64,000 bases of DNA from Hypomesus transpacificus (taxonomy: Eukaryota > Chordata > Actinopteri > Osmeriformes > Osmeridae): contig NC_061071.1 of the NCBI RefSeq assembly GCF_021917145.1, positions 1,328,460 through 1,392,459 of the forward strand, in the 5' to 3' direction. A program made the position numbers and the translations under genes. Every line of letters starts with the position of its first letter. The first letter of the stretch is position 1. The notes beneath the pieces are model-generated. The model saw nothing but the letters and a program-made list of their open reading frames with translations. It was not told the DNA's origin and searched no databases. This document shows positions 1 through 64,000 of the stretch, in pieces.

Positions 1-123
1 AAACCCTCTTTACTGAGACGACGATTGTCTGAAGAAGGCTAACCCTCAGAGCACCACAGTTAAACACCAGTGCAAAATAAAAAAATGTATTGTTTTTCAT
101 TTGTAGCTCTTCCCCAACTGTGG

Positions 124-129
124 TTTATT
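124..129 (-). other. Candidate polyadenylation signal of tsc22d1
   Basis: AATAAA on the minus strand (TTTATT on plus), about 130 bp past the tsc22d1 stop codon at 263-261. The stretch 1-260 is therefore read as its 3' UTR and flank. Confidence 0.5.
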
Positions 130-260
130 CAGATCATGATGCTCGGCGTGGGTCAGTTCACAGTATAGTAAAACTTTGCATCTCCTCTTCCCTCTTCCAC
201 CTGTACCCCCCAGCCAGGTGAACCCTGCCCTCCAGGGAGGGGGGCAGCGGAGGCGGGGTG

Positions 261-3200
261 CTATGCAGAGGTGCTGGAGGTCTGGGAGGGAGCGAGGGCC
301 TGTGTGCTGTCTGTGGGGGAGTCAGGGTCCACCTGGGCCTGGAACTGGGCCATCTGCTCAGGACTGGCCAGCGTCTTCAGCAGGCTGTTCTCCTGCTCCA
401 GCTGGGTGTTCCTCTCCACCAGCTCCTTGATCTGCTCCTTCAGCACCTCCACCTCCTCCCGCACCGCATACATCAGGTGGCTCTTCACCAAGTCCTGTGG
501 ACGGAGGAGGAGGGTCAGACAACACAACATCAGCTCCCCAGAACAGCTCCAGGGCAAAAACACTGTGGCCTCCCTGGTACCAGCCGCGGTGCCTTCAGGA
601 AATCATGTCAATAATAATGTGTTCATTTAGAAGAAGCTTTTATCCACTGGTACAGAGAGGGCATCAAACCAAGGGACCTCTTGATCTACAGCCAAATGTC
701 TCATCACAGCACTGTACCCAGTCCATTCTCCAGGACACTGCCCCTCTACAGACCAGGACACTGCCCCTCTACAGACCAGGACACTACCCCTCTACAGACC
801 AGGACACTACCCCTCTACAGACCAGGACACTACAGACCAGGACACTACCCCTCTACAGACCAGGACACTACCCCTCTACAGACCAGGACACTACCCCTCT
901 ACAGACCAGGACACTGCCCCTCTACAGACCAGGACACTACCCCTCTACAGACCAGGACACTACAGACCAGGACACTTCCCCTCTACAGACCAGGACACTG
1001 CCCCACTACAGACCAGGACACTACAGACCAGGACACTACACCTCTACAGACCAGGACACTCTACAGACCAGGACACTGCCCCTCTACAGACCAGGACACT
1101 CTACAGACCAGGACACTACACCTCTACAGACCAGGACACTACAGACCAGGACACTTCCCCTCTACAGACCAGGACACTGCCCCTCTACAGACCAGGACAC
1201 TACAGACCAGGACACTACACCTCTACAGACCAGGAAACCAGGACACTACCCTTCTACAGACCAGGAAACCAGGACACTACCGACCAGGACACTACACCTC
1301 TACAGACCAGGAAACCAGGACACTACCGACCAGGACACTACCCCTCTACAGACCAGGAAACCAGGACACTACAGACTAGGACACTTCCCATCTACAGACA
1401 AGTGCAACAAATGTCAGAGAACAAACTAAAACAAGCTCAACACACTTGATAAATAACCAGACTGAATTCTGACCTAAACATGAAAACCAGACTGATTATA
1501 ATTCCCATTATCTTTTAAATAATCATGTGGAGATCAAAGGGTCTTTAGTCTGTCATCCCCGTGATGAAGTCAGCAGTCTATTGTATGAGGTACTGCCAGT
1601 CTGCTAATGCAATTTATGTGTAATCTGTGCATCCTCCATGGCGCGAGAACCACCCCGCGGGTGCGAAAAGCACAGGAACAAAATGTTCTGCATCGCGAGG
1701 GCGGAGCCAACCGACAGGCAGGTTATATATAACGGAGCCGCTTGCATAGCAACACGCGGGAGACACCATCGCGTGTTAAGCATCGTTGGCCCGCGCTTGA
1801 TGCAAACAGGCCTTTACAGCCGGACAAAGTCATCAGTGACATAAAAGTACCAAGTAGACTATCGACTGCGTCTTTAATTAGGCCTGCTGCCCAGCTCTCA
1901 TCTCGGTTTGATCATAGTTGCACGTGTCCGCAGCACAACAGAATACTGCCATTTATAACCCCTGAGTAATCACATATTAACAGCAGCAATGACAAACTCG
2001 TGTGTAGGTTACATCTACACAAATCCCAAATCCCGTTTAACACGGATTTTAACTTCTCCATTCATTCAGTCTGCGGCTCAGTAATCATACATGAATGAGA
2101 GTCTGCAGACTCTTCGATCTCAATTCAATCGAATGTCACTTGTACTGTATTTGTTCAAAGAAGTTAAACGATCTAACACGCAAACACTAACTAAATTGTT
2201 GAAAATAAATACATAGCTTTTAGTGTCCAAATACGTATCTAATGTATCCTTTGTTACAGGCTGGTATCCCACTTGACTGCAGTTAGGCTACATTAACCTT
2301 CCTGCTCAGGCCAAAAGGGAAGCTCAAAACAGCGCATTAATTTACATTTCACGTAATGAATGCCTTATTGGTCTTATATAATAACTTTGAAATAACCAAC
2401 TTACCATTGCTTGTTCAATTTTGTTGTCTATGGCCACCACACTCGCGCCCGATGAGCTGAAAGACAGAAAAACGTAGGATTCACCAACATGTAGGCTACA
2501 GCTCTGGAAAACATTGAGACCACTCCACCTTTTTCTTTAATAATAAAAAAAAGTTGAGAAGGACAATTTTGAGTTAGTAATAGAACGGTAAAATGTAAGA
2601 GGCCACTGAAAATTATACCCTTCTGTTCCTCACTCAAAATGGTCCTTCTAAACGTATTTTTTATTAAAGAAAAAGGTGCATTGGTCTCTCAATGTTTTGA
2701 TGGCCCCAAACTGTAGCCTACTTTAAACTGTGATTTTTTTTATCTCGTGATTTTTAGACAGATTTTGGGAATGGTAGAACAGAAAAGGAGCATCATAAAC
2801 TAATTCCTGTCATGTTTAATTTTCAGCATTTTCTCAAAGCCACACGGTCATAAATACAATAAAGAGTTCAGTCCCAAATCTTGAATTTTCTGGATGTAAG
2901 TGTTTAAAACAGAACCCTCAAGATAAACAACACGTCTTTTATAACATCGTCTCGGACAGATTATATAAAGTGCACATAACCGCCCGAGCCACAGCCCCAG
3001 GATAGCACCTAAACGAACCTTAGGTGCACATATGCACGACACCGATAATATAATTACAAATCCGTTCTATGGCCTAATGTATTTAATAGAAAATCTAATC
3101 AATGCACTGCAATGTAAGGCAACCCACTCCACAATCATTCCCCATTAATTCGCTACACATCGATCATCTTGCCGTTTTTCCCTTCTATGAATTTGCCATG

Positions 3201-6200
3201 CATGAGTTTACAATAACATTACTAAGGGAATTATTTACCTATTGTCAACTTTCACAGAAGAATTCTCTTTTCCAAGCACAGAAGACAAAAACGATATAGA
3301 AAAATTCCTCAGTTGACAAACGCCAAGGTCCATCGCCACTGTGTAACAATGGGAATTCATGCTAATACATCCATGAACACCAAAATAAGAACGTACAAAA
3401 ATCCAACGATATAAAATTATAAACAGGCCGGAGATCTGATCTCCGGGCGAAGCTGGCTCGCTGCCGGGTCAGTCTGCTTCACGTGCAGCACAATGGCAAA
3501 CCGAGCGAGACCGCTTCTGTCTCGAGGCTGCAGCTGACATCCCGAGTCGCATAATTTATTCACGAACACAACGCTGCTCGACACGGGATTGGCGGAGAAC
3601 TGTTAAATTTCAATCATCTATGCAGACACGCCCCCACCTGGTAGTATTGTTGTCCGTCAACTCAATCAGCAGCCAGCACAAGCACCAAACCCATTATGGA
3701 ATAAAGCCACACAAACACGTCTGATATTTAACGAAAGCAAAGTTAGTTTGTTTTACAATAATGTAAATGCATTTGCTACTCTATTGTTTTAGGACGCGAG
3801 AAGCAGTTGAAATGATTATTATGGCTTATTGACGAGCTTTTATTGTATGATGGGAGTGTACGGCTGGGGGGTCGGATTGTTGCGGTCTCTTGGGTTTGAC
3901 ACGGCTTCCACCTGACGGGGCTTCCACCTGTCGTCTACAAAGACATGTGTAAGTTGTAATCGACACAAAGCATGTGTCCTCTACTGAAAAACCCGGACAT
4001 TTTGACACATGCTGATAACATAATACACACAAACATCTAAACTACCACAGACTGCCTAAACTCTCTAAAACTTATGTGACTGTGCTGAAGAAAAACAACT
4101 ATATTTAAATATGATATTATTATTATTACCATATTAATATCAATCTGAGGTGCCTGTCCACCTACTGACATCTGACACATGCTGGAACCACAAAGTAGCA
4201 ACTCTGTTGTCACACTTAACCTGCAGGCTCCCTGTGCTCCAGCTACCTACAGTACAGTATTCTTTAGTCTTTCCACAAGATTTAACCCTTTACCTCACTA
4301 CAGCCCCCTACCACACCCCAGCCTCCCTCCTTCCTCCCTACCACACCCCAGCCTCCCTCCTTCCTCCCTACCACACCCCAGCCTCCCTCCTTCCTCCCTA
4401 CTGCCCCCAGCCTCCCTCCTTCCTCCCTACTGCCCCCAGCCTCCCTCCTTCCTCCCTACTGCCCCCAGCCTCCCTCCTTCCTCCCTACCACACTCCAGCC
4501 TCCCTCCTTCCTCCCTACTGCCCCCAGCCTCCCTCCTTCCTCCCTACCACACCCCAGCCTCCCTCCTTCCTCCCTACCACACCCCAGCCTCCCTCCTTCC
4601 TCCCTACCACACCCCAGCCTCCCTCCTTCCTCCCTACTGCCCCCAGCCTCCCTCCTTCCTCCCTACCACACCCCAGCCTCCCTCCTTCCTCCTTACTGCC
4701 CCCAGCCTCCCTCCTTCCTCCCTACCACACCCCAGCCTCCCTCCTTCCTCCCTACTGCCCCCAGCCTCCCTCCTTCCTCCTTACTGCCCCCAGCCTCCCT
4801 GCAGCCTCGTTACCTCTTCAGATGCTTCTCCAGGTCCCAGAGGAGCAGCTGGAGGCCCATCCGGTTCTGTCTCTGTGATCCTTCCGGCCCCAGCGCCCTC
4901 ATCAGCATCCACACCCGCAGTGGGTCCCTCCAGACTCCCTCACCCAGCCCCTCTCTCCAGACCCTTCACCCTCACCTCCCGCGACCTCTGACCCCCTGCT
5001 CTGCTTCTCCCAAAACGGCTCACATCAGGCAGCAGGAACAATAGAGGACATCTGGATGCTGGTGTCCGAGCTCTCTTGCTCTGCGTGTCCTCCCATTCAC
5101 CCCTATATCACATGTATACATCATACAAGCTCCTAGCACTGGAGACTGGAGGGTTACTAGTGATGTCATCAGTGATGTCACCGCTTCCAAGGGCCACGTG
5201 ACTCTCAATCGTTATGTAAACCGTCAGGGGAGATTAGGGGTTTCGTCCAATAGGATAAGCCGCATCCGACCACACACCCAGCATGCGCCCACCAGCCCTG
5301 GCTCCGCCCCTTCCTGGTTCTCACAGTTGCCTTGGCATTATGGGATGTACAAGAGGTGTGGTTATCTGGAGTTCACTTGTTTTCAGCCCTCAGTTTGGGT
5401 TTAAGGTTCGTTAACCCCTTTGTGGCGACCCAGCATGGAGGCGTGTTGGACCAGCCCGTAGACTGGTAAATATCCTGTCGCTTTGTATCAACACACACAC
5501 ACACACACACTCAGAGAGCATGTTAGCTCACTTGTACCTCAGTATTGGGCGCACTTTCACCACCGTACAAACATAATAACAACAATGTCATGGGGGGGGT
5601 TGGTCTGGGGGGGGGGTTTGTGGGCGCGTGTTAGGGAACATAATGTCCAACTGACGAGACAAAGGAACGAGATGTTCTGAGCAGATTACTGTTCGCTCGC
5701 CCTTTCCACTTCCACCAATCACAAGCTGGGAGAGTTGTGCATGTGACCTCCGATCAGTTTCCCCTCCGCTGATGGTCGCTGCCACCCTCAGGGACAAACA
5801 CCTCAGCAGGAGATCTACCTGACTCCTCGTCTCAGCCAACTGACGCCATTCCTTCTGAGCCAATGGTAAGAAGCCGTTGAGAGGGGATGGCAAAGACAGC
5901 CCATGATTCGATGCCTTACTGCATCCTTGGTTGAGCTTTGCTGTGTGTGCACGCATGTGCTCTACATGGCCTGTACATTGTGACCCAGATATTACCTAAC
6001 CAGACTGTATGGACACTGAGATAATCCTACAGACCAAAGAAGGACAATGTGTATGATGGAGGAGCATCAGAAGGAATAAACAAGTTTAACAATGTTATTT
6101 TTTAAAGATTCCTCAATAAAGTAAGGTAAAAATTATTAAATAGTTTTATATGTCGAGACATGATTGTGTCTGATGTAGCTCAGCTATGTCTCCAGGGAGG

Positions 6201-9200
6201 AGCTGGGCTTGGCGTTGCCACGGTGCCCTCCTACATCTGCCTCCATCTGAACCATCTTGGTAAACAAACACACGGACACAAGATGGCCGCCTCACCCTCC
6301 AGCCCCGCCCTCCGTGGCCCCGCCCCAGTCAGGTTAGATAACAAGCATGACGTCGCTCAGGGGAAAAATACATGAAGCTCTGACAGGAACTACGCCAACG
6401 TAGGAAACATCGATACAGATACAGTCTGTATAGGTGTGCTGCACAAGCAAGCAGTGGGGCACGTGGAGGAGCAAGGGATGCCTCCTTGATGGACAGAGAA
6501 AAACAGAGAGTGAGAGAAACAGAGAGAGAGAGAGAGAAACAGAGAAAGAGTGAAACAGAGAGAGAGAGAAACACAGAGAGATAGAGACAGAGAAACAGAG
6601 AGAAAAACAGAGAGAAGGAGAAACAGAGAGAGGGAGAGAAACAGAGAGAGAAACAGAGAGAGACAGAGAAACAGAGAGAGAGGAGGGAGACAGAAACACA
6701 CAGAGAAAGAAAAACTGAGCAAGTGGCAGAGAAAGAGAGAGAGAGAGAGGGGAGAGAAAGAAACAGAGGGAGAGATACTTTTTAAAGAATGCATTTTAAT
6801 TTCAGTATGGATTTTTAAATGACATCACACTGATCATTGAAATGCATGTGTGTGTATGGGGGGGTGCCAAACACTGCACTACAGTCTCATTGCCTCTATC
6901 TCACACCAGAGATGGAGACTGACACTCGGACTCCAGTCGCACTTAAGTCTTCAGACTCTGAATCATTTATAAACAAACCAGTCAGGCTACGGGAAATTAG
7001 GCTTACTGAATCTTCATGCTAAATCAAAAATGCATTTAAATGTAAATGTATTAATGTATTTCTGTTTTCTTTTATTGGCGTTATATCTATTATACGATAC
7101 TGAACGTATGACGAGCTGCATGTCCCCTGCCCTTTGCCTACATGTGCTACTGCATGCTCTATGTCATCATGTGCTACTGCATGCTCTATGTCATCATGTG
7201 CTACTGCATGCTCTATGTCATCATGTGCTACTGCATGCTCTATGTCATCATGTGCTACTGCATGCTCTATACCATCATGTGCTACTGCATGCTCTATGTC
7301 ATCATGTGCTACTGCATGCTCTATGTCATCATGTGCTACTGCATGCTCTATGTCATCATGTGCTACTGCATGCTCTATGTCATCATGTGCTACTGCATGC
7401 GCTATGTCATCATGTGCTACTGCATGCTCTATGTCATCATGTGCTACTGCATGCTCTATGTCATCATGTGCTACTGCATGCGCTATGTCATCATGTGCTA
7501 CTGCATGCTCTATGTCATCATGTGCTACTGCATGCTCTATGTCATCATGTGCTACTGCATGCGCTATGTCATCATGTGCTACTGCATGCTCTATGTCATC
7601 ATGTGCTACTGCATGCTCTATGTCATCATGTGCTACTGCATGCTCTATGTCATCATGTGCTACTGCATGCTCTATGTCATCATGTGCTACTGCATGCTCT
7701 ATGTCATCATGTGCTACTGCATGCTCTATGCCATCATGTGGTACTGCATGCGCTATGTCATCATGTGCTACTGCATGCGCTATGTCATCATGTGCTACTG
7801 CATGCGCTATGTCATCATGTGGTACTGCATGCGCTATGTCATCATGTGCTACTGCATGCGCTATGTCATCATGTGCTACTGCATGCTCTATGTCATCATG
7901 TGCTACTGCATGCTCTATGTCATCATGTGCTACTGCATGCTCTATGTCATCATGTGCTACTGCATGCTCTATGTCATCATGTGCTACTGCATGCTCTATG
8001 TCATCATGTGCTACTGCATGCGCTATGTCATCATGTGCTACTGCATGCGCTATGTCATCATGTGCGCACACTCACATATCACAACATGCATTGAAGATGG
8101 CGACACCAGGCCTCCCGGAGTGGGGCCTGTCAGTAGTTTTTCTTTCAATAACAATGGCAGGTAAACAGTGGCAGTAAGCAAACAGCTACATGCAAGGTAA
8201 ACAGTGGCAGTAAGCAAACAGCTACATGCAAGGTAAACAGTGGCAGTAAGCAAACAGCTACATGCAAGGTGTGTGGCACCAAGATAAATGATAGACAGAT
8301 ACCAAAATGTTGAAAAATACAGTTATGAAATTGAAACAGTTGTTAATTTGTGTTTCTTCAGATTGCAGTAAACCCCATAACGTTATCCTACAACTGGCAG
8401 GACATGCTTTTAATTCCTAAGATTTAACAATACAGTGTTCGGGACAGATCAGATGGCAAGAGACTTGACTTGAACTCTGGCTCAAACACAAAGCCTTTTG
8501 TAACCTCCACATACAGCAGAATACAGCATGAAGACCTTCTGAGATACAACACTACTGACTCACACAGACACACTCTCACACACACACACTCTCTCTCTCA
8601 CATACACACACACAGTTGGTGGACCAGTGCAGCAAGGTTTTGAATGACAGCAAAAAAAACAGATCAGCAGATCACATGACAGTATGAGAAGCCTAAAATC
8701 TACAACCCTTTCAGAAACTCGCCCGCCTGCCATCGATCTGTCAATGTCCCATACTGTGTGTGTGTGTGTGTGTGTGTATGAGTGTGTGTGTGTGTGTGTC
8801 TGTGTGTTACTGTCAGTGGGAGCCAGGATACAGACCCCTGCTCCCAGCCAATCACAGTGAGAGAGCCAGGATACAGACCCCTGCTCCCAGCCAATCACAG
8901 TGAGAGAGCCAGGATACAGACCCCTGCTCCCAGCCAATCACAGTGAGAGAGCCAGGATACAGACCCCTGCTCCCAGCCAATCACAGTGAGAGAGCCAGCA
9001 GGTGGCATCCAACAATGAGTAGAGTCCAGTTTCAAAACATCCAACGCACAACAAAGCACCCTAACAACAACAAAGCACCTTTCTAACTCTTCAACTCACC
9101 AGCCTCTCATGGTTAAAGGGTTAGGGCAGACAACCTTGACTGTACCAGTAGACTGACCTGCTTTCGGTATTGGTTCAGGGTTAGAGAGATGAGATGATGA

Positions 9201-12200
9201 GAGGGTTAGGGTGTGCAACTGAGGTTCTGTGAGGCTGAGGGAGGGAGAGGGTGAGGCTGAGGGAGGGAGGGAGAGGGTGAGGCTGAGGGAGGGAGAGGGT
9301 GAAGGAGGGAGAGGGTGAGGCTGAGGGAGGGAGAGGGTGAAGGAGGGAGGGTGAAGGAGGGAGGGTGAGGCTGAGGGAGGGAGAGGATGAAGGAGGGAGG
9401 GTGAGGCTGAGGGAGGGAGAGGGTGAGAGAGAGGGCGTCCCTGGTGAGCACCCTAGACAGAGGTTAGGGGGTTAGAGTCGAGGTTAGTTTGTGTGACAAC
9501 ACTGACACCTAGCTGCTGGAAGGACAAACTGCAGCCGGCTGCACCAGGAGAGTGAATCCACACTAAACTGCAGCCGGCTGCACCAGGAGAGTGAATCCAC
9601 ACTAAACTGCAGCCGGCTGCACCAGGAGAGTAAATCCACACTAAACTGCAGCCGGCTGCACCAGGAGAGTGAATCCACACTAAACGATACCCTGAAACTA
9701 GTTTGTTTGAAACTATGTCCATATACTTGCACCATGGAGACGTAAAGCTCCTCTTAGCTAAATTGCAAATGCTAAACATTAAGTCCACACAAACCTTTTG
9801 TAGCCAGAAGCAAGAAGCACTATTCTTGATCCTGCCAATCCCTGTTCATTATTGGCATACGCCATGTGACCAGTATTGGTCCAGAAGGCATGAGGAGCAC
9901 AAATTCCCAGGTACAACACAGGCAGCTACACACAAAACCAAACACACGGGGACACACACACGGGGACACACACACGGGGACACAGCCTCTGGAAGGCCAA
10001 TGACCTTGGAAAAATACTTAAAGGATATTGGGCCTCATTCTCGAACGCAGTTAAGAATTTAAGAAGGTATTTTTTCTGAATTGGATTTAGGAAAACATTT
10101 GGCGTTCATGAAAGTTCTCATCTGCCCCCAACACCCCTCCACCCAGCCCGCTCAGAATGGGAGCTGTAATTCCACCCAGTAACAGGGTGGATGTACTGAG
10201 AACAGTGATTGACATCTCAGTTTTACTGTGCGAGAAGTGTATACGGATTAGGGTTAGGAGTGTATACGGGTTAGGGTTAGGAGTGTATAGGGTTAGGGGT
10301 GTATAGGGTTAGGGTTAGGAGTGTATACGGAAAGGGACTGGTCTCTATACCAGCCAACACTGTGGCCATTGTGCTTAACCAGGCAAATATGAACAAGGCA
10401 ATAAATTAAAAAAAATCATATATGGATAAGAGCGTCTGCTAAATGACTAAATATATATAAACAAACCAGTCAGGCTACGGGAAATTAGGCTTACTGAATT
10501 GAACAAACTGACCTGCTGTAGCCTGAACTTAAACCTTCATTCTGGTCCGCATGGACCAGCACTCAGTTCCCGACACATTCTGAGGTGGTTTGTAGCGTTG
10601 TAGCCGACCAAAGATGGCGAAAGCCAGCTAGATGCAGGTGTGATCAGACATGATTAGACATGAGCTAATATGCACACACCAACACCCAAACCCACACTGT
10701 TACCAGCTACCCAAAACAAGAGGGAAGCCAAAGTGGTGAAAGTGTGAGAGGATCTGGAGGCTGACAGCTGCTCTACACGCCTGCTCTACACGCCTGCTCT
10801 ACACGCCTGCTCTACACGCCTGCTCTACACGCCTGCTCTACACGCCTGCTCTACACGCCTGCTCTACACTCCTGCTCTACACGCCTGCTCTACACGCCTG
10901 CTCTACACGCCTGCTCTGGGTTAGTGTCAGTGTCTCAGCCTGACCAGGACTGAGCGCTGTCATATCAACACAGCATAGTGGGAGAAACACACAAACTCTC
11001 TCACACACACTCACGGAGACAGCTGCAACCTGAACCTGCTACTGGCTCTGGGGGAGAGAAGCGTGCCACACACTAACACGCACGCATTGTACCTGTACCT
11101 GTTCCACATGATACACACATCTAACTGGGGGAAATCATCTGTTCCTCTTATTGTGAGTGTTGGGGGGGGGGGGACTCGTCTCACAAAGTCTAGACAAGCC
11201 ACCCCTCCCTCACACTGGCATGTAAACACACACTCATCCCTCCCTCACACTCCCATCCCCAGTTCATCCTCACCTGTCCTCCTCGTCTGCATGCTGACTC
11301 CTCAGCGCTGCGTCAGTGTCTCCCATGTGGCCCAGGCCCCCAGCAGCCCTGGCCTCTGCGCCCGCCTCCCCCCTGCCTGCTCCCCCAGCAGCTCTGGCCT
11401 CTGTGCCAGGCTCCCCACCGCCCGTGGCCCCTAGCCTGGGCAGCCCTGCAAGGCCCTGGTGCTGGAACAGCAGCCTCTGGGCGTCCTGGAGCTGAGAGGC
11501 CGTCAGGGAGGGCATGCTGCCCAGGTGAGCAGCCCCGCCGTGGGCCTGGCTGAGGGCCATGCCGTGGGTCAGGAGAGGCTGGAGGTCAGCCTGCAGGGTG
11601 GTCAGAGGCAGGTATGTGTGGGAAGGAGCCCGGGGGCTGGAGGAGGGCTGGGCTGGAGCAAAGACAGTCTGGGAGGAAGGGCCCTGACCCTGAAAGGGCT
11701 GACTGGCACCACCGAGCCCCAGCAGGGAAGCTCCTGTGGGGGCGGGGGCCAGAGGGGCCTGGGCCTGGGCCTGGAAGGGGGCGGTGGGCTGGATGAAGTC
11801 TGGCTGCCTGCCCCCGGCCATGGCCAGCTGCCCTGTAGAAAGCTGGGCAGGATAGCCCCCACGGCCGGGCTGGGCATCCACAGCATAGGCCAGGTGCTGG
11901 ACCATGCCAGAAGGGGCCAGGGTCATGACCTGGGGGGTTGAGGGGAGAGAGGAGGCCAGGCTGGACTGTCCTGGCTGGACCAGGTTAGTGCCAGGATGGT
12001 GAGGGCCTGTACGAGTCAGGGGGGGGCTCTGGACCAGAGCAGGGAGGTTTTGGACCAGAGCAGGGAGGTTCTGGACCAGAGCAGGGAGGTTCTGGACCAG
12101 AGCAGGGAGGTTCTGGACCAGAGCAGGGAGGTTCTGGATGGCTTGTGGGCTGGTGAAGTCTTGCGTGTGCTGCTGATAAGACTGCAGGGTTTGGGGTGCA

Positions 12201-13363
12201 GGGGCTGCTCCTCCTGCCTCTCCCTCGGGGGGCGGGGCCTCCCCAGGCCTGGGGCTGGCATCAGCGGCTGCAGGGGGAACCTCCTTCTCATAGTACTCCG
12301 TACACATCCACCTCCCCTTGCGGTAGGGCTCAGAGTTGGAGTCCAGCTTCACCACTCGGAAACGAGAGCCAGGGGTAGACTGTGACTGAGTGGTAGTGGT
12401 GACCCCAGCTGGGCCCCCAGCCAGGCCTCCCACTCCAGACAGGCCTCCCACTCCAGACAGGCCCCCAGCTCCAGACAGGCCCCCGGCTCCAGACAGGCCC
12501 CCGGCTCCAGACAGGCCCCCAGCTCCAGACAGGCCCCCGGCTCCAGACAGGCCCCCGGCTCCAGACAGGCCCCCGGCTCCAGACAGGCCCCCAGCTCCTC
12601 CTCCAGTGGAGGGCCCCTGCACAGTGCTGTCCAGGGCCATGGGGCCTGAAGAGAGAAGAGTGTTGCTGACAGCAGTAGCGTTAGCCTGCGCCAGGCTCGT
12701 GCTGCGGGGTGGCTCTGTCTCTACAAAGGGGGCAGGGGGCAGAGGAGCTGCAGCAGCCGCTCCTCTGGCCTGGCCGGGCGCTGAGAGAGGAGCTGCAGCC
12801 TCCACACTCTGCAAGCAAGGGGGGAGCTGGAGCGGGTGGGCAGCCCCGTTCACCAACTGCTGCTGCTGAGACACAGCGGGGAGGGAGTGGGGGTGCAGGG
12901 GCTCGTTGGGGGACACCAGTCCAGGGGTTTCCACCCCTTGGAGGCTGTTTAGAGTCTCGTCTGAAGAGCTTCTCTCTGGGAGGCCAGTGTCTGTGGCCCG
13001 GGACACAGACACGTCAAGCATGTCCGAGGAGGAGAGATCCTCCGTGTGCGACTCGTCCATGTCGTCATAGCTTTCCGTGTCGTCCGCTACGCTGTTGTTG
13101 GTGCTCACGGAGATCTGGGCCGGGGTGACGCTTGTAATCTGGAAGCCGCTCTTCTTCTTCACAACGGACTGAGACTGAGGGGCAGTGCTCGCGCTGTGGG
13201 GGTGCTGGTGGGGCCCGGGGGAAGAGGAGCAGGGCTGGTTTAGAGGCTGCGGCGTAGTTTGATGGTCTTCCGTGGGGTTAACGTAACTGCCGCTCGATGC
13301 AACAGATGACGCAGATGTACTGCTACTGCCCCGTCTGTGGTGGAAAGCTGTAGGGTGCGACAT
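261..13363 (-). CDS. tsc22d1: TSC22 domain family protein 1, long isoform (three coding exons)
   Basis: Coding exons on the minus strand are 13363-11274, 2456-2405 and 494-261 (2,376 nt, 791 aa). Phases agree at both GT-AG junctions. Exon 1 has the long-isoform blocks [38 protein letters not shown] and [14 protein letters not shown]. The 52-bp exon 2 encodes [17 protein letters not shown]. Exon 3 encodes the TSC box ([20 protein letters not shown]) followed by a leucine zipper ([18 protein letters not shown]). TSC22 proteins dimerise through this C-terminal zipper and act in TGF-beta/BMP-related transcription control and stress signalling. The start [12 protein letters not shown] resembles the mammalian MAHPAMFPRRG start. 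Exon 1 carries two in-frame minisatellites. Intron 1 is about 8.8 kb and full of tandem repeats. I looked for the alternative first exon of the short isoform and did not find it. Family identity is very secure; choice among TSC22D paralogues rests on the long-isoform N-terminus. Confidence 0.95.
706..1400. repeat. Minisatellite in tsc22d1 intron 2
   Basis: Tandem units built around CAGACCAGGACACTA, with or without a leading CCCCTCT block, so unit lengths alternate between about 14 and 23 bp. The 3' part adds GGAAACCA inserts. Long overlapping plus-strand reading frames here are artefacts of the repeat. Confidence 0.9.
1620..1850. promoter_or_regulatory. GC-rich block with a TATA-like motif in tsc22d1 intron 2
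   Basis: CpG-rich stretch, unlike its AT-rich surroundings, containing the near-palindrome GGTTATATATAACGG at about 1721-1735. It could be an internal promoter on either strand. No clear first exon joining tsc22d1 was found, so the role is a guess. Confidence 0.25.
1851..4300. other. tsc22d1 intronic sequence around exon 2, no other gene seen
   Basis: Apart from tsc22d1 exon 2 (2405-2456) this is AT-rich intronic DNA. A GC-richer patch lies at about 3420-3660 and might be a regulatory or internal promoter region, which is where a short-isoform promoter would be expected. I could not build a coding exon there with the phase exon 2 needs. Confidence 0.4.
4305..4805. repeat. Pyrimidine-rich minisatellite in tsc22d1 intron 1
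   Basis: About 17 tandem units of 28-30 bp sharing CAGCCTCCCTCCTTCCTCC, with alternating variants CTACCACACCC and CTACTGCCCC. Strong C/T versus A/G strand asymmetry. Confidence 0.9.
4810..6490. other. tsc22d1 intron 1 sequence without recognised gene
   Basis: Unique-looking intronic DNA with a short CA run near 5490-5510 and poly-G runs near 5590-5620. An open minus-strand frame at 5588-5956 has no recognisable domain or splice context and is not called. Confidence 0.4.
6495..6770. repeat. GA-rich microsatellite
   Basis: Purine-only stretch of imperfect GAGA and ACAGAGAGA units in tsc22d1 intron 1. Overlapping frames on both strands are low complexity. Confidence 0.85.
7134..8066. repeat. 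27-bp minisatellite, about 34 copies
   Basis: Very regular 27-bp unit containing GTGCTACTGCATGC and TATGTCATCAT. The main variants are CTCTATG or CGCTATG, plus a GTGG variant. Because 27 is a multiple of three and the unit lacks stops in several frames, reading frames of about 340-350 aa appear on both strands. These are treated as artefacts inside tsc22d1 intron 1. Confidence 0.95.
8160..8272. repeat. 36-bp tandem repeat, three copies
   Basis: Units contain GGTAAACAGTGGCAGTAAGC and AACAGCTACATGCAA. They are near-identical, suggesting recent duplication. Confidence 0.85.
8815..9000. repeat. 43-bp tandem repeat, four copies, after a TG run
   Basis: Units contain CCAGGATACAGACCCCTGCT and CCAGCCAATCACAGTG, including a CCAAT motif in each copy. 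A TG dinucleotide run lies just upstream at about 8756-8808. Confidence 0.85.
9225..9435. repeat. G-rich minisatellite
   Basis: Imperfect units of GAGGCTGAGGGAGGGAGAGG. Repeated GGG runs on the plus strand give G-quadruplex potential. Confidence 0.85.
9527..9690. repeat. 39-bp tandem repeat, four copies
   Basis: Units contain CTGCAGCCGGCTGCA (itself a palindrome) followed by CCAGGAGAGTGAATCCACAC. Confidence 0.85.
9700..10765. other. tsc22d1 intron 1 sequence with degenerate repeats and an L2-like tail
   Basis: Contains ACACACGGGGAC repeats (about 9935-9985), TTAGGG-rich sequence (about 10235-10330), and a LINE-like 3' tail ending GCGTCTGCTAAATGACTAAA near 10430-10455. The tail is directly followed by a 44-bp copy of sequence also found at 6968-7011. 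No coding sequence recognised. Confidence 0.5.
10770..10918. repeat. 13-bp minisatellite in tsc22d1 intron 1
   Basis: About 11 units of GCTCTACACGCCT, one with ACACTCCT. Confidence 0.9.
12035..12140 (-). repeat. In-frame 21-bp coding repeat in tsc22d1 exon 1
   Basis: Five copies of the heptapeptide QNLPALV, with no break in the reading frame. Confidence 0.9.
12430..12600 (-). repeat. In-frame 18-bp coding repeat in tsc22d1 exon 1
   Basis: Nine copies of the hexapeptide LSGAGG or LSGVGG (seven A, two V) just before the conserved SRFRVVKLD block. Confidence 0.9.
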
Positions 13364-14790
13364 TTTCCTACCTCCGGACGGATCTCCTGAATAGTCCTGG
13401 TGATTTGGTCCGACCAGAGCAAAAGAAGGGCCAACAGTTCAGTACTAAAAGTACGGGACTGTTGTGAAAGCAGACTACGTTAGCTAGCCCACCTGCTAAC
13501 CAAGGTTAGCTGTCCCACTGCTGGCTAGCCAGCTGACGGTGCTAGCTAGCTGGGTAAATGCGGATACAGACGCCTTTTCTGTACACTTCAATGACTATCA
13601 GACTTGTAATTTCTAACTAATACAATTTTAAAACTGTAACAAATATGTCACGCAAAAATAACGAGACGTTGATAATGGAGCTTCAAGTTCAGCTCCTGCC
13701 GCAAGACCTCCTCAACCCCATCGCTGCGAGGCGTTGAGTCTCATCTTCCACAAATCTCATTGGTCAAACGTGGTTTGACGACGAAAAGATCAACTTAATG
13801 ACACATTCCCAGGAAGAAAACGTGATGTTGGTTGACGATATTCTTCTTTTCTCAGATGTAAATGCGTTGAGTTATTCACCTTTCTCTTTCTACAATTGCT
13901 GTCTCATCCCCAGCATTGGCCTCTTTACCGCTCCGGTAACCCAGCGGCGGGTTAGCCTAGCTGCCTCGGGCTGTCACTGAGGTGGGAGGTGACTGAGCGA
14001 ATGCAAACACGCCTACTGCGCATGTCCTCAGACCCCTTACCCTTAAACGTACCTCGTTTTCCCCCACATTAAGACGACAAAATGTCGCCTACTATCAAAG
14101 ATAACATTTCTTATGCAAGAGTGTATTTATAAATTGTTTTGTAAAATATTTTAATACAATGCATCACTAGCTCTGTCATTAATCTTCATCGTGCCAAGTG
14201 TTACATCACAAAATGGGAACCTTGAGGTGAACCTCAGATTGATTAGATTGAGGCTAAATTTGTGCAATTATTTTTAAATAGAAATCTTTTTATAAAGCTT
14301 AAAACATGTATGTTTGCTTAATGTTGTAATGGCTATAACGGACTGGATTAAACTAGTTTGTATGGTTCATTATATAAACAGAAAATGCATCAAAGGTGAA
14401 TCTTTCATCATGACCCTGACCTCCCCCATGGCTGTTCCTCCCCACCTTCAGCCTGTTTCTTCTCCCCACCTTCAGGCAACAACTCACGCTGTGGAGTGTT
14501 AGGAGTGAGGAGGGCCGTGATCACTCAGCCAGGCATGAAGGACTTGTTTAACTCAGGCAGCAGGGGGAGGAGTCAAAGCAAGCAAAGGCAAAAGACTTTG
14601 AGCAAGCAAGCATCCCCACCTATCATAAAAATGCTGTCACACCTGAAGGAAGACAGACCCAGGGTATGGAGTGGTCTTCTGTGGAATGACTCCAAAGGTT
14701 GGGCAACATAAAAGCTGAGTTAACACTGAGTAAACTCTGCATCTGTAAACAACCTGTGCTTCCACACCTCAGAATGAACACTTCAAAATG
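13364..14790. other. Region between the tsc22d1 start and the nufip1 3' end
   Basis: About 1.4 kb holding the tsc22d1 5' UTR and promoter (GC-richer up to about 13,990) and then AT-rich sequence. No further gene recognised. Short plus-strand frames at 13798-13980 and 14314-14711 lack support. Confidence 0.5.
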
Positions 14791-14810
14791 GTCCAATATT
14801 AGGCCTGTCC

Positions 14811-14816
14811 TTTATT
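14811..14816 (-). other. Candidate polyadenylation signal of nufip1
   Basis: AATAAA on the minus strand, about 165 bp past the stop codon ending at 14979. Confidence 0.5.
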
Positions 14817-14978
14817 TTAAATACGAAAAAAAAATCATTGTATAATACATGACTGAAATGACATAATGTTTGATCATCTCTATCAAAAAGACAACATAAT
14901 GCAAAGGAAATGGATCTCTTCTAACCTTAACCCTTTTGGGGTCCTTTTGGGGATCTCTTCCTCATTCTTCATTTATAC

Positions 14979-17900
14979 TTAGATATTTCCATAGGGGTCT
15001 TCAGTATTTCTATCTGTGATCTCCCATATTTCATCATCGTAGATCGACACTTTGGGCTTGAGGGGGCTACTAGAGGTCAGACCCAGATGATGTAGCTCTC
15101 CACGCCCGCAGTGAGCAGCCCCTCCCTCTACCACCACCACGCCAGGCAGAGCATCTTCAACAGGCTCACACAGTCCTGCTGCCTGGGGAGAAACACTCCC
15201 CAAGTCTGTAGGAGGTCTATAGGGCTGGTCTGGGACTGTAGGAGGTCTATAGGGCTGGTCTGTAGGTCTATAGGGCTGGTTTGTAGGAGGTATATAGGGC
15301 TGGTCTGTAGGAGGTCTATAGGGCTGGTCTGGGACTGTAGGAGGTCTATAGGGCTGGTATGTAGGTCTATAGGGCTGGTCTGTAGGAGGTTTATAGGGTT
15401 GGTCTGGGTCTGTAGGAGGTCTATAGGGCTGGTCTGTAGTAGGTCTATAGGGCTGGTCTGGGACTGTAGGAGGTCTATAGGGCTGGTCTGTAGGAGGTCT
15501 ATAGGGCTGGTCTGGGACTGTAGGAGGTCTATAGGGCTGGTCTGTAGGAGGTCTATAGGGCTGGTCTGTAGGAGGTCTATAGGGCTGGTCTGTAGGAGGT
15601 CTATAAGGCTGGTCTGTAGGAGGTCTATAGGGCTGGTCTGGGACTGTAGGAGGTCTATAGGGCTGGTCTGTAGGAGGTCTATAGGGCTGGTCTGGGACTG
15701 TAGGAGGTCTATAGGGCTGGTCTGGGTCTGTAGGAGGTCTATAGGGCTGGTCTGTAGGAGGTCTATAGGGCTGGTCTGGGACTGTAGGAGGTCTATAGGG
15801 CTGGTCTGGGTCTGTAGAAGGTCTATAGGGCTGGTCTGTAGGAGGTCTATAGGGCTGGTCTGGGACTGTAGGAGGTCTATAGGGCTGGTCTGGGTCTGTA
15901 GGAGGTCTATAGGGCTGGTCTGTAGGAGGTCTATAGGGCTGGTCTGGGACTGTAGGAGGTCTATAGGGCTGGTCTGGGTCTGTAGGAGGTCTATAGGGCT
16001 GGTCTGTAGGAGGTCTATAGGGCTGGTCTGGGACTGTAGGAGGTCTATAGGGCTGGTCTGGGTCTGTAGAAGGTCTATAGGGCTGGTCTGTAGTAGGTCT
16101 ATAGGGCTGGTCTGGGACTGTAGGAGGTCTATAGGGCTGGTCTGGGTCTGTAGAAGGTCTATAGGGCTGGTCTGGGACTGTAGGAGGTCTATAGGGCTGG
16201 TCTGGGACTGTAGGAGGTCTATAGGGCTGGTCTGGGACTGTAGAAGGTCTATAGGGCTGGTCTGGGTCTGTAGGAGGTCTATAGGGCTGATCTGGGACTG
16301 TAGGAGGTCTATAAGGCTGGTCTGTAGAAGGTCTATAGGGTTGGTCTGGGTCTATAGGAGGTCTAATCCCAGGGTTAGGCTTCTCTTCCAGGGGCAGAGT
16401 GTGGAGGTGTTCCTTGTGTGGCATGCCTCGCTCAACTACCGTCTCCATGACATCAGCGCCTGATGTCTGACTGGGCCTCTGCTCAGAGAACACCTTGGAA
16501 ACACTCAGACTGGAAACACTCAGACTGGAAACACTCAGACTGTCAACCTGCCATCTGAGGCAGTGAACTGGTGGCTGGTCGCTAGCTAGCTCTGCTGACC
16601 TCATGTGACTGTTACCAGCTTGACTCTCTCTCTCCTTTAGGATCCTAAGGTCTTCTCCAGTAGCGCTCACTGCCCTCTCCTCTGTAGCGCTCACTGCCCT
16701 CTCCTCTGTAGCGCTCACTGCCCTGTCCTCTGTAGAGCTCACTGCCCTCTCCTCTGTAGAGCTCACTGCCCTCTCCTCTGTAGAGCTCACTGCCCTCTCC
16801 TCTGTAGCGCTCACTGCCCTCTCCTCTGTAGAGCTCACTGCCCTCTCCTCTGTAGCGCTCACTGCCCTGTCCTCTGTAGCGCTCACTGCCCTGTCCTCTG
16901 TAGAGCTCACTGCCCTCTCCTCTGTAGAGCTCACTGCCCTGTCCTCTGTAGCGCTCACTGCCCTCTCCTCTGTAGCGCTCACTGCCCTGTCCTCTGTAGC
17001 GCTCACTGCCCTGTCCTCTGTAGCGCTCACTGCCCTCTTCTCTGACTCCTGTCTGTTCAGAGTTTTAACCTCCAGACCAAATAAGTTGTTCCGCACGATG
17101 TAGCGTACACACTGCAGGAGAACGTTCCTCTCATGGCGGATGTCTGGAGCCAGCAGCTGCAGGGTTGAGAACAGACGAGAATTTTTCAGATACTAAAATA
17201 AATCTAAGTGAATGCTTCCCACTCCTGTTAACCCATATTACCATCTCCAGTAAAGTGGCACGGCGCCGGGGCAGTGCTGTGTGTTGCTGCCCCCTCCGGC
17301 CCCCTCTCCTTCCACTGCAGGGAGGTAGGGGGGGAACAGGCCTGGGCTTCATGCTCTCAGGGTATGGTCTCCTTCCCAGAGACTGTGTTGGGTTCTGAGG
17401 GCTGACTGACTTCAAAAGCACCTGGTTCTCCGACAGGAGCAGGCTGGCTCTCTGGATTGGGAGCACTGACAAGCAGAGACATGTATAAAAAACAGAAATC
17501 TGCTTAAATGCGTTCTCCTAACCGTCAAAACGTAAGAGCACTCAAGCGCTGTGACGACATAAGAAAGACAGGAGGGTTCACAGGGCGGGTCTGTGTTTGT
17601 GGAGCTACAGGGGTCAGGGTTAGGCCCACACCAATGACATGGGCCACCATGTTGGGTAAACATACAACTGCCATCTAAAAGCTAGTGTAAACTGTGGTTA
17701 GTCCTTAAGAGCACCAAGAGCACCCAGCACTAATAGTGGCCATGATTTTTACCTTGACGCTGTGCCGAGGGGTGATTGTGTGTGTAAACTCACAGTCCGG
17801 CTCCTGGTCGCTGTCACTCTCTGTCATAGAGCCGTAGTTAGCCATTAGCGCCCCCAGCCCCGAGGTCATCTGTTTGGGCACCACAGTGATTCCTGCCCCC

Positions 17901-20709
17901 TTAGCATTGTCCGCTGACTCCTCTATGTCCGAGTCTGAAAGGACAACAGTATCACACCCTGGTCCTGCCTTTATGAAGGAGAGCAGTGACTGTACAGGCA
18001 GGAAAACAGAACGAGGGCCGAGCATAGCTCACCTGGGTCACTGCTGGCCAGAGCCCCCAGAGGATCTCCCTCCTGGGAGGTTTGTGTGAGGGGGGGTGCT
18101 CGCTCTGCCCCTCCCCCTCCTGGGGCCAGGGGTCTGCCCCCCCCGCCCTGCTGGAAGCCTCTTCTGGGCCCCCTCCCCCTGCCTCTTCTTCTCCTCATCC
18201 TTCTGGAAACACAACGGAACAGTTTCTAACTCAACATTCCTAGAACTGCACGCTGTTTGAATGATGTTTTGGATAAAAGCGGCTGCAAAGTAAAGACATG
18301 CAAATAAATTTAAATTTAAGCCTAGAGCAAGACACATACCCAAACTGTGCCGTTTCCAGAACCTCTCCTCTCTCCTGCCTGGTCTCCATCACTCTCCTCT
18401 TCTTCTCCACGTTCTGCAGAGTTGGGTATTTCCTGCAGTTGTTGAATATTAGAGTCTTTCAACTAGTAATCGTGTCGCAAACATACATCACAAAGTTGTA
18501 GTGTATAGTATGGGTTAGTATGTATGTGTTAGTATGGGTTAGTATCTAGTAGGTATACAGCAGCGACACAGCACCACCTAGTGGTTTTATTTGGCAAGTG
18601 TAATCCGTAATCTGTTCGGTGTAATCCTGGACTCTGAATCTCTGGACTTTGAATTTCAACTCTCACATTAATAAAGTGACCAAAACAGCTTTCTTTCACC
18701 TGAGGAATATAGCAAAGGTACGACCATTCAAAAACCAATATGATGCAGAGAAGTTAATTCATGCTTTGATATCCAGCCGGCTGAACTACTGTAACGTACT
18801 TTTCACTGGTCTTCCCAAGAAAACCACTGAAAGACTACAGCTCTTTCAAAATTCTGCAGCTAGATTTAACCAAAACTAAAAGGAGAGAACACATTAGTTC
18901 AATCCTAGCTACTTTACACTGGCTCCCTGTTACCTTCAGAATTGACTTTAAGGTCCTTTTCCTCACATACAAAGCTCTACACGGACAAGGGCCTAGCTAC
19001 ATTGCTAACTCCCTTATAAACTACACACCAGCTAGAACACTGCGATCATCAAATGCAGGCCTATTAGAGGTCACCAGCACCTTGAGCTGCAATTCTTGTA
19101 TGAAATGTGCTATATAAATAAAGTATTATATTATATTAAGTGACTGGCCAAATAACGCCAAGGGCCAGAGCCATGAGACAGTTAACACCATCAGGTCATC
19201 TGGGTGAAGCTGCATGAGACAGTAAATACCATCAGGTCATCTGGGTGAAGCTGCATGAGGCAGTAAACACCATCAGGTCATCTGGGTGAAGCTGCATGAG
19301 GCAGTAAACACCATCAGGTCATCTGGGTGAAGCTGCATGAGGCAGTAAACACCATCAGGTCATCTAGGTGAAGCTGCATAAGGCAGTAAACACCATCAGG
19401 TCATCTGGGTGAAGCTGCATGAGGCAGTAAACACCATCAGGTCATCTGGGTGAAGCTGCATGAGGCAGTAAACACCATCAGGTCATCTGGGTGAAGCTGC
19501 ATGAGGCAGTAAACACCATCAGGTCATCTGGGTGAAGCTGCATGAGGCAGTAAACACCATCAGGTCATCTGGGTGAAGCTGCATGAGACAGTAAACACCA
19601 TCAGGTCATCTGGGTGAAGCTGCATGAGGCAGTTAACACCATCAGGTCATCTGGATGAAGCTGAATGAGTCAGTTAACACCATCAGGTCATCTGGGTGAA
19701 GCTGCTACAACACAGTAAAACATCCATCACATACCTGCGCCTCTCTTCTCTCCATTTTACTATTTCTTCTGGGGTATCCAACTTGATTCTTTTGGCTCCT
19801 GGGGCGTGGTTCTAATAAAAGGGACAGGACACACTGTTAATTAGGAATAATATCTCAAAATAAATGTGATCAGCTGTAGCTTGGTGGATCCACCTACATT
19901 GATCCAGTGAATGTTCACCAACTTCTCATGAGCAGTAAAACTGCAGTCTTCAACCGAACACTATGAGAAAATGCATTATAATCAGTCTTCATCGTATTAT
20001 CATGTTCATGAAGGCACTGTCCCTCCTGGATGTGTGTTGAATATGACTGCTGGAAACTAGAAGTTATAGCAGGACTAGTTACCTTGACATGTTGAGCAAT
20101 ATGTTCATCATACTTTTCTTGATTTTTAAACCCTTTGTCACACGTGTCACAGAAGTGGGAAAACTCTGGTTCTTTTCTTTTCATCTGCTGCAACAAGGAG
20201 ACGTTATCTCATACATGTGCCTCAATCTCCCTCTGCAGGTGGGTCAGGGTGGGTGTGTGTGTACTACTACCTTGTTAACGTGGACGTGGTGCGGACCATA
20301 TCTTGCACCACGTTTGAACCCCTGCCCTGTGAACGTAGCGGTAAAATACCAGTGTTGGAAACAGATTGGAGGAGTTCAAAATGCCAATGATGCTCCTTGT
20401 GACTTGAGTGAAGTATCTTCCCCACCCAGCAGAAGAGCCGAACACTTTCAGGACCACAGTCAACTTACCGCGTGAATGACTGAACCCGTAATGTTCTCCA
20501 CCGGGGGGTCCGCCGCCCCCGCCGCCGCCCCGGGATCCTTGACCGTTGTAGCCCCACGGGGTGCACGGTTGCTCGAACCAGTTCCACATACCGGGGTGAA
20601 AGTTGCTCCAGGGTGGCTGTTGGCACTGGAATGTTGCTGGTCTTATCACCGCCGAATCGGGAACGGGACAGCCAAAGTCCGGAGGGGGATAATAACTCTG
20701 ACCGCTCAT
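14979..20709 (-). CDS. nufip1: NUFIP1, box C/D snoRNP assembly factor, with repeat-expanded C-terminus
   Basis: Ten coding exons on the minus strand: 20709-20469, 20326-20271, 20187-20083, 19960-19898, 19811-19735, 18432-18340, 18202-18033, 17934-17794, 17465-17242 and 17156-14979. All junctions are GT-AG and phases agree, giving 3,348 nt (1,115 aa). Recognition rests on the zinc finger (HFCDTCDKGFKNQEKYDEH, then CSVEDCSFTAHEKL), the NUFIP core (HAPGAKRIKLDTPEEIVKW, then KYPTLQNVE) and LLAPDIRHERNVLLQCVRYI. NUFIP1 binds SNU13/15.5K and helps load box C/D snoRNPs in the nucleus; it also binds FMRP. The human protein is about 495 aa and ends soon after the LLAPDIRHERN region. Here the last exon runs on for about 690 more codons, mostly two tandem repeats, ending in KVSIYDDEIWEITDR. 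Introns hold an L2 fragment and a 41-bp minisatellite. Confidence 0.92.
15205..16370 (-). repeat. Coding minisatellite, DQPYRPPT type, in the nufip1 last exon
   Basis: About 1.16 kb of tandem units encoding DQPYRPPT (24 bp) and VPDQPYRPPT or DPDQPYRPPT (30 bp), all multiples of three, with no stop in the nufip1 frame. The opposite strand is also open (about 450 codons), which is a by-product of the repeat. Confidence 0.95.
16650..17040 (-). repeat. Coding 24-bp minisatellite, RAVSATED type, in the nufip1 last exon
   Basis: Sixteen consecutive octapeptides RAVS(A/S)TE(D/E), in frame with nufip1 and starting soon after the conserved YIVRNNLFGLEVKTLN. Confidence 0.95.
18620..19137 (+). mobile_element. 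LINE L2-type retrotransposon, 3' fragment
   Basis: Plus-strand translation gives the C-terminal part of an L2-type reverse transcriptase (KTAFFHLRNIAKVRPF, SSRLNYCNVLFTGLPKK, LQLFQNSAAR), then frameshifts and stops. It ends in a 3' tail GTGCTATATAAATAAAG plus a short AT-rich run. It is 5' truncated, inactive, and lies in nufip1 intron 5. Confidence 0.8.
19180..19715. repeat. 41-bp minisatellite in nufip1 intron 5
   Basis: About 13 units sharing CACCATCAGGTCATCTGGGT and GAAGCTGCATGAGGCAGTAA. Variation is limited to single bases. Confidence 0.9.
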
Positions 20710-21398
20710 GGTGCAAACGTAGAGATGTTTTGGTCTCGCATGTGAATTGTCCCCTCCTTTGCGTCCAACTAGACTCTAAATTGCGTGTTGCTGCCAGCAC
20801 ATGTATGTAATGCACCTCCAGTTTACATGTGCACGTTCACTGTGTCGTCATTTCCGTGAGGTCAATTTAGTTATTTTTCTGATGTTGAAATGTTGAACGA
20901 CAAAACGATAAATATGAAAGAGCGAGTAATTTCATTTGGAATAATTGTGTTGAGACTAAGAACACAAACATATTAAGGGCAATTAGAGATGATTAGTCAC
21001 AACCCAAAACCATTTACCAAAACGACCCGGAAGTTATAATCCGGGCAAAGGTGCCGTACACGGGTTGCCAGAATTCGATATATTCCACTTTCATAATATT
21101 TAAAAGAACAACACTTCCAAGTCTTTTTTAGGGTTTGACGTACCTATAAATTGGTACATACAACAAAGGCGACTCACTATGCACACTGTCAGTAAAAATA
21201 TTAATGTATCTCTATAATGTAAAAAAAATATGATACGTTTAAAGAAGCGAATCTTGTCAGGATACTTCAAGACAAGGCCCCGGAGGAGGAGTCACTCACG
21301 CGGGTATAAAGCGCTCCTCGTGCCCCATCTCGTTCCTTCGCTCTTCTTGGAACACCGTCTAGTCTTGTGCACGAGGGCTATACACAGTTTGAACAACA
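20710..21398. promoter_or_regulatory. Shared divergent promoter region of nufip1 (minus) and eef1b2 (plus)
   Basis: Only 689 bp separate the two start codons. On the eef1b2 side a TATAAA lies at 21305-21310, followed about 20-35 bp later by a pyrimidine-rich stretch (CTCGTTCCTTCGCTCTTCTT), as expected for a 5'TOP mRNA start. No TATA was noted on the nufip1 side. Confidence 0.6.
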
Positions 21399-24300
21399 AT
21401 GGGCTTCGGAGATTTGAAATCACCTGCAGGCCTTAAGGTCCTGAATGCGTTTTTGTCAGACAAGAGCTACATTGAGGGGTTGGTATTAACCTTTACTACA
21501 TTTTTACTCGCGTTCTCGGCCTCTGTGCCTGCCATGGCTTGTGACGTCGTCAAGAATGAGGCGGGTACGGCCTAGCTAGCTGCAGCTGAAGCAGGGTTAC
21601 TGTGGAAGCTACTACTTAGTTAGCCAACGTTTATTGGATCAGTCTTGAGTGATATTTGAGGCAGCTTTTAGGGAAGCAGGAACATTTACGTTTTCTTGGG
21701 TTAGGGTTAGCAAGCTTTGGCGAGTTCTGCTTTTGGCATTAGGAGCACAAGTAAAATCACAGTTGAAACTGATATCCGATGTTAGTAATATGAGGAATGT
21801 ATATTATATGAATGTGTACGTGTGCTGGGTGTTAGGCTCAGCTATGGGGAGTTTTAAACCCTGTCTTGTCCTGGTCACCTGTGTGTGCAGGTACGTGCCG
21901 TCTCAAGCGGACGTGGCCGTGTTTGACGCCATCTCGTCTCCCCCCTCCACAGAGCTGTGCCACGCGCTGCGCTGGTACAACCACATTAAGTCCTACCAGC
22001 GGGAGAAGACCAGGTGCGTCTCGTGTTGATGTGACAGTTATTATCTGTGGTTCCTGAAGGTCTGGTTATATGATGATCTTTAACACCATCTTTCGCCTGA
22101 TAAATTTGATGCACAATTTAAAATGCCTGATTGACCATGACCAGTGAGTGTGCAGTAGCGTGTGGGTAGTGTGAGATGTGTCTCACGACCCTCTGCCCCC
22201 CAGCCTCCCCGGGGTGAAGAAGCCCTTGGCCCAGTATGGCCCCTCGGGGGTCGAGGACCAGACCGCCGCAGACGCTAAGGATGACGACGACCTCGACCTG
22301 TTTGGCTCCGATGAGGAGGAGGTAAGATTGAGGGGGGGGGGGGGGGGTACTATGGGGGCTAGGTGCTCTGCAGCTTTTAGGGCTGGGATCAGGGACTCGT
22401 AGCCACAGGCAGGGCAGGTATGAGTTGGTACCACAACTAGATCAGCCCTATTTATCTTAGACAGAAGCAATGACTTCTAATGGCAGTATTCGGTTTCTAG
22501 TACTCATCTACCTGTGCCTCCAGCTGATCCAACCCTCCGTCTTGATGTATCATCTGCTTGCTGCTGGCTTGAGGGCCACTCCTAACCTTTGACCTTCTCC
22601 TTTAGGACGAGGAGGCTATCAGGTTGAAGGAGGAGCGCGTGGCAGCCTACAACGCCAAAAAGTCCAAGAGTACGCTTCTCCATATCTGGATCATCCACAA
22701 GCTCAAACACAGACCTACCCCCCCAACACCAGTTCACACACAGACCTGCCCCCCCCCCCCCTACCAAGAGGGCTTCCTCTGTCATACTGAAGTGTATTAG
22801 TTGGCAAGCCTATGATGATCAACTCACCATCTTTCGTCTGATATGTGATGGACACCACTTTGACCTGATGGCTCCCAGATGTTCCAAGAGCCTCTGGTTT
22901 GGTGTCTGCCCCCGCCAGGAGGTAACCACTGGGTCTTGTATTCACAGAGCCGATTCTCATTGCAAAGTCGTCGATTCTGTTGGATGTGAAGCCCTGGGAC
23001 GATGAGACAGACATGGCCAAGCTGGAGGAATGTGTTCGCAGCATCCAGTTGGACGGCTTGCTCTGGGGGCAGTGTAAGTAACCGCTTCATGTAACAGTTG
23101 AATTGATTAAACTTCAGTATATTTATTTTAAAGGGGTCATTGACTGGGTTTTTTGGATATTTCACACTGTTATTTAGGGTCTCTGAATAGGGTATGTAAC
23201 ATAGGGTATGTAACATTGGTTAGGATGAAAATGGCCCCGGTGCTGTTTAATGCCCCCTGGTGCTTCCTTTGAAAATGTCCCGGGAAAAACATTTGGTTTT
23301 CTTATTTTATGGTATGCTCATTAAGTGGTTTTTCCCGCAAGCTGTAGTATGATTTTGTCGGTAAGTTATTAGTAATGCCAACATATCCTGTATCTAACAC
23401 CTGCCTTTCTCCAGTTCTTTCAAATAGAGCTAGACAAGCATTAGCAATAGGCTAGACTGCTATTCGTTTTCTGACCATTTTTTCGGAAGCTTCCCTTATA
23501 ATGCCACCTACAGCTAGTCTAGAGTAATTTGCTAAGTAAGGTGTTTTGAAACGTGTTTAGCATTCTACCTATGCTAGATACAGGAGACGTTAGCATTGCT
23601 AATAGGCTAACTGTTAGCGACAAAATCATACATACAGCTTGCGTTTGTGATGAGCATACGGTCGGAACAGCACCTCTTTTCAGCAACAGCGGCTTAGCAA
23701 ATCCTTCTTTAAATTGTCCAAGTTTTCATTCAAAACAGTTTGGTGAAATGGTTCGAGCAAATGAATGTGTCGAACTTAGCAGGGATCTTCTCATAGAAAA
23801 ACTTCAGCCATATGGAAGCAAATCGTGACCAAAATTCAAATGAAAATGCATTTCCAGAAATGTATTTTCATTTTAAGAATGTGGCTGCATTATTTGACTC
23901 ATAAATCAAATTAGTATTCAATCATCCTATTTGCATTTTCATTTTCTTCTTTAAGACTGCTCATTCTTTCCCTTATTTAAAATGAAAACAAAAAAGACAT
24001 TTGAAATTTAATTTTCAAAATATGCCCCAGCAAATAGATACCAAAATTCAATTTGAAATGTAAAATTTGAAAATGAAAATGCATTTCCAGAAAGCTGACA
24101 AAAGTATCTGAATTTGAATATGAAATATTTGTGTGTCGAATTTCATAAAACTGAAATATATTGCTGTTGAATATATAATATCTGAATTATTTGTATGCCA
24201 AATTTAATATAACTGAATTATTTTGATCCAAAAATAAAACAGTCTAAAATTCAGATTGCAGGAATTCAGATTCTTGAAATTCAGATTGCGGAAATTCAAA

Positions 24301-26179
24301 TTCAGATTGCGGAAATTCAGATTTTGTCTGAACCAGGCCAAAGGTGAAACAGCTTGCTTTCACAGGAAAAAGTAGACCATTTAATAAATAGTTCTCGATG
24401 GACTCGAACGGGATGTGGATGGTTGGTCGTCCCCGTCCCATTTGAGGCTCCACAGCATCCAGCCGTTCCAGGACTGAAGAGAGGTTTACTATGGCAACCT
24501 CATTAATGTGTACGTCTGTGACGGCAGAGTATGCAGCCAAGCTCTCTGTGACTTGTTCTACTCGGTCACGGGCATCAGACTCAGATATATTATTAGTTTC
24601 TACCAGCTCAGCTAATTCTATCAGTGTCTGCACAATTTGAGGGAGCGCCATGATCTGTGATGCGTCCTCTAAAGACCCGGCAATTCAATCAATTTCCCGG
24701 CACATTTGCCATGTAATGCAATGCGTATGTGCACACCGCCCCCTACCGAACAAGATGGGTAGCTCGGTCAGCAGGGAGCTGAAGAAGAGCGGCTACTGAC
24801 GTCACTCAACTGCGCCGCTCAGAATGCATTTTCGTTTTCGAATTATGGGCAGTTCTTTGCGGGCAGAACATGAAAATGAAAATGCAATGTCCGCTCAGTA
24901 CTAATCAGTACTAATTTGATTTATGAGTCAAATAATGCAGCCACATTCTTAAAATGAAAATGCATTTCTGGAAATACATTTGAATTTGAATACTGGTCAC
25001 GATTTTGCAGCCACGTTCTTAAAATGAAAATGCATTTCTGGAAATGCATTTGAATTTGAATTGTGGTCACGATTTTGCAGCCACGTTCTTGAAAATGAAA
25101 ATGCATTTCTGGAAATGCATTTGAATTGTGGTCACGATTTTGCAGCCACGTTCTTAAAATGAAAATGCATTTGCATTTTCATTTTAAAATTTTACATTTC
25201 AAATTGAATTTTGGTATCTATTTGCTGGGGCATATTTTGAAAATTAAATTTCAAATGTCTTTTCGTTTTCATTTTAATTAAGGGAAAGAATGAGCAGTCT
25301 TAAAGATGAAAATGCAAATAGGATGATTGAATACTAATTTGATTTGAGTCAAATAATGCAGCCACATTCTTAAAATGAAAATGCATTTCTGGAAATGCAT
25401 TTTCATTTGAATTTTGGTCACGATTTGCTTCCATACAGCCATGCCCCTCGAGTGTCTGGTTCCTTTGGAAGATTATGAAGTGTCAGCATTCCCAGTACAG
25501 CCTGGAACACTGCATTTACGATGGTCCATTTTCAATATACTTTCAAACTTCCTCCTTTGTTGTTCATGTGGAAGTACACAGAGCAGCGCACAGCTAAACT
25601 AGTGTCTAAGATCCTGGGCCAGAACACCAGAGGGCTGGCCTGTATATAAATGTTGGGGTGTGACAAAGGTGATGCTATATTTGTGACGTCACAAATGCAG
25701 CTTTTTCAAAACCGATCGTTCTACAGCTGCAGTTTCAAATTGTGAGATTTAGATGGGAAAGGGGTGTCAATGGACTTTGAGGTTCACTGTATGTCCATTT
25801 TACCCACCGAACTGTCGTTATTCAACAATGTCAAGGTATAATCGGTTTTGCAATCAATGACCCCTTTAAAGAAGCAGTTAAGGAGGACAGAAATCTTTCT
25901 GCGGTTAATGTTGTACCTCCTGAGATCTGTTACTATGGTGACTTAACGTGCCATGTCCCCCTGTTAATGTTGTACCTCCTGAGATCTGTTACTATGGTGA
26001 CCAACGTGCCATGTCCCCCTGCAGCCAAGCTGGTGCCAGTGGGCTACGGGATCAAGAAGTTACAGATCTCCTGCGTGGTGGAGGATGACAAGGTGGGCAC
26101 CGACAGCCTGGAGGAGCTCATCACTGCCTTCGAGGACTACGTGCAGTCCATGGACGTGGCCGCCTTCAACAAGATTTAG
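21399..26179 (+). CDS. eef1b2: Elongation factor 1-beta (eEF1B2), six coding exons
   Basis: Coding exons are 21399-21478, 21891-22013, 22204-22321, 22606-22669, 22948-23073 and 26025-26179, giving 666 nt (221 aa; human 225 aa). The first donor is a weak GTTGGT; all phases agree. Sequence markers in order: [37 protein letters not shown] with [13 protein letters not shown] (GST-like N-terminal domain), [14 protein letters not shown] (acidic linker with CK2-type serine), [16 protein letters not shown], and the C-terminal exchange domain ending [14 protein letters not shown]. eEF1B2 exchanges GDP for GTP on eEF1A during translation elongation in the cytoplasm. A 5'TOP-like start fits translation-factor regulation. 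Introns 2 and 4 carry snoRNA candidates, and intron 5 carries a long inverted-repeat transposon. Confidence 0.96.
22062..22138 (+). ncRNA. snord51: Box C/D snoRNA candidate in eef1b2 intron 2
   Basis: Box C ATGATGA at 22070-22076, D' CTGA at 22097-22100, C' TTGATGC at 22106-22112 and box D CTGA at 22127-22130. The sequence before D' (CACCATCTTTCG) is complementary to the conserved 28S rRNA segment CGAAAGATGGTG. Human EEF1B2 hosts SNORD51, which I recall as targeting this 28S region. The closing stem is imperfect (CTGGT with ACCAG). The symbol is by host gene and guide, not alignment. Confidence 0.7.
22806..22874 (+). ncRNA. snord51: Second box C/D snoRNA candidate with the same guide, eef1b2 intron 4
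   Basis: Box C ATGATGA at 22812-22818, D' CTGA at 22838-22841, C' GTGATGG at 22845-22851 and box D CTGA at 22865-22868. A short closing stem AGCC/GGCT sits right beside the C and D boxes. The D' guide CACCATCTTTCG is identical to that of the intron 2 candidate, so the two are probably duplicates. Confidence 0.75.
23811..25435. mobile_element. DNA transposon with inverted repeats of about 280 bp, in eef1b2 intron 5
   Basis: The left end TATGGAAGCAAATCGTGACC (23811) is matched by its reverse complement ending at 25435. Similarity continues inward about 280 bp on both sides (left to about 24090, right from about 25155). The 6-bp sequence CAGCCA flanks both ends (23805-23810 and 25436-25441), as expected for a target-site duplication. 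Parts of the end sequence recur in tandem at 24905-25160. An internal minus-strand frame is described separately. A 6-bp duplication fits superfamilies such as IS3EU or Dada, but I cannot assign it. Confidence 0.75.
24244..24651 (-). CDS. Transposon-internal open frame, possible transposase N-terminal remnant
   Basis: A 135-codon frame starting [18 protein letters not shown] and containing [25 protein letters not shown]-x-IPxE pattern resembles the region ahead of integrase-core domains in fish transposon proteins. This is a resemblance from memory only. The C-terminal third is a repeat-derived EFPQSEF tail, and no catalytic domain follows, so the copy is non-autonomous. Confidence 0.35.
   Translation of the reverse strand: MALPQIVQTLIELAELVETNNISESDARDRVEQVTESLAAYSAVTDVHINEVAIVNLSSVLERLDAVEPQMGRGRPTIHIPFESIENYLLNGLLFPVKASCFTFGLVQTKSEFPQSEFEFPQSEFQESEFLQSEF
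25904..26020 (+). repeat. 59-bp direct duplication before eef1b2 exon 6
   Basis: Two near-identical copies containing GTTAATGTTGTACCTCCTGA and ending in CATGTCCCCCT, at 25904 and 25963. The second runs directly into the GCAG acceptor of the last exon at 26025, so the branch point and pyrimidine region are duplicated. Confidence 0.85.
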
Positions 26180-26185
26180 ACATGC

Positions 26186-26191
26186 AATAAA
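26186..26191 (+). other. Polyadenylation signal of eef1b2
   Basis: AATAAA seven bases after the TAG stop, giving an unusually short 3' UTR. Confidence 0.8.
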
Positions 26192-27455
26192 GCACTTCAC
26201 ATTGATTCATTGATTGTCAAGTTGTTTTTTTGTAAATCAGTTCTAGGCGTCACTCACTCTGACTGTCTGTGCCAGGGACAGCAGGCAATGTGGACTTGGG
26301 ATATTACATTTATTTGATACGTTTAAGCGTGTAAATGTATAGCTGGCATCGTGTGTCGCAAAGGCTACTGGATGGTTGGCGCTATGGCTAGATGGTTTAA
26401 GCTGAACTTGTGTGCAGCGGTTGGACGTTGACGCCGGTAAGTGGGCGTGTCCCCGCCATGCTCCACCTGTGACGTCAATACATGGGAAGAGCACGGCAAA
26501 AATACGGATGCCGATGAGACCCGCGTGGGATAACTTCAACAAAAGGTGATTTCAGCTGGGGCATGCACGCGTACCTAACTTTAAACTACAGGAAATGCTT
26601 TAGATACAAAACAGGAAGTCAGTGGCGCCCAACCATCATTCAACAAACCATTTTCATCCTTGGCAGGCAACGTGGAGGCTAGCTAGTCAGCCAGCCATGC
26701 AGTTCCATGTTTAACACTAAAAGATGTTTGCCACTCTTAACTTGCCGAATCATATTCTAGCTACGTAATTCACCCCGACACGTCTTACAACCGCAAAATA
26801 AAGGATAGGCTAGTTTGCCGCATATGCTTACGTTTCTCTTAAGTCCCATTATATCCCGCTAGCTTCTCGGGGTGACAGATGAATCGTACAGTAGGCCATC
26901 TGCATCGTCTGCCTCCGTTTCGGCCAATCAAAAAACCGTTTGCTGGCTGGCCCGGTAAGTTTGGAGCGTTTTGTAGGCTAGCTAGTGACTGGGCAGGGCA
27001 GTGCCGATTAAGGCTAGCCACGGTAGCTCGTATAAATATTAAATGAACATTAAACATTTTTAGGACACTACGCGGTGAGTAACTTTGTTGCAGATGTGAA
27101 TGTTACATTGAAAATTATTCGCCAGCAAGCTGATTTTCAAATAACGACGTGTATCAATCAGCCAAAGCTATGCACATCTGCTAGCACACAATCTGTCCAA
27201 TATATGTGTAGCAACGCATTGAAAGTATCTCCATTCACAACTTGTTGCAGGTCTGTCGGAGTCAGCGCCCGGGCTACTCGGGTGACGGGAAGTTAATCTG
27301 ACTGCGATCATGTCACTGGTTAACCCGAAGCCGGTGCTTTAGTAAATCGACCCACTATATGTGAGTATTGTGGTCAGCATCACATATAAGGACTACTGTG
27401 TCTGATTAACTTTTGTGAATGAAGCTAATTTAGTCTTTCCTATGCAGGCCTGAAC
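26192..27455. other. eef1b2 to zdbf2 intergenic region and zdbf2 5' UTR
   Basis: About 1.26 kb. CpG-containing sequence around 26,870-27,080 ends in a donor-like CGCG/GTGAGTAAC near 27072, which could close a non-coding first zdbf2 exon. No other coding sequence recognised. Confidence 0.4.
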
Positions 27456-30400
27456 ATGCCTGCTGAAGAGCCTGTACAAGGTAAAGCTCAAAAATATTAC
27501 CCTTGAAAAATGTGACTAGTTTAATCCAGGTTAAACTCAGTGAAATTGTTTTCTCAATACATTTTACATAAAGCCCCACACATGAGTGAGATATAGGACA
27601 TAAGGTGTGTGTGTTTTCACAGATGCAGAGCAGAGACAAACTGGTCCCACCTGCAGGTAAATCACACCTGGACCAAAACCACCTCCTCTCTAAACGACAC
27701 ATCCAGTCTTTTTTGGGGGTTGGCTGGTGGAGTCACAATGCTGTCTCTGTGCTGGTGGAGTCACAGTGCTGTCTCTGTGCTGGTGGAGTCACAGTGTGGC
27801 TGCTGGTGGAGTCACAATGCTGTCTCCCTGCTGGTGGAGTCACAGTGCTGTCTCTGTGCTAGTGGAGTCACAGTGCTGTCTCTGTGCTGGTGGCGTCACA
27901 GTGCTGTCTCTGTGCTAGTGGAGTCACAGTGCTGTCTCTGTGCTGGTGGAGTCACAGTGCTGTCTCTGTGCTAGTGGAGTCACAGTGCTGTCTCTGCTGG
28001 TGGAGTCACAGTGCTGTCTCTGCTGGTGGAGTCACAATGCTGTCTCCCTGCTGGTGGAGTCACAGTGCTGTCTCTGTGCTGGTGGAGTCACAGTGCTGTC
28101 TCTGTGCTGGTGGCGTCACAGTGCTGTCTCTGTGCTAGTGAAGTCACAGTGCTGTCTCTGCTGGTGGAGTCACAATGCTGTCTCCCTGCTGGTGGAGTCA
28201 CAGTGCTGTCTCTGTGCTGGTGGAGTCACAGTGCTGTCTCTGTGCTGGTGGAGTCACAGTGCTGTCTCTGTGCTGGTGGTGTCACAGTGCTGTCTCTGTG
28301 CCAGTGGAGTCACAGTGCTGTCTCTGTGCTGGTGGAGTCACAGTGCTGTCTCTGCTGGTGGAGTCACAGTGCTGTCTCTGTGCTGGTGGAGTCACAGTGC
28401 TGTCTCTGTGCTGGTGGAGTCACAGTGCTGTCTCTGCTGGTGGAGTCACAGTGCTGTCTCTGTGCTGGTGGAGTCACAGTGCTGTCTCTCTCTGTGTCAG
28501 GTTGAGTGGGGAGGCAGGGCCATCCAGAGGAGAGGCGGGACCGTCCAGAGGGGAGGCGTGGCCGTCCAGAGGGGAGGCGTGGCCGTCCAGGGGAGAGGCG
28601 GGTCCGTCCAGGGGAGAGGCGGGACCGTCCAGAGGGGAGGCGTGGCCGTCCAGAGGGGAGGCGGGGCCGTCCAGAGGGGAGGCGTGGCCATCCAGAGGAG
28701 AGGCGGGGCCATCCAGAGGGGATGCGGGGCCATCCAGAGTCCCTCCCAGACAGGGCTACTGCAGCTGCTGTCAGGTCGTTTACAACAATGTAGAGCAGGT
28801 ACGCACACACACTCACCAAACCCAGTTATCTGCTCTCAGACATTGTCCATCCCAGTCATTCCCGCTCACTCACTCACTTTCCTTTTATCTGTCTGTTTGG
28901 ATTGGCTGGCCCCTCTGTGGTGCTGTGTGATTGGCTGCAGCACATCCTGAGCGCGGGCCACAGGGAGGTGGTGGGCGGAGCAAGGGCGCAGGTCGTCTCC
29001 GGGAGCATGCTGGAGAGATTCCTGTTGGACGTCATCCAGCACCACCCACACCGCTACGGAGACCCCCGGTAACACATACACAGAGCCCCGGTAACACATA
29101 CACAGAGCCCCGGTAACACATACACAGAGCCCCGGTAACACATACACAGTGCCCCAGTAACACATACACAGAGCCCCGGTAACACATACACAGAGCCCCG
29201 GTAACACATACACAGAGCCCCGGTAACACATACACAGACCCCCGGTAACACATACACAGAGCCCCGGTAACACATACACAGAGCCCCGGTAACACATACA
29301 CAGAGCCCCGGTAACACATACACAGAGCCCCGGTAACACGTATCACATCACCGCCCACAGTAATACACACACATTCAAGCATGCACACTGTCTGTAACCC
29401 ATCTGTGTGTGTGCCTGTGTGTGTGCGTGTGCCTGTGTGTGTGCGTGTGTGCCTGTGTGCCTGTGTGTGTGCCTGTGTGTTTGTGTGTGTGTAGGCCCAG
29501 CCACGCTGACCTGCCGTCCCTGGGCAGTGCTCAGTCCCCCAGGAAGCAGCTGGATGTGTGTGTGTCAGAGGAGGATGGCTTGTCTCTGTCCACAAGGGAG
29601 CTCCTCCCCAGCTCCGCCAGCTCCTCCTGCCAGCTGCTCCATGTCCAGGAGACGCACACACACTCCCCCAGACCGTGCAGCCCCCACACCCCTCCTCTTC
29701 ACAGGAAAGCTCACCGGAAGACCAACCGGCGGAGAGAGAGATGCTCCTCCTCCTCCTCCTCCCTCGCCCCTCGGGGACTCTCTCTTCCCCATCAGCGGCC
29801 CGGGCCAGGGTCCCCGGACCCCAAGCCCAGAAAGAGGGACAGGAAACAGGATGAAACCTTTTCAAGCAATGGCTCTGATGGTGTGGGAGATGTGATAGAG
29901 GAGGTGATCCAGAGACTCTGCTACGGGCGCAGTCCTGCCCTCCACCACCAGGGGGACACAGACAGCTTCCACCTCAGCCTCCCCGCGTCCCTCTGTGAGG
30001 GGTCAGGGGACAGCGAAGACTGGGACGGCCCCGTCCAGGTGGCTCTGGAGGAGTGGAGGGGGGACGGCAGGGCCTTCACCTGCCTCACGGGGGCGCAGGT
30101 GAGCCTGGAGGAGCAGGGCTACAGCAGCCGCCTGGCCTCTGCTCTGCACCCTGCTGGGGCACTCCGCGAGCCCAACATAGAGGAGATCCTGCCCGCCCCA
30201 CCCCACATCCCCCCCTCCTTCCTGGGGAAGACCTGGACGCAGGTGCTGCTGGAGGACGAGCTGAAGGTGGAGGCCATGGTCAGGGAGTTCCGCCAGGGAC
30301 ACTTATTCTGCTACTTCGACAGCGAGTCCCTTGCCAGGTAGGACACACTGTACACGCTTGATTCCAATCTGGATGTTCCTCTGGTGTTCCTCTGGTGTTC

Positions 30401-32212
30401 CTCTGGTGTTCCTCTGGTGTTCCTCTGGTGTTCCTCTGGTGTTCCTCTGGTGTTCCTCTGGTGTTCCTCTGGTGTTCCTCTGTGTTCCGCTGTGTTCCGC
30501 TGTGTTCCTATGGTGTTCCTCTGGTGTTCCTCTGGTGTTCCTCTGATGTTCCTCTGTGTTCCGCTGTGTTCCGCTGTGTTCCTCTGGTGTTCCTCTGGTG
30601 TTCCTCTGGTGTTCCTCTGTGTTCCGCTGTGTTCCGCTGTGTTCCTATGGTGTTCCTCTGGTGTTCCTCTGGTGTTCCTCTGATGTTCCTCTGTGTTCCT
30701 TTGTGTTCCTCTGTGTTCCTTTGTATTCCTCTGATGTTCCTCTGTGTTCCTCTGTGTTCCTTTGTATTCCTCTGTGTTCCTTTGTATTCCTCTGATGTTC
30801 CTCTGTGTTCCTCTGTGTTCCTCTGATGTTCCTCTGGTGTTCCTCCTCTCCCCAGGTGCGGGAGGAGGAGCGGAGACAGGAAGGGGAGGAGCAGAGACAG
30901 GAAGGGGCATGGCCAGAGGATGGGGGAGGCTGGCATCCTTTCCCTTGCCGAGCACGACGACGACCCAGAATGCACCAGGAGGAGGAGTGGACGGAGCTTC
31001 AGGATGGCCTCCAGGTGTCAGGTCGTCAAGGTGAGCCATGGGACCCAGACCACGCCCCTCATCATCCCCAGAGTCCGACCAGCCCCCGCCTGCCAGACAG
31101 CCATCCCTCTGGACAGCCTTGCTCCCTGCCAGGACCTCTCCACTGACCCCGAGACGACCCCCCAGGCGAGGGCCGGGCCTCTGCACCTGCCCCCCTCCTA
31201 CTTGCGCATCATGACGCCGCTGCAGCCCAGCACCGCACTGCTCTACATCCTGTCGTCCCCTGGCAACCAGGACACCACGCCCCGCCTCAAACCAGTCGCC
31301 AGGGGCAACGGCAGGAAGAGGAGAAGGTCGAGCGAGGGGGAGGGCGGAGATGTGGGGGTAAAGGTCAAATACAAGCGGGTTCCCCTAAGGTACTATGACC
31401 CGGCTACCAACCGGATTCTCAAGACCCCCCCCAGGGGCCTCCTGCCCCCCCTGGCGCCCGGGGCCCCCCGGCCCCCACAGCCACACGTGGTTAGACAGCT
31501 GTTCAGGAACCTTGGTCCAGACATTAACTCAGAGAGGCTGGGCCGCGAGGGGAAAGACATACGGACGAGGCAGGGGGGAGGAGGGGGGAGAGACGGGTCC
31601 GGGGGGAGTCGGGAGAGAGGGAGGAGCGCGGGCAGCACCGCGTCGGGATCACAGCTAGAGCCTGGGGTGAAAGGTCAGGGGTCATCAGAGGCGGGGTCGT
31701 CTGTGACCTCACCCTTCAGCCGCTCCTCGCTGTCCAATAGCAGCCGCTTCCTCCTGGCCACGCTCACCCCTGACTCAACCCCCCTCCCGGAGGCCCCACG
31801 GCCCCCCCGCAGGGTCCCCCGGCCAGACCCCCCCTGCCCAGAGAGACGCCCGGCCCCCCCCTACAGGCTGCGTAGACCAGGGGGGAGGAGGAGGGATGGG
31901 AGGGAGGGAGGGAGGAGAGGGAGGGAGGGGAGAGGGAGGAGGAGGGAGGGGAAGTCCGTCTCCCGAGGTTCACAGAGAGGACAACATCCCAGGATCATAA
32001 CTCCGCCAGCCAAGGGCCTCTCCCCGCCAGCCCAGCCCAGGAAAGGGGCCTCCCAAAGGGCTGTGGAGAACAGGCAACTCCCCAGGTCTGGCAGCCCTGC
32101 CAAGGCCTCCACTTCTCTCAAAACATCCAGGGTAGTAGGGCTTAGAACTTCCCCCAGACTCACTCCTACCCCCATCCCCCATCATTCACTACGTAGGAGG
32201 GAGAAGAGGTGA
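27456..32212 (+). CDS. zdbf2: ZDBF2-type protein with DBF4-type zinc finger, six coding exons
   Basis: Coding exons are 27456-27480, 27623-27656, 28501-28798, 28941-29068, 29495-30337 and 30856-32212 (2,685 nt, 894 aa). All phases close. The DBF-type finger crosses exons 3-4: RQGYCSCCQVVYNNVEQ, then HILSAGHREVV, giving C-x2-C and H-x5-H. It is followed by MLERFLLDVIQHHPHRYGD, the order seen in mammalian ZDBF2. Later blocks include PSFLGKTWTQVLLEDELKVE, YLRIMTPLQPSTALLYILSS and VPLRYYDPATNRILKTP. Mammalian ZDBF2 is imprinted and much longer; its molecular role is poorly known. Adjacency to eef1b2 and dytn supports the assignment, as these lie close together in human 2q33. The finger is preceded here by about 100 residues, mostly a heptapeptide repeat, whereas the mammalian protein starts almost at the finger. 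Confidence 0.85.
27725..28492. repeat. 28-bp minisatellite in zdbf2 intron 2
   Basis: About 27 units containing GTGGAGTCACAGTGCTGTCT and CTGTGCTG, some shortened by 3 bp. It ends within 10 bp of the exon 3 acceptor. Confidence 0.95.
28510..28740 (+). repeat. In-frame 21-bp coding repeat in zdbf2 exon 3
   Basis: Eleven heptapeptides GEAGPSR or GEAWPSR (one GDAGPSR) ending just before VPPRQGYCSCC of the zinc finger. Confidence 0.92.
29059..29340 (+). repeat. 23-bp minisatellite that repeats the zdbf2 intron 4 splice donor
   Basis: About 12 units of CCCCGGTAACACATACACAG plus AGC. The first unit straddles the exon 4 end (CCCCG/GTAACA at 29068/29069), so every unit holds a near copy of the true 5' splice site. 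Confidence 0.9.
29400..29492. repeat. TG-rich microsatellite
   Basis: Imperfect TGTGTGCC/TGTGTGCG run that forms the tract before the zdbf2 exon 5 acceptor. Confidence 0.8.
30372..30848. repeat. 11-bp minisatellite filling zdbf2 intron 5
   Basis: About 43 units of CTCTGGTGTTC and the 10-bp CTCTGTGTTC variant. It occupies nearly the entire 518-bp intron, including the pyrimidine tract before the exon 6 acceptor. Confidence 0.95.
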
Positions 32213-32475
32213 GGAAGGAGACTGAGGAGGAGAGGCAGGTGAGGAGGAGAATGAGGAAAGGAGGAGAGGAGAAGGAGTTGGGGCGAGGGAGGTGAGGAGG
32301 AGGAGGAGAGGATTTGGGGAGGTGGGGAGGAGGAGAGGATTGAACAACCTTGTCTTCCCACAAATGCTCTGTCCTGATTGGTGTAGAGCTGTGTGTCCCC
32401 TCCTCTCATCATGTCATGTTTTGCACAAAGACCAGCAGTGAAAGCTTTCTAGTTTTGAGGTGTCTGTTTTGTTCT

Positions 32476-32481
32476 TTTATT
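32476..32481 (-). other. Candidate polyadenylation signal of dytn
   Basis: AATAAA on the minus strand about 150 bp past the dytn stop. If used, the dytn 3' UTR overlaps the zdbf2 3' UTR. Confidence 0.45.
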
Positions 32482-32573
32482 GTAATTTTTTTTTACAAAT
32501 CAGGATATATTTTTTTAAGCTTATATTTACAATTTTATCAAACACTTGTTAGTTTCATAACGAATGAATGTAC

Positions 32574-32579
32574 AATAAA
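32574..32579 (+). other. Candidate polyadenylation signal of zdbf2
   Basis: AATAAA about 360 bp after the zdbf2 stop and only about 55 bp before the dytn stop codon on the other strand. Confidence 0.6.
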
Positions 32580-32632
32580 TAACTTTCTTATCAGTCCATT
32601 GAGTCATGAGTCCATGGAGGGGGAAGAGAGGG

Positions 32633-33589
32633 CTAAAAGGGTATGTTTGTGCTGATGGTTGAGACCAGCTGACTCACTGCGTCTGCTACTTCTGCTGCAG
32701 TCTCCAACAGTTTCCCACTCGTTCTGCTCTCTGCAAGAGCATGCACTTGTATTAACACATTAATATCTGCGTGTGTGTATAGGTAGCATGGTCTGTGTAT
32801 GTATGTACAGGATTTGTGTGTGTAGACTCAGCTATGTGTGTGTGTGTGTAGACCACCTGTGTGTGTGTAGACTCACCAGTGTGTGTGTGTGTGGGCAGAG
32901 ACAGCGAAGTCTTCAGTCGCTGCACCAGGTCACACAGCTGTTCTTCTACTGAACCACAACTCCCAGAATGCTCTTCTTCAAGGAAATGTAGGTGCCCTAT
33001 TGGATAAGATTGCTTTCTGTCTGCCAAATGGGCCCTTTCTTGTTCTGCTTGGTGTTGAGGGGGATGAGGAGGGTTCACAACCCTCAGAATTGTGGGAAAA
33101 CTTGTTTTTGGGACTCTCCCACCAACCCTCCCTTCCAGCTCATCACTCTCTTCCCTCACTGTCGCTTCATCATGCATGCGATCGACTTCTCTGACTTCAC
33201 CCCCTCCCCTTTGTTCCTCCTGCTCCTCCTCTTCCTCCACCTCCTCCTCCACCTCCTCTTGCTCTTCCTCCACCTGCTCCTCCTCTTCCTCCACCTCTTC
33301 CTCCACCTCCTCCTGCTCCTCCTCTTCTTCCACCTTCTCATGCTCTGTCTCTTCGTGTCCTGGATCAGAGAGAGGTGGCAAGCCCCCGGTCCCAGCAGGG
33401 TAGTCTGCCTGGGGCATGTGGGTGGGGCTGCAGGTAGCGTGTGGGCGTGTGTCTGTCTGGGAAGAGGAGACAGGAAGACAGGTAAACATGCCATCAGGTT
33501 AGTCTCTTTATGTGCCTGTTAGTTTGGACTACTATCTCTGAGTGTGTGTACCAGTGTACTAGTGACTGTGTGTACATGAGTGTATGTGT

Positions 33590-33627
<38 letters not shown>

Positions 33628-36600
33628 CTGTGAGAGCATGTCCTGCAGCTTCAGGTTTTGCTGTCTCAGCTTCTCCATCTCAGCCTCCATCAGGGAGCAG
33701 CGATCTTCCAGGCAGCCCTGCTCCGCCTGCAGCGCCACCCGCAGCACCTGCATCTGCCTCTCCAGCAACCTACACATACAGACACACACACCACACACAC
33801 AGACACACACAGACACACACCACACACACAGACACACACCACACACACCACACACACACACACCACACACACAGACACACACCACACACACCACACACAC
33901 AGACACACACCGACACACACCATACACACAGACACACACCACACACACAGACACACACCACACAGACACACCACACAAACAGACACACACCACACAGACA
34001 CACCACACAAACAGACACACCACACAAACAGGCATGCACACACACCCAAAGAGACACACATACACAAACACAGTGTCTGGTTGTAGTTTGGGGTGGAAAG
34101 GGGGTATATGTTGGGAGTTAGTTTGGGGCCACTAACCATTTGTCCCTCTGTAGGTCTCTCACATCCTTCAGAAGCACAGAGGATCCTCTCTGTAGAACAA
34201 CAACACCACCAGATGATTCTACTCATGAGATCAGTTATTTAGTTTGATCAATTCCAACCAATGAGAGCAGACTAGAGAGGTCACCTGGGGACATTGTGTC
34301 TCCTCCTCTGTCTGTAGGGCTTTAGACTGTAGGCTGACGGGGGGTGGAGGGGGGGAGGGGGGCAGAGGGGGGACAGGGGAAAGGATATGAGCTTGGGGAT
34401 ATGAGTGGTTGTCACTGGAAACAGACTCTTGACAGACAGGTGAGGCAGCCAACTGGGGTGGGTCAGGGGAAGGGGCTCTGGAATACAAAACAACATTTAT
34501 ACATAAAAACATTAATAACAATACACTGTATTGATCAAGGATATAACATGTATACCTGAGGAGGGGTACAGGTGAGTGGTAGGGGCGGAGTCTTACCTGC
34601 TCTGCGTCAGACTCCTTCTCTGAAACCCTGAGCGGGTGTATCGTCGTGGCAATAGGGCGTGGCGGGCGTTGTGAGCTAGCGAAGCCAAGGACTCTCTCCA
34701 GGAGGGCTGGAGTAAAATCACAATGTTCACACGTGTGTACGTAAATGTGTGAGTGCAGTGCTCCTATACTGGATGTGTGTTCCTGCAGTGCTCCTGTACT
34801 GGATGTGTGTTCCTGAGAGCAGTGCTCCTGTACTGGGTGTGTGTTCCTGCAGTGCTCCTGTACTGGATGTGTGTTCCTGCAGTGCTCCTGTACTGGGTGA
34901 GTGTACCTGAGTGCAGAGCTCCTGTACTGGGTGTGTGTTCCTGAGTGCAGAGCTCCTGTACTGGGTGAGTGTACCTGAGTGCAGAGCTCCTGTACTGGGT
35001 GAGTGTACCTGAGTGCAGTGCTCCTGTACTGGATGTGAGCTCTTGTGTTTCTTGGTGTATCTCTCTGTCAAGAAGCAGGTTTGGCAGAGGTGAAGGTTCA
35101 CACATTTCATACAGCGATACCTGCAGACACCACAGCACAGGGTCACCCCAACCCACATTCATCACTACACCTGATCAACACATCCACAGGGTCACACACA
35201 CACCTGAGCCCTGTGATTGGGTGGGTGTTGCAGGCGTGGCAGCGAGTGGGGTGGCGGAGGGCCTCGCTGGCTGACAGGCGGTCCAGTATGGAGAGCCACA
35301 GCAGCAGACACGGGCCACTCTGCAGCCACGACACCAGCTGGTCCTCACACACACACGGGCCCAGGACCTGCAAACACACATTACATTCATTTAGCACATA
35401 CTAAATTAATTGATCCAAAGTGACATACTAATAGTATTTTGGTGGATAGAGAGCAGTCCATGTACGGTACACACTCAGATTCCATGAAGAGATTCAGATC
35501 AACTCACACACTCAGATTCCATGAAGAGATTCAGATTAACTCACACACTCAGATTCCATGAAGAGATTCAGATCAACTCACACACTCAGATTCCATGAAG
35601 AGATTCAGATTAACTCACCCCATTAAAGCAGGATCGCACTGCCGTCTCCACTGACCCGAACACACTGCTCTCCTGCACTGCAGCCGGCACCTTCACACAC
35701 ACACAGTGTGTATAGTGTGTGTATAGAGTGTGTATAGAGTGTGTATAGAGTGTGTGTGTACCTGGCTGAGGTCCTCCAGTAAGACTCTCAGGCCGTTCCT
35801 GCTGACAGAGCTGCTCTCTCCCCTGCTGCTCCTCTCCGCCAGACATGCTAGAGCTGTTCATGGACACACCCCTCTTCACCTGTGTGTGTGTGTGTGCATG
35901 TATCTGTGTGTGTGCATCTGTGTGTGTGTGCACGTATCTGTGTGTGTGTGTATCTGTGTGTGTGCTCCTCACCTCGGTGTTTGGCTGACAGTGTGTCTGC
36001 TGACAGCACAATGAGAACAGCTTCCAAAGCTCTGACACAGATGGACCCTGTCTGCTCCCTGGAATACAGTCCTGATTCAGGCTGGAGAAAGCTGACCTGT
36101 GTGTGTACGTGTGTGTGTGTATCCTTGTGTATGTATGTATGTGTGTGTGTGTACATACGTGTACCGACCTGTCGTAGAGGCGGTAAAGGAGTCTGCAGAT
36201 CTGCTCAGGGGCCTCACTCGCTACCTGGCCTGACAGTTCCTCCGATACACTTTGGAACATCCTGTTAATGCACAGCATCACTTCCTGCTTGGTGAGCTGG
36301 GCCCCGCCTCCAGACAGCAGGCGCAAAGCAGGAAGTACTTCCTTCACTGTCACCACGTGCACTGCAACACACTGTGTCAGCTATACACTGCTTTGAACAT
36401 ATGTTCATGTACATCAAACACATTGACACTAAAGCAGCATCAGAGCCAGAACAACCAGGTTAAAGAACAGCTTCTTCCCAGAAGCTGTCAGACTTACTAA
36501 CTATGCCACACCCCAGAACTGACAAAACTGAACTGTTACACTGAATTGTTTCCACTATGCTGCTAATCTCTCAGGTTCGTCTAGTATGTATCAATGTGTG

Positions 36601-37648
36601 TATGTATGATTGGTTGTCTGTATTTATTGTGACTCACTGAGACAGAGCTTCTGGAGGGAGCGTAGCTTCAGCGCAGCGCGGTAGACAGCTGGGTTAGGGT
36701 TAGGGTTGACAGCTAGGCGAACTTCATCCAAGCCCTCTGAGAGAGTCAAGATATACAGGCACATCCAGATACACAGACCCACACAGAGAACACAGAGAAC
36801 ACAGAACCAGACAGAGAACACAGAACCACACAGAGAACACAGAACCACACAGAGAACACAGAACCACACAGAAAACACAGAGAACACAGACCCACACAGA
36901 GAACACAGAACCACACAGAGAACACAGACCCACACAGAGAACACAGACCCACACAGAGAACATAGAACCACACAGAGAACACAGGGTTCAACAAGTCTGC
37001 TACCACATTGTACTTTGTACAAGGTACACCGTCTGGTGGTCCCACCACTCAAGAGCGCCCGGTCCCAACACAAGCTCTTCTCCTGTCTGGCCCCCCAATT
37101 GTGGAATCAACTCCCCACCTCCATCAGAGACACTAACTCCCCACCCTCAAGAAAAGGCTCAAGACGCACTTGTTCCAGGAGTACAACGGTTTTTCAGAAT
37201 GAATGGCTGGACCTGATGCTAGTAGATGCCAGGATCACAAATGACTCTTATTGAGAGACTAGTTGCTCTTGTTGGTTAGTTGGAACTGATTTAAATGATT
37301 GTACTCGCTGCAAAATATATTGTTGTTGCTTGCTTTTTTTGCTACAGGTACACTCTTGCACTTTTGAGGTTCATGTTGTTTTATTGTAACTTGTTTAACT
37401 ACATACTCTTGTGGCTCTGGCCTTTGGCACTTACTTGTTTTTTCACAATGTATGCTTCATGTTTTGGCAAAGCAATGTTAGGGGCTATCTCGTTGTTATG
37501 ATCAGTGACCTATGCACTTTTGTAAAGCTCTCTCTTGGAGGTCGCATTGGATAAAGCGTCTGCTAAATGTAAAAATGTAATGTAGTTTGTGTACTTTGTA
37601 CAAGAGATACAGTGCTTTGTATCACTTACCCAAGCTGTCTAGATCCAT
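32633..37648 (-). CDS. dytn: Dystrotelin (dystrophin-related ZZ-domain protein), fourteen coding exons
   Basis: Minus-strand coding exons: 37648-37630, 36736-36638, 36361-36169, 36091-35973, 35853-35762, 35690-35619, 35367-35204, 35120-35009, 34706-34597, 34477-34285, 34189-34137, 33769-33628, 33456-32877 and 32730-32633 (2,046 nt, 681 aa; human about 578 aa). The border of exons 3 and 4 is ambiguous: a pair ending at 36165 and starting at 36096 also keeps the frame. The EF-hand-like region includes AVYRAALKLRSLQKLCLM and GSICVRALEAVLIVLSADTL. The ZZ zinc finger runs RCHACNTHPITGLRYRCMKC then CQTCFLTER. A coiled coil follows (LLERQMQVLRVALQAEQ), then a Glu-rich stretch and AAEVADAVSQLVSTI at the end. 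Dystrotelin belongs to the dystrophin/dystrobrevin superfamily; its function is poorly known. Neighbouring zdbf2 supports orthology. Confidence 0.92.
33210..33345 (-). repeat. Coding GAG-rich repeat in dytn exon 13
   Basis: Triplet-based CCT/CTT repeat on plus encodes about 45 residues rich in Glu with Val and Gln on minus. It is in frame with dytn. Confidence 0.85.
33596..33624. repeat. TG dinucleotide run beside a dytn donor
   Basis: TGTGTG run placed immediately after the splice donor of the coiled-coil exon (donor at 33627). Confidence 0.8.
33775..34060. repeat. CACACA/CAGACACAC microsatellite in a dytn intron
   Basis: Imperfect units such as CAGACACACACCACACACA starting a few bases from the exon 12 acceptor at 33770. 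Reading frames on both strands are artefacts. Confidence 0.9.
34745..35035 (-). repeat. 34-bp minisatellite seeded by the end of the dytn ZZ exon
   Basis: Nine to ten units containing CCAGTACAGGAGC and CTGCACTCAGGTACACTCAC on minus. The first unit is the coding end of the exon (HPVQEHCTQ) plus its donor at 35009/35008. Later units repeat exon-like sequence and donor, with at least two more intact CAG/GTACAC sites. Confidence 0.9.
35455..35618. repeat. 37-bp tandem repeat, four copies, in a dytn intron
   Basis: Units contain CACTCAGATTCCATGAAGAG and ATTCAGATCAACTCACA. The last abuts the exon 6 donor at 35619. Confidence 0.85.
36775..36985. repeat. ACACAGAGAAC-type minisatellite in dytn intron 1
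   Basis: About 12 units of 19 bp, CACACAGAGAACACAGAAC, with CCC variants. Confidence 0.9.
37005..37585 (+). mobile_element. L2-like LINE 3' fragment in dytn intron 1
   Basis: Plus-strand reading contains APQLWNQLPTSIRD, then a 3' region ending GGATAAAGCGTCTGCTAAATG, the same tail seen at about 10,440 and 38,850. A related copy lies in reverse at about 56,865-57,420. Confidence 0.7.
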
Positions 37649-38745
37649 GATAACAGCACTAGTTCCTGTACATATGGTTGAGACCTCCACAGCAGCTGAA
37701 CTATAAGGAGATGCAGGATCAGACCTCCAGGCAGCAATCTGCACCACGGCAATAAATCATCTGAACTCCCCCCCCCCCCCCCCCCCCCCATCCAAAAAGC
37801 ACATTTATTTTTTCATAATTCAATCATGGATTTTTATTGAATCCCAAATGAGTCTGAATGTACGAGCATAAAACATATACTTTCTGAATTTCAAAATGTA
37901 AGTAAACTGTATTATACTGTTATGTTTGATATATGTTTGAGTTATGTACAATACATGGCTGAACTGTAAACTGGATTTCGTCTCATCTCGCCCACACTCC
38001 AATACTCTAGGTGGCAATAACACACCAATAACAACACAGCACCCACAATTAAACCTCAACAAATAAGATAATGCTTCATTTTGTCCTTCAGACTGAAGTG
38101 GCGCGAATTTTGTATTTTCTAAAACTACGGAAGTAATAATAATAATAGAGTTGGCGATCTAATAAGTAATGATGTCTGTGTATTATTGAAAGTAGGCGAA
38201 TGCAATGTATGTTTAATACAATTAACTGTAGATAGGTGTAGCGTTACTTAACTTTAGTGGCTAGGTTAGCTATCTTGTAGGCCTACTAGGTTTGCATGTA
38301 ATCAATCATATGTCAACCGGTCATCCATCACCATCATCATGCCTCTGTAAATGAACTAGTTAGTTAGCTAGCTAGGATACTACTACCACCCGAACTGACA
38401 AAATTCCACGTACCCGTTCTGTGTTATATCTGCCAAAGTCGTCAGCAGCAGACAGACAACCTGAGTTATGAATGTACTGTAGTCGAAAGACAAGCTGCTG
38501 AAGATATACCTTGCTGATGCAACAACTGCACGTTTCAGGTACTGGACCAGCTCGAATGACGGCATGAATTATATATTATGCCAGTACAGCCAACGTCTGT
38601 TGCGCTTGGAGATGAGGGAGTCACAGTGGGCAGGTCCACTAGCAGTTACTGAGTAGCGGTGTCATGAAGTTGTGATCTTCAACTATGGCTATGGGCTGAC
38701 CAGTTTGGCTGCAGGTTTTCAGATATGTATTATTTTGTTTTACAG
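37649..38745. other. Region upstream of dytn and the CARD locus
   Basis: Contains a run of about 20 C at 37769-37788 and mostly AT-rich sequence. A short plus-strand frame from the ATG at 38578-38580 (MPVQPTSVALGDEGVTVGR) might be a first exon of the CARD locus, but no donor with the right phase was found. Confidence 0.3.
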
Positions 38746-39663
38746 GTGTCAGTTTCCAACCAACCATCTACTACCCTGAGTTATGATCAGTGACATATGC
38801 ACTTATGTAAAGCTCTCACTTGGAAGTCGCTTAATTAAAGGGTCTGCTAAATGAATAAATGTACTACCCAACCATTACAAGCCACGGAGCCTCAGACCGC
38901 AGAACTGAAGTCCTGAGTAAGAGGGAACAGGCTGATGCCTCCAGAACAGGTGCTGTCAAAAGGAAGCTGCCCTCCACTGACACACACTTTATAGACTGTC
39001 GGTACAAGCAACATCTGAAGAAGCAGAAGATGTTTCTGAGTAGAGTTTAAGGAGCGGACCCAGACTACATCCTTCAGCATGCACAAATAGAGAGTTTGGT
39101 GATAGATCGAGACTACAATAATCTGGTATGAGGTTTGAACAATTGTACAGAACAAATACAAAAGGAATCATGTTTAATAGGCAGATCAATCTTAAATTCA
39201 GATTCTGAATGACATTTATATAGTCTTGCATGATGTTGCATTCTCTCTTTTTTGACAAGTTTAAACTTTCTAGTTGCTTTTTATGGACAAAATGACCTTT
39301 AATAGAAAACATTTCAATTATTCACTTGGATTTTAAAGAATGTTTAATTGTTCATGAAATGAAGACTTGTGTCTTTCTGATTTCACTCTCCTATCATTGT
39401 GGAAGATGGACAACTGCTCGCTTACTGGAGAAAACAAAGCGATCAGACTTCTAGACATGCTGAAGAGGAAGGGAGAGGAGACATGTTGTCAGTTCCTGTA
39501 TTTGCTGCAGACAAACACAGCAATTAGAAAGCAGTTCCGCGAACTGGCTGATCTTCTCTGTCCCTATACTATACCAGATGTCCACGTCCCTGCCCCCCCT
39601 GCTCCCCCTGTCCCCCCTGCTCCTGGAAGGACATTTGGTATAGCACACTTGTTTCTCCAGTGA
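38746..39663 (+). pseudogene. CARD-domain protein gene, interrupted
   Basis: Two exon-like blocks, 38746-39125 (TACAG acceptor, CTG/GTATGA donor) and 39406-39663, share phase. Together they encode a caspase-recruitment-domain-like C-terminus: YKQHLKKQKMFLSRV, DPDYILQHAQIESLVIDRDY, then NKAIRLLDMLKRKGEETCCQ and FLYLLQ. CARDs assemble death-fold complexes in apoptosis or innate immunity. Two lesions are visible. An 85-bp L2 tail (38778-38862) flanked by the 8-bp TACTACCC duplication brings in-frame stops, and a TAA at 39048-39050 interrupts the CARD between helices 1 and 2. The L2 tail also supplies an ATG at 38859. It is most likely a pseudogene. An assembly error at the TAA or an unseen splice form is possible. 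The exact CARD family was not identified. Confidence 0.65.
38778..38862 (+). mobile_element. 5'-truncated L2 tail inserted in a coding exon
   Basis: The sequence ATCAGTGACATATGCACTTA through GGGTCTGCTAAATGAATAAA matches the L2 tail near 37,500-37,575. It is flanked by TACTACCC at 38770-38777 and 38863-38870. Confidence 0.8.
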
Positions 39664-40337
39664 TCGTTCCTTGCCTACATATTTCTGCTCACCAAGCATG
39701 TTGAGTTTGTGTTTTCTGTCTAACAGAACACACAGATCTATTGGGATCAAAAGTCAATCCTGTTCAGCTGTTGAACTGCTGCAACATGTGATAACAGGGT
39801 CACACCAGAGGAGACAGGTTACTATAGCAACATGTGATAACAGGGTCACACCAGAGGAGACAGGTTACTATAGCAACATGCTGCTGTTGGAGACATACCA
39901 CCCAGCTAGGCCAACAACTACAGATCATATCTAAGTAAAGTGTGCTTTGGCTGTGCTGGATTTAAATCCTGGATAAGTGTCTTGGAGATGTTAGAAGCTC
40001 ACACAGCTATTCCTCACCTAGGCCACCTTTGCTGCCTTCTAAACTTTGGAAAATTATTTTCCTCATGGCTCCAGGAATGAAGGCTTGTGATATTGGGTAG
40101 CCTATCAATACATGAGGATTACTGGAGAATTCTGCGATACTAAACTTCAAAAAGACGTGAATCCACAGCAACAGTGACTCTGAAGTTCTAACTCCCTCAA
40201 ATAAGCGTGGTACAATATGAAGTCTCTTCCTGATCTCAATTTTGGAAAGTATCAATGATAACTAATCCTGTTGTGAAAAGGTAAAACATTACTTATTTTT
40301 TTCATGGCAGACTCCTCCCCCTCCTGCAGACTCCTCC
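39664..40337. other. Region between the CARD locus and the GPCR gene
   Basis: A 52-bp tandem duplication (ACATGTGATAACAGGGTCAC, about 39,783-39,890) lies here. Otherwise no gene or element recognised. Confidence 0.5.
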
Positions 40338-41920
40338 TCACATAGGCTCCTCCCTTCCTTTTCTGCAGGCTCTTCCGCCCTGCAGACCCCCTCTCCCACA
40401 GGCCCCTCCCCCCAGCAGGCTCCTCAGGTTCTGGCGGAACTGCCAGGAGGAGCAGTAGTAGAGGACTGGGTCAAAGCAGCAGTGGAAGCTGTTGAAGGCC
40501 AGAGCCAGCTTGTAGCCGGCGTACAGACTGCGGCTCTGGGAGCTGAGGACAAAGTGGACCGCCTGGAGGATGATGATCGGCAGGTAGCAGGTCACGAAGC
40601 ATGCACCCGTCACGGCCACCACGGCCTGCGCCCGCCGCAGGGACGCTGTCTCCCTTTCTCCTTTATCCAGCACCCTTGACTTGCGCAGGGTCCTCACCAC
40701 GGCAACATAACAGCCAATCAGGATGATGAGCGGAATTAAGTAGAACAGAACCATGATAGCTATGAAGTAAAGGTATGCTAGGGGCGTGCTGTGGAACAGC
40801 CTGCGAGGAACCACGTCAAAGCAGGTGGTGATGTTGAGCTGTGCGACCCTCAGAGTGAGGTTGTGCTGCAGCAAGGGGGTCTGGGTGACTAGAACCAGCA
40901 CCCAGATGAGCAGGCATGTGGCGGCTGCACGGGGTGAGGTGCGCCAGTGCTGGGTGCGTAGCGGCCACACCACTCCACAGTAGCGCTCCAGGGAGATGGT
41001 GCAGGTGGTGAGGACACACACATGCATGTTGCAGTGGAGCAGGAGGGTGGAGGCGCCACACAGGAAGGAGCCCCACGGCCAGTCGTTGCCCTGGAAATGG
41101 TACAGAACCTGGACACACACACAGGAAAGGGATTCGACAATGTAGTTTAGCGGTCAATCTAACCACATCAAGTCTTTATCATCGCTGTGGTGCCACATAC
41201 TGATAAGCTACTGTCAAGGAGTTGTGACATATCTGCTCTGATCACCCATATGCATCCGCACACAGTTTTTTCAAAGTATGCACATTTTTCCTAAACTTTT
41301 GAGGTTCGTTTTTATGATGTATGGAGTCAAACATACAGTTATATAGGACTTGTCTTGAAACACAGCAAGCAAGAATATGCTGTAGGAACCTAGCTTTCCA
41401 CTGGGTTCTGCAATGACAACTGACAGCTGTTTTAGGGTAGTAGTGAATGTAACCACAGCATGAGGGCTGAGTGCAGAGGTGGAGGAGTTAAGGCTGCCGC
41501 GTGCTGGAAACCACCACACGGTGGGAGCACTTCTCCTTGAACCTTCAACTTTGCCACCTCTATCTTTGCCACCTCTATCTTTCCCACCTCTATCTTTGCC
41601 ACCTCTGCTTTCTTGCAACCTGCAGTTGAAGAACCTCACTCCTGTGCAGAGGGACGAGGCCCCGTCTCTGTCCTCACCTGCAGAGGCAGCGACGCGCTGT
41701 ACATCAGGTCTGCCAGCACCAGGTTCACAGCAAATAGGCTGGTGGGACTGTGGCGTCTGCAGGGGATGCTCACCAGCGCCACCAGGGACACCAGGTTGAA
41801 GGGGGTACTGCAGATGAAGACCAGCAGGTAGACAGACGGCACAGCACGTGTCATCAGCGGGCTGATAAGCATCTCCAGAGTGCCGTTTCTCAGCGCTGTG
41901 GCAACGGGGGTTGCGTTCAT
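40338..41920 (-). CDS. p2ry8: P2Y-family GPCR, P2RY8-like
   Basis: Two coding exons, 41920-41678 and 41108-40338 (1,014 nt, 337 aa; human P2RY8 is 359 aa), join in phase 0 at LPLQ/VLYHFQGNDWPWG. It is a seven-helix class A receptor. TM1-2 lies in SVYLLVFICSTPFNLVSLVA and SLFAVNLVLADLMYSASLP, and the TM3 motif is SLERYCG. ECL2 has a cysteine (ITTCFDV) to pair with FLCGA at the top of TM3, and TM7 has FDPVLYY, the P2Y-type DPxxY. The N-terminus NGTLEML and ITTCFDV are shared with P2RY8, which recognises S-geranylgeranyl-L-glutathione and signals through G-alpha-13 to confine B cells. Assignment within the P2Y/P2RY8 group is from memory of human sequence. The intron holds a 15-bp repeat (TATCTTTGCCACCTC, about 41550-41615). 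Confidence 0.8.
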
Positions 41921-42193
41921 CCTGGGAGGGACCTGCTAGCTGTAAGGCTGTGGGTCGCTGAGAGAGATAGAAGAGTGGAGAAACAGCATGACACTCGGGT
42001 GAATACATGAAGAAAATACATTCACTACTTACGGAACATTAACTTTCATTTCATTAGAAGTGTAACAGACAGTTAATACAGTAGTGCATAACTTTTCCAT
42101 CTCTATACTTTCTAGATAAAATAATACATAAACAACTCGTCTATAAACTTTATATGAATAGTAGCAGTTAAGAAGACTGATCACATAGCTGGC

Positions 42194-42556
42194 CAGGGTT
42201 TCCCGCAGCACTTTTCAGTTAAGGCGCCTAACAGTGCGTGTCTACTACAGCGGACTACAGTGTCTACTACAGCGGAGCGGTGCGGAGCGGTGCGGTGCGG
42301 AGCGGTGCGTCGGCTTCCAATCCATTTTCAATGAAACCGGGTGTTGACGCTCATGTAGGGCATTGTGGGAGCGTAAGCGAGCGTCAACGCCCGGTTTCAT
42401 TGAAAATGAATTGGAAGCCGACGCTCCTCTACGCAACGTGACACGCACGGACACGCACGGTAAGCAACACACGGCTGCCGCTTTAACTACATCGTCCAAA
42501 AACAAAAAAAACACACCACAAATGCCACAATAACACATTTTCAGCAGGAAACCCTG
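42194..42556. mobile_element. MITE-like element with hAT-type ends and an internal hairpin
   Basis: Ends CAGGGTTTCCCGCAGCA and its reverse complement AGCAGGAAACCCTG resemble fish hAT MITE termini. The interior is a near-perfect inverted repeat (about 42306-42350 against 42378-42424, with GGCTTCCAAT and ATTGGAAGCC arms) beside GCGGAGCGGT repeats. Only a 5-bp CTGGC is shared by the flanks, so the target duplication is unresolved. Confidence 0.6.
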
Positions 42557-42589
42557 CTGGCCATAGATTAAATCACTATATACTTTTCA

Positions 42590-43020
42590 AATCAAGTTCA
42601 AGTCTTTTATTTGTCAGGTACACAGAACAACACAAGGTTAGACTGGGCACTGAAATTCTTAAGACAAGACAACGCAAGCACCTGGCATAACATAACATAT
42701 AAATACACAGAACATAATTTACATCTATGCTGAGCTTAAATAAGTGAAACTTCCTAAATATACAGGTAGCAATAAATAATCGACTATACTAATACTAAAA
42801 CATCCTAAATTACAGATAACAATAAATAGTACATTATACTAACCCTAAATGCACATAAAACCTGTTTCAACCCTATAACCTATTCTAACCTAAGTGGAGT
42901 ACAGTACAATAGTGCAAATTTGCAGATCAGTGACTAAGTCAATGACCAAACAGGAGCCTGGTGGCGAGGTACAGTGAGGTACAGTAGTGCAATGTTACTG
43001 ATAGAGCAACCAGTAGCTCC
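42590..43020 (-). mobile_element. Non-LTR retrotransposon 3' end, reverse orientation
   Basis: On the minus strand it matches the 3' region of the element at 54,190-54,650, sharing AATTTCAGTGCCCAGTCT, GACTTGAACTTG-like end sequence and CAGGCTCCTGTTTGGTCATT. It is 5' truncated, with only the UTR present. Confidence 0.75.
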
Positions 43021-43487
43021 AGTTCTCCAGTTGTAGAATTGAAAGAGTTGAGAAAGCTTTATAAAATGTTGCATACACAAAATGTATTCATTTCTACTTT
43101 CACATTAAAGACATTTGGCTTCCATTTGTGTCTAATACTCACCTCGTCTGAACAGAAGTGCAGTGTTCCAGTCGGGTCCCGCACAATGTGTTCTGCCTCA
43201 GGAAGTAACTCTGATCTTAAATTGTTACAATATAAGTGATGGTTTCAGTTCCGTGTTTGCTCAGGAAATCCTGTAGAGAAGGGCTGGTTAGGGGCAAACC
43301 CAACACCAACACACACACACACACACGTCTCTCAGCTCATTGAACAGCCTAGTGCTCTACTCTGTTCCAGTTACAAATCACCCTTCACTCCCCTTCAACC
43401 CCTCCTCTCACCCTGCCTCCCCCCCTCCTCAACCCTGGCTGGCCTCCCCCTCCCTCCCCCATCACCCCTCCCTCCTTCCCTCCCCCA

Positions 43488-44429
43488 TCACCCCTCCCCC
43501 TCGCTGCCCTCTCCCTCCAGCCTGGTGCTGCAGCGCGTGCAGTGGCGCCTCATGCCTCTCAGCACGTCGGAGCTGAAAAGACAGAAGGGGCACTGGTAGA
43601 GTCCCTGGCGATGCCACAGGCTGGCATGGCTGTTCAGCTGGCTCTGCAGGATGTAGCTGCGCTCACAGTGCTGGCAGGAGAAGGGCTTGGGCACGTTGTG
43701 GGAGCGCACAATGTGACTCATGATGAAACCTTTCATCTTGGACTTCCAGCCACACAGCCGACAGACGTAGCGGTTTCCTGAGAACAGAGTGTACCTGTCC
43801 AGCACCTCACGCTCCTTCTGCTCTTGCGTGGGGTCTATCGCCTCCTCTTCCTCCTCCTCATCTTCATCCTTTGTGTCTGTCGCTGAACTCCTCTTTCGTT
43901 TGAGGGAGATGTCGCAGGGGTTCCTTTCCCCTCCTCCCTCCTCCTCCTGCATCTGAGAGCTGCCTCTCAGGGGAGCGTCCCTGCCTCTATGGCCCTCTCC
44001 ACCCTCTTCCCATTCTCCCTCTTTACCATTATCTGGATTTTCTCCCTCCTCCACCTCTCCCTTCACTCTCTCTCCCTCTTTCAACATCTCTCCCTTCACC
44101 ATCTCTCCCTTCACCATTACTCTCTCCTCCATCACACTCTCCTCCATCACTCTCTCCTCCTTCTCCCTCCCCTTCTCTGAGAGGCAGTGGCTGGCCAGCA
44201 GGTGGTCATAGATCAGAGGGTAGTAGTTGGATGTGTAGAAGCAGAGGGAGCAGTGGAACAGCCTGGCTGTGGGCTGGTAGAACACAGCGTTTCCCAGGCG
44301 ACCCACAGGCAGGCCATCCAGGCGAGCAGGGTGCGTGTTGGCCATGTGCGTCAGGTGGGCAGAGTGGCTTTTGAAGTGCAGCTGGCAGGCGAGGCAGTGC
44401 AGGTGGCTGTCCTCTGCGTCTGCGGACAT
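43488..44429 (-). CDS. champ1: CHAMP1-like C2H2 zinc-finger protein, compact form
   Basis: Single-exon reading frame of 313 aa with a good start context (AGCAGCCATGTCC) and an acceptor-like TTTTAG upstream at about 44460. The N-terminal finger pair (CLACQLHFKSHSAHLTHM, GRLGNAVFYQPTARLFHC, CFYTSNYYPLIYDH) parallels CHAMP1, including the LGxxxFYQxxAxLFHC core. The three C-terminal fingers (YVCRLCGWKSKMKGFIMSHI, FSCQHCERSYILQSQLNSH, YQCPFCLFSSDVLRGMRRHC) parallel the CHAMP1 C-terminus. Human CHAMP1 is about 812 aa, has a single coding exon, and aids kinetochore-microtubule attachment and heterochromatin through MAD2L2 and HP1/POGZ. The long SPE/WK repeat region is missing and replaced by a short acidic and Lys/Glu linker. 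It could be an orthologue or a paralogue. Confidence 0.7.
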   Translation of the reverse strand: MSADAEDSHLHCLACQLHFKSHSAHLTHMANTHPARLDGLPVGRLGNAVFYQPTARLFHCSLCFYTSNYYPLIYDHLLASHCLSEKGREKEERVMEESVMEERVMVKGEMVKGEMLKEGERVKGEVEEGENPDNGKEGEWEEGGEGHRGRDAPLRGSSQMQEEEGGGERNPCDISLKRKRSSATDTKDEDEEEEEEAIDPTQEQKEREVLDRYTLFSGNRYVCRLCGWKSKMKGFIMSHIVRSHNVPKPFSCQHCERSYILQSQLNSHASLWHRQGLYQCPFCLFSSDVLRGMRRHCTRCSTRLEGEGSEGEG

Positions 44430-46680
44430 GGCTGCTCCCCCGGACTGACAGCGCTGGATCTAAAACACAAGAAACAGCAGACGTGTTGTAGGAGAACTGC
44501 CAACATGGGACACTGCTAATTCACCTGTTACCACAGGTCTGATGAGTTCCATCATTAGATAAACAAATAAAAACCATCTGATAGAAAGAATCGCTCTTCC
44601 TGGTGCTCGTGTACACGATGGTCTCTTGGAATGGCTTTCAGGTGTATAACCAAGCTGAGTTGGTTAAACTCACGCCTGACCTCAGAATCAAGACATCCCA
44701 CCAGTGCCATCAGATTGCTACATTGTTGCGTGGATGACACGTCACAGGGGACCTCATGCAATAGAACCCCAAGACTCCAAAACCAGCTCTTCGGCTTGAA
44801 ACACAAACCCGTATGGAGCTTAGTGTTAATGCATTTCCATTTTGGCATTCGGTTTGTTCCGGTAATTTGATTAAATTGACTCCTGTCAGTTACCAAAACT
44901 ATGTTCCCCAATCTTTTATTGTTTTCTGTTATCGAACCTGGCACTAAATAACAGCTTTTTCATAGAATGTTTTGCTTAAGACCGATCAGCTTTAAACAAA
45001 TCCAAAAGGGGGAACTCATGCCCCATTAGTGCAAATGATATAGTGTTAGTTGACTTACTTGTCAAGGGTTAGTACTTGTACTGATCCAGAATTTAATTTC
45101 AGACGGCAACTTTGTATTGGCTCAAATAAAGGAAACAGTGGTTGCTGAAATGTTTGGCGCAGACATGCAAAACTTTGAGAGGTTGTGTTAGCCATTTCCA
45201 GCGAAAATATGTGCAGAGGCTCTGACGTCAAAAGGAGCAGATTTTCAAACGGAGCGTTTGAGCCTTCATTTTCTCCAAGGCGGAGAAGAACACCCAGGGC
45301 TTAGTTTACACCTATCGAACATTCTAGCCACTGGGGGACCAAAGGCAGGCTAGGGGAACTCATAATAAGGTAAATAACCTCCTTAAGTGAAGTTCTCATG
45401 TCATGTGACCTTTAAATCAAAGATGGAACAGATCAGGAGCACGGCGAGTCACTCTATTGCGCAAAACCGGACGAGCTGGAGATTCTACAAGGCGCGGACC
45501 GCATCTCAGTTTTGCGAGTTTCAATGTGCCAGTGTAGACTTGCCACAGAAACGAACTGGACGTCAGTTAAAACAGCTGTTATCCTTGCTTTATGAGACAA
45601 CCCCGTCATTCACCCCCATGACGTCATTCACCCTTCATGACATAGCCAAGCAAGAGATGGACTTCACAAAACGTCTCCGGAAATAACACGCTTTAATTAC
45701 GTTATGGCTCGAGTTAGCTAGACACTAGCTAGCTAGTAGTGGAAACAACACGATTTACTTACGTTATGGCTCAAATTAGCTAGACACTAGCTAGCTAGTA
45801 GTGGAGGCAACGTGGATGTTGTTTGTTGCACATAAACAGTGAACGAAATGTAAGTTCCACAAGCAGCGATTATCAGAAATATAGAACACTGTTCAAGCTA
45901 AGCTACAGCTAGCAATCAGCACTTGTAAAACACCAAATAGCAAGCAACTGCCTGCAAGAAAAAATCTTAATTTGACCTCCGTATCCTTTCCCTTTCTTAA
46001 ATCTTATTGGGCCATCAGACGTGACGCGCTTCAGAAGCTATTAACTCTCTCATCGCTGGATTGGAACAGTTTTGTGCGTTTCAGGTAGCGTATAGAAATG
46101 TCAAAAAATATATGTGAATAAAATACTTTTGAAAGGAACGAAGAAAGGATAAAAACAGCAGCAGCAGTAAAGAAGAAACCTCATTTTTGTTTGACGTTTG
46201 TCTTGGTTGTAGAGAATATGTAGTAGCCTCGAACACCATGAACGTGGTTCTTCCCCTGAGTCACCAGCAGGCAGAGCTGTCTTGCAGAAGGTTACTAGAC
46301 AAGCAGGTCAATGAGAGATCCTTTTTAATAGATGTCTTTGCTTGTAATAGACCTCAGCATAAATTCGCATTATTTGATTTACTATTAATCCTTCTAAACC
46401 TTGATTCAGGAAATTGTACAGGGAGTTCATATAACAATATAGTTCAAACATAACATCCTATAACGTTCATAACGCTAATCTGTAGGCCTCGTCAACAGCA
46501 GGACCAGAGCCTGTCTAAGGAGAGCCTATCCACTCCCTATTAAGCCCCGTTGTACCGAATTTGGTTGCAGTTTCACCAGAGTTCCACTGGAGGCGATCGC
46601 CGGCATGAGGCAATGAGTGCTAAATGAATCCATGGAGTTAAACGGCAACATTTGTCTCTTTCGCCTGATTTTCGTTAAGA
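44430..46680. other. Gene-poor region upstream of the CHAMP1-like gene
   Basis: Contains the likely 5' UTR of the CHAMP1-like gene near 44430-44460. A 68-bp tandem duplication lies at about 45,685-45,810 (ACGTTATGGCTC, TAGACACTAGCTAGCTAGTA). Open frames at 45387-45686 and 46187-46453 have no recognised domain. Confidence 0.4.
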
Positions 46681-46689
46681 AATCATAGA

Positions 46690-47000
46690 TTTGATTGTAT
46701 TTTTTGCATGTTCAATATGAATTATATTTCGAAAGTTCAATTAACAGATTTATTTTTAAATTCTATATATTTTTTTATTTGTATTTAATATATATTGTAA
46801 CTTTATTTTATATTAGATTGTATTATTATATTATATAGCTCTGCCAGTAGTTTATTTCATTTTGTTGTACATTTTCTACATTTTCTTTTTGTTCATTATG
46901 TTTAAATGTTCACTGTTTGCACCTGCCCACAAAAGTAAATTCCTTGTTTGTGACCACTTACTTGGCAATTAAACTAAATTCTGATTCTGATCAGATTCTG
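46690..47000 (+). mobile_element. LINE 3' tail
   Basis: AT-rich sequence ending in TACTTGGCAATTAAACTAAA followed by TTCTGATTCTGAT repeats, a 3' end typical of fish non-LTR elements. No coding part is left. Confidence 0.6.
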
Positions 47001-47100
47001 AACGAGTACTTATGTCCTTTTGATTTCTTACAGGGTGAGTCGTTTTTTCCCATAACACGCTGGCATTCTGCTAATGAATGCTGATTGGTTAGTGAAGGAC

Positions 47101-47172
47101 TGACTACGACCAGAGCCATATAAAAAGAGCCTAACCCTAACCCTTTTTATATGGCTCTGACTACGACCAGAG
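47101..47172. repeat. Hairpin with direct-repeat flanks
   Basis: Arms AGAGCCATATAAAAAG (47113-47128) and its exact complement (47144-47159) surround a 15-nt loop with two TAACCC units. The 15-mer TGACTACGACCAGAG occurs at both outer ends (47101-47115 and 47158-47172). Confidence 0.85.
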
Positions 47173-47459
47173 ATCCCGCTTGATAGCATCCGAAGCGGAA
47201 CCACAATGTCAGAGCATTAGCAACATTAGCAACAATATTAGCAAGCCAAAACTCTTTCTAGCATGTGTATTGACAGGGAGAGCCTAATCTGTCAGCTGTG
47301 TTGTACATGCCGATAAAGAAAAAATGAATTGACCAGAGCTTGCCGTGAAGCAGTATCTCTGGTCGTACGATGTGTATGCATTTACATTTACATCACAGAT
47401 GTTGGCCAGCACCTTCAGAAACTCCGTACCCTGGAGACAGGAACAGAACCTTTCTGTCT

Positions 47460-47680
47460 CAATCTCCCCCCCCCCCCCCCCCCCCTCCCCTCCACTGGAA
47501 CGGAACCTTTCTTTCTCAATCTCACCCCCTCCACTGGAACGGAACCTTTCTTTCTCAATCTCACCCCCTCCCCCCTCCCCTCCCTCCACTGGAACGGAAC
47601 CTTTCTGTCTCGCTCCCCCCCCCCCCCCCCCCTCCACTGGAACGGAACCTTTCTGTCTCACTCCCCCCCCCCTCCACTCT
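47460..47680. repeat. Poly-C-interrupted minisatellite
   Basis: Five units of CCACTGGAACGGAACCTTTC followed by C runs of variable length (up to about 18). Unit length varies through the C runs. Confidence 0.85.
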
Positions 47681-47846
47681 CTAACAGGTGAGACCTGCAG
47701 AAACCTGTAGATTTGTTACTTGTACTTGTTGTTATTACTTTAACGCATCAGACGTAACCCCATCCCCTATTACATTCGGTTGCTGAGGACACGCAAACCA
47801 GAATGTTGGAATGACGGAGCTATGTAGCACGCGGGAGCCTCCTGTC

Positions 47847-50078
47847 CAGTCGCGGACCCAGAGGGGTGGCCGGGGTGGCACTGGACCCCCCTTATATCAG
47901 ACTGGCCACCCCAGGTGCCACCCCAAAATAGAATTTGCTATCCCTGGCAATTGGATGCTGATTGACGTTTAATTTATCTTGTTAAAAGAAGCGTTTCTTG
48001 CAACGCATTTTTTTCAATCGAGGATATTTCCACAGTTCACCAGTCAGTCACAAATTACTAGGCCAGCGTCTGATACAGCACCAGCAACGGAAGATGGTGA
48101 GGTTTAGCATTGGGGTTGAGACTTCCTGATGAAAGTTGAGTTGCTGGGCCGCAGAGCCATAAAAAAAGATGCATATTGGCAATTTGGTTCCATAACAGAT
48201 TCAGATAAGAGAAATGTCTCTGTTTTTGTTTAGCACTTAGCAATACCTTGGCAGCTAACAGCGCAGTTGTCGTACTGTGGTGTAATTGATTCAATTACGT
48301 TTTTTTCATTTACATAGCACACTTTTAAAACAACAACAGTATCATTTAGCCATTTGAAATCTATTGTAATGAACTGACTGCTAGGTCAGAAAGGAACATT
48401 CATCCAGGCATAACATAAAGTTCCCGAATTGACGCTTATTAACCACACGGTACACAGGCACAGTAAGCCAAACAGCTGTTTTGCCCTAGCCCACGCTAAA
48501 TAAAAGAAAGGTAGCACACAAAACAATAGTAACAGTCTCTTGTAAAACCCAGAAGTAACAGAAAGAACAGACGGTAACCTGGTCTTAACTTTGAATGCTC
48601 CATTCCCCCTGCACAACCCCCTTCCATGCCCCTTTGCCAACCACCAGGCTGCCCGGCATCCGATCATTCCTGGCATTCCCATGACTGGCAGACAGCAGGT
48701 TGATTGGCATGTCAGACTCCATAAACACTATTGGTGAACAACCAACTAACAGCCAAACATAGAGCCTAACACACGTCTTTCTGTGTGGGTCGCAACACTA
48801 TTTTTGTACTTCAACTGCTAAGATTCCATGATGATATGCCTTATCACTCTATTAACGTTACAAAAGATTAACACAGCAGTCAGATAGCTACCCTGTTTGC
48901 TATTGTATAATGCCGGTTTTAAATTTCAGAGTAGGGCTAGCCATGAACTAATAACTTAAAGGCTGGTAGTTGATTGAAGATAATAATGGGGTTTAAGATT
49001 GAGATTGGACTCAAATGTGGGTAAATGGATGTGTAGCCCTACATATTATTTTTGCTTGGGGTTCACTTCAAACATTAAAAGAAAGGGTAAGATAGCAGAC
49101 TTCTTCAAAAAGCTGAGCAAACAGGATCAGGTGGAAATAGACCCCAGTCCTTGCACCACCCCAAGACCTCAGAGCAGCTTCCTCCCTGAGGCTACAGGCA
49201 CCAGCTCAGAGCATACTAGGCAGTCAGTCACATGCCAAGTTTAGCTTGTGTTTGTAGGCCACACGTAGCTTACACAAAGTTTTTTTCTTTTAAGCCTCAC
49301 TTTAAAATGTTGGTTCTTGATTCATGAGTGTTCTTGTTTTGATGGCTGTGGCATTTTTTTGTGTGCATTTTTTGCACATTAATTTGAGCGCAAATACTGT
49401 TTTTGGAGCTTCCTGTAATATTTTTTTTGTTTTAATCAAAATAAGATGAACGGTAGGCCTCTCATTTAGAAATGATCTTTAGTTCTGTAATGTTTCCTTA
49501 GCCTACCTCAATTCTGACTTGTGTGCCGAGTCCGACAACTGGACTTCTGTGTGAGTGCTGCAGTGGCTATCTGGCAAGCTCAGAAGAGCGTGCTGACATG
49601 GAATTCTGCATGCATCGGCTTTTCCAAGTGTTGATTTGGATACTGCTTTTATTTTTCCCGGGATTATCAATCTAAATTAATGCACTGACTAATAAAGTAA
49701 ATTGTTAAAACTCAAACTTTAGATTTGACTGGGGCACAGCAGATTTATAAAGAGGCAGGTGCACCAGTAAAAAGGGTCTAACGACGCCCATGGTGTGTAA
49801 GAAAGAAATGAGTTGCAATTCAGATGTAGAGACACAGTCTATTCATAGTAAATGTAAAATTTGAAAAGTAACTCTAGTGGACCATACTAGGCCACACTGA
49901 AGAACTCAGGCTTAAGTGAATTTGAATTTGTATTTCTCATCAGCAATCATGAATGATTTACACTGCTTAGATGCCAGGCTAAGGTTACACACATTTTCAG
50001 TCATGGTCTGTGGACCCCCTGAAGTAGCCCTGGCCACCCCTTGGCCACACCATATTTAAAAGTCTGGTTCCGCCACTG
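47847..50078. mobile_element. hAT-type DNA transposon, degraded
   Basis: The left end CAGTCGCGGACCCAGA and the right end, complement of CAGTGGCGGAACCAGA, form terminal inverted repeats followed by GGTGGCC-rich sequence on both sides. The flanking octamers are CTCCTGTC (47839-47846) and CGCCTGTC (50079-50086), a 7/8 match to an 8-bp hAT target duplication. The interior has only a remnant frame (about 48999-49244, with GKIADFFKKLSK as in ZMYM/hAT-type proteins). The element is 2,232 bp and cannot encode a full transposase. Confidence 0.75.
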
Positions 50079-50647
50079 CGCCTGTCCACACTGCAACTTG
50101 ACAGCGACGGTATCACCGCTTTTACCGAAATTGTTTGAAGGGAAGTCTTGTTTGTCGGTGACGGAAAGGGGGGGGACCACGTGTCTACGTAATGGAAAGC
50201 CAATCTTTCGGTTCGACTCCTCCTCCCCCTCCTCGCCCACCCATCTTCAGCGCAGGGACAGACTATACGGGACCACGCGCGCACGTTTCTACAGGGTACG
50301 GTCTACTTTTCAGAGAAGGACAGTGAGCTTCTTTTCATTAACAAGGTGAGGACACCTCAGACACACTAGCGGAGCTGCGCGGATAAATATGGATAATTGA
50401 GAAGACTGGGTTTAATCTGAATCTTAAACACCTTTTAAAGAAACAGAAAGAAAGGAACTGATCTGTGCTGAGATTTGCATCAATGCAGTTATACGGAACC
50501 GGCAAACGGTTTTCGGGATTGGCTTTTATGCGCTGTTTTGTGGGAGCCTCGGCTACAATTTTTCGATTAGAGATGCCACATCTACCGGCTTGTTAACGGA
50601 CAGACCAAATCGACTCGCAACCTTTTCCAAGTACCAAGCGAACTAAT

Positions 50648-51140
50648 ATGCGATGTTTTTTTGTCCAGAAACCCCATGCGTTTCGCCGTGTTCACGCTAG
50701 CACCGCATGCCTGTCTGCTGCACCGCTCCCCCCGTGCGGCAGATGCGATCTAAAGAGTGTTTTTGGGCTTCTGACGCGCCGGCCAGGCGGCAGCAGTACC
50801 AGCAGCGCTAAAGAGCAGCACGCGGAGATAACCGCAACCGTTGCCTTCATCCTGAGGTACAACGACGCGTTTCTGCAGCTACGCGCCAGCGCAGAAAAAG
50901 AACCGGCGATTCTCCTGCTCTGTTCTATGGTGCAGCTAGTCGGGCCGAGTCACCGAACTGAGCCGAACGACACCGGGCTGTTATGCAAGCGGGGGGCGCG
51001 AGTCCCCATGCGGGTGTCTAGGCTGCTGGAGCGCTCCTCCACCAAATCCATGAGGTTTCTTTGGAACATTTTCAGCAAAGGATCGCATATGCTGCAGTGT
51101 CTTTGTGGCAAGAGTCTCAAGACAACCAAGAACCCAACTG
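50648..51140 (+). CDS. Unidentified 5' coding exon
   Basis: An open frame ends at a strong donor (AACTG/GTGAGTAAG at 51140/51141) in a CpG-rich, promoter-like region. The likely true start is the ATG at 51050-51052, giving MRFLWNIFSKGSHMLQCLCG then KSLKTTKNPT before the donor. The upstream frame from 50648 is possible. A further donor-like site (AACAAG/GTGAGG) lies at 50345. I do not recognise the protein, and no following exon was found before the window ends or before the next repeats. Confidence 0.35.
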
Positions 51141-51148
51141 GTGAGTAA

Positions 51149-51990
51149 GTAGAAAGAGAGAGAAAAAGAGACCCCCTTTGTGTGAGTGTGTAAGTGTGTT
51201 TTGCGCGCACGCGCGGCTGTTGATGTGTGTGTGTGTCACCTGCTAGACTGCTCTCCTAGGTTCCAGGTTATGGTTGCTGGTGTGTTGGATCTGCAATCGC
51301 AGTTGTGCAGTAACTGATCGCAAGGGGAGGGGAGGAGAGGAGGAAAGGGAGGGGAAGAGAATAAGTTATTCGTGTAGACCTCGCTATTGCAGCTGTAGCC
51401 TGTGTGTGTGTCTGAATGAGTGTGTGTAAGAAAGCGAGAAAAAGAGAGAGAGGTACTGCAAAAAAATCGCATTAATAAAAGCCACAAAACCTGTAGGCTA
51501 CAATGTGCTTTGCATGCATCCCTTCATGAAACTTTTTAGAGCCCTTGTTCGGCACGTGTTCAGAAGTAAGATTGTTTATTGGGTATTTCCCCTTTCGCGT
51601 CCCGGCCCATAGCTCCACTCTGTGTTGGCTTGCTCTGGCTTGTATCACTGCACCACTTCTGCAACCTTCCCTCCGTCTGGCCCAGAGATGGAGGCTCACA
51701 CTACAGAGACAAGGGGCCCCTCTGGCGTCTGCTGCCTCGGTACCGAGGCTTGGTTACCATGCCGCCATAAGTCTCAACTCAATGAAAGTAGGAGGCAAGC
51801 AACTGAGGCACTGTTTGATGTCATGGGGTTAGGGTTGTCATGATTTAGATTCTGTTTTGTGGAGGAATGCAGGAAGAGAATACTCAAGACCGGAACCTCA
51901 GACCATGAAGGTTAATATTCTTACAAAGATTTAACTGGCAGATTGTTGTTTTTATACCATCATTATTTGAAGTGTGCTGGACGCATAGAG
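51149..51990. other. Sequence following the unidentified exon
   Basis: Short TG and GA runs (51210-51240, 51430-51450) and otherwise unremarkable intron-like DNA. Several overlapping short frames at 51545-51843 have no support. Confidence 0.4.
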
Positions 51991-51999
51991 GGTGGGACT

Positions 52000-52550
52000 G
52001 TTACTGTGTAGCCAGACTGTCTCATAGTTACCATGTCGCCAGACTGACTCATAGTTACCATGTTACCAGGCTGTCTCATAGTTACCATGTTGCCAGACTG
52101 GCTCATAGTTACCATGTTGCCAGACTGACTCATAGTAACCATGTCACCAGACTGTCTCATAGTTACCATGTCGCCAGACTGACTCCTAGTTACCCTGTCG
52201 CCAGACTGTTTCAAAGTTACCATGTCACCAGACTGACTCATAGTTACCATGTCGCCAGACTGACTCATAGTTACCATGCCGCCAGACTGACTCATAGTTA
52301 CCATGTCGCCAGACTGGCTCATAGTTACCATGTCGCCAGACTGACTCATAGTTACCATGTCGCCAGACTGTCTCATAGTTACCATGTCGCCAGACTGACT
52401 CCTAGTTACCCTGTCGCCAGACTGTTTCATAGTTACCATGTCACCAGACTGACTCATAGTTACCATGTCGCCAGACTGACTCATAGTTACCATGTCGCCA
52501 GACTGACTCATAGTTACCAAGTAACCAGACTGACTCATAGTTACTTCACG
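52000..52550. repeat. 27-bp minisatellite, about 20 copies
   Basis: Units contain CTCATAGTTACCATG and TCGCCAGACTGA, open on both strands because the unit is a multiple of three. No gene context. Confidence 0.95.
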
Positions 52551-53584
52551 CGCTACACAGGGCGTCACACGGGGCACACTATGCCCAACTCTTCCAGTCA
52601 ACTTCCTCCAGTCATTCCAGAGATTGTTTCATCCTCATCATTTCAGAGAAAAAGAGAGAGACCAGAGGAAGAAAGAGCGATATAGAAAGAAAGAGACTAG
52701 ACTGACTTAAAGAGACAAGACTGAGAGAGAAAGAGACTAGACTGGGAAAGGGAGAGACCAGAAGAAGAGATTGGAGGGAGAGAGAGAAACCAGAGGAAGA
52801 GAGAAAAGGATAGAGGGTTAACATGTGAACGTGAAACAGGGATAGGACACAGGCCTTTAGAAGACTGACTACAGACTGTTTACAACAAGTATTGCCTGGA
52901 CAGGCCATATTAAATGTTTAACACATACTCAGTTGATTGAATGTACTATTGACCGGTGTTGTATGACATAAGGGGAACATCCAGGTTAGCTCTTTCCACC
53001 AAACCACATACAAACAGGTTTATTTAACAATTTATGATTGGTATTCATTTTAGCATTCATCCAAAGTAAGCCTAACCCTGTATAAGACCTATTTGACCTC
53101 TTTACCTGCAGACAGCTGGGGAGATATTGGTGTTGTGTTTTTATTAGATGAATATCCACCTCATTGGCATACAGGTTCAATAAACACGATCAATTTGAAA
53201 GCCACTACTGGGAGGGTTAACTATGTAGGACAGATATCTACTTCTCTGAATGCATTTGTGTTTTGCCCTAACCCACAACACACACAGTGTTGACCTAACC
53301 CACAACACACAGTGTTGCCCTAACCCACAACACACACAGTGTGATTGTGTTGGGAGATGCATGTTCAACACAGTAAAACCCTCAGCTGTAAAACATGGAC
53401 CTTAATAGAGGAGGAGGGTTAACCCTAAACCTAGAGAGAGGAGCAGCGTTAACCGTAACCCTAGAGAGAAGAGGAAGAAGACCAAGAGATTTGCTGACTT
53501 TAATGTTCAGCTTTTCCCTCAGAATCCATTAATGGAAGTCCTATGGGAGGAATAATGAGGGTGATGTATGCTTAGATATGTGTG

Positions 53585-53910
53585 TGTGTGTATGTGTAAA
53601 ACATTTTGTATATGCTTCTGTGTGTGCATGTGGGGCATGTATGTGTGTGTGTCCGGGGACTGGTGGTGTGTGTGTCAGGATGTGTGACTGTGTTCATACA
53701 TGAGTTACACAATAAGAAATCAATAGTGGTTAGTGGTCAGTCCCCCCCCCCCCCACCCCATTCTCTCTCTCTCTATTTCCCTCTCTGTGTTTGCCTAGTC
53801 AGGATCCTCTCACCCAACTCTCCCTCCTTTCTCCTCTCCCTCCCCTCTCTCCCCTCTCCCTCTATCTCCTCTTTCCCCTCCTCTCTACCTCCTCCTTTCT
53901 CCTCTGCTTT
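53585..53910. repeat. Low-complexity tract: TG-rich, poly-C, then CT-rich
   Basis: TGTGTG imperfect run (53581-53680), a C run near 53743-53753, and a CCCTCTCC pyrimidine tract (53757-53905) that leads into the palindrome at 53907. Confidence 0.75.
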
Positions 53911-53942
53911 GTCTCTCCCACATATATGTGGGAGAGACAAAG
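53907..53942. repeat. Perfect 36-bp palindrome
   Basis: CTTTGTCTCTCCCACATA is followed directly by its reverse complement, with no spacer. It sits at the 5' border of the LINE fragment that starts about 53,935. Confidence 0.9.
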
Positions 53943-54655
53943 TGTGGTCCGTTCTGCTGAGTTCATCATCGGCAGGAAGCTCCCAGCCGTACAGGACACC
54001 TACCACACACGTTGCCTAAGGAAAGCCGGCAGGATTCTAAGAGACTGTTCCCACCCATCCTTCAGTCTCTTTACCCCGTTGCCTTCTGGCAGGCGTTACC
54101 GCAGCATCCGGTCGCGCACACGCAGACTGGACAACAGTTTCTACCCAAGGGTCATCAGGCTTCTCAATGGACACTGATATGGACATTTTGTACTGCACAG
54201 TAGTCACTTATACACTGTCACTTTCAGCTACTGGTTGCTCTTCAGTAACATTGCACTACTGTACCTCACTGTACCTCGCCACCAGGCTCCTGTTTGGTCA
54301 TTGACACAGTCACTGATCTGCAAATTTGCACTATTGCACTGTACTCCACTTAGGTTAGATAGGTTATAGGGTTGAAACAGGTTTTTTGAGCATTAGGGTT
54401 AGTATAGCGTACAATTTATTGTTATCTGTAATTTAGGAAGTTTTAGTGTTAGGGTTAGTATAGTCGTTTATTTATTGCTATCTGTATATTTAGGAAGTTC
54501 ACTTATCTAAGCTCAGCATAGATGTAAATTTGTTCCGTGTACTTATATGTTATGTTATGTCAGGTGCTTGCGTTGTCTTGTCTTAAGAATTTCAGTGCCC
54601 AGTCTGACCTTGTGTTGTTCTGTGCATCTGACAAATAAAAGACTTGGACTATATT
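53935..54655 (+). mobile_element. Non-LTR retrotransposon 3' fragment
   Basis: Encodes a C-terminal LINE segment (LPAVQDTYHTRCLRKAGRIL, PSGRRYRSIRSRTRRLDNSF, YPRVIRLLNGH, then stop), followed by a 3' UTR ending GACAAATAAAAGACTTGG. The 3' UTR matches the reverse copy at 42,590-43,020. It is 5' truncated. Confidence 0.8.
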
Positions 54656-54659
54656 GTGT

Positions 54660-55835
54660 TTGTGTCTCCCTCCTTATATTTAGGTTCACTGTCTGCACAC
54701 GTTCATGACGGATGTCAGACAATCTCTTCAAACTATTTTTGTTGAGCAACTGCTGGCCTCGTTCTGGGACTCACAGGATCCTGTTCCCCAAACGTGAACC
54801 TGCCAGGGGTAGAAGTGAAGGGAATATAATGATGATATCCAGAGCAGACAGAGCTGTACTGTTGGCTGTCGTGTGGGAGTGGAGCTTCCTCAGTTCCTTG
54901 GTGCTTCTGACGGGAAGGCTGATGCCACTCAGCAACGTTTCATCATCTGGAAAATTATTTCCCACATTAGAACTTGCTGATCCCTTCCCCTTCATTCATA
55001 CAGTGGGAACCAGACCAAAGACAAAATACAACACTACTTATTATTACTTTATGTGTCATCTATCATAGAGGCATGACCCAGAAAAAGGCTTTCAACCTTC
55101 CATTCCTCACATGCACACTCACACTTATACACACGCATGCATACATACATACATACATACATACATACATACATACATACATACATACATACATACATAC
55201 ATACATACATACACTCCCCTACCTTCCCTCATCCTTCCTTCTCTCACCCACATCCCAGTATGGTGTGTATGTTTTATTTACACCCTGATGTCTGGCAGCT
55301 ATTCCTAGCTCTCCTCTCCTTCATGCAGGTAAAGGCCCCCAATTTCCAATAACACGGAGGAAAACCAGCTAAACAAGATAGTGGCGATAGAGGTAGATGG
55401 TATATGGGTGAGATAAATGGGGGAGGTAGATGGGGGAGACAGATGGGGTGACATAGTTACAAGACAGTAGATGGTTTTATCTCCATAGTGGAAGGACAGG
55501 TATATGGTCCAGTATTCTCCATCCCCTTGTGATTTGATGTGTGTAATGCAGTTATGCGTATGTGTGAATGTGTGAGGTACCCTAGGGTCTGCTCTGAGGA
55601 GGGTGGGGTGTGAAAGGTGAGGTCTCTCTCTTTGCCTCTCTGTGTTTCTCTGTCGTATATATGTGTTTGAAGTGAAGGTAGATTAACTGTAGTCATTCAC
55701 TTGTAGCAGCTGTCTGTAATAAATGAGTGGATACACTGAGATGCTGAGCAGGTTTACCTGTCTCACAGACCGTGCTTCACACAAATTCATAGAAACACTG
55801 TAACCATAGAAACACTTTTACCAGAGGAATGTTAT
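54660..55835. other. Region with a CATA tetranucleotide run, no gene recognised
   Basis: A (CATA)n run of about 19 units lies at 55136-55212. Surrounding frames on both strands are short and unsupported. Confidence 0.5.
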
Positions 55836-55839
55836 AAAC

Positions 55840-56860
55840 TGGTGTTGAGAGGAGACTGGTGTTGAGGGCAGACTGGAGACTGGTGTTGAGGGGAGACTGT
55901 AGACTGGTGTTTAGAGGAGACTGGAGACTGGTGTTGAGGGGAGACTGGAGACTGGTGTTGAGGGCAGACTGGTGTTGAGGGCAGAGTGGAGACTGGTGTT
56001 GAGGGCAGACTGGTGTTAAGGGCAGACTGGTGTTGAGGGGAGACTGGTGTTGAGGGGAGACTGGACACTGGTGTTGAGAGGAGACTGGTGTTGAGGGGAG
56101 ACTGGTGTTGAGTGGAGACTGGAGACTGGTGTTGAGGGGAGACTGGTGTTGAGGGGAGACTGGTGTTGAGGGGAGACTGGTGTTGAGTGGAGACTGGTGT
56201 TGAGAGGAGACTGGTGTTGAGTGGAGACTGGTGTTGAGGGGAGACTGGAGACTGGTGTTGAGAGGAGACTGGTGTTGAGGGGAGACTGGTGTTGAAAGGA
56301 GACTGGTGTTGAGAGGAGACTGGAGACTGGTGTTGAGAGGAGACTGGTGTTGAGGGGAGACTGGTGTTGAGTGGAGACTGGAGACTGGTGTTGAAAGGAG
56401 ACTGGTGTTGAGGGGAGACTGGTGTTGACTGGAGACTGGTGATGAGGGGAGACTGGTGTTGAGGGGAGACTGGTGTTGAGAGGAGACTGGTGTTGAGGGG
56501 AGACTGGTGTTGAGTGGAGACTGGAGACTGGTGTTGAAAGGAGACTGGTGTTGAGGGGAGACTGGTGTTGAAAGGAGACTGGTGTTGAGAGGAGACTGGT
56601 GTTGAGTGGAGACTGGAGACTGGTGTTGAAAGGAGACTGGTGTTGAGTGGAGACTGGTGTTGAGAGGAGACTGGTGTTGAGGGGAGACTGGTGTTGAGTG
56701 GAGACTGGAGACTGGTGTTGAAAGGAGACTGGTGTTGAGTGGAGACTGGTGTTGAAAGGAGACTGGTGTTGAGTGGAGACTGGTGTTGAAAGGAGACTGG
56801 TGTTGAGGGCAGACTGGTGTTGAGGGGAGACTGGTGTTGAGGGGAGACTGGAGACTAGTG
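55840..56860. repeat. 18-bp minisatellite, about 55 copies
   Basis: Unit GAGACTGGTGTTGAGGGG with variants GAGTG, GAGAG and AAAGG, and 9-bp GGAGACTG expansions. Frames of 300-365 aa on minus (STPVSPQHQ) are artefacts. Confidence 0.95.
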
Positions 56861-56864
56861 TTAC

Positions 56865-57605
56865 ATTTATGCATTTAGCAGACGCTTTCATCCAAAGCGA
56901 CTTCCAAAACAGAGCTTTAATAAGTGCATAGGTCACTGATCATAACAACGAGATAGTCCCAAACATTGCGGGTAGCCAAAACATGAAGCATACATTGTGA
57001 AAACTAAATAAGTCCCAAGGGGAAGAACCATAAGAGCATGTAGTTGAACAAGGTACAACTAAACAATTTAACAACATGAACCTAAAAAAGTGCAAGGGGG
57101 TACCTGTGGAAAAAGCAAGCAACAAAAATATATTACACAGCAAGTACAATAGTTTTAAGTCAGTTACAACTAACCAACAAGAGCAACAAGTCTCTCAAGA
57201 GACATTGTGATCCTGGAGGAAACATCAGGTCCAGCCAATCATTCCTAAGTGCCGTTGTACTCCTGGAACAAGTGTGTCTTGAGCCTTCTCTTGAAGGTGG
57301 AGAGACAGTCAGTGTCCCTGATGGAGGTGGGGAGTTGGTTCCACCACTGGGGGGCCAGACAGGAGAAGAGCTTGTGTTGGGACCGGGCAGCCTTGAGCGG
57401 TGGGACCACCAGACGGCTGTCAGAAGAAGACCGTAGGTGGCATGGGGGTGGGGGTGTAAGGCTGGAGCATAGACTTGATGTAGTCTGGTGCAGTCCCGTT
57501 CACGGCTCGGAAGGTCAGTACCAGGGTCTTGAATCTGATACGGGCCGTGATGGGAAGCCAGTGGAGAGAGATGAGGAGCGGGGTAACATGGGAGCGTCTG
57601 GGTAG
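56865..57605 (-). mobile_element. L2-type LINE 3' fragment, reverse orientation
   Basis: On minus it reads LHWLPITARIRFKTLVLTFR and NGTAPDYIKSMLQPYTP (RT C-terminus), then the 3' region of the family seen at 37,005-37,585, ending in CATTTAGCAGACGCTTTCAT on plus. It is degenerate and 5' truncated. Confidence 0.75.
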
Positions 57606-57607
57606 AT

Positions 57608-57830
57608 CAGGGGTGGGGAACCTTTTTTCTGCCAAGGGCCATTTGGATATTTCTAAAATCATTTGGGGGCCATACAGAATTATCAACTTAAAAATGTGCC
57701 TGCTATATTTGGTCAAACATTTAATTAACTCACCCCTAATGTGATGGCTGGAACTGCTTATCTTTGGTGAGGTTTGTGATGTTAGCTGGCACAGATGCAG
57801 CCTGCTTTGACTAGGGGTGCATTAAACATT
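57608..57830 (+). mobile_element. hAT/Charlie-like end fragment
   Basis: Begins CAGGGGTGGGGAACCTTTTT then CTGCCAAGGGCCATTTGGAT, a start typical of vertebrate Charlie-type hAT elements. It is cut off by the satellite array starting near 57,838. Confidence 0.55.
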
Positions 57831-57837
57831 TCTGGGG

Positions 57838-60180
57838 GGTAGGGGCAGACAGGACAGGATGTGAACAGAGAGAGGAGTGGAGCAGATAGGACAGGATGTA
57901 AACAGAGAGAGGAGTGGAGCAGATAGGACAGGATGTGAACAGAGAGAGGAGTGGAGCGGATAGGACAGGATGTGAACAGAGAGAGGAGTGGAGCGGATAG
58001 GACAGGATGTGAACAGAGAGAGGAGTGGAGCGGACAGGACAGGATGTGAACAGAGAGTGGAGCGGACAGGACAGGATGTGAACAGAGAGAGGAGTGGAGC
58101 GGACAGGACAGGATGTAAACAGAGAGAGGAGTGGAGCAGACAGGACAGGATGTGAACAGAGAGAGGAGTGGAGCGGACAGGATGTGAACAGAGAGAGGAG
58201 TGGAGCGGATAGGACAGGATGTGAACAGAGAGAGGAGTGGAGCGGACAGGACAGGATGTGAACAGAGAGTGGAGCGGACAGGACAGGATGTGAACAGAGA
58301 GAGGAGTGGAGCGGACAGGACAGGATGTGAACAGAGAGAGGTGTGGAGCGGATAGGACAGGATGTGAACAGAGAGAGGAGTGGAGCAGATAGGACAGGAT
58401 GTGAACAGAGAGAGGAGTGGAGCGGATAGGACAGGATGTGAACAGAGAGAGGAGTGGAGCGGACAGGACAGGATGTAAACAGAGAGAGGAGTGGAGCAGA
58501 CAGGACAGGATGTGAACAGAGAGAGGAGTGGAGCGGACAGGATGTGAACAGAGAGAGGAGTGGAGCAGATAGGACAGGATGTGAACAGAGAGAGGAGTGG
58601 AGCGGATAGGACAGGATGTGAACAGAGAGAGGAGTGGAGCGGACAGGACAGGATGTGAACAGAGAGTGGAGCGGACAGGACAGGATGTGAACAGAGAGAG
58701 GAGTGGAGCGGACAGGACAGGATGTGAACAGAGAGAGGAGTGGAGCGGACAGGACAGGATGTGAACAGAGAGAGGAGTGGAGCAGATAGGACAGGATGTG
58801 AACAGAGAGAGGAGTGGAGCGGATAGGACAGGATGTGAACAGAGAGAGGAGTGGAGCAGATAGGACAGGATGTGAACAGAGAGAGGAGTGGAGTGGATAG
58901 GACAGGATGTGAACAGAGAGAGGAGTGGAGCAGATAGGACAGGATGTGAACAGAGAGAGGAGTGGAGTGGACAGGACAGGATGTGAACAGAGAGAGGAGT
59001 GGAGCAGACAGGACAGGATGTGAACAGAGAGAGGAGTGGAGCGGATAGGACAGGATGTGAACAGAGAGAGGAGTGGAGCGGACAGGACAGGATGTGAACA
59101 GAGAGTGGAGCGGACAGGACAGGACAGGATGTGAACAGAGAGAGGAGTGGAGCGGACAGGACAGGATGTAAACAGAGAGAGGAGTGGAGCAGACAGGACA
59201 GGATGTGAACAGAGAGAGGAGTGGAGCGGACAGGATGTGAACAGAGAGAGGAGTGGAGCAGATAGGACAGGATGTGAACAGAGAGAGGAGTGGAGCGGAT
59301 AGGACAGGATGTGAACAGAGAGAGGAGTGGAGCGGACAGGACAGGATGTGAACAGAGAGTGGAGCGGACAGGACAGGATGTGAACAGAGAGAGGAGTGGA
59401 GCGGACAGGACAGGATGTGAACAGAGAGAGGAGTGGAGCGGACAGGACAGGATGTGAACAGAGAGAGGAGTGGAGCAGATAGGACAGGATGTGAACAGAG
59501 AGAGGAGTGGAGCGGATAGGACAGGATGTGAACAGAGAGAGGAGTGGAGCAGATAGGACAGGATGTGAACAGAGAGAGGAGTGGAGTGGATAGGACAGGA
59601 TGTGAACAGAGAGAGGAGTGGAGTGGACAGGACAGGATGTGAACAGAGAGAGGAGTGGAGCAGACAGGACAGGATGTGAACAGAGAGAGGAGTGGAGCGG
59701 ATAGGACAGGATGTGAACAGAGAGAGGAGTGGAGCAGATAGGACAGGATGTGAACAGAGAGAGGAGTGGAGCAGATAGGACAGGATGTGAACAGAGAGAG
59801 GAGTGGAGTGGACAGGACAGGATGTGAACAGAGAGAGGAGTGGAGCAGACAGGACAGGATGTGAACAGAGAGAGGAGTGGAGCGGATAGGACAGGATGTG
59901 AACAGAGAGAGGAGTGGAGCAGATAGGACAGGATGTGAACAGAGAGAGGAGTGGAGCGGACAGGACAGGATGTGAACAGAGAGAGGAGTGGAGCGGACAG
60001 GACAGGATGTGAACAGAGAGAGGAGTGGAGCGGACAGGACAGGATATGAACAGAGAGTGGAGCGGACAGGACAGGATGTGAACAGAGAGTGGAGCGGACA
60101 GGACAGGATGTGAACAGAGAGAGGAGTGGAGCGGACAGGACAGGATGTGAACAGAGAGAGGAGTGGAGCGGAGAGGAGAA
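57838..60180. repeat. 37-bp satellite array, about 63 copies, with higher-order structure
   Basis: Unit contains AGGACAGGATGTGAACAGAG then AGAGGAGTGGAGC and a variable GGAT, AGAT, GGAC or AGAC. Shortened units recur at fixed places. A marked variant (GGATGTAAACAG) recurs at about 58111, 58471 and 59163, spaced about 360 and 692 bp. Frames of more than 800 aa on minus are repeat artefacts. Confidence 0.95.
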
Positions 60181-61030
60181 GAGGCAGAGATGGTTATTTC
60201 TGGTCTGTTGATAGTGAGAGGGAAGCAGGCTGCTTCTGATCTGAAAGCATACATGGCCTGGTGGCAATACAACACTTCTGGTGAACAAACTCATCCAGCT
60301 GTTACTGTGACCTGTGAGAGGTGTGACCTGTGACTAAAGGAACTGCGACTGTGGTCTCTGCTGGATACAGTGTCATCCAGTGGAAGCTTCTGGTACTGTA
60401 GCTGTAGTGTGTTTGTAAATGTCTGTGTACGTGGGGTGTGTATGTGGGGTGCACTTGACAGAGCCCAGCTCACAGAACATTGAACACTCTGCCGCCTCCA
60501 AGTGGACAAAGATATACATGATTGTTTACTTCTGCAGCTTCTTTTTCCGTCATCTGACAACTTTGACTGGTTCCTCCCTAACCCTAACCTCTACCGTTCT
60601 GGACCATGGCCGGGTCCTCTACCGTACTGGACCGTAACAAATGTTCCACATACTGATGTGACAGAGGTTAGTTTTTCCTGTGTTAAGCATAGTTGTGTTT
60701 TCTCTCTCTCTCATGCTCTCTTTTTTTTCTCTGTCTCTCTCACTCTCTAACACGGTGGCCGGGTTATTTCTGCCAATAAGACATTTATAAAAAAAATAGC
60801 CTCAAGGTGCTACTAGCCTACGAGCCTTGGGGACCACACATAAGCCGGAAAAAAAAAAAAAAAAATCAACTGTAGTGTCCATCAGCCTACTTTTATCTTT
60901 CTGGTGAATCAACGCTTATTCGAGCAATTTTCAAACCGCAAATGTAGCCGCCGAACGGACCGGGCTTCGTGAAAGCGGTGCTGAGCAACCCCTGCCACCA
61001 GAGACTGCTTCGGTCTTGCATTTATCTTCC
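60180..61030. other. Spacer between two satellite arrays
   Basis: About 850 bp of mostly single-copy sequence with a CT-rich tract (60,700-60,740) and a poly-A run (60,850-60,866). No gene recognised. Confidence 0.5.
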
Positions 61031-62970
61031 CATTGATAAGCTCATCAATATAAACCTAACATTGATAAACTCATTAATATAAACCTAACATTGATAAGCT
61101 CATCAATATAAACCTAACATTGATAAGCTCATCAATATAAACCTAACATTAATAAACTCATCAATATAAACCTAACATTGATAAGCTCATCAATATAAAC
61201 CTAACATTGATAAGCTCATCAATATAAACCTAACATTGATAAACTCATCAATATAAACCTAACATTAATAAACTCATCAATATAAACCTAACATTGATAA
61301 ACTCATCAATATAAACCTAACATTGATAAGCTCATCAATATAAACCTAACATTGATAAACTCATCAATATAAACCTAACATTGATAAACTCATCAATATA
61401 AACCTAACATTGATAAACTCATCAATATAAACCTAACATTGATAAGCTCATCAATATAAACCTAACATTGATAAACTCATCAATATAAACCCAACATTGA
61501 TGAACTCATCAATATAAACCTAACATTGATAAGCTCATCAATATAAACCTAACATTGATAAACTCATCAATATAAACCTAACATTGATAAGCTCATCAAT
61601 ATAAACCTAACATTGATAAACTCATCAATATAAACCTAACATTGATAAGCTCATCAATATAAACCTAACATTGATAAGCTCATCAATATAAACCTAACAT
61701 TGATAAGCTCATCAATATAAACCTAACATTGATAAGCTCATCAATATAAACCTAACATTGATAAACCCATCAATATAAACCTAACATTGATGAACTCATC
61801 AATATAAACCTAACATTGATAAGCTCATCAATATAAACCTAACATTGATAAACTCATCAATATAAACCTAACATTGATAAGCTCATCAATATAAACCTAA
61901 CATTGATAAGCTCATCAATATAAACCTAACATTGATAAGCTCATCAATATAAACCTAACATTGATAAGCTCATCAATATAAACCTAACATTGATAAACTC
62001 ATCAATATAAACCTAACATTGATGAACTCATCAATATAAACCTAACATTGATAAGCTCATCAATATAAACCTAACATTGATAAACTCATCAATATAAACC
62101 TAACATTGATAAGCTCATCAATATAAACCTAACATTGATAAACTCATCAATATAAACCTAACATTGATAAGCTCATCAATATAAACCTAACATTGATAAG
62201 CTCATCAATATAAACCTAACATTGATAAGCTCATCAATATAAACCTAACATTGATAAACTCATCAATATAAACCTAACATTGATAAACTCATCAATATAA
62301 ACCTAACATTGATAAGCTCATCAATATAAACCTAACATTGATAAGCTCATCAATATAAACCTAACATTGATAAACTCATCAATATAAACCTAACATTGAT
62401 AAGCTCATCAATATAAATCTAACATTGATAAGCTCATCAATATAAACCTAACATTGATAAGCTCATCAATATAAACCTAACATTGATAAACTCATCAATA
62501 TAAACCTAACATTGATAAACTCATCAACATAAACCTAACATTGATAAGCTCATCAATATAAACCTAACATTGATAAGCTCATCAATATAAACCTAACATT
62601 GATAAGCTCATCAATATAAACCTAACATTGATAAGCTCATCAATATAAACCTAACATTGATAAGCTCATCAATATAAACCTAACATTGATAAGCTCATCA
62701 ATATAAACCTAACATTGATAAACTCATCAATATAAACCTAACATTGATAAACTCATCAATATAAACCTAACATTGATAAACTCATCAATATAAACCTAAC
62801 ATTGATAAGCTCATCAATATAAACCTAACATTGATAAGCTCATCAATATAAACCTAACATTGATAAACTCATCAATATAAACCTAACATTGATAAACTCA
62901 TCAATATAAACCTAACATTGATAAGCTCATCAATATAAATCTAACATTGATAAGCTCATCAATATAAACC
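61030..62970. repeat. 29-bp satellite array, about 66 copies
   Basis: Unit AACCTAACATTGATAAGCTC plus ATCAATATA. Copies differ almost only at one position (AAGCTC or AAACTC), with rare GATGAAC and AATAAAC forms. Each unit holds a TTGAT...ATCAA inverted repeat. Confidence 0.95.
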
Positions 62971-64000
62971 CTAAACATTAACCCTGTAAACTCTCTCCGG
63001 TTACCCGCAGGAAGTGTTTCACGGGCAGGTCAGCTTGTGCGAGAAAAAAGCCGAACATTGCCGCTAACCTGTAGCGCACGGAACTGTGAAGCCCTGCAGT
63101 CTTCATGTCAGGGAAACCAAATCTACACTTGTAGCCCTGCTGGGGCGGTCCTACTCGGGTTTTCCATAATAAAGACGTTAAGAGTAAGCTACTGGGCTTA
63201 ACTCAGCAATTCGCGTTTAGCGTCAACCCTTCTCCAGGGTAGGCTACTTGAGGTTGGCTGATCATCGAACTGCCCAGATGCAAATGATGTTTTAGAAACT
63301 GTGTTCTGTTTTGGTGAAGCGCAGAACTGGGCAACATCTGAAAGAAAGATACGAGATCTTCGGCGGGGAGTTTTTTGGAGCGTGAATGAAGAGAACGTTA
63401 CCACACCATCTTAAATGCCCAAAGTTAATTCTTTTTTTTTCTTCTGAATTATGTACCTTTGTCTCAAAGCCCGTTTGCTGGTGTAGGCGCTGCATTATCT
63501 GCTTGTAGAGACCGGGAAATGTTATGGACTTGGTAAATCTGTGCGCGCGGGCACCGCGTAGACCCCCCTCCGCCCCACCTCTTCCCTCTCTCTCTCTGAA
63601 TCTTTGAGCGAGCCCCACCCGATAGTGCCCTGCCTGGCGCACGTCCTTCACCAGGCGTAATCACGTTAGAACAGCACAGTTTGATTTTGAGAGTGCGCCT
63701 GAGACAGTCGTGGAGCGCATGGTTTGAACTGGCGTGTCCAGGGTGGTCCGCGGTAGCTCCTCGTGGTGTGGGATGCGTCGCCGACCGAGGACAGATAATA
63801 ATGGGAGGATGAACAATTGCCAACGGGTATAGATTTAGGAGAACACAGAACGCTTGTATCATTTCTTTCCTGCTCCTATTTTCCAGGAGTGTGATTTCAA
63901 ACATCCGTCACAGTGAACTGATCAATCATGACATGGCAAGAACGGACAGCAAACATGTTAACAGTTTTGAAAACGCTCGTTTCTGACAAGAGGCACGCAG
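62971..64000. other. GC-richer window end, possible 5' end of a further gene
   Basis: Sequence composition changes after the satellite. A plus-strand frame opens at an ATG near 63928 (MTWQERTANMLTVLKTLVSD) and runs to the window edge. Minus-strand frames at 63198-63904 overlap it. None is recognised, and the window end prevents a call. Confidence 0.25.

Follow-up and report, generated by a model that had tools for sequence, protein, structure and literature searches.

The question raised by this locus is whether the last exon of nufip1 carries on, beyond the conserved end of the protein, into a long extension built from tandem repeats, and whether that extension is coding. The window, meaning the whole stretch of DNA that was analysed, is 64,000 nucleotides from Hypomesus transpacificus.

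Gene model of nufip1

We set the exons of nufip1 by eye from the reading frame and splice signals, without transcripts. The gene is predicted on the minus strand from 20709 to 14979, with ten exons and a single terminal stop, and appears intact. All introns as drawn are GT-AG and their phases join, giving a joined frame of 1,115 codons that is closed by its only stop. The elements of the model are as follows.

20469..20709, minus strand: exon 1, coding part, with the ATG at 20709 (GT donor, frame joins)
20271..20326, minus strand: exon 2, weak donor (score 0.21; frame and splice signals)
20083..20187, minus strand: exon 3, C2H2-type zinc finger (frame and splice signals, Pfam)
19898..19960, minus strand: exon 4 (frame and splice signals)
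19735..19811, minus strand: exon 5, first half of PF10453 (frame and splice signals, Pfam)
18340..18432, minus strand: exon 6, second half of PF10453 (frame and splice signals, Pfam)
18033..18202, minus strand: exon 7 (frame and splice signals)
17794..17934, minus strand: exon 8 (frame and splice signals)
17242..17465, minus strand: exon 9, weak donor (score 0.78; frame and splice signals)
14979..17156, minus strand: exon 10, coding part, 725 codons and stop (open frame, acceptor CTGCAG)
14811..14816, minus strand: candidate poly(A) signal AATAAA, 162 nt past the stop

Exon 10 lies in an open reading frame of 737 codons (minus strand, 14979-17192). Splice sites were scored with a crude weight matrix. 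By this measure the two lowest donor scores, both weak, belong to exon 2 (0.21) and exon 9 (0.78), the other seven donors range from 1.7 to 7.23, and the acceptor before exon 6 scores -1.81. On the plus strand, a frame at 18625-18879 lies inside a nufip1 intron near a 41-bp minisatellite of 13 copies, and presumably resembles a piece of a non-LTR reverse transcriptase.

The Pfam domain NUFIP1 (PF10453) was found within the first 430 residues of the joined protein, covering model positions 2-53 of 53 (E 1e-18; 67.3 against a cut-off of 23.3). Ahead of it, zf-C2H2_jaz reached 24.3 bits in the exon frame (cut-off 22.6) and 22.3 bits, slightly below that threshold, on the joined protein. At its beginning, exon 10 matches the NUFIP1 chain B of PDB 5l85 (E 8.4e-9, 29 of 34 residues aligned), so the conserved LLAPDIRHERN block that the sequence-only reading had placed in the last exon is indeed kept. 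We take 5l85 to be the human ZNHIT3-NUFIP1 complex, with residues 462-495 of 495, the extreme C-terminus of human NUFIP1, as its NUFIP1 chain, and the segment from LLAPDIRHERN to FGL to be the part of human NUFIP1 that binds ZNHIT3. PF10453, the C2H2-type finger and this C-terminal segment are shared with NUFIP1 (Rsa1 in yeast), the box C/D snoRNP assembly factor; the gene here differs in the 697 codons that follow the conserved segment. Judged from its sequence, the gene is nufip1, the repeat-bearing exon is its last, its frame is intact, and the repeats carry the protein past the conserved segment, which supports that part of the sequence-only reading. The large lineage-specific change that it also proposed is a possibility.

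According to PMC9406135, mammalian NUFIP1 binds ZNHIT3, 15.5K and R2TP proteins and links 15.5K to NOP56, NOP58 and fibrillarin, and its stability depends on ZNHIT3. NUFIP1 is also reported, in PMC12152620, as a receptor for starvation-induced ribophagy.

Anatomy of the exon 10 extension

Past FGL, 697 codons run to the stop TAA and make up 62.5% of the predicted protein, close to the extension of about 690 codons first proposed. They are arranged as a 12-codon link, 16 RAVS units, a 100-codon spacer, 42 QPY units and a 74-codon tail; the link and RAVS units together give 140 residues and the QPY part 383.

17073..17156, minus strand: conserved segment LLAPDIRHERN...FGL, matching 5l85 chain B
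16653..17036, minus strand: RAVS(A/S)TE(E/D)-type array, 16 units of 24 bp (TRF array 16660-17044)
16353..16652, minus strand: spacer of 100 codons, mainly unique
16496-16542: short array within the spacer, 15 bp, 3.1 copies
15204..16352, minus strand: QPYRPPT-type array, 383 codons, 42 units of 30, 24 or 21 bp (TRF array 15206-16365)
14979..15203, minus strand: unique tail of 74 codons with VSIYDDEIWE, ending in PYGNI and the stop TAA

The count of sixteen RAVS octapeptides, the roughly 1.16 kb of DQPYRPPT-type units and the non-repetitive tail containing VSIYDDEIWE, all described earlier by the sequence-only reading, were recovered here. Its statement that 24- and 30-bp units preserve the frame holds for the frame but is incomplete for the sizes, since units of 21 bp and the 15-bp spacer array occur as well. 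Taking a coding minisatellite as tandem units of 10-100 bp in a coding exon, the 24-bp array and the 30/24/21-bp array both lie inside exon 10 as predicted from the sequence.

In the RAVS array all 15 spacings are 24 bp, and the final unit is RAVSATGE. Each of its 16 units (16653-17036, minus strand) also contains a weak donor-like GCA/GTGAGC, the slash marking the junction, and isoforms in 24-bp steps are possible. The 41 spacings of the QPY array are less even (23 of 30 bp, 16 of 24 bp and 2 of 21 bp) and are partly arranged as 84-bp blocks of 30+30+24, which suggests recent block duplication. QPY units are near-uniform: 39 of them, compared over their 21-bp cores, show 13 substitutions, a count that leaves out two 21-bp units and the last of the 42. 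The variants YKPP, RPTY, YIPPTN and RPTD all lie toward the C-terminal end of the array.

In terms of composition, the QPY part is 37% proline and holds 43 Y and 40 R, regularly placed, with 33 YxxP, 38 R-x-x-S/T and 23 S/T-x-x-E/D patterns. The RAVS part has a net charge of -15, 17 R-x-x-S/T and 21 S/T-x-x-E/D patterns. When the parts were scanned separately, the single match to [WFY]xx[LIV] was YGNI at the extreme end. Such patterns carry kinase, SH2 and LIR meanings; considering that repeats multiply such matches, they deserve little weight here.

Chance or coding

The frame is open for about 2 kb, as first described, but an argument from length is weakened by longer repeat-borne frames elsewhere in the window. 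Frames of 803, 822 and 840 codons lie over the array at 57848-60177, and two other frames over the QPY array itself are open for 407 and 455 codons. Because in-phase repeats hold frames open in this way, bare open length proves little and was rejected as coding evidence. The control comes from 57782-60333 on the minus strand, where three overlapping frames of 803-840 codons sit on a 37/32-bp minisatellite of 64 copies; these are likely non-coding and are a useful control for claims based on long open frames.

Support for coding beyond chance comes instead from the openness of the spacer and tail and from unit sizes that keep the frame. Both the spacer and the tail are open in the sense frame and have stops in all five others, with simulated probabilities of being open of 0.009 and 0.011, respectively. 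None of the 39 k-mer spacings in the QPY array (30, 24, 21, 48 and 54 bp) and none of the 15 in the RAVS array is off a multiple of three. We compared these with 16 arrays hand-picked from the 63 in the window, which we sorted into mixed and plain from the spacing output: nine were of mixed length, all nine with frame-breaking differences, and the other seven had one size or its multiples. Among arrays with a period of at least 10, at least 2.5 copies and a score of at least 120, all 4 that lie in the two identified exons have periods divisible by three, as do 8 of 25 elsewhere (Fisher P 0.021, with two repeat regions counted twice among the 25). The latter fraction is the chance rate. One of these 25 arrays sits in a nufip1 intron (19172-19705), and the set may include coding arrays, in which case the control would be blurred.

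Codon usage did not separate sense from antisense, as the best antisense frame scored -0.030 against -0.039 for sense in the spacer and -0.107 against -0.102 in the tail. Purifying selection, sought in the substitutions among units, gave no signal: 9 of 13 were nonsynonymous in QPY units (65% expected) and 13 of 16 in RAVS units (70% expected), a pattern that looks neutral for the protein. Stops were absent among the unit substitutions, which is powerless as a test.

Searches for relatives of the tail

The tail gave no significant match in Pfam or PDB. Its PDB match to ZAP-70 (E 1) was rejected, as was a resemblance of the RAVS part to the phage domain Gp5_trimer_C (Pfam E 0.26; 11.9 bits against a cut-off of 30.9); the last 30 residues gave no PDB match. 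No relatives were confirmed in viral contigs and prokaryote genomes, where fish genes are not expected, and these negatives therefore say nothing about conservation. Within the window, the spacer (287 bp) and the tail (227 bp) have no other copies, the longest non-self match being 36 bases. Among the NUFIP1 papers listed for zebrafish, fish and tandem repeats, titles and abstract openings did not mention a repeat tail; the one passage on tandem repeats, in PMC8343530, concerns cell-line typing.

Repeats and genes in the surrounding region

Tandem repeats are abundant in the window, with 63 arrays of all periods covering up to 16.6 of the 64 kb, or about a quarter, small overlaps being counted twice. 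Next to nufip1, a 697-codon frame on the minus strand that starts at 13363 carries in-frame minisatellites at 12021-12138 and 12417-12598 with 21-bp VQNLPAL and 18-bp GAGGLS units. We take this adjoining frame to be exon 1 of tsc22d1. Based on the repeat-rich window and these two in-frame arrays, such mutation acts at least across the region and is not peculiar to nufip1; coding exons would then act as a filter that lets multiples of three through.

We also scanned 20 long frames of the window with Pfam (E up to 0.01), and the frame starting at 13363 had no match. An EF-1 guanine exchange domain (PF00736) was found at 25781-26179 on the plus strand (E 2e-19). The gene containing it (21400-26179, plus strand), probably eef1b2 on our assumption, stands head to head with nufip1, with start codons about 0.7 kb apart. 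A rhodopsin-type seven-transmembrane receptor frame (PF00001, E 3e-35) lies at 40338-41153 on the minus strand. The frame at 35610-36380 on the minus strand, possibly an exon, ends in EF-hand_3 (25.7 against a cut-off of 21.7 bits). Matches above curated cut-offs were also found in repeat frames, namely DUF3432 in 55777-56874, over the 55851-56851 array, and DUF7189, SH3_CYT4 and YodE in 51963-52628, over a 27-bp array; these were assumed to be driven by the repeats.

Explanations for the extension

We consider an in-frame expansion of coding minisatellites in the last exon of an intact nufip1 to be the best explanation, with a probability of roughly 0.75. The gene structure, open frame and repeat anatomy are read from sequence, and translation, disorder, tolerance and selection on the frame are inferred. 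The AATAAA past the stop and the abundance of tandem repeats in the window also count in favour of this explanation. The last exon would have grown by replication slippage or unequal exchange of 24-, 30- and 84-bp blocks, and the repeat tail is probably translated. Its product would be a NUFIP1 of 1,115 residues, with a calculated mass of about 125 kDa against 47 kDa without the extension, comprising a 418-residue core and an acidic tail of 697 residues, which, judged from composition, is probably disordered. Since the tail follows the ZNHIT3-binding helix, a position at which extra residues should do the least damage to the core, the core could still take part in snoRNP assembly. In-frame length changes would be tolerated and frame-breaking ones removed, either because the tail end is important or because the shifted frames, too, are long and open. 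A frame that is kept as far as the unique tail would point to a constraint of some kind on that tail, or to the other open frames being avoided.

The arrays might instead be transcribed and left mainly untranslated, through an intron within exon 10 that runs to an acceptor near the tail or through early polyadenylation, so that the protein would end near FGL, as human NUFIP1 presumably does. Candidate sites for such an intron are present: the 16 GTGAGC sites in RAVS units score 0.65, between the weak inferred donors at 0.21 and 0.78, a GAG/GTCAGC at 16599 scores 2.28 against 0.21 to 7.23 for the inferred true donors, and a site at 15179 that resembles an acceptor reaches 4.19, the same score as four of the nine inferred acceptors have and lower than that of one other (4.98). 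These scores, however, come from the crude matrix, and an intron would require neither an open spacer nor units in multiples of three, yet both are present. We regard mostly untranslated arrays as quite unlikely; partial splicing-out of the arrays is possible given the weak inferred donors and acceptor and the score of GTGAGC. Tandem repeats are known to cause errors of assembly and annotation, as stated in PMC6868369, and the real allele could be much shorter or different if copy number or unit order were wrong. Every length variant keeps the frame, though, which random assembly error would not favour, and the unique spacer and tail would persist in any case; we find such an artefact very improbable.

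In another reading, which is compatible with coding expansion and does not exclude it, the tail is a selected functional module, an older fish NUFIP1 C-terminus (VSIYDDEIWE) that the repeats have pushed away from the core, and the Tyr/Arg/Pro array is a multivalent linker. The frame held through two large arrays and one small array to the unique tail is in its favour, as is the regular placement of Tyr and Arg (43 and 40 residues) along the QPY part. The tail, however, has no significant Pfam or PDB match (best ZAP-70, E 1), it is unmatched in viral and prokaryote contigs, which would not be expected to hold fish genes, and the 34-residue human chain of 5l85 has at most 5 residues past the aligned part and thus no such tail there. 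We hold this reading to be unlikely. A bolder reading, in which about 42 evenly spaced Tyr-Arg-Pro-Pro and 16 RxxS/SxxE units form a condensate scaffold that tethers NUFIP1-ZNHIT3 to nucleolar or Cajal bodies by multivalent, phosphorylation-tunable contacts, VSIYDDEIWE serves for docking and ribosome supply is tuned by variation in length, is speculative and has only a slim chance of being correct.

Significance

Expansion of coding minisatellites is already known, and the nufip1 tail, by its sequence, adds a large new example. Tandem repeats in protein-coding exons are described generally (PMC6868369) and for codfishes, where they are unusually dense in cod and haddock (PMC5894186), and nufip1 shares with them tandem units inside protein-coding exons. 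The haddock counts in PMC5894186 concern units of 1-10 bp, whereas the nufip1 units are 21-30 bp, and, in contrast to the codfish repeats, about 510 codons of repeat units here fall on a single housekeeping RNP factor. The case is also a warning that such tails can be lost from gene models built on repeat-masked sequence. The snoRNP or ribophagy roles of NUFIP1 could both be influenced by a long disordered tail. If it is translated, a conserved ribosome-biogenesis factor tolerates a repeat tail that is 1.7 times as long as its core, and NUFIP1 would offer a natural test of the extent to which a housekeeping protein can be remodelled by coding minisatellites.
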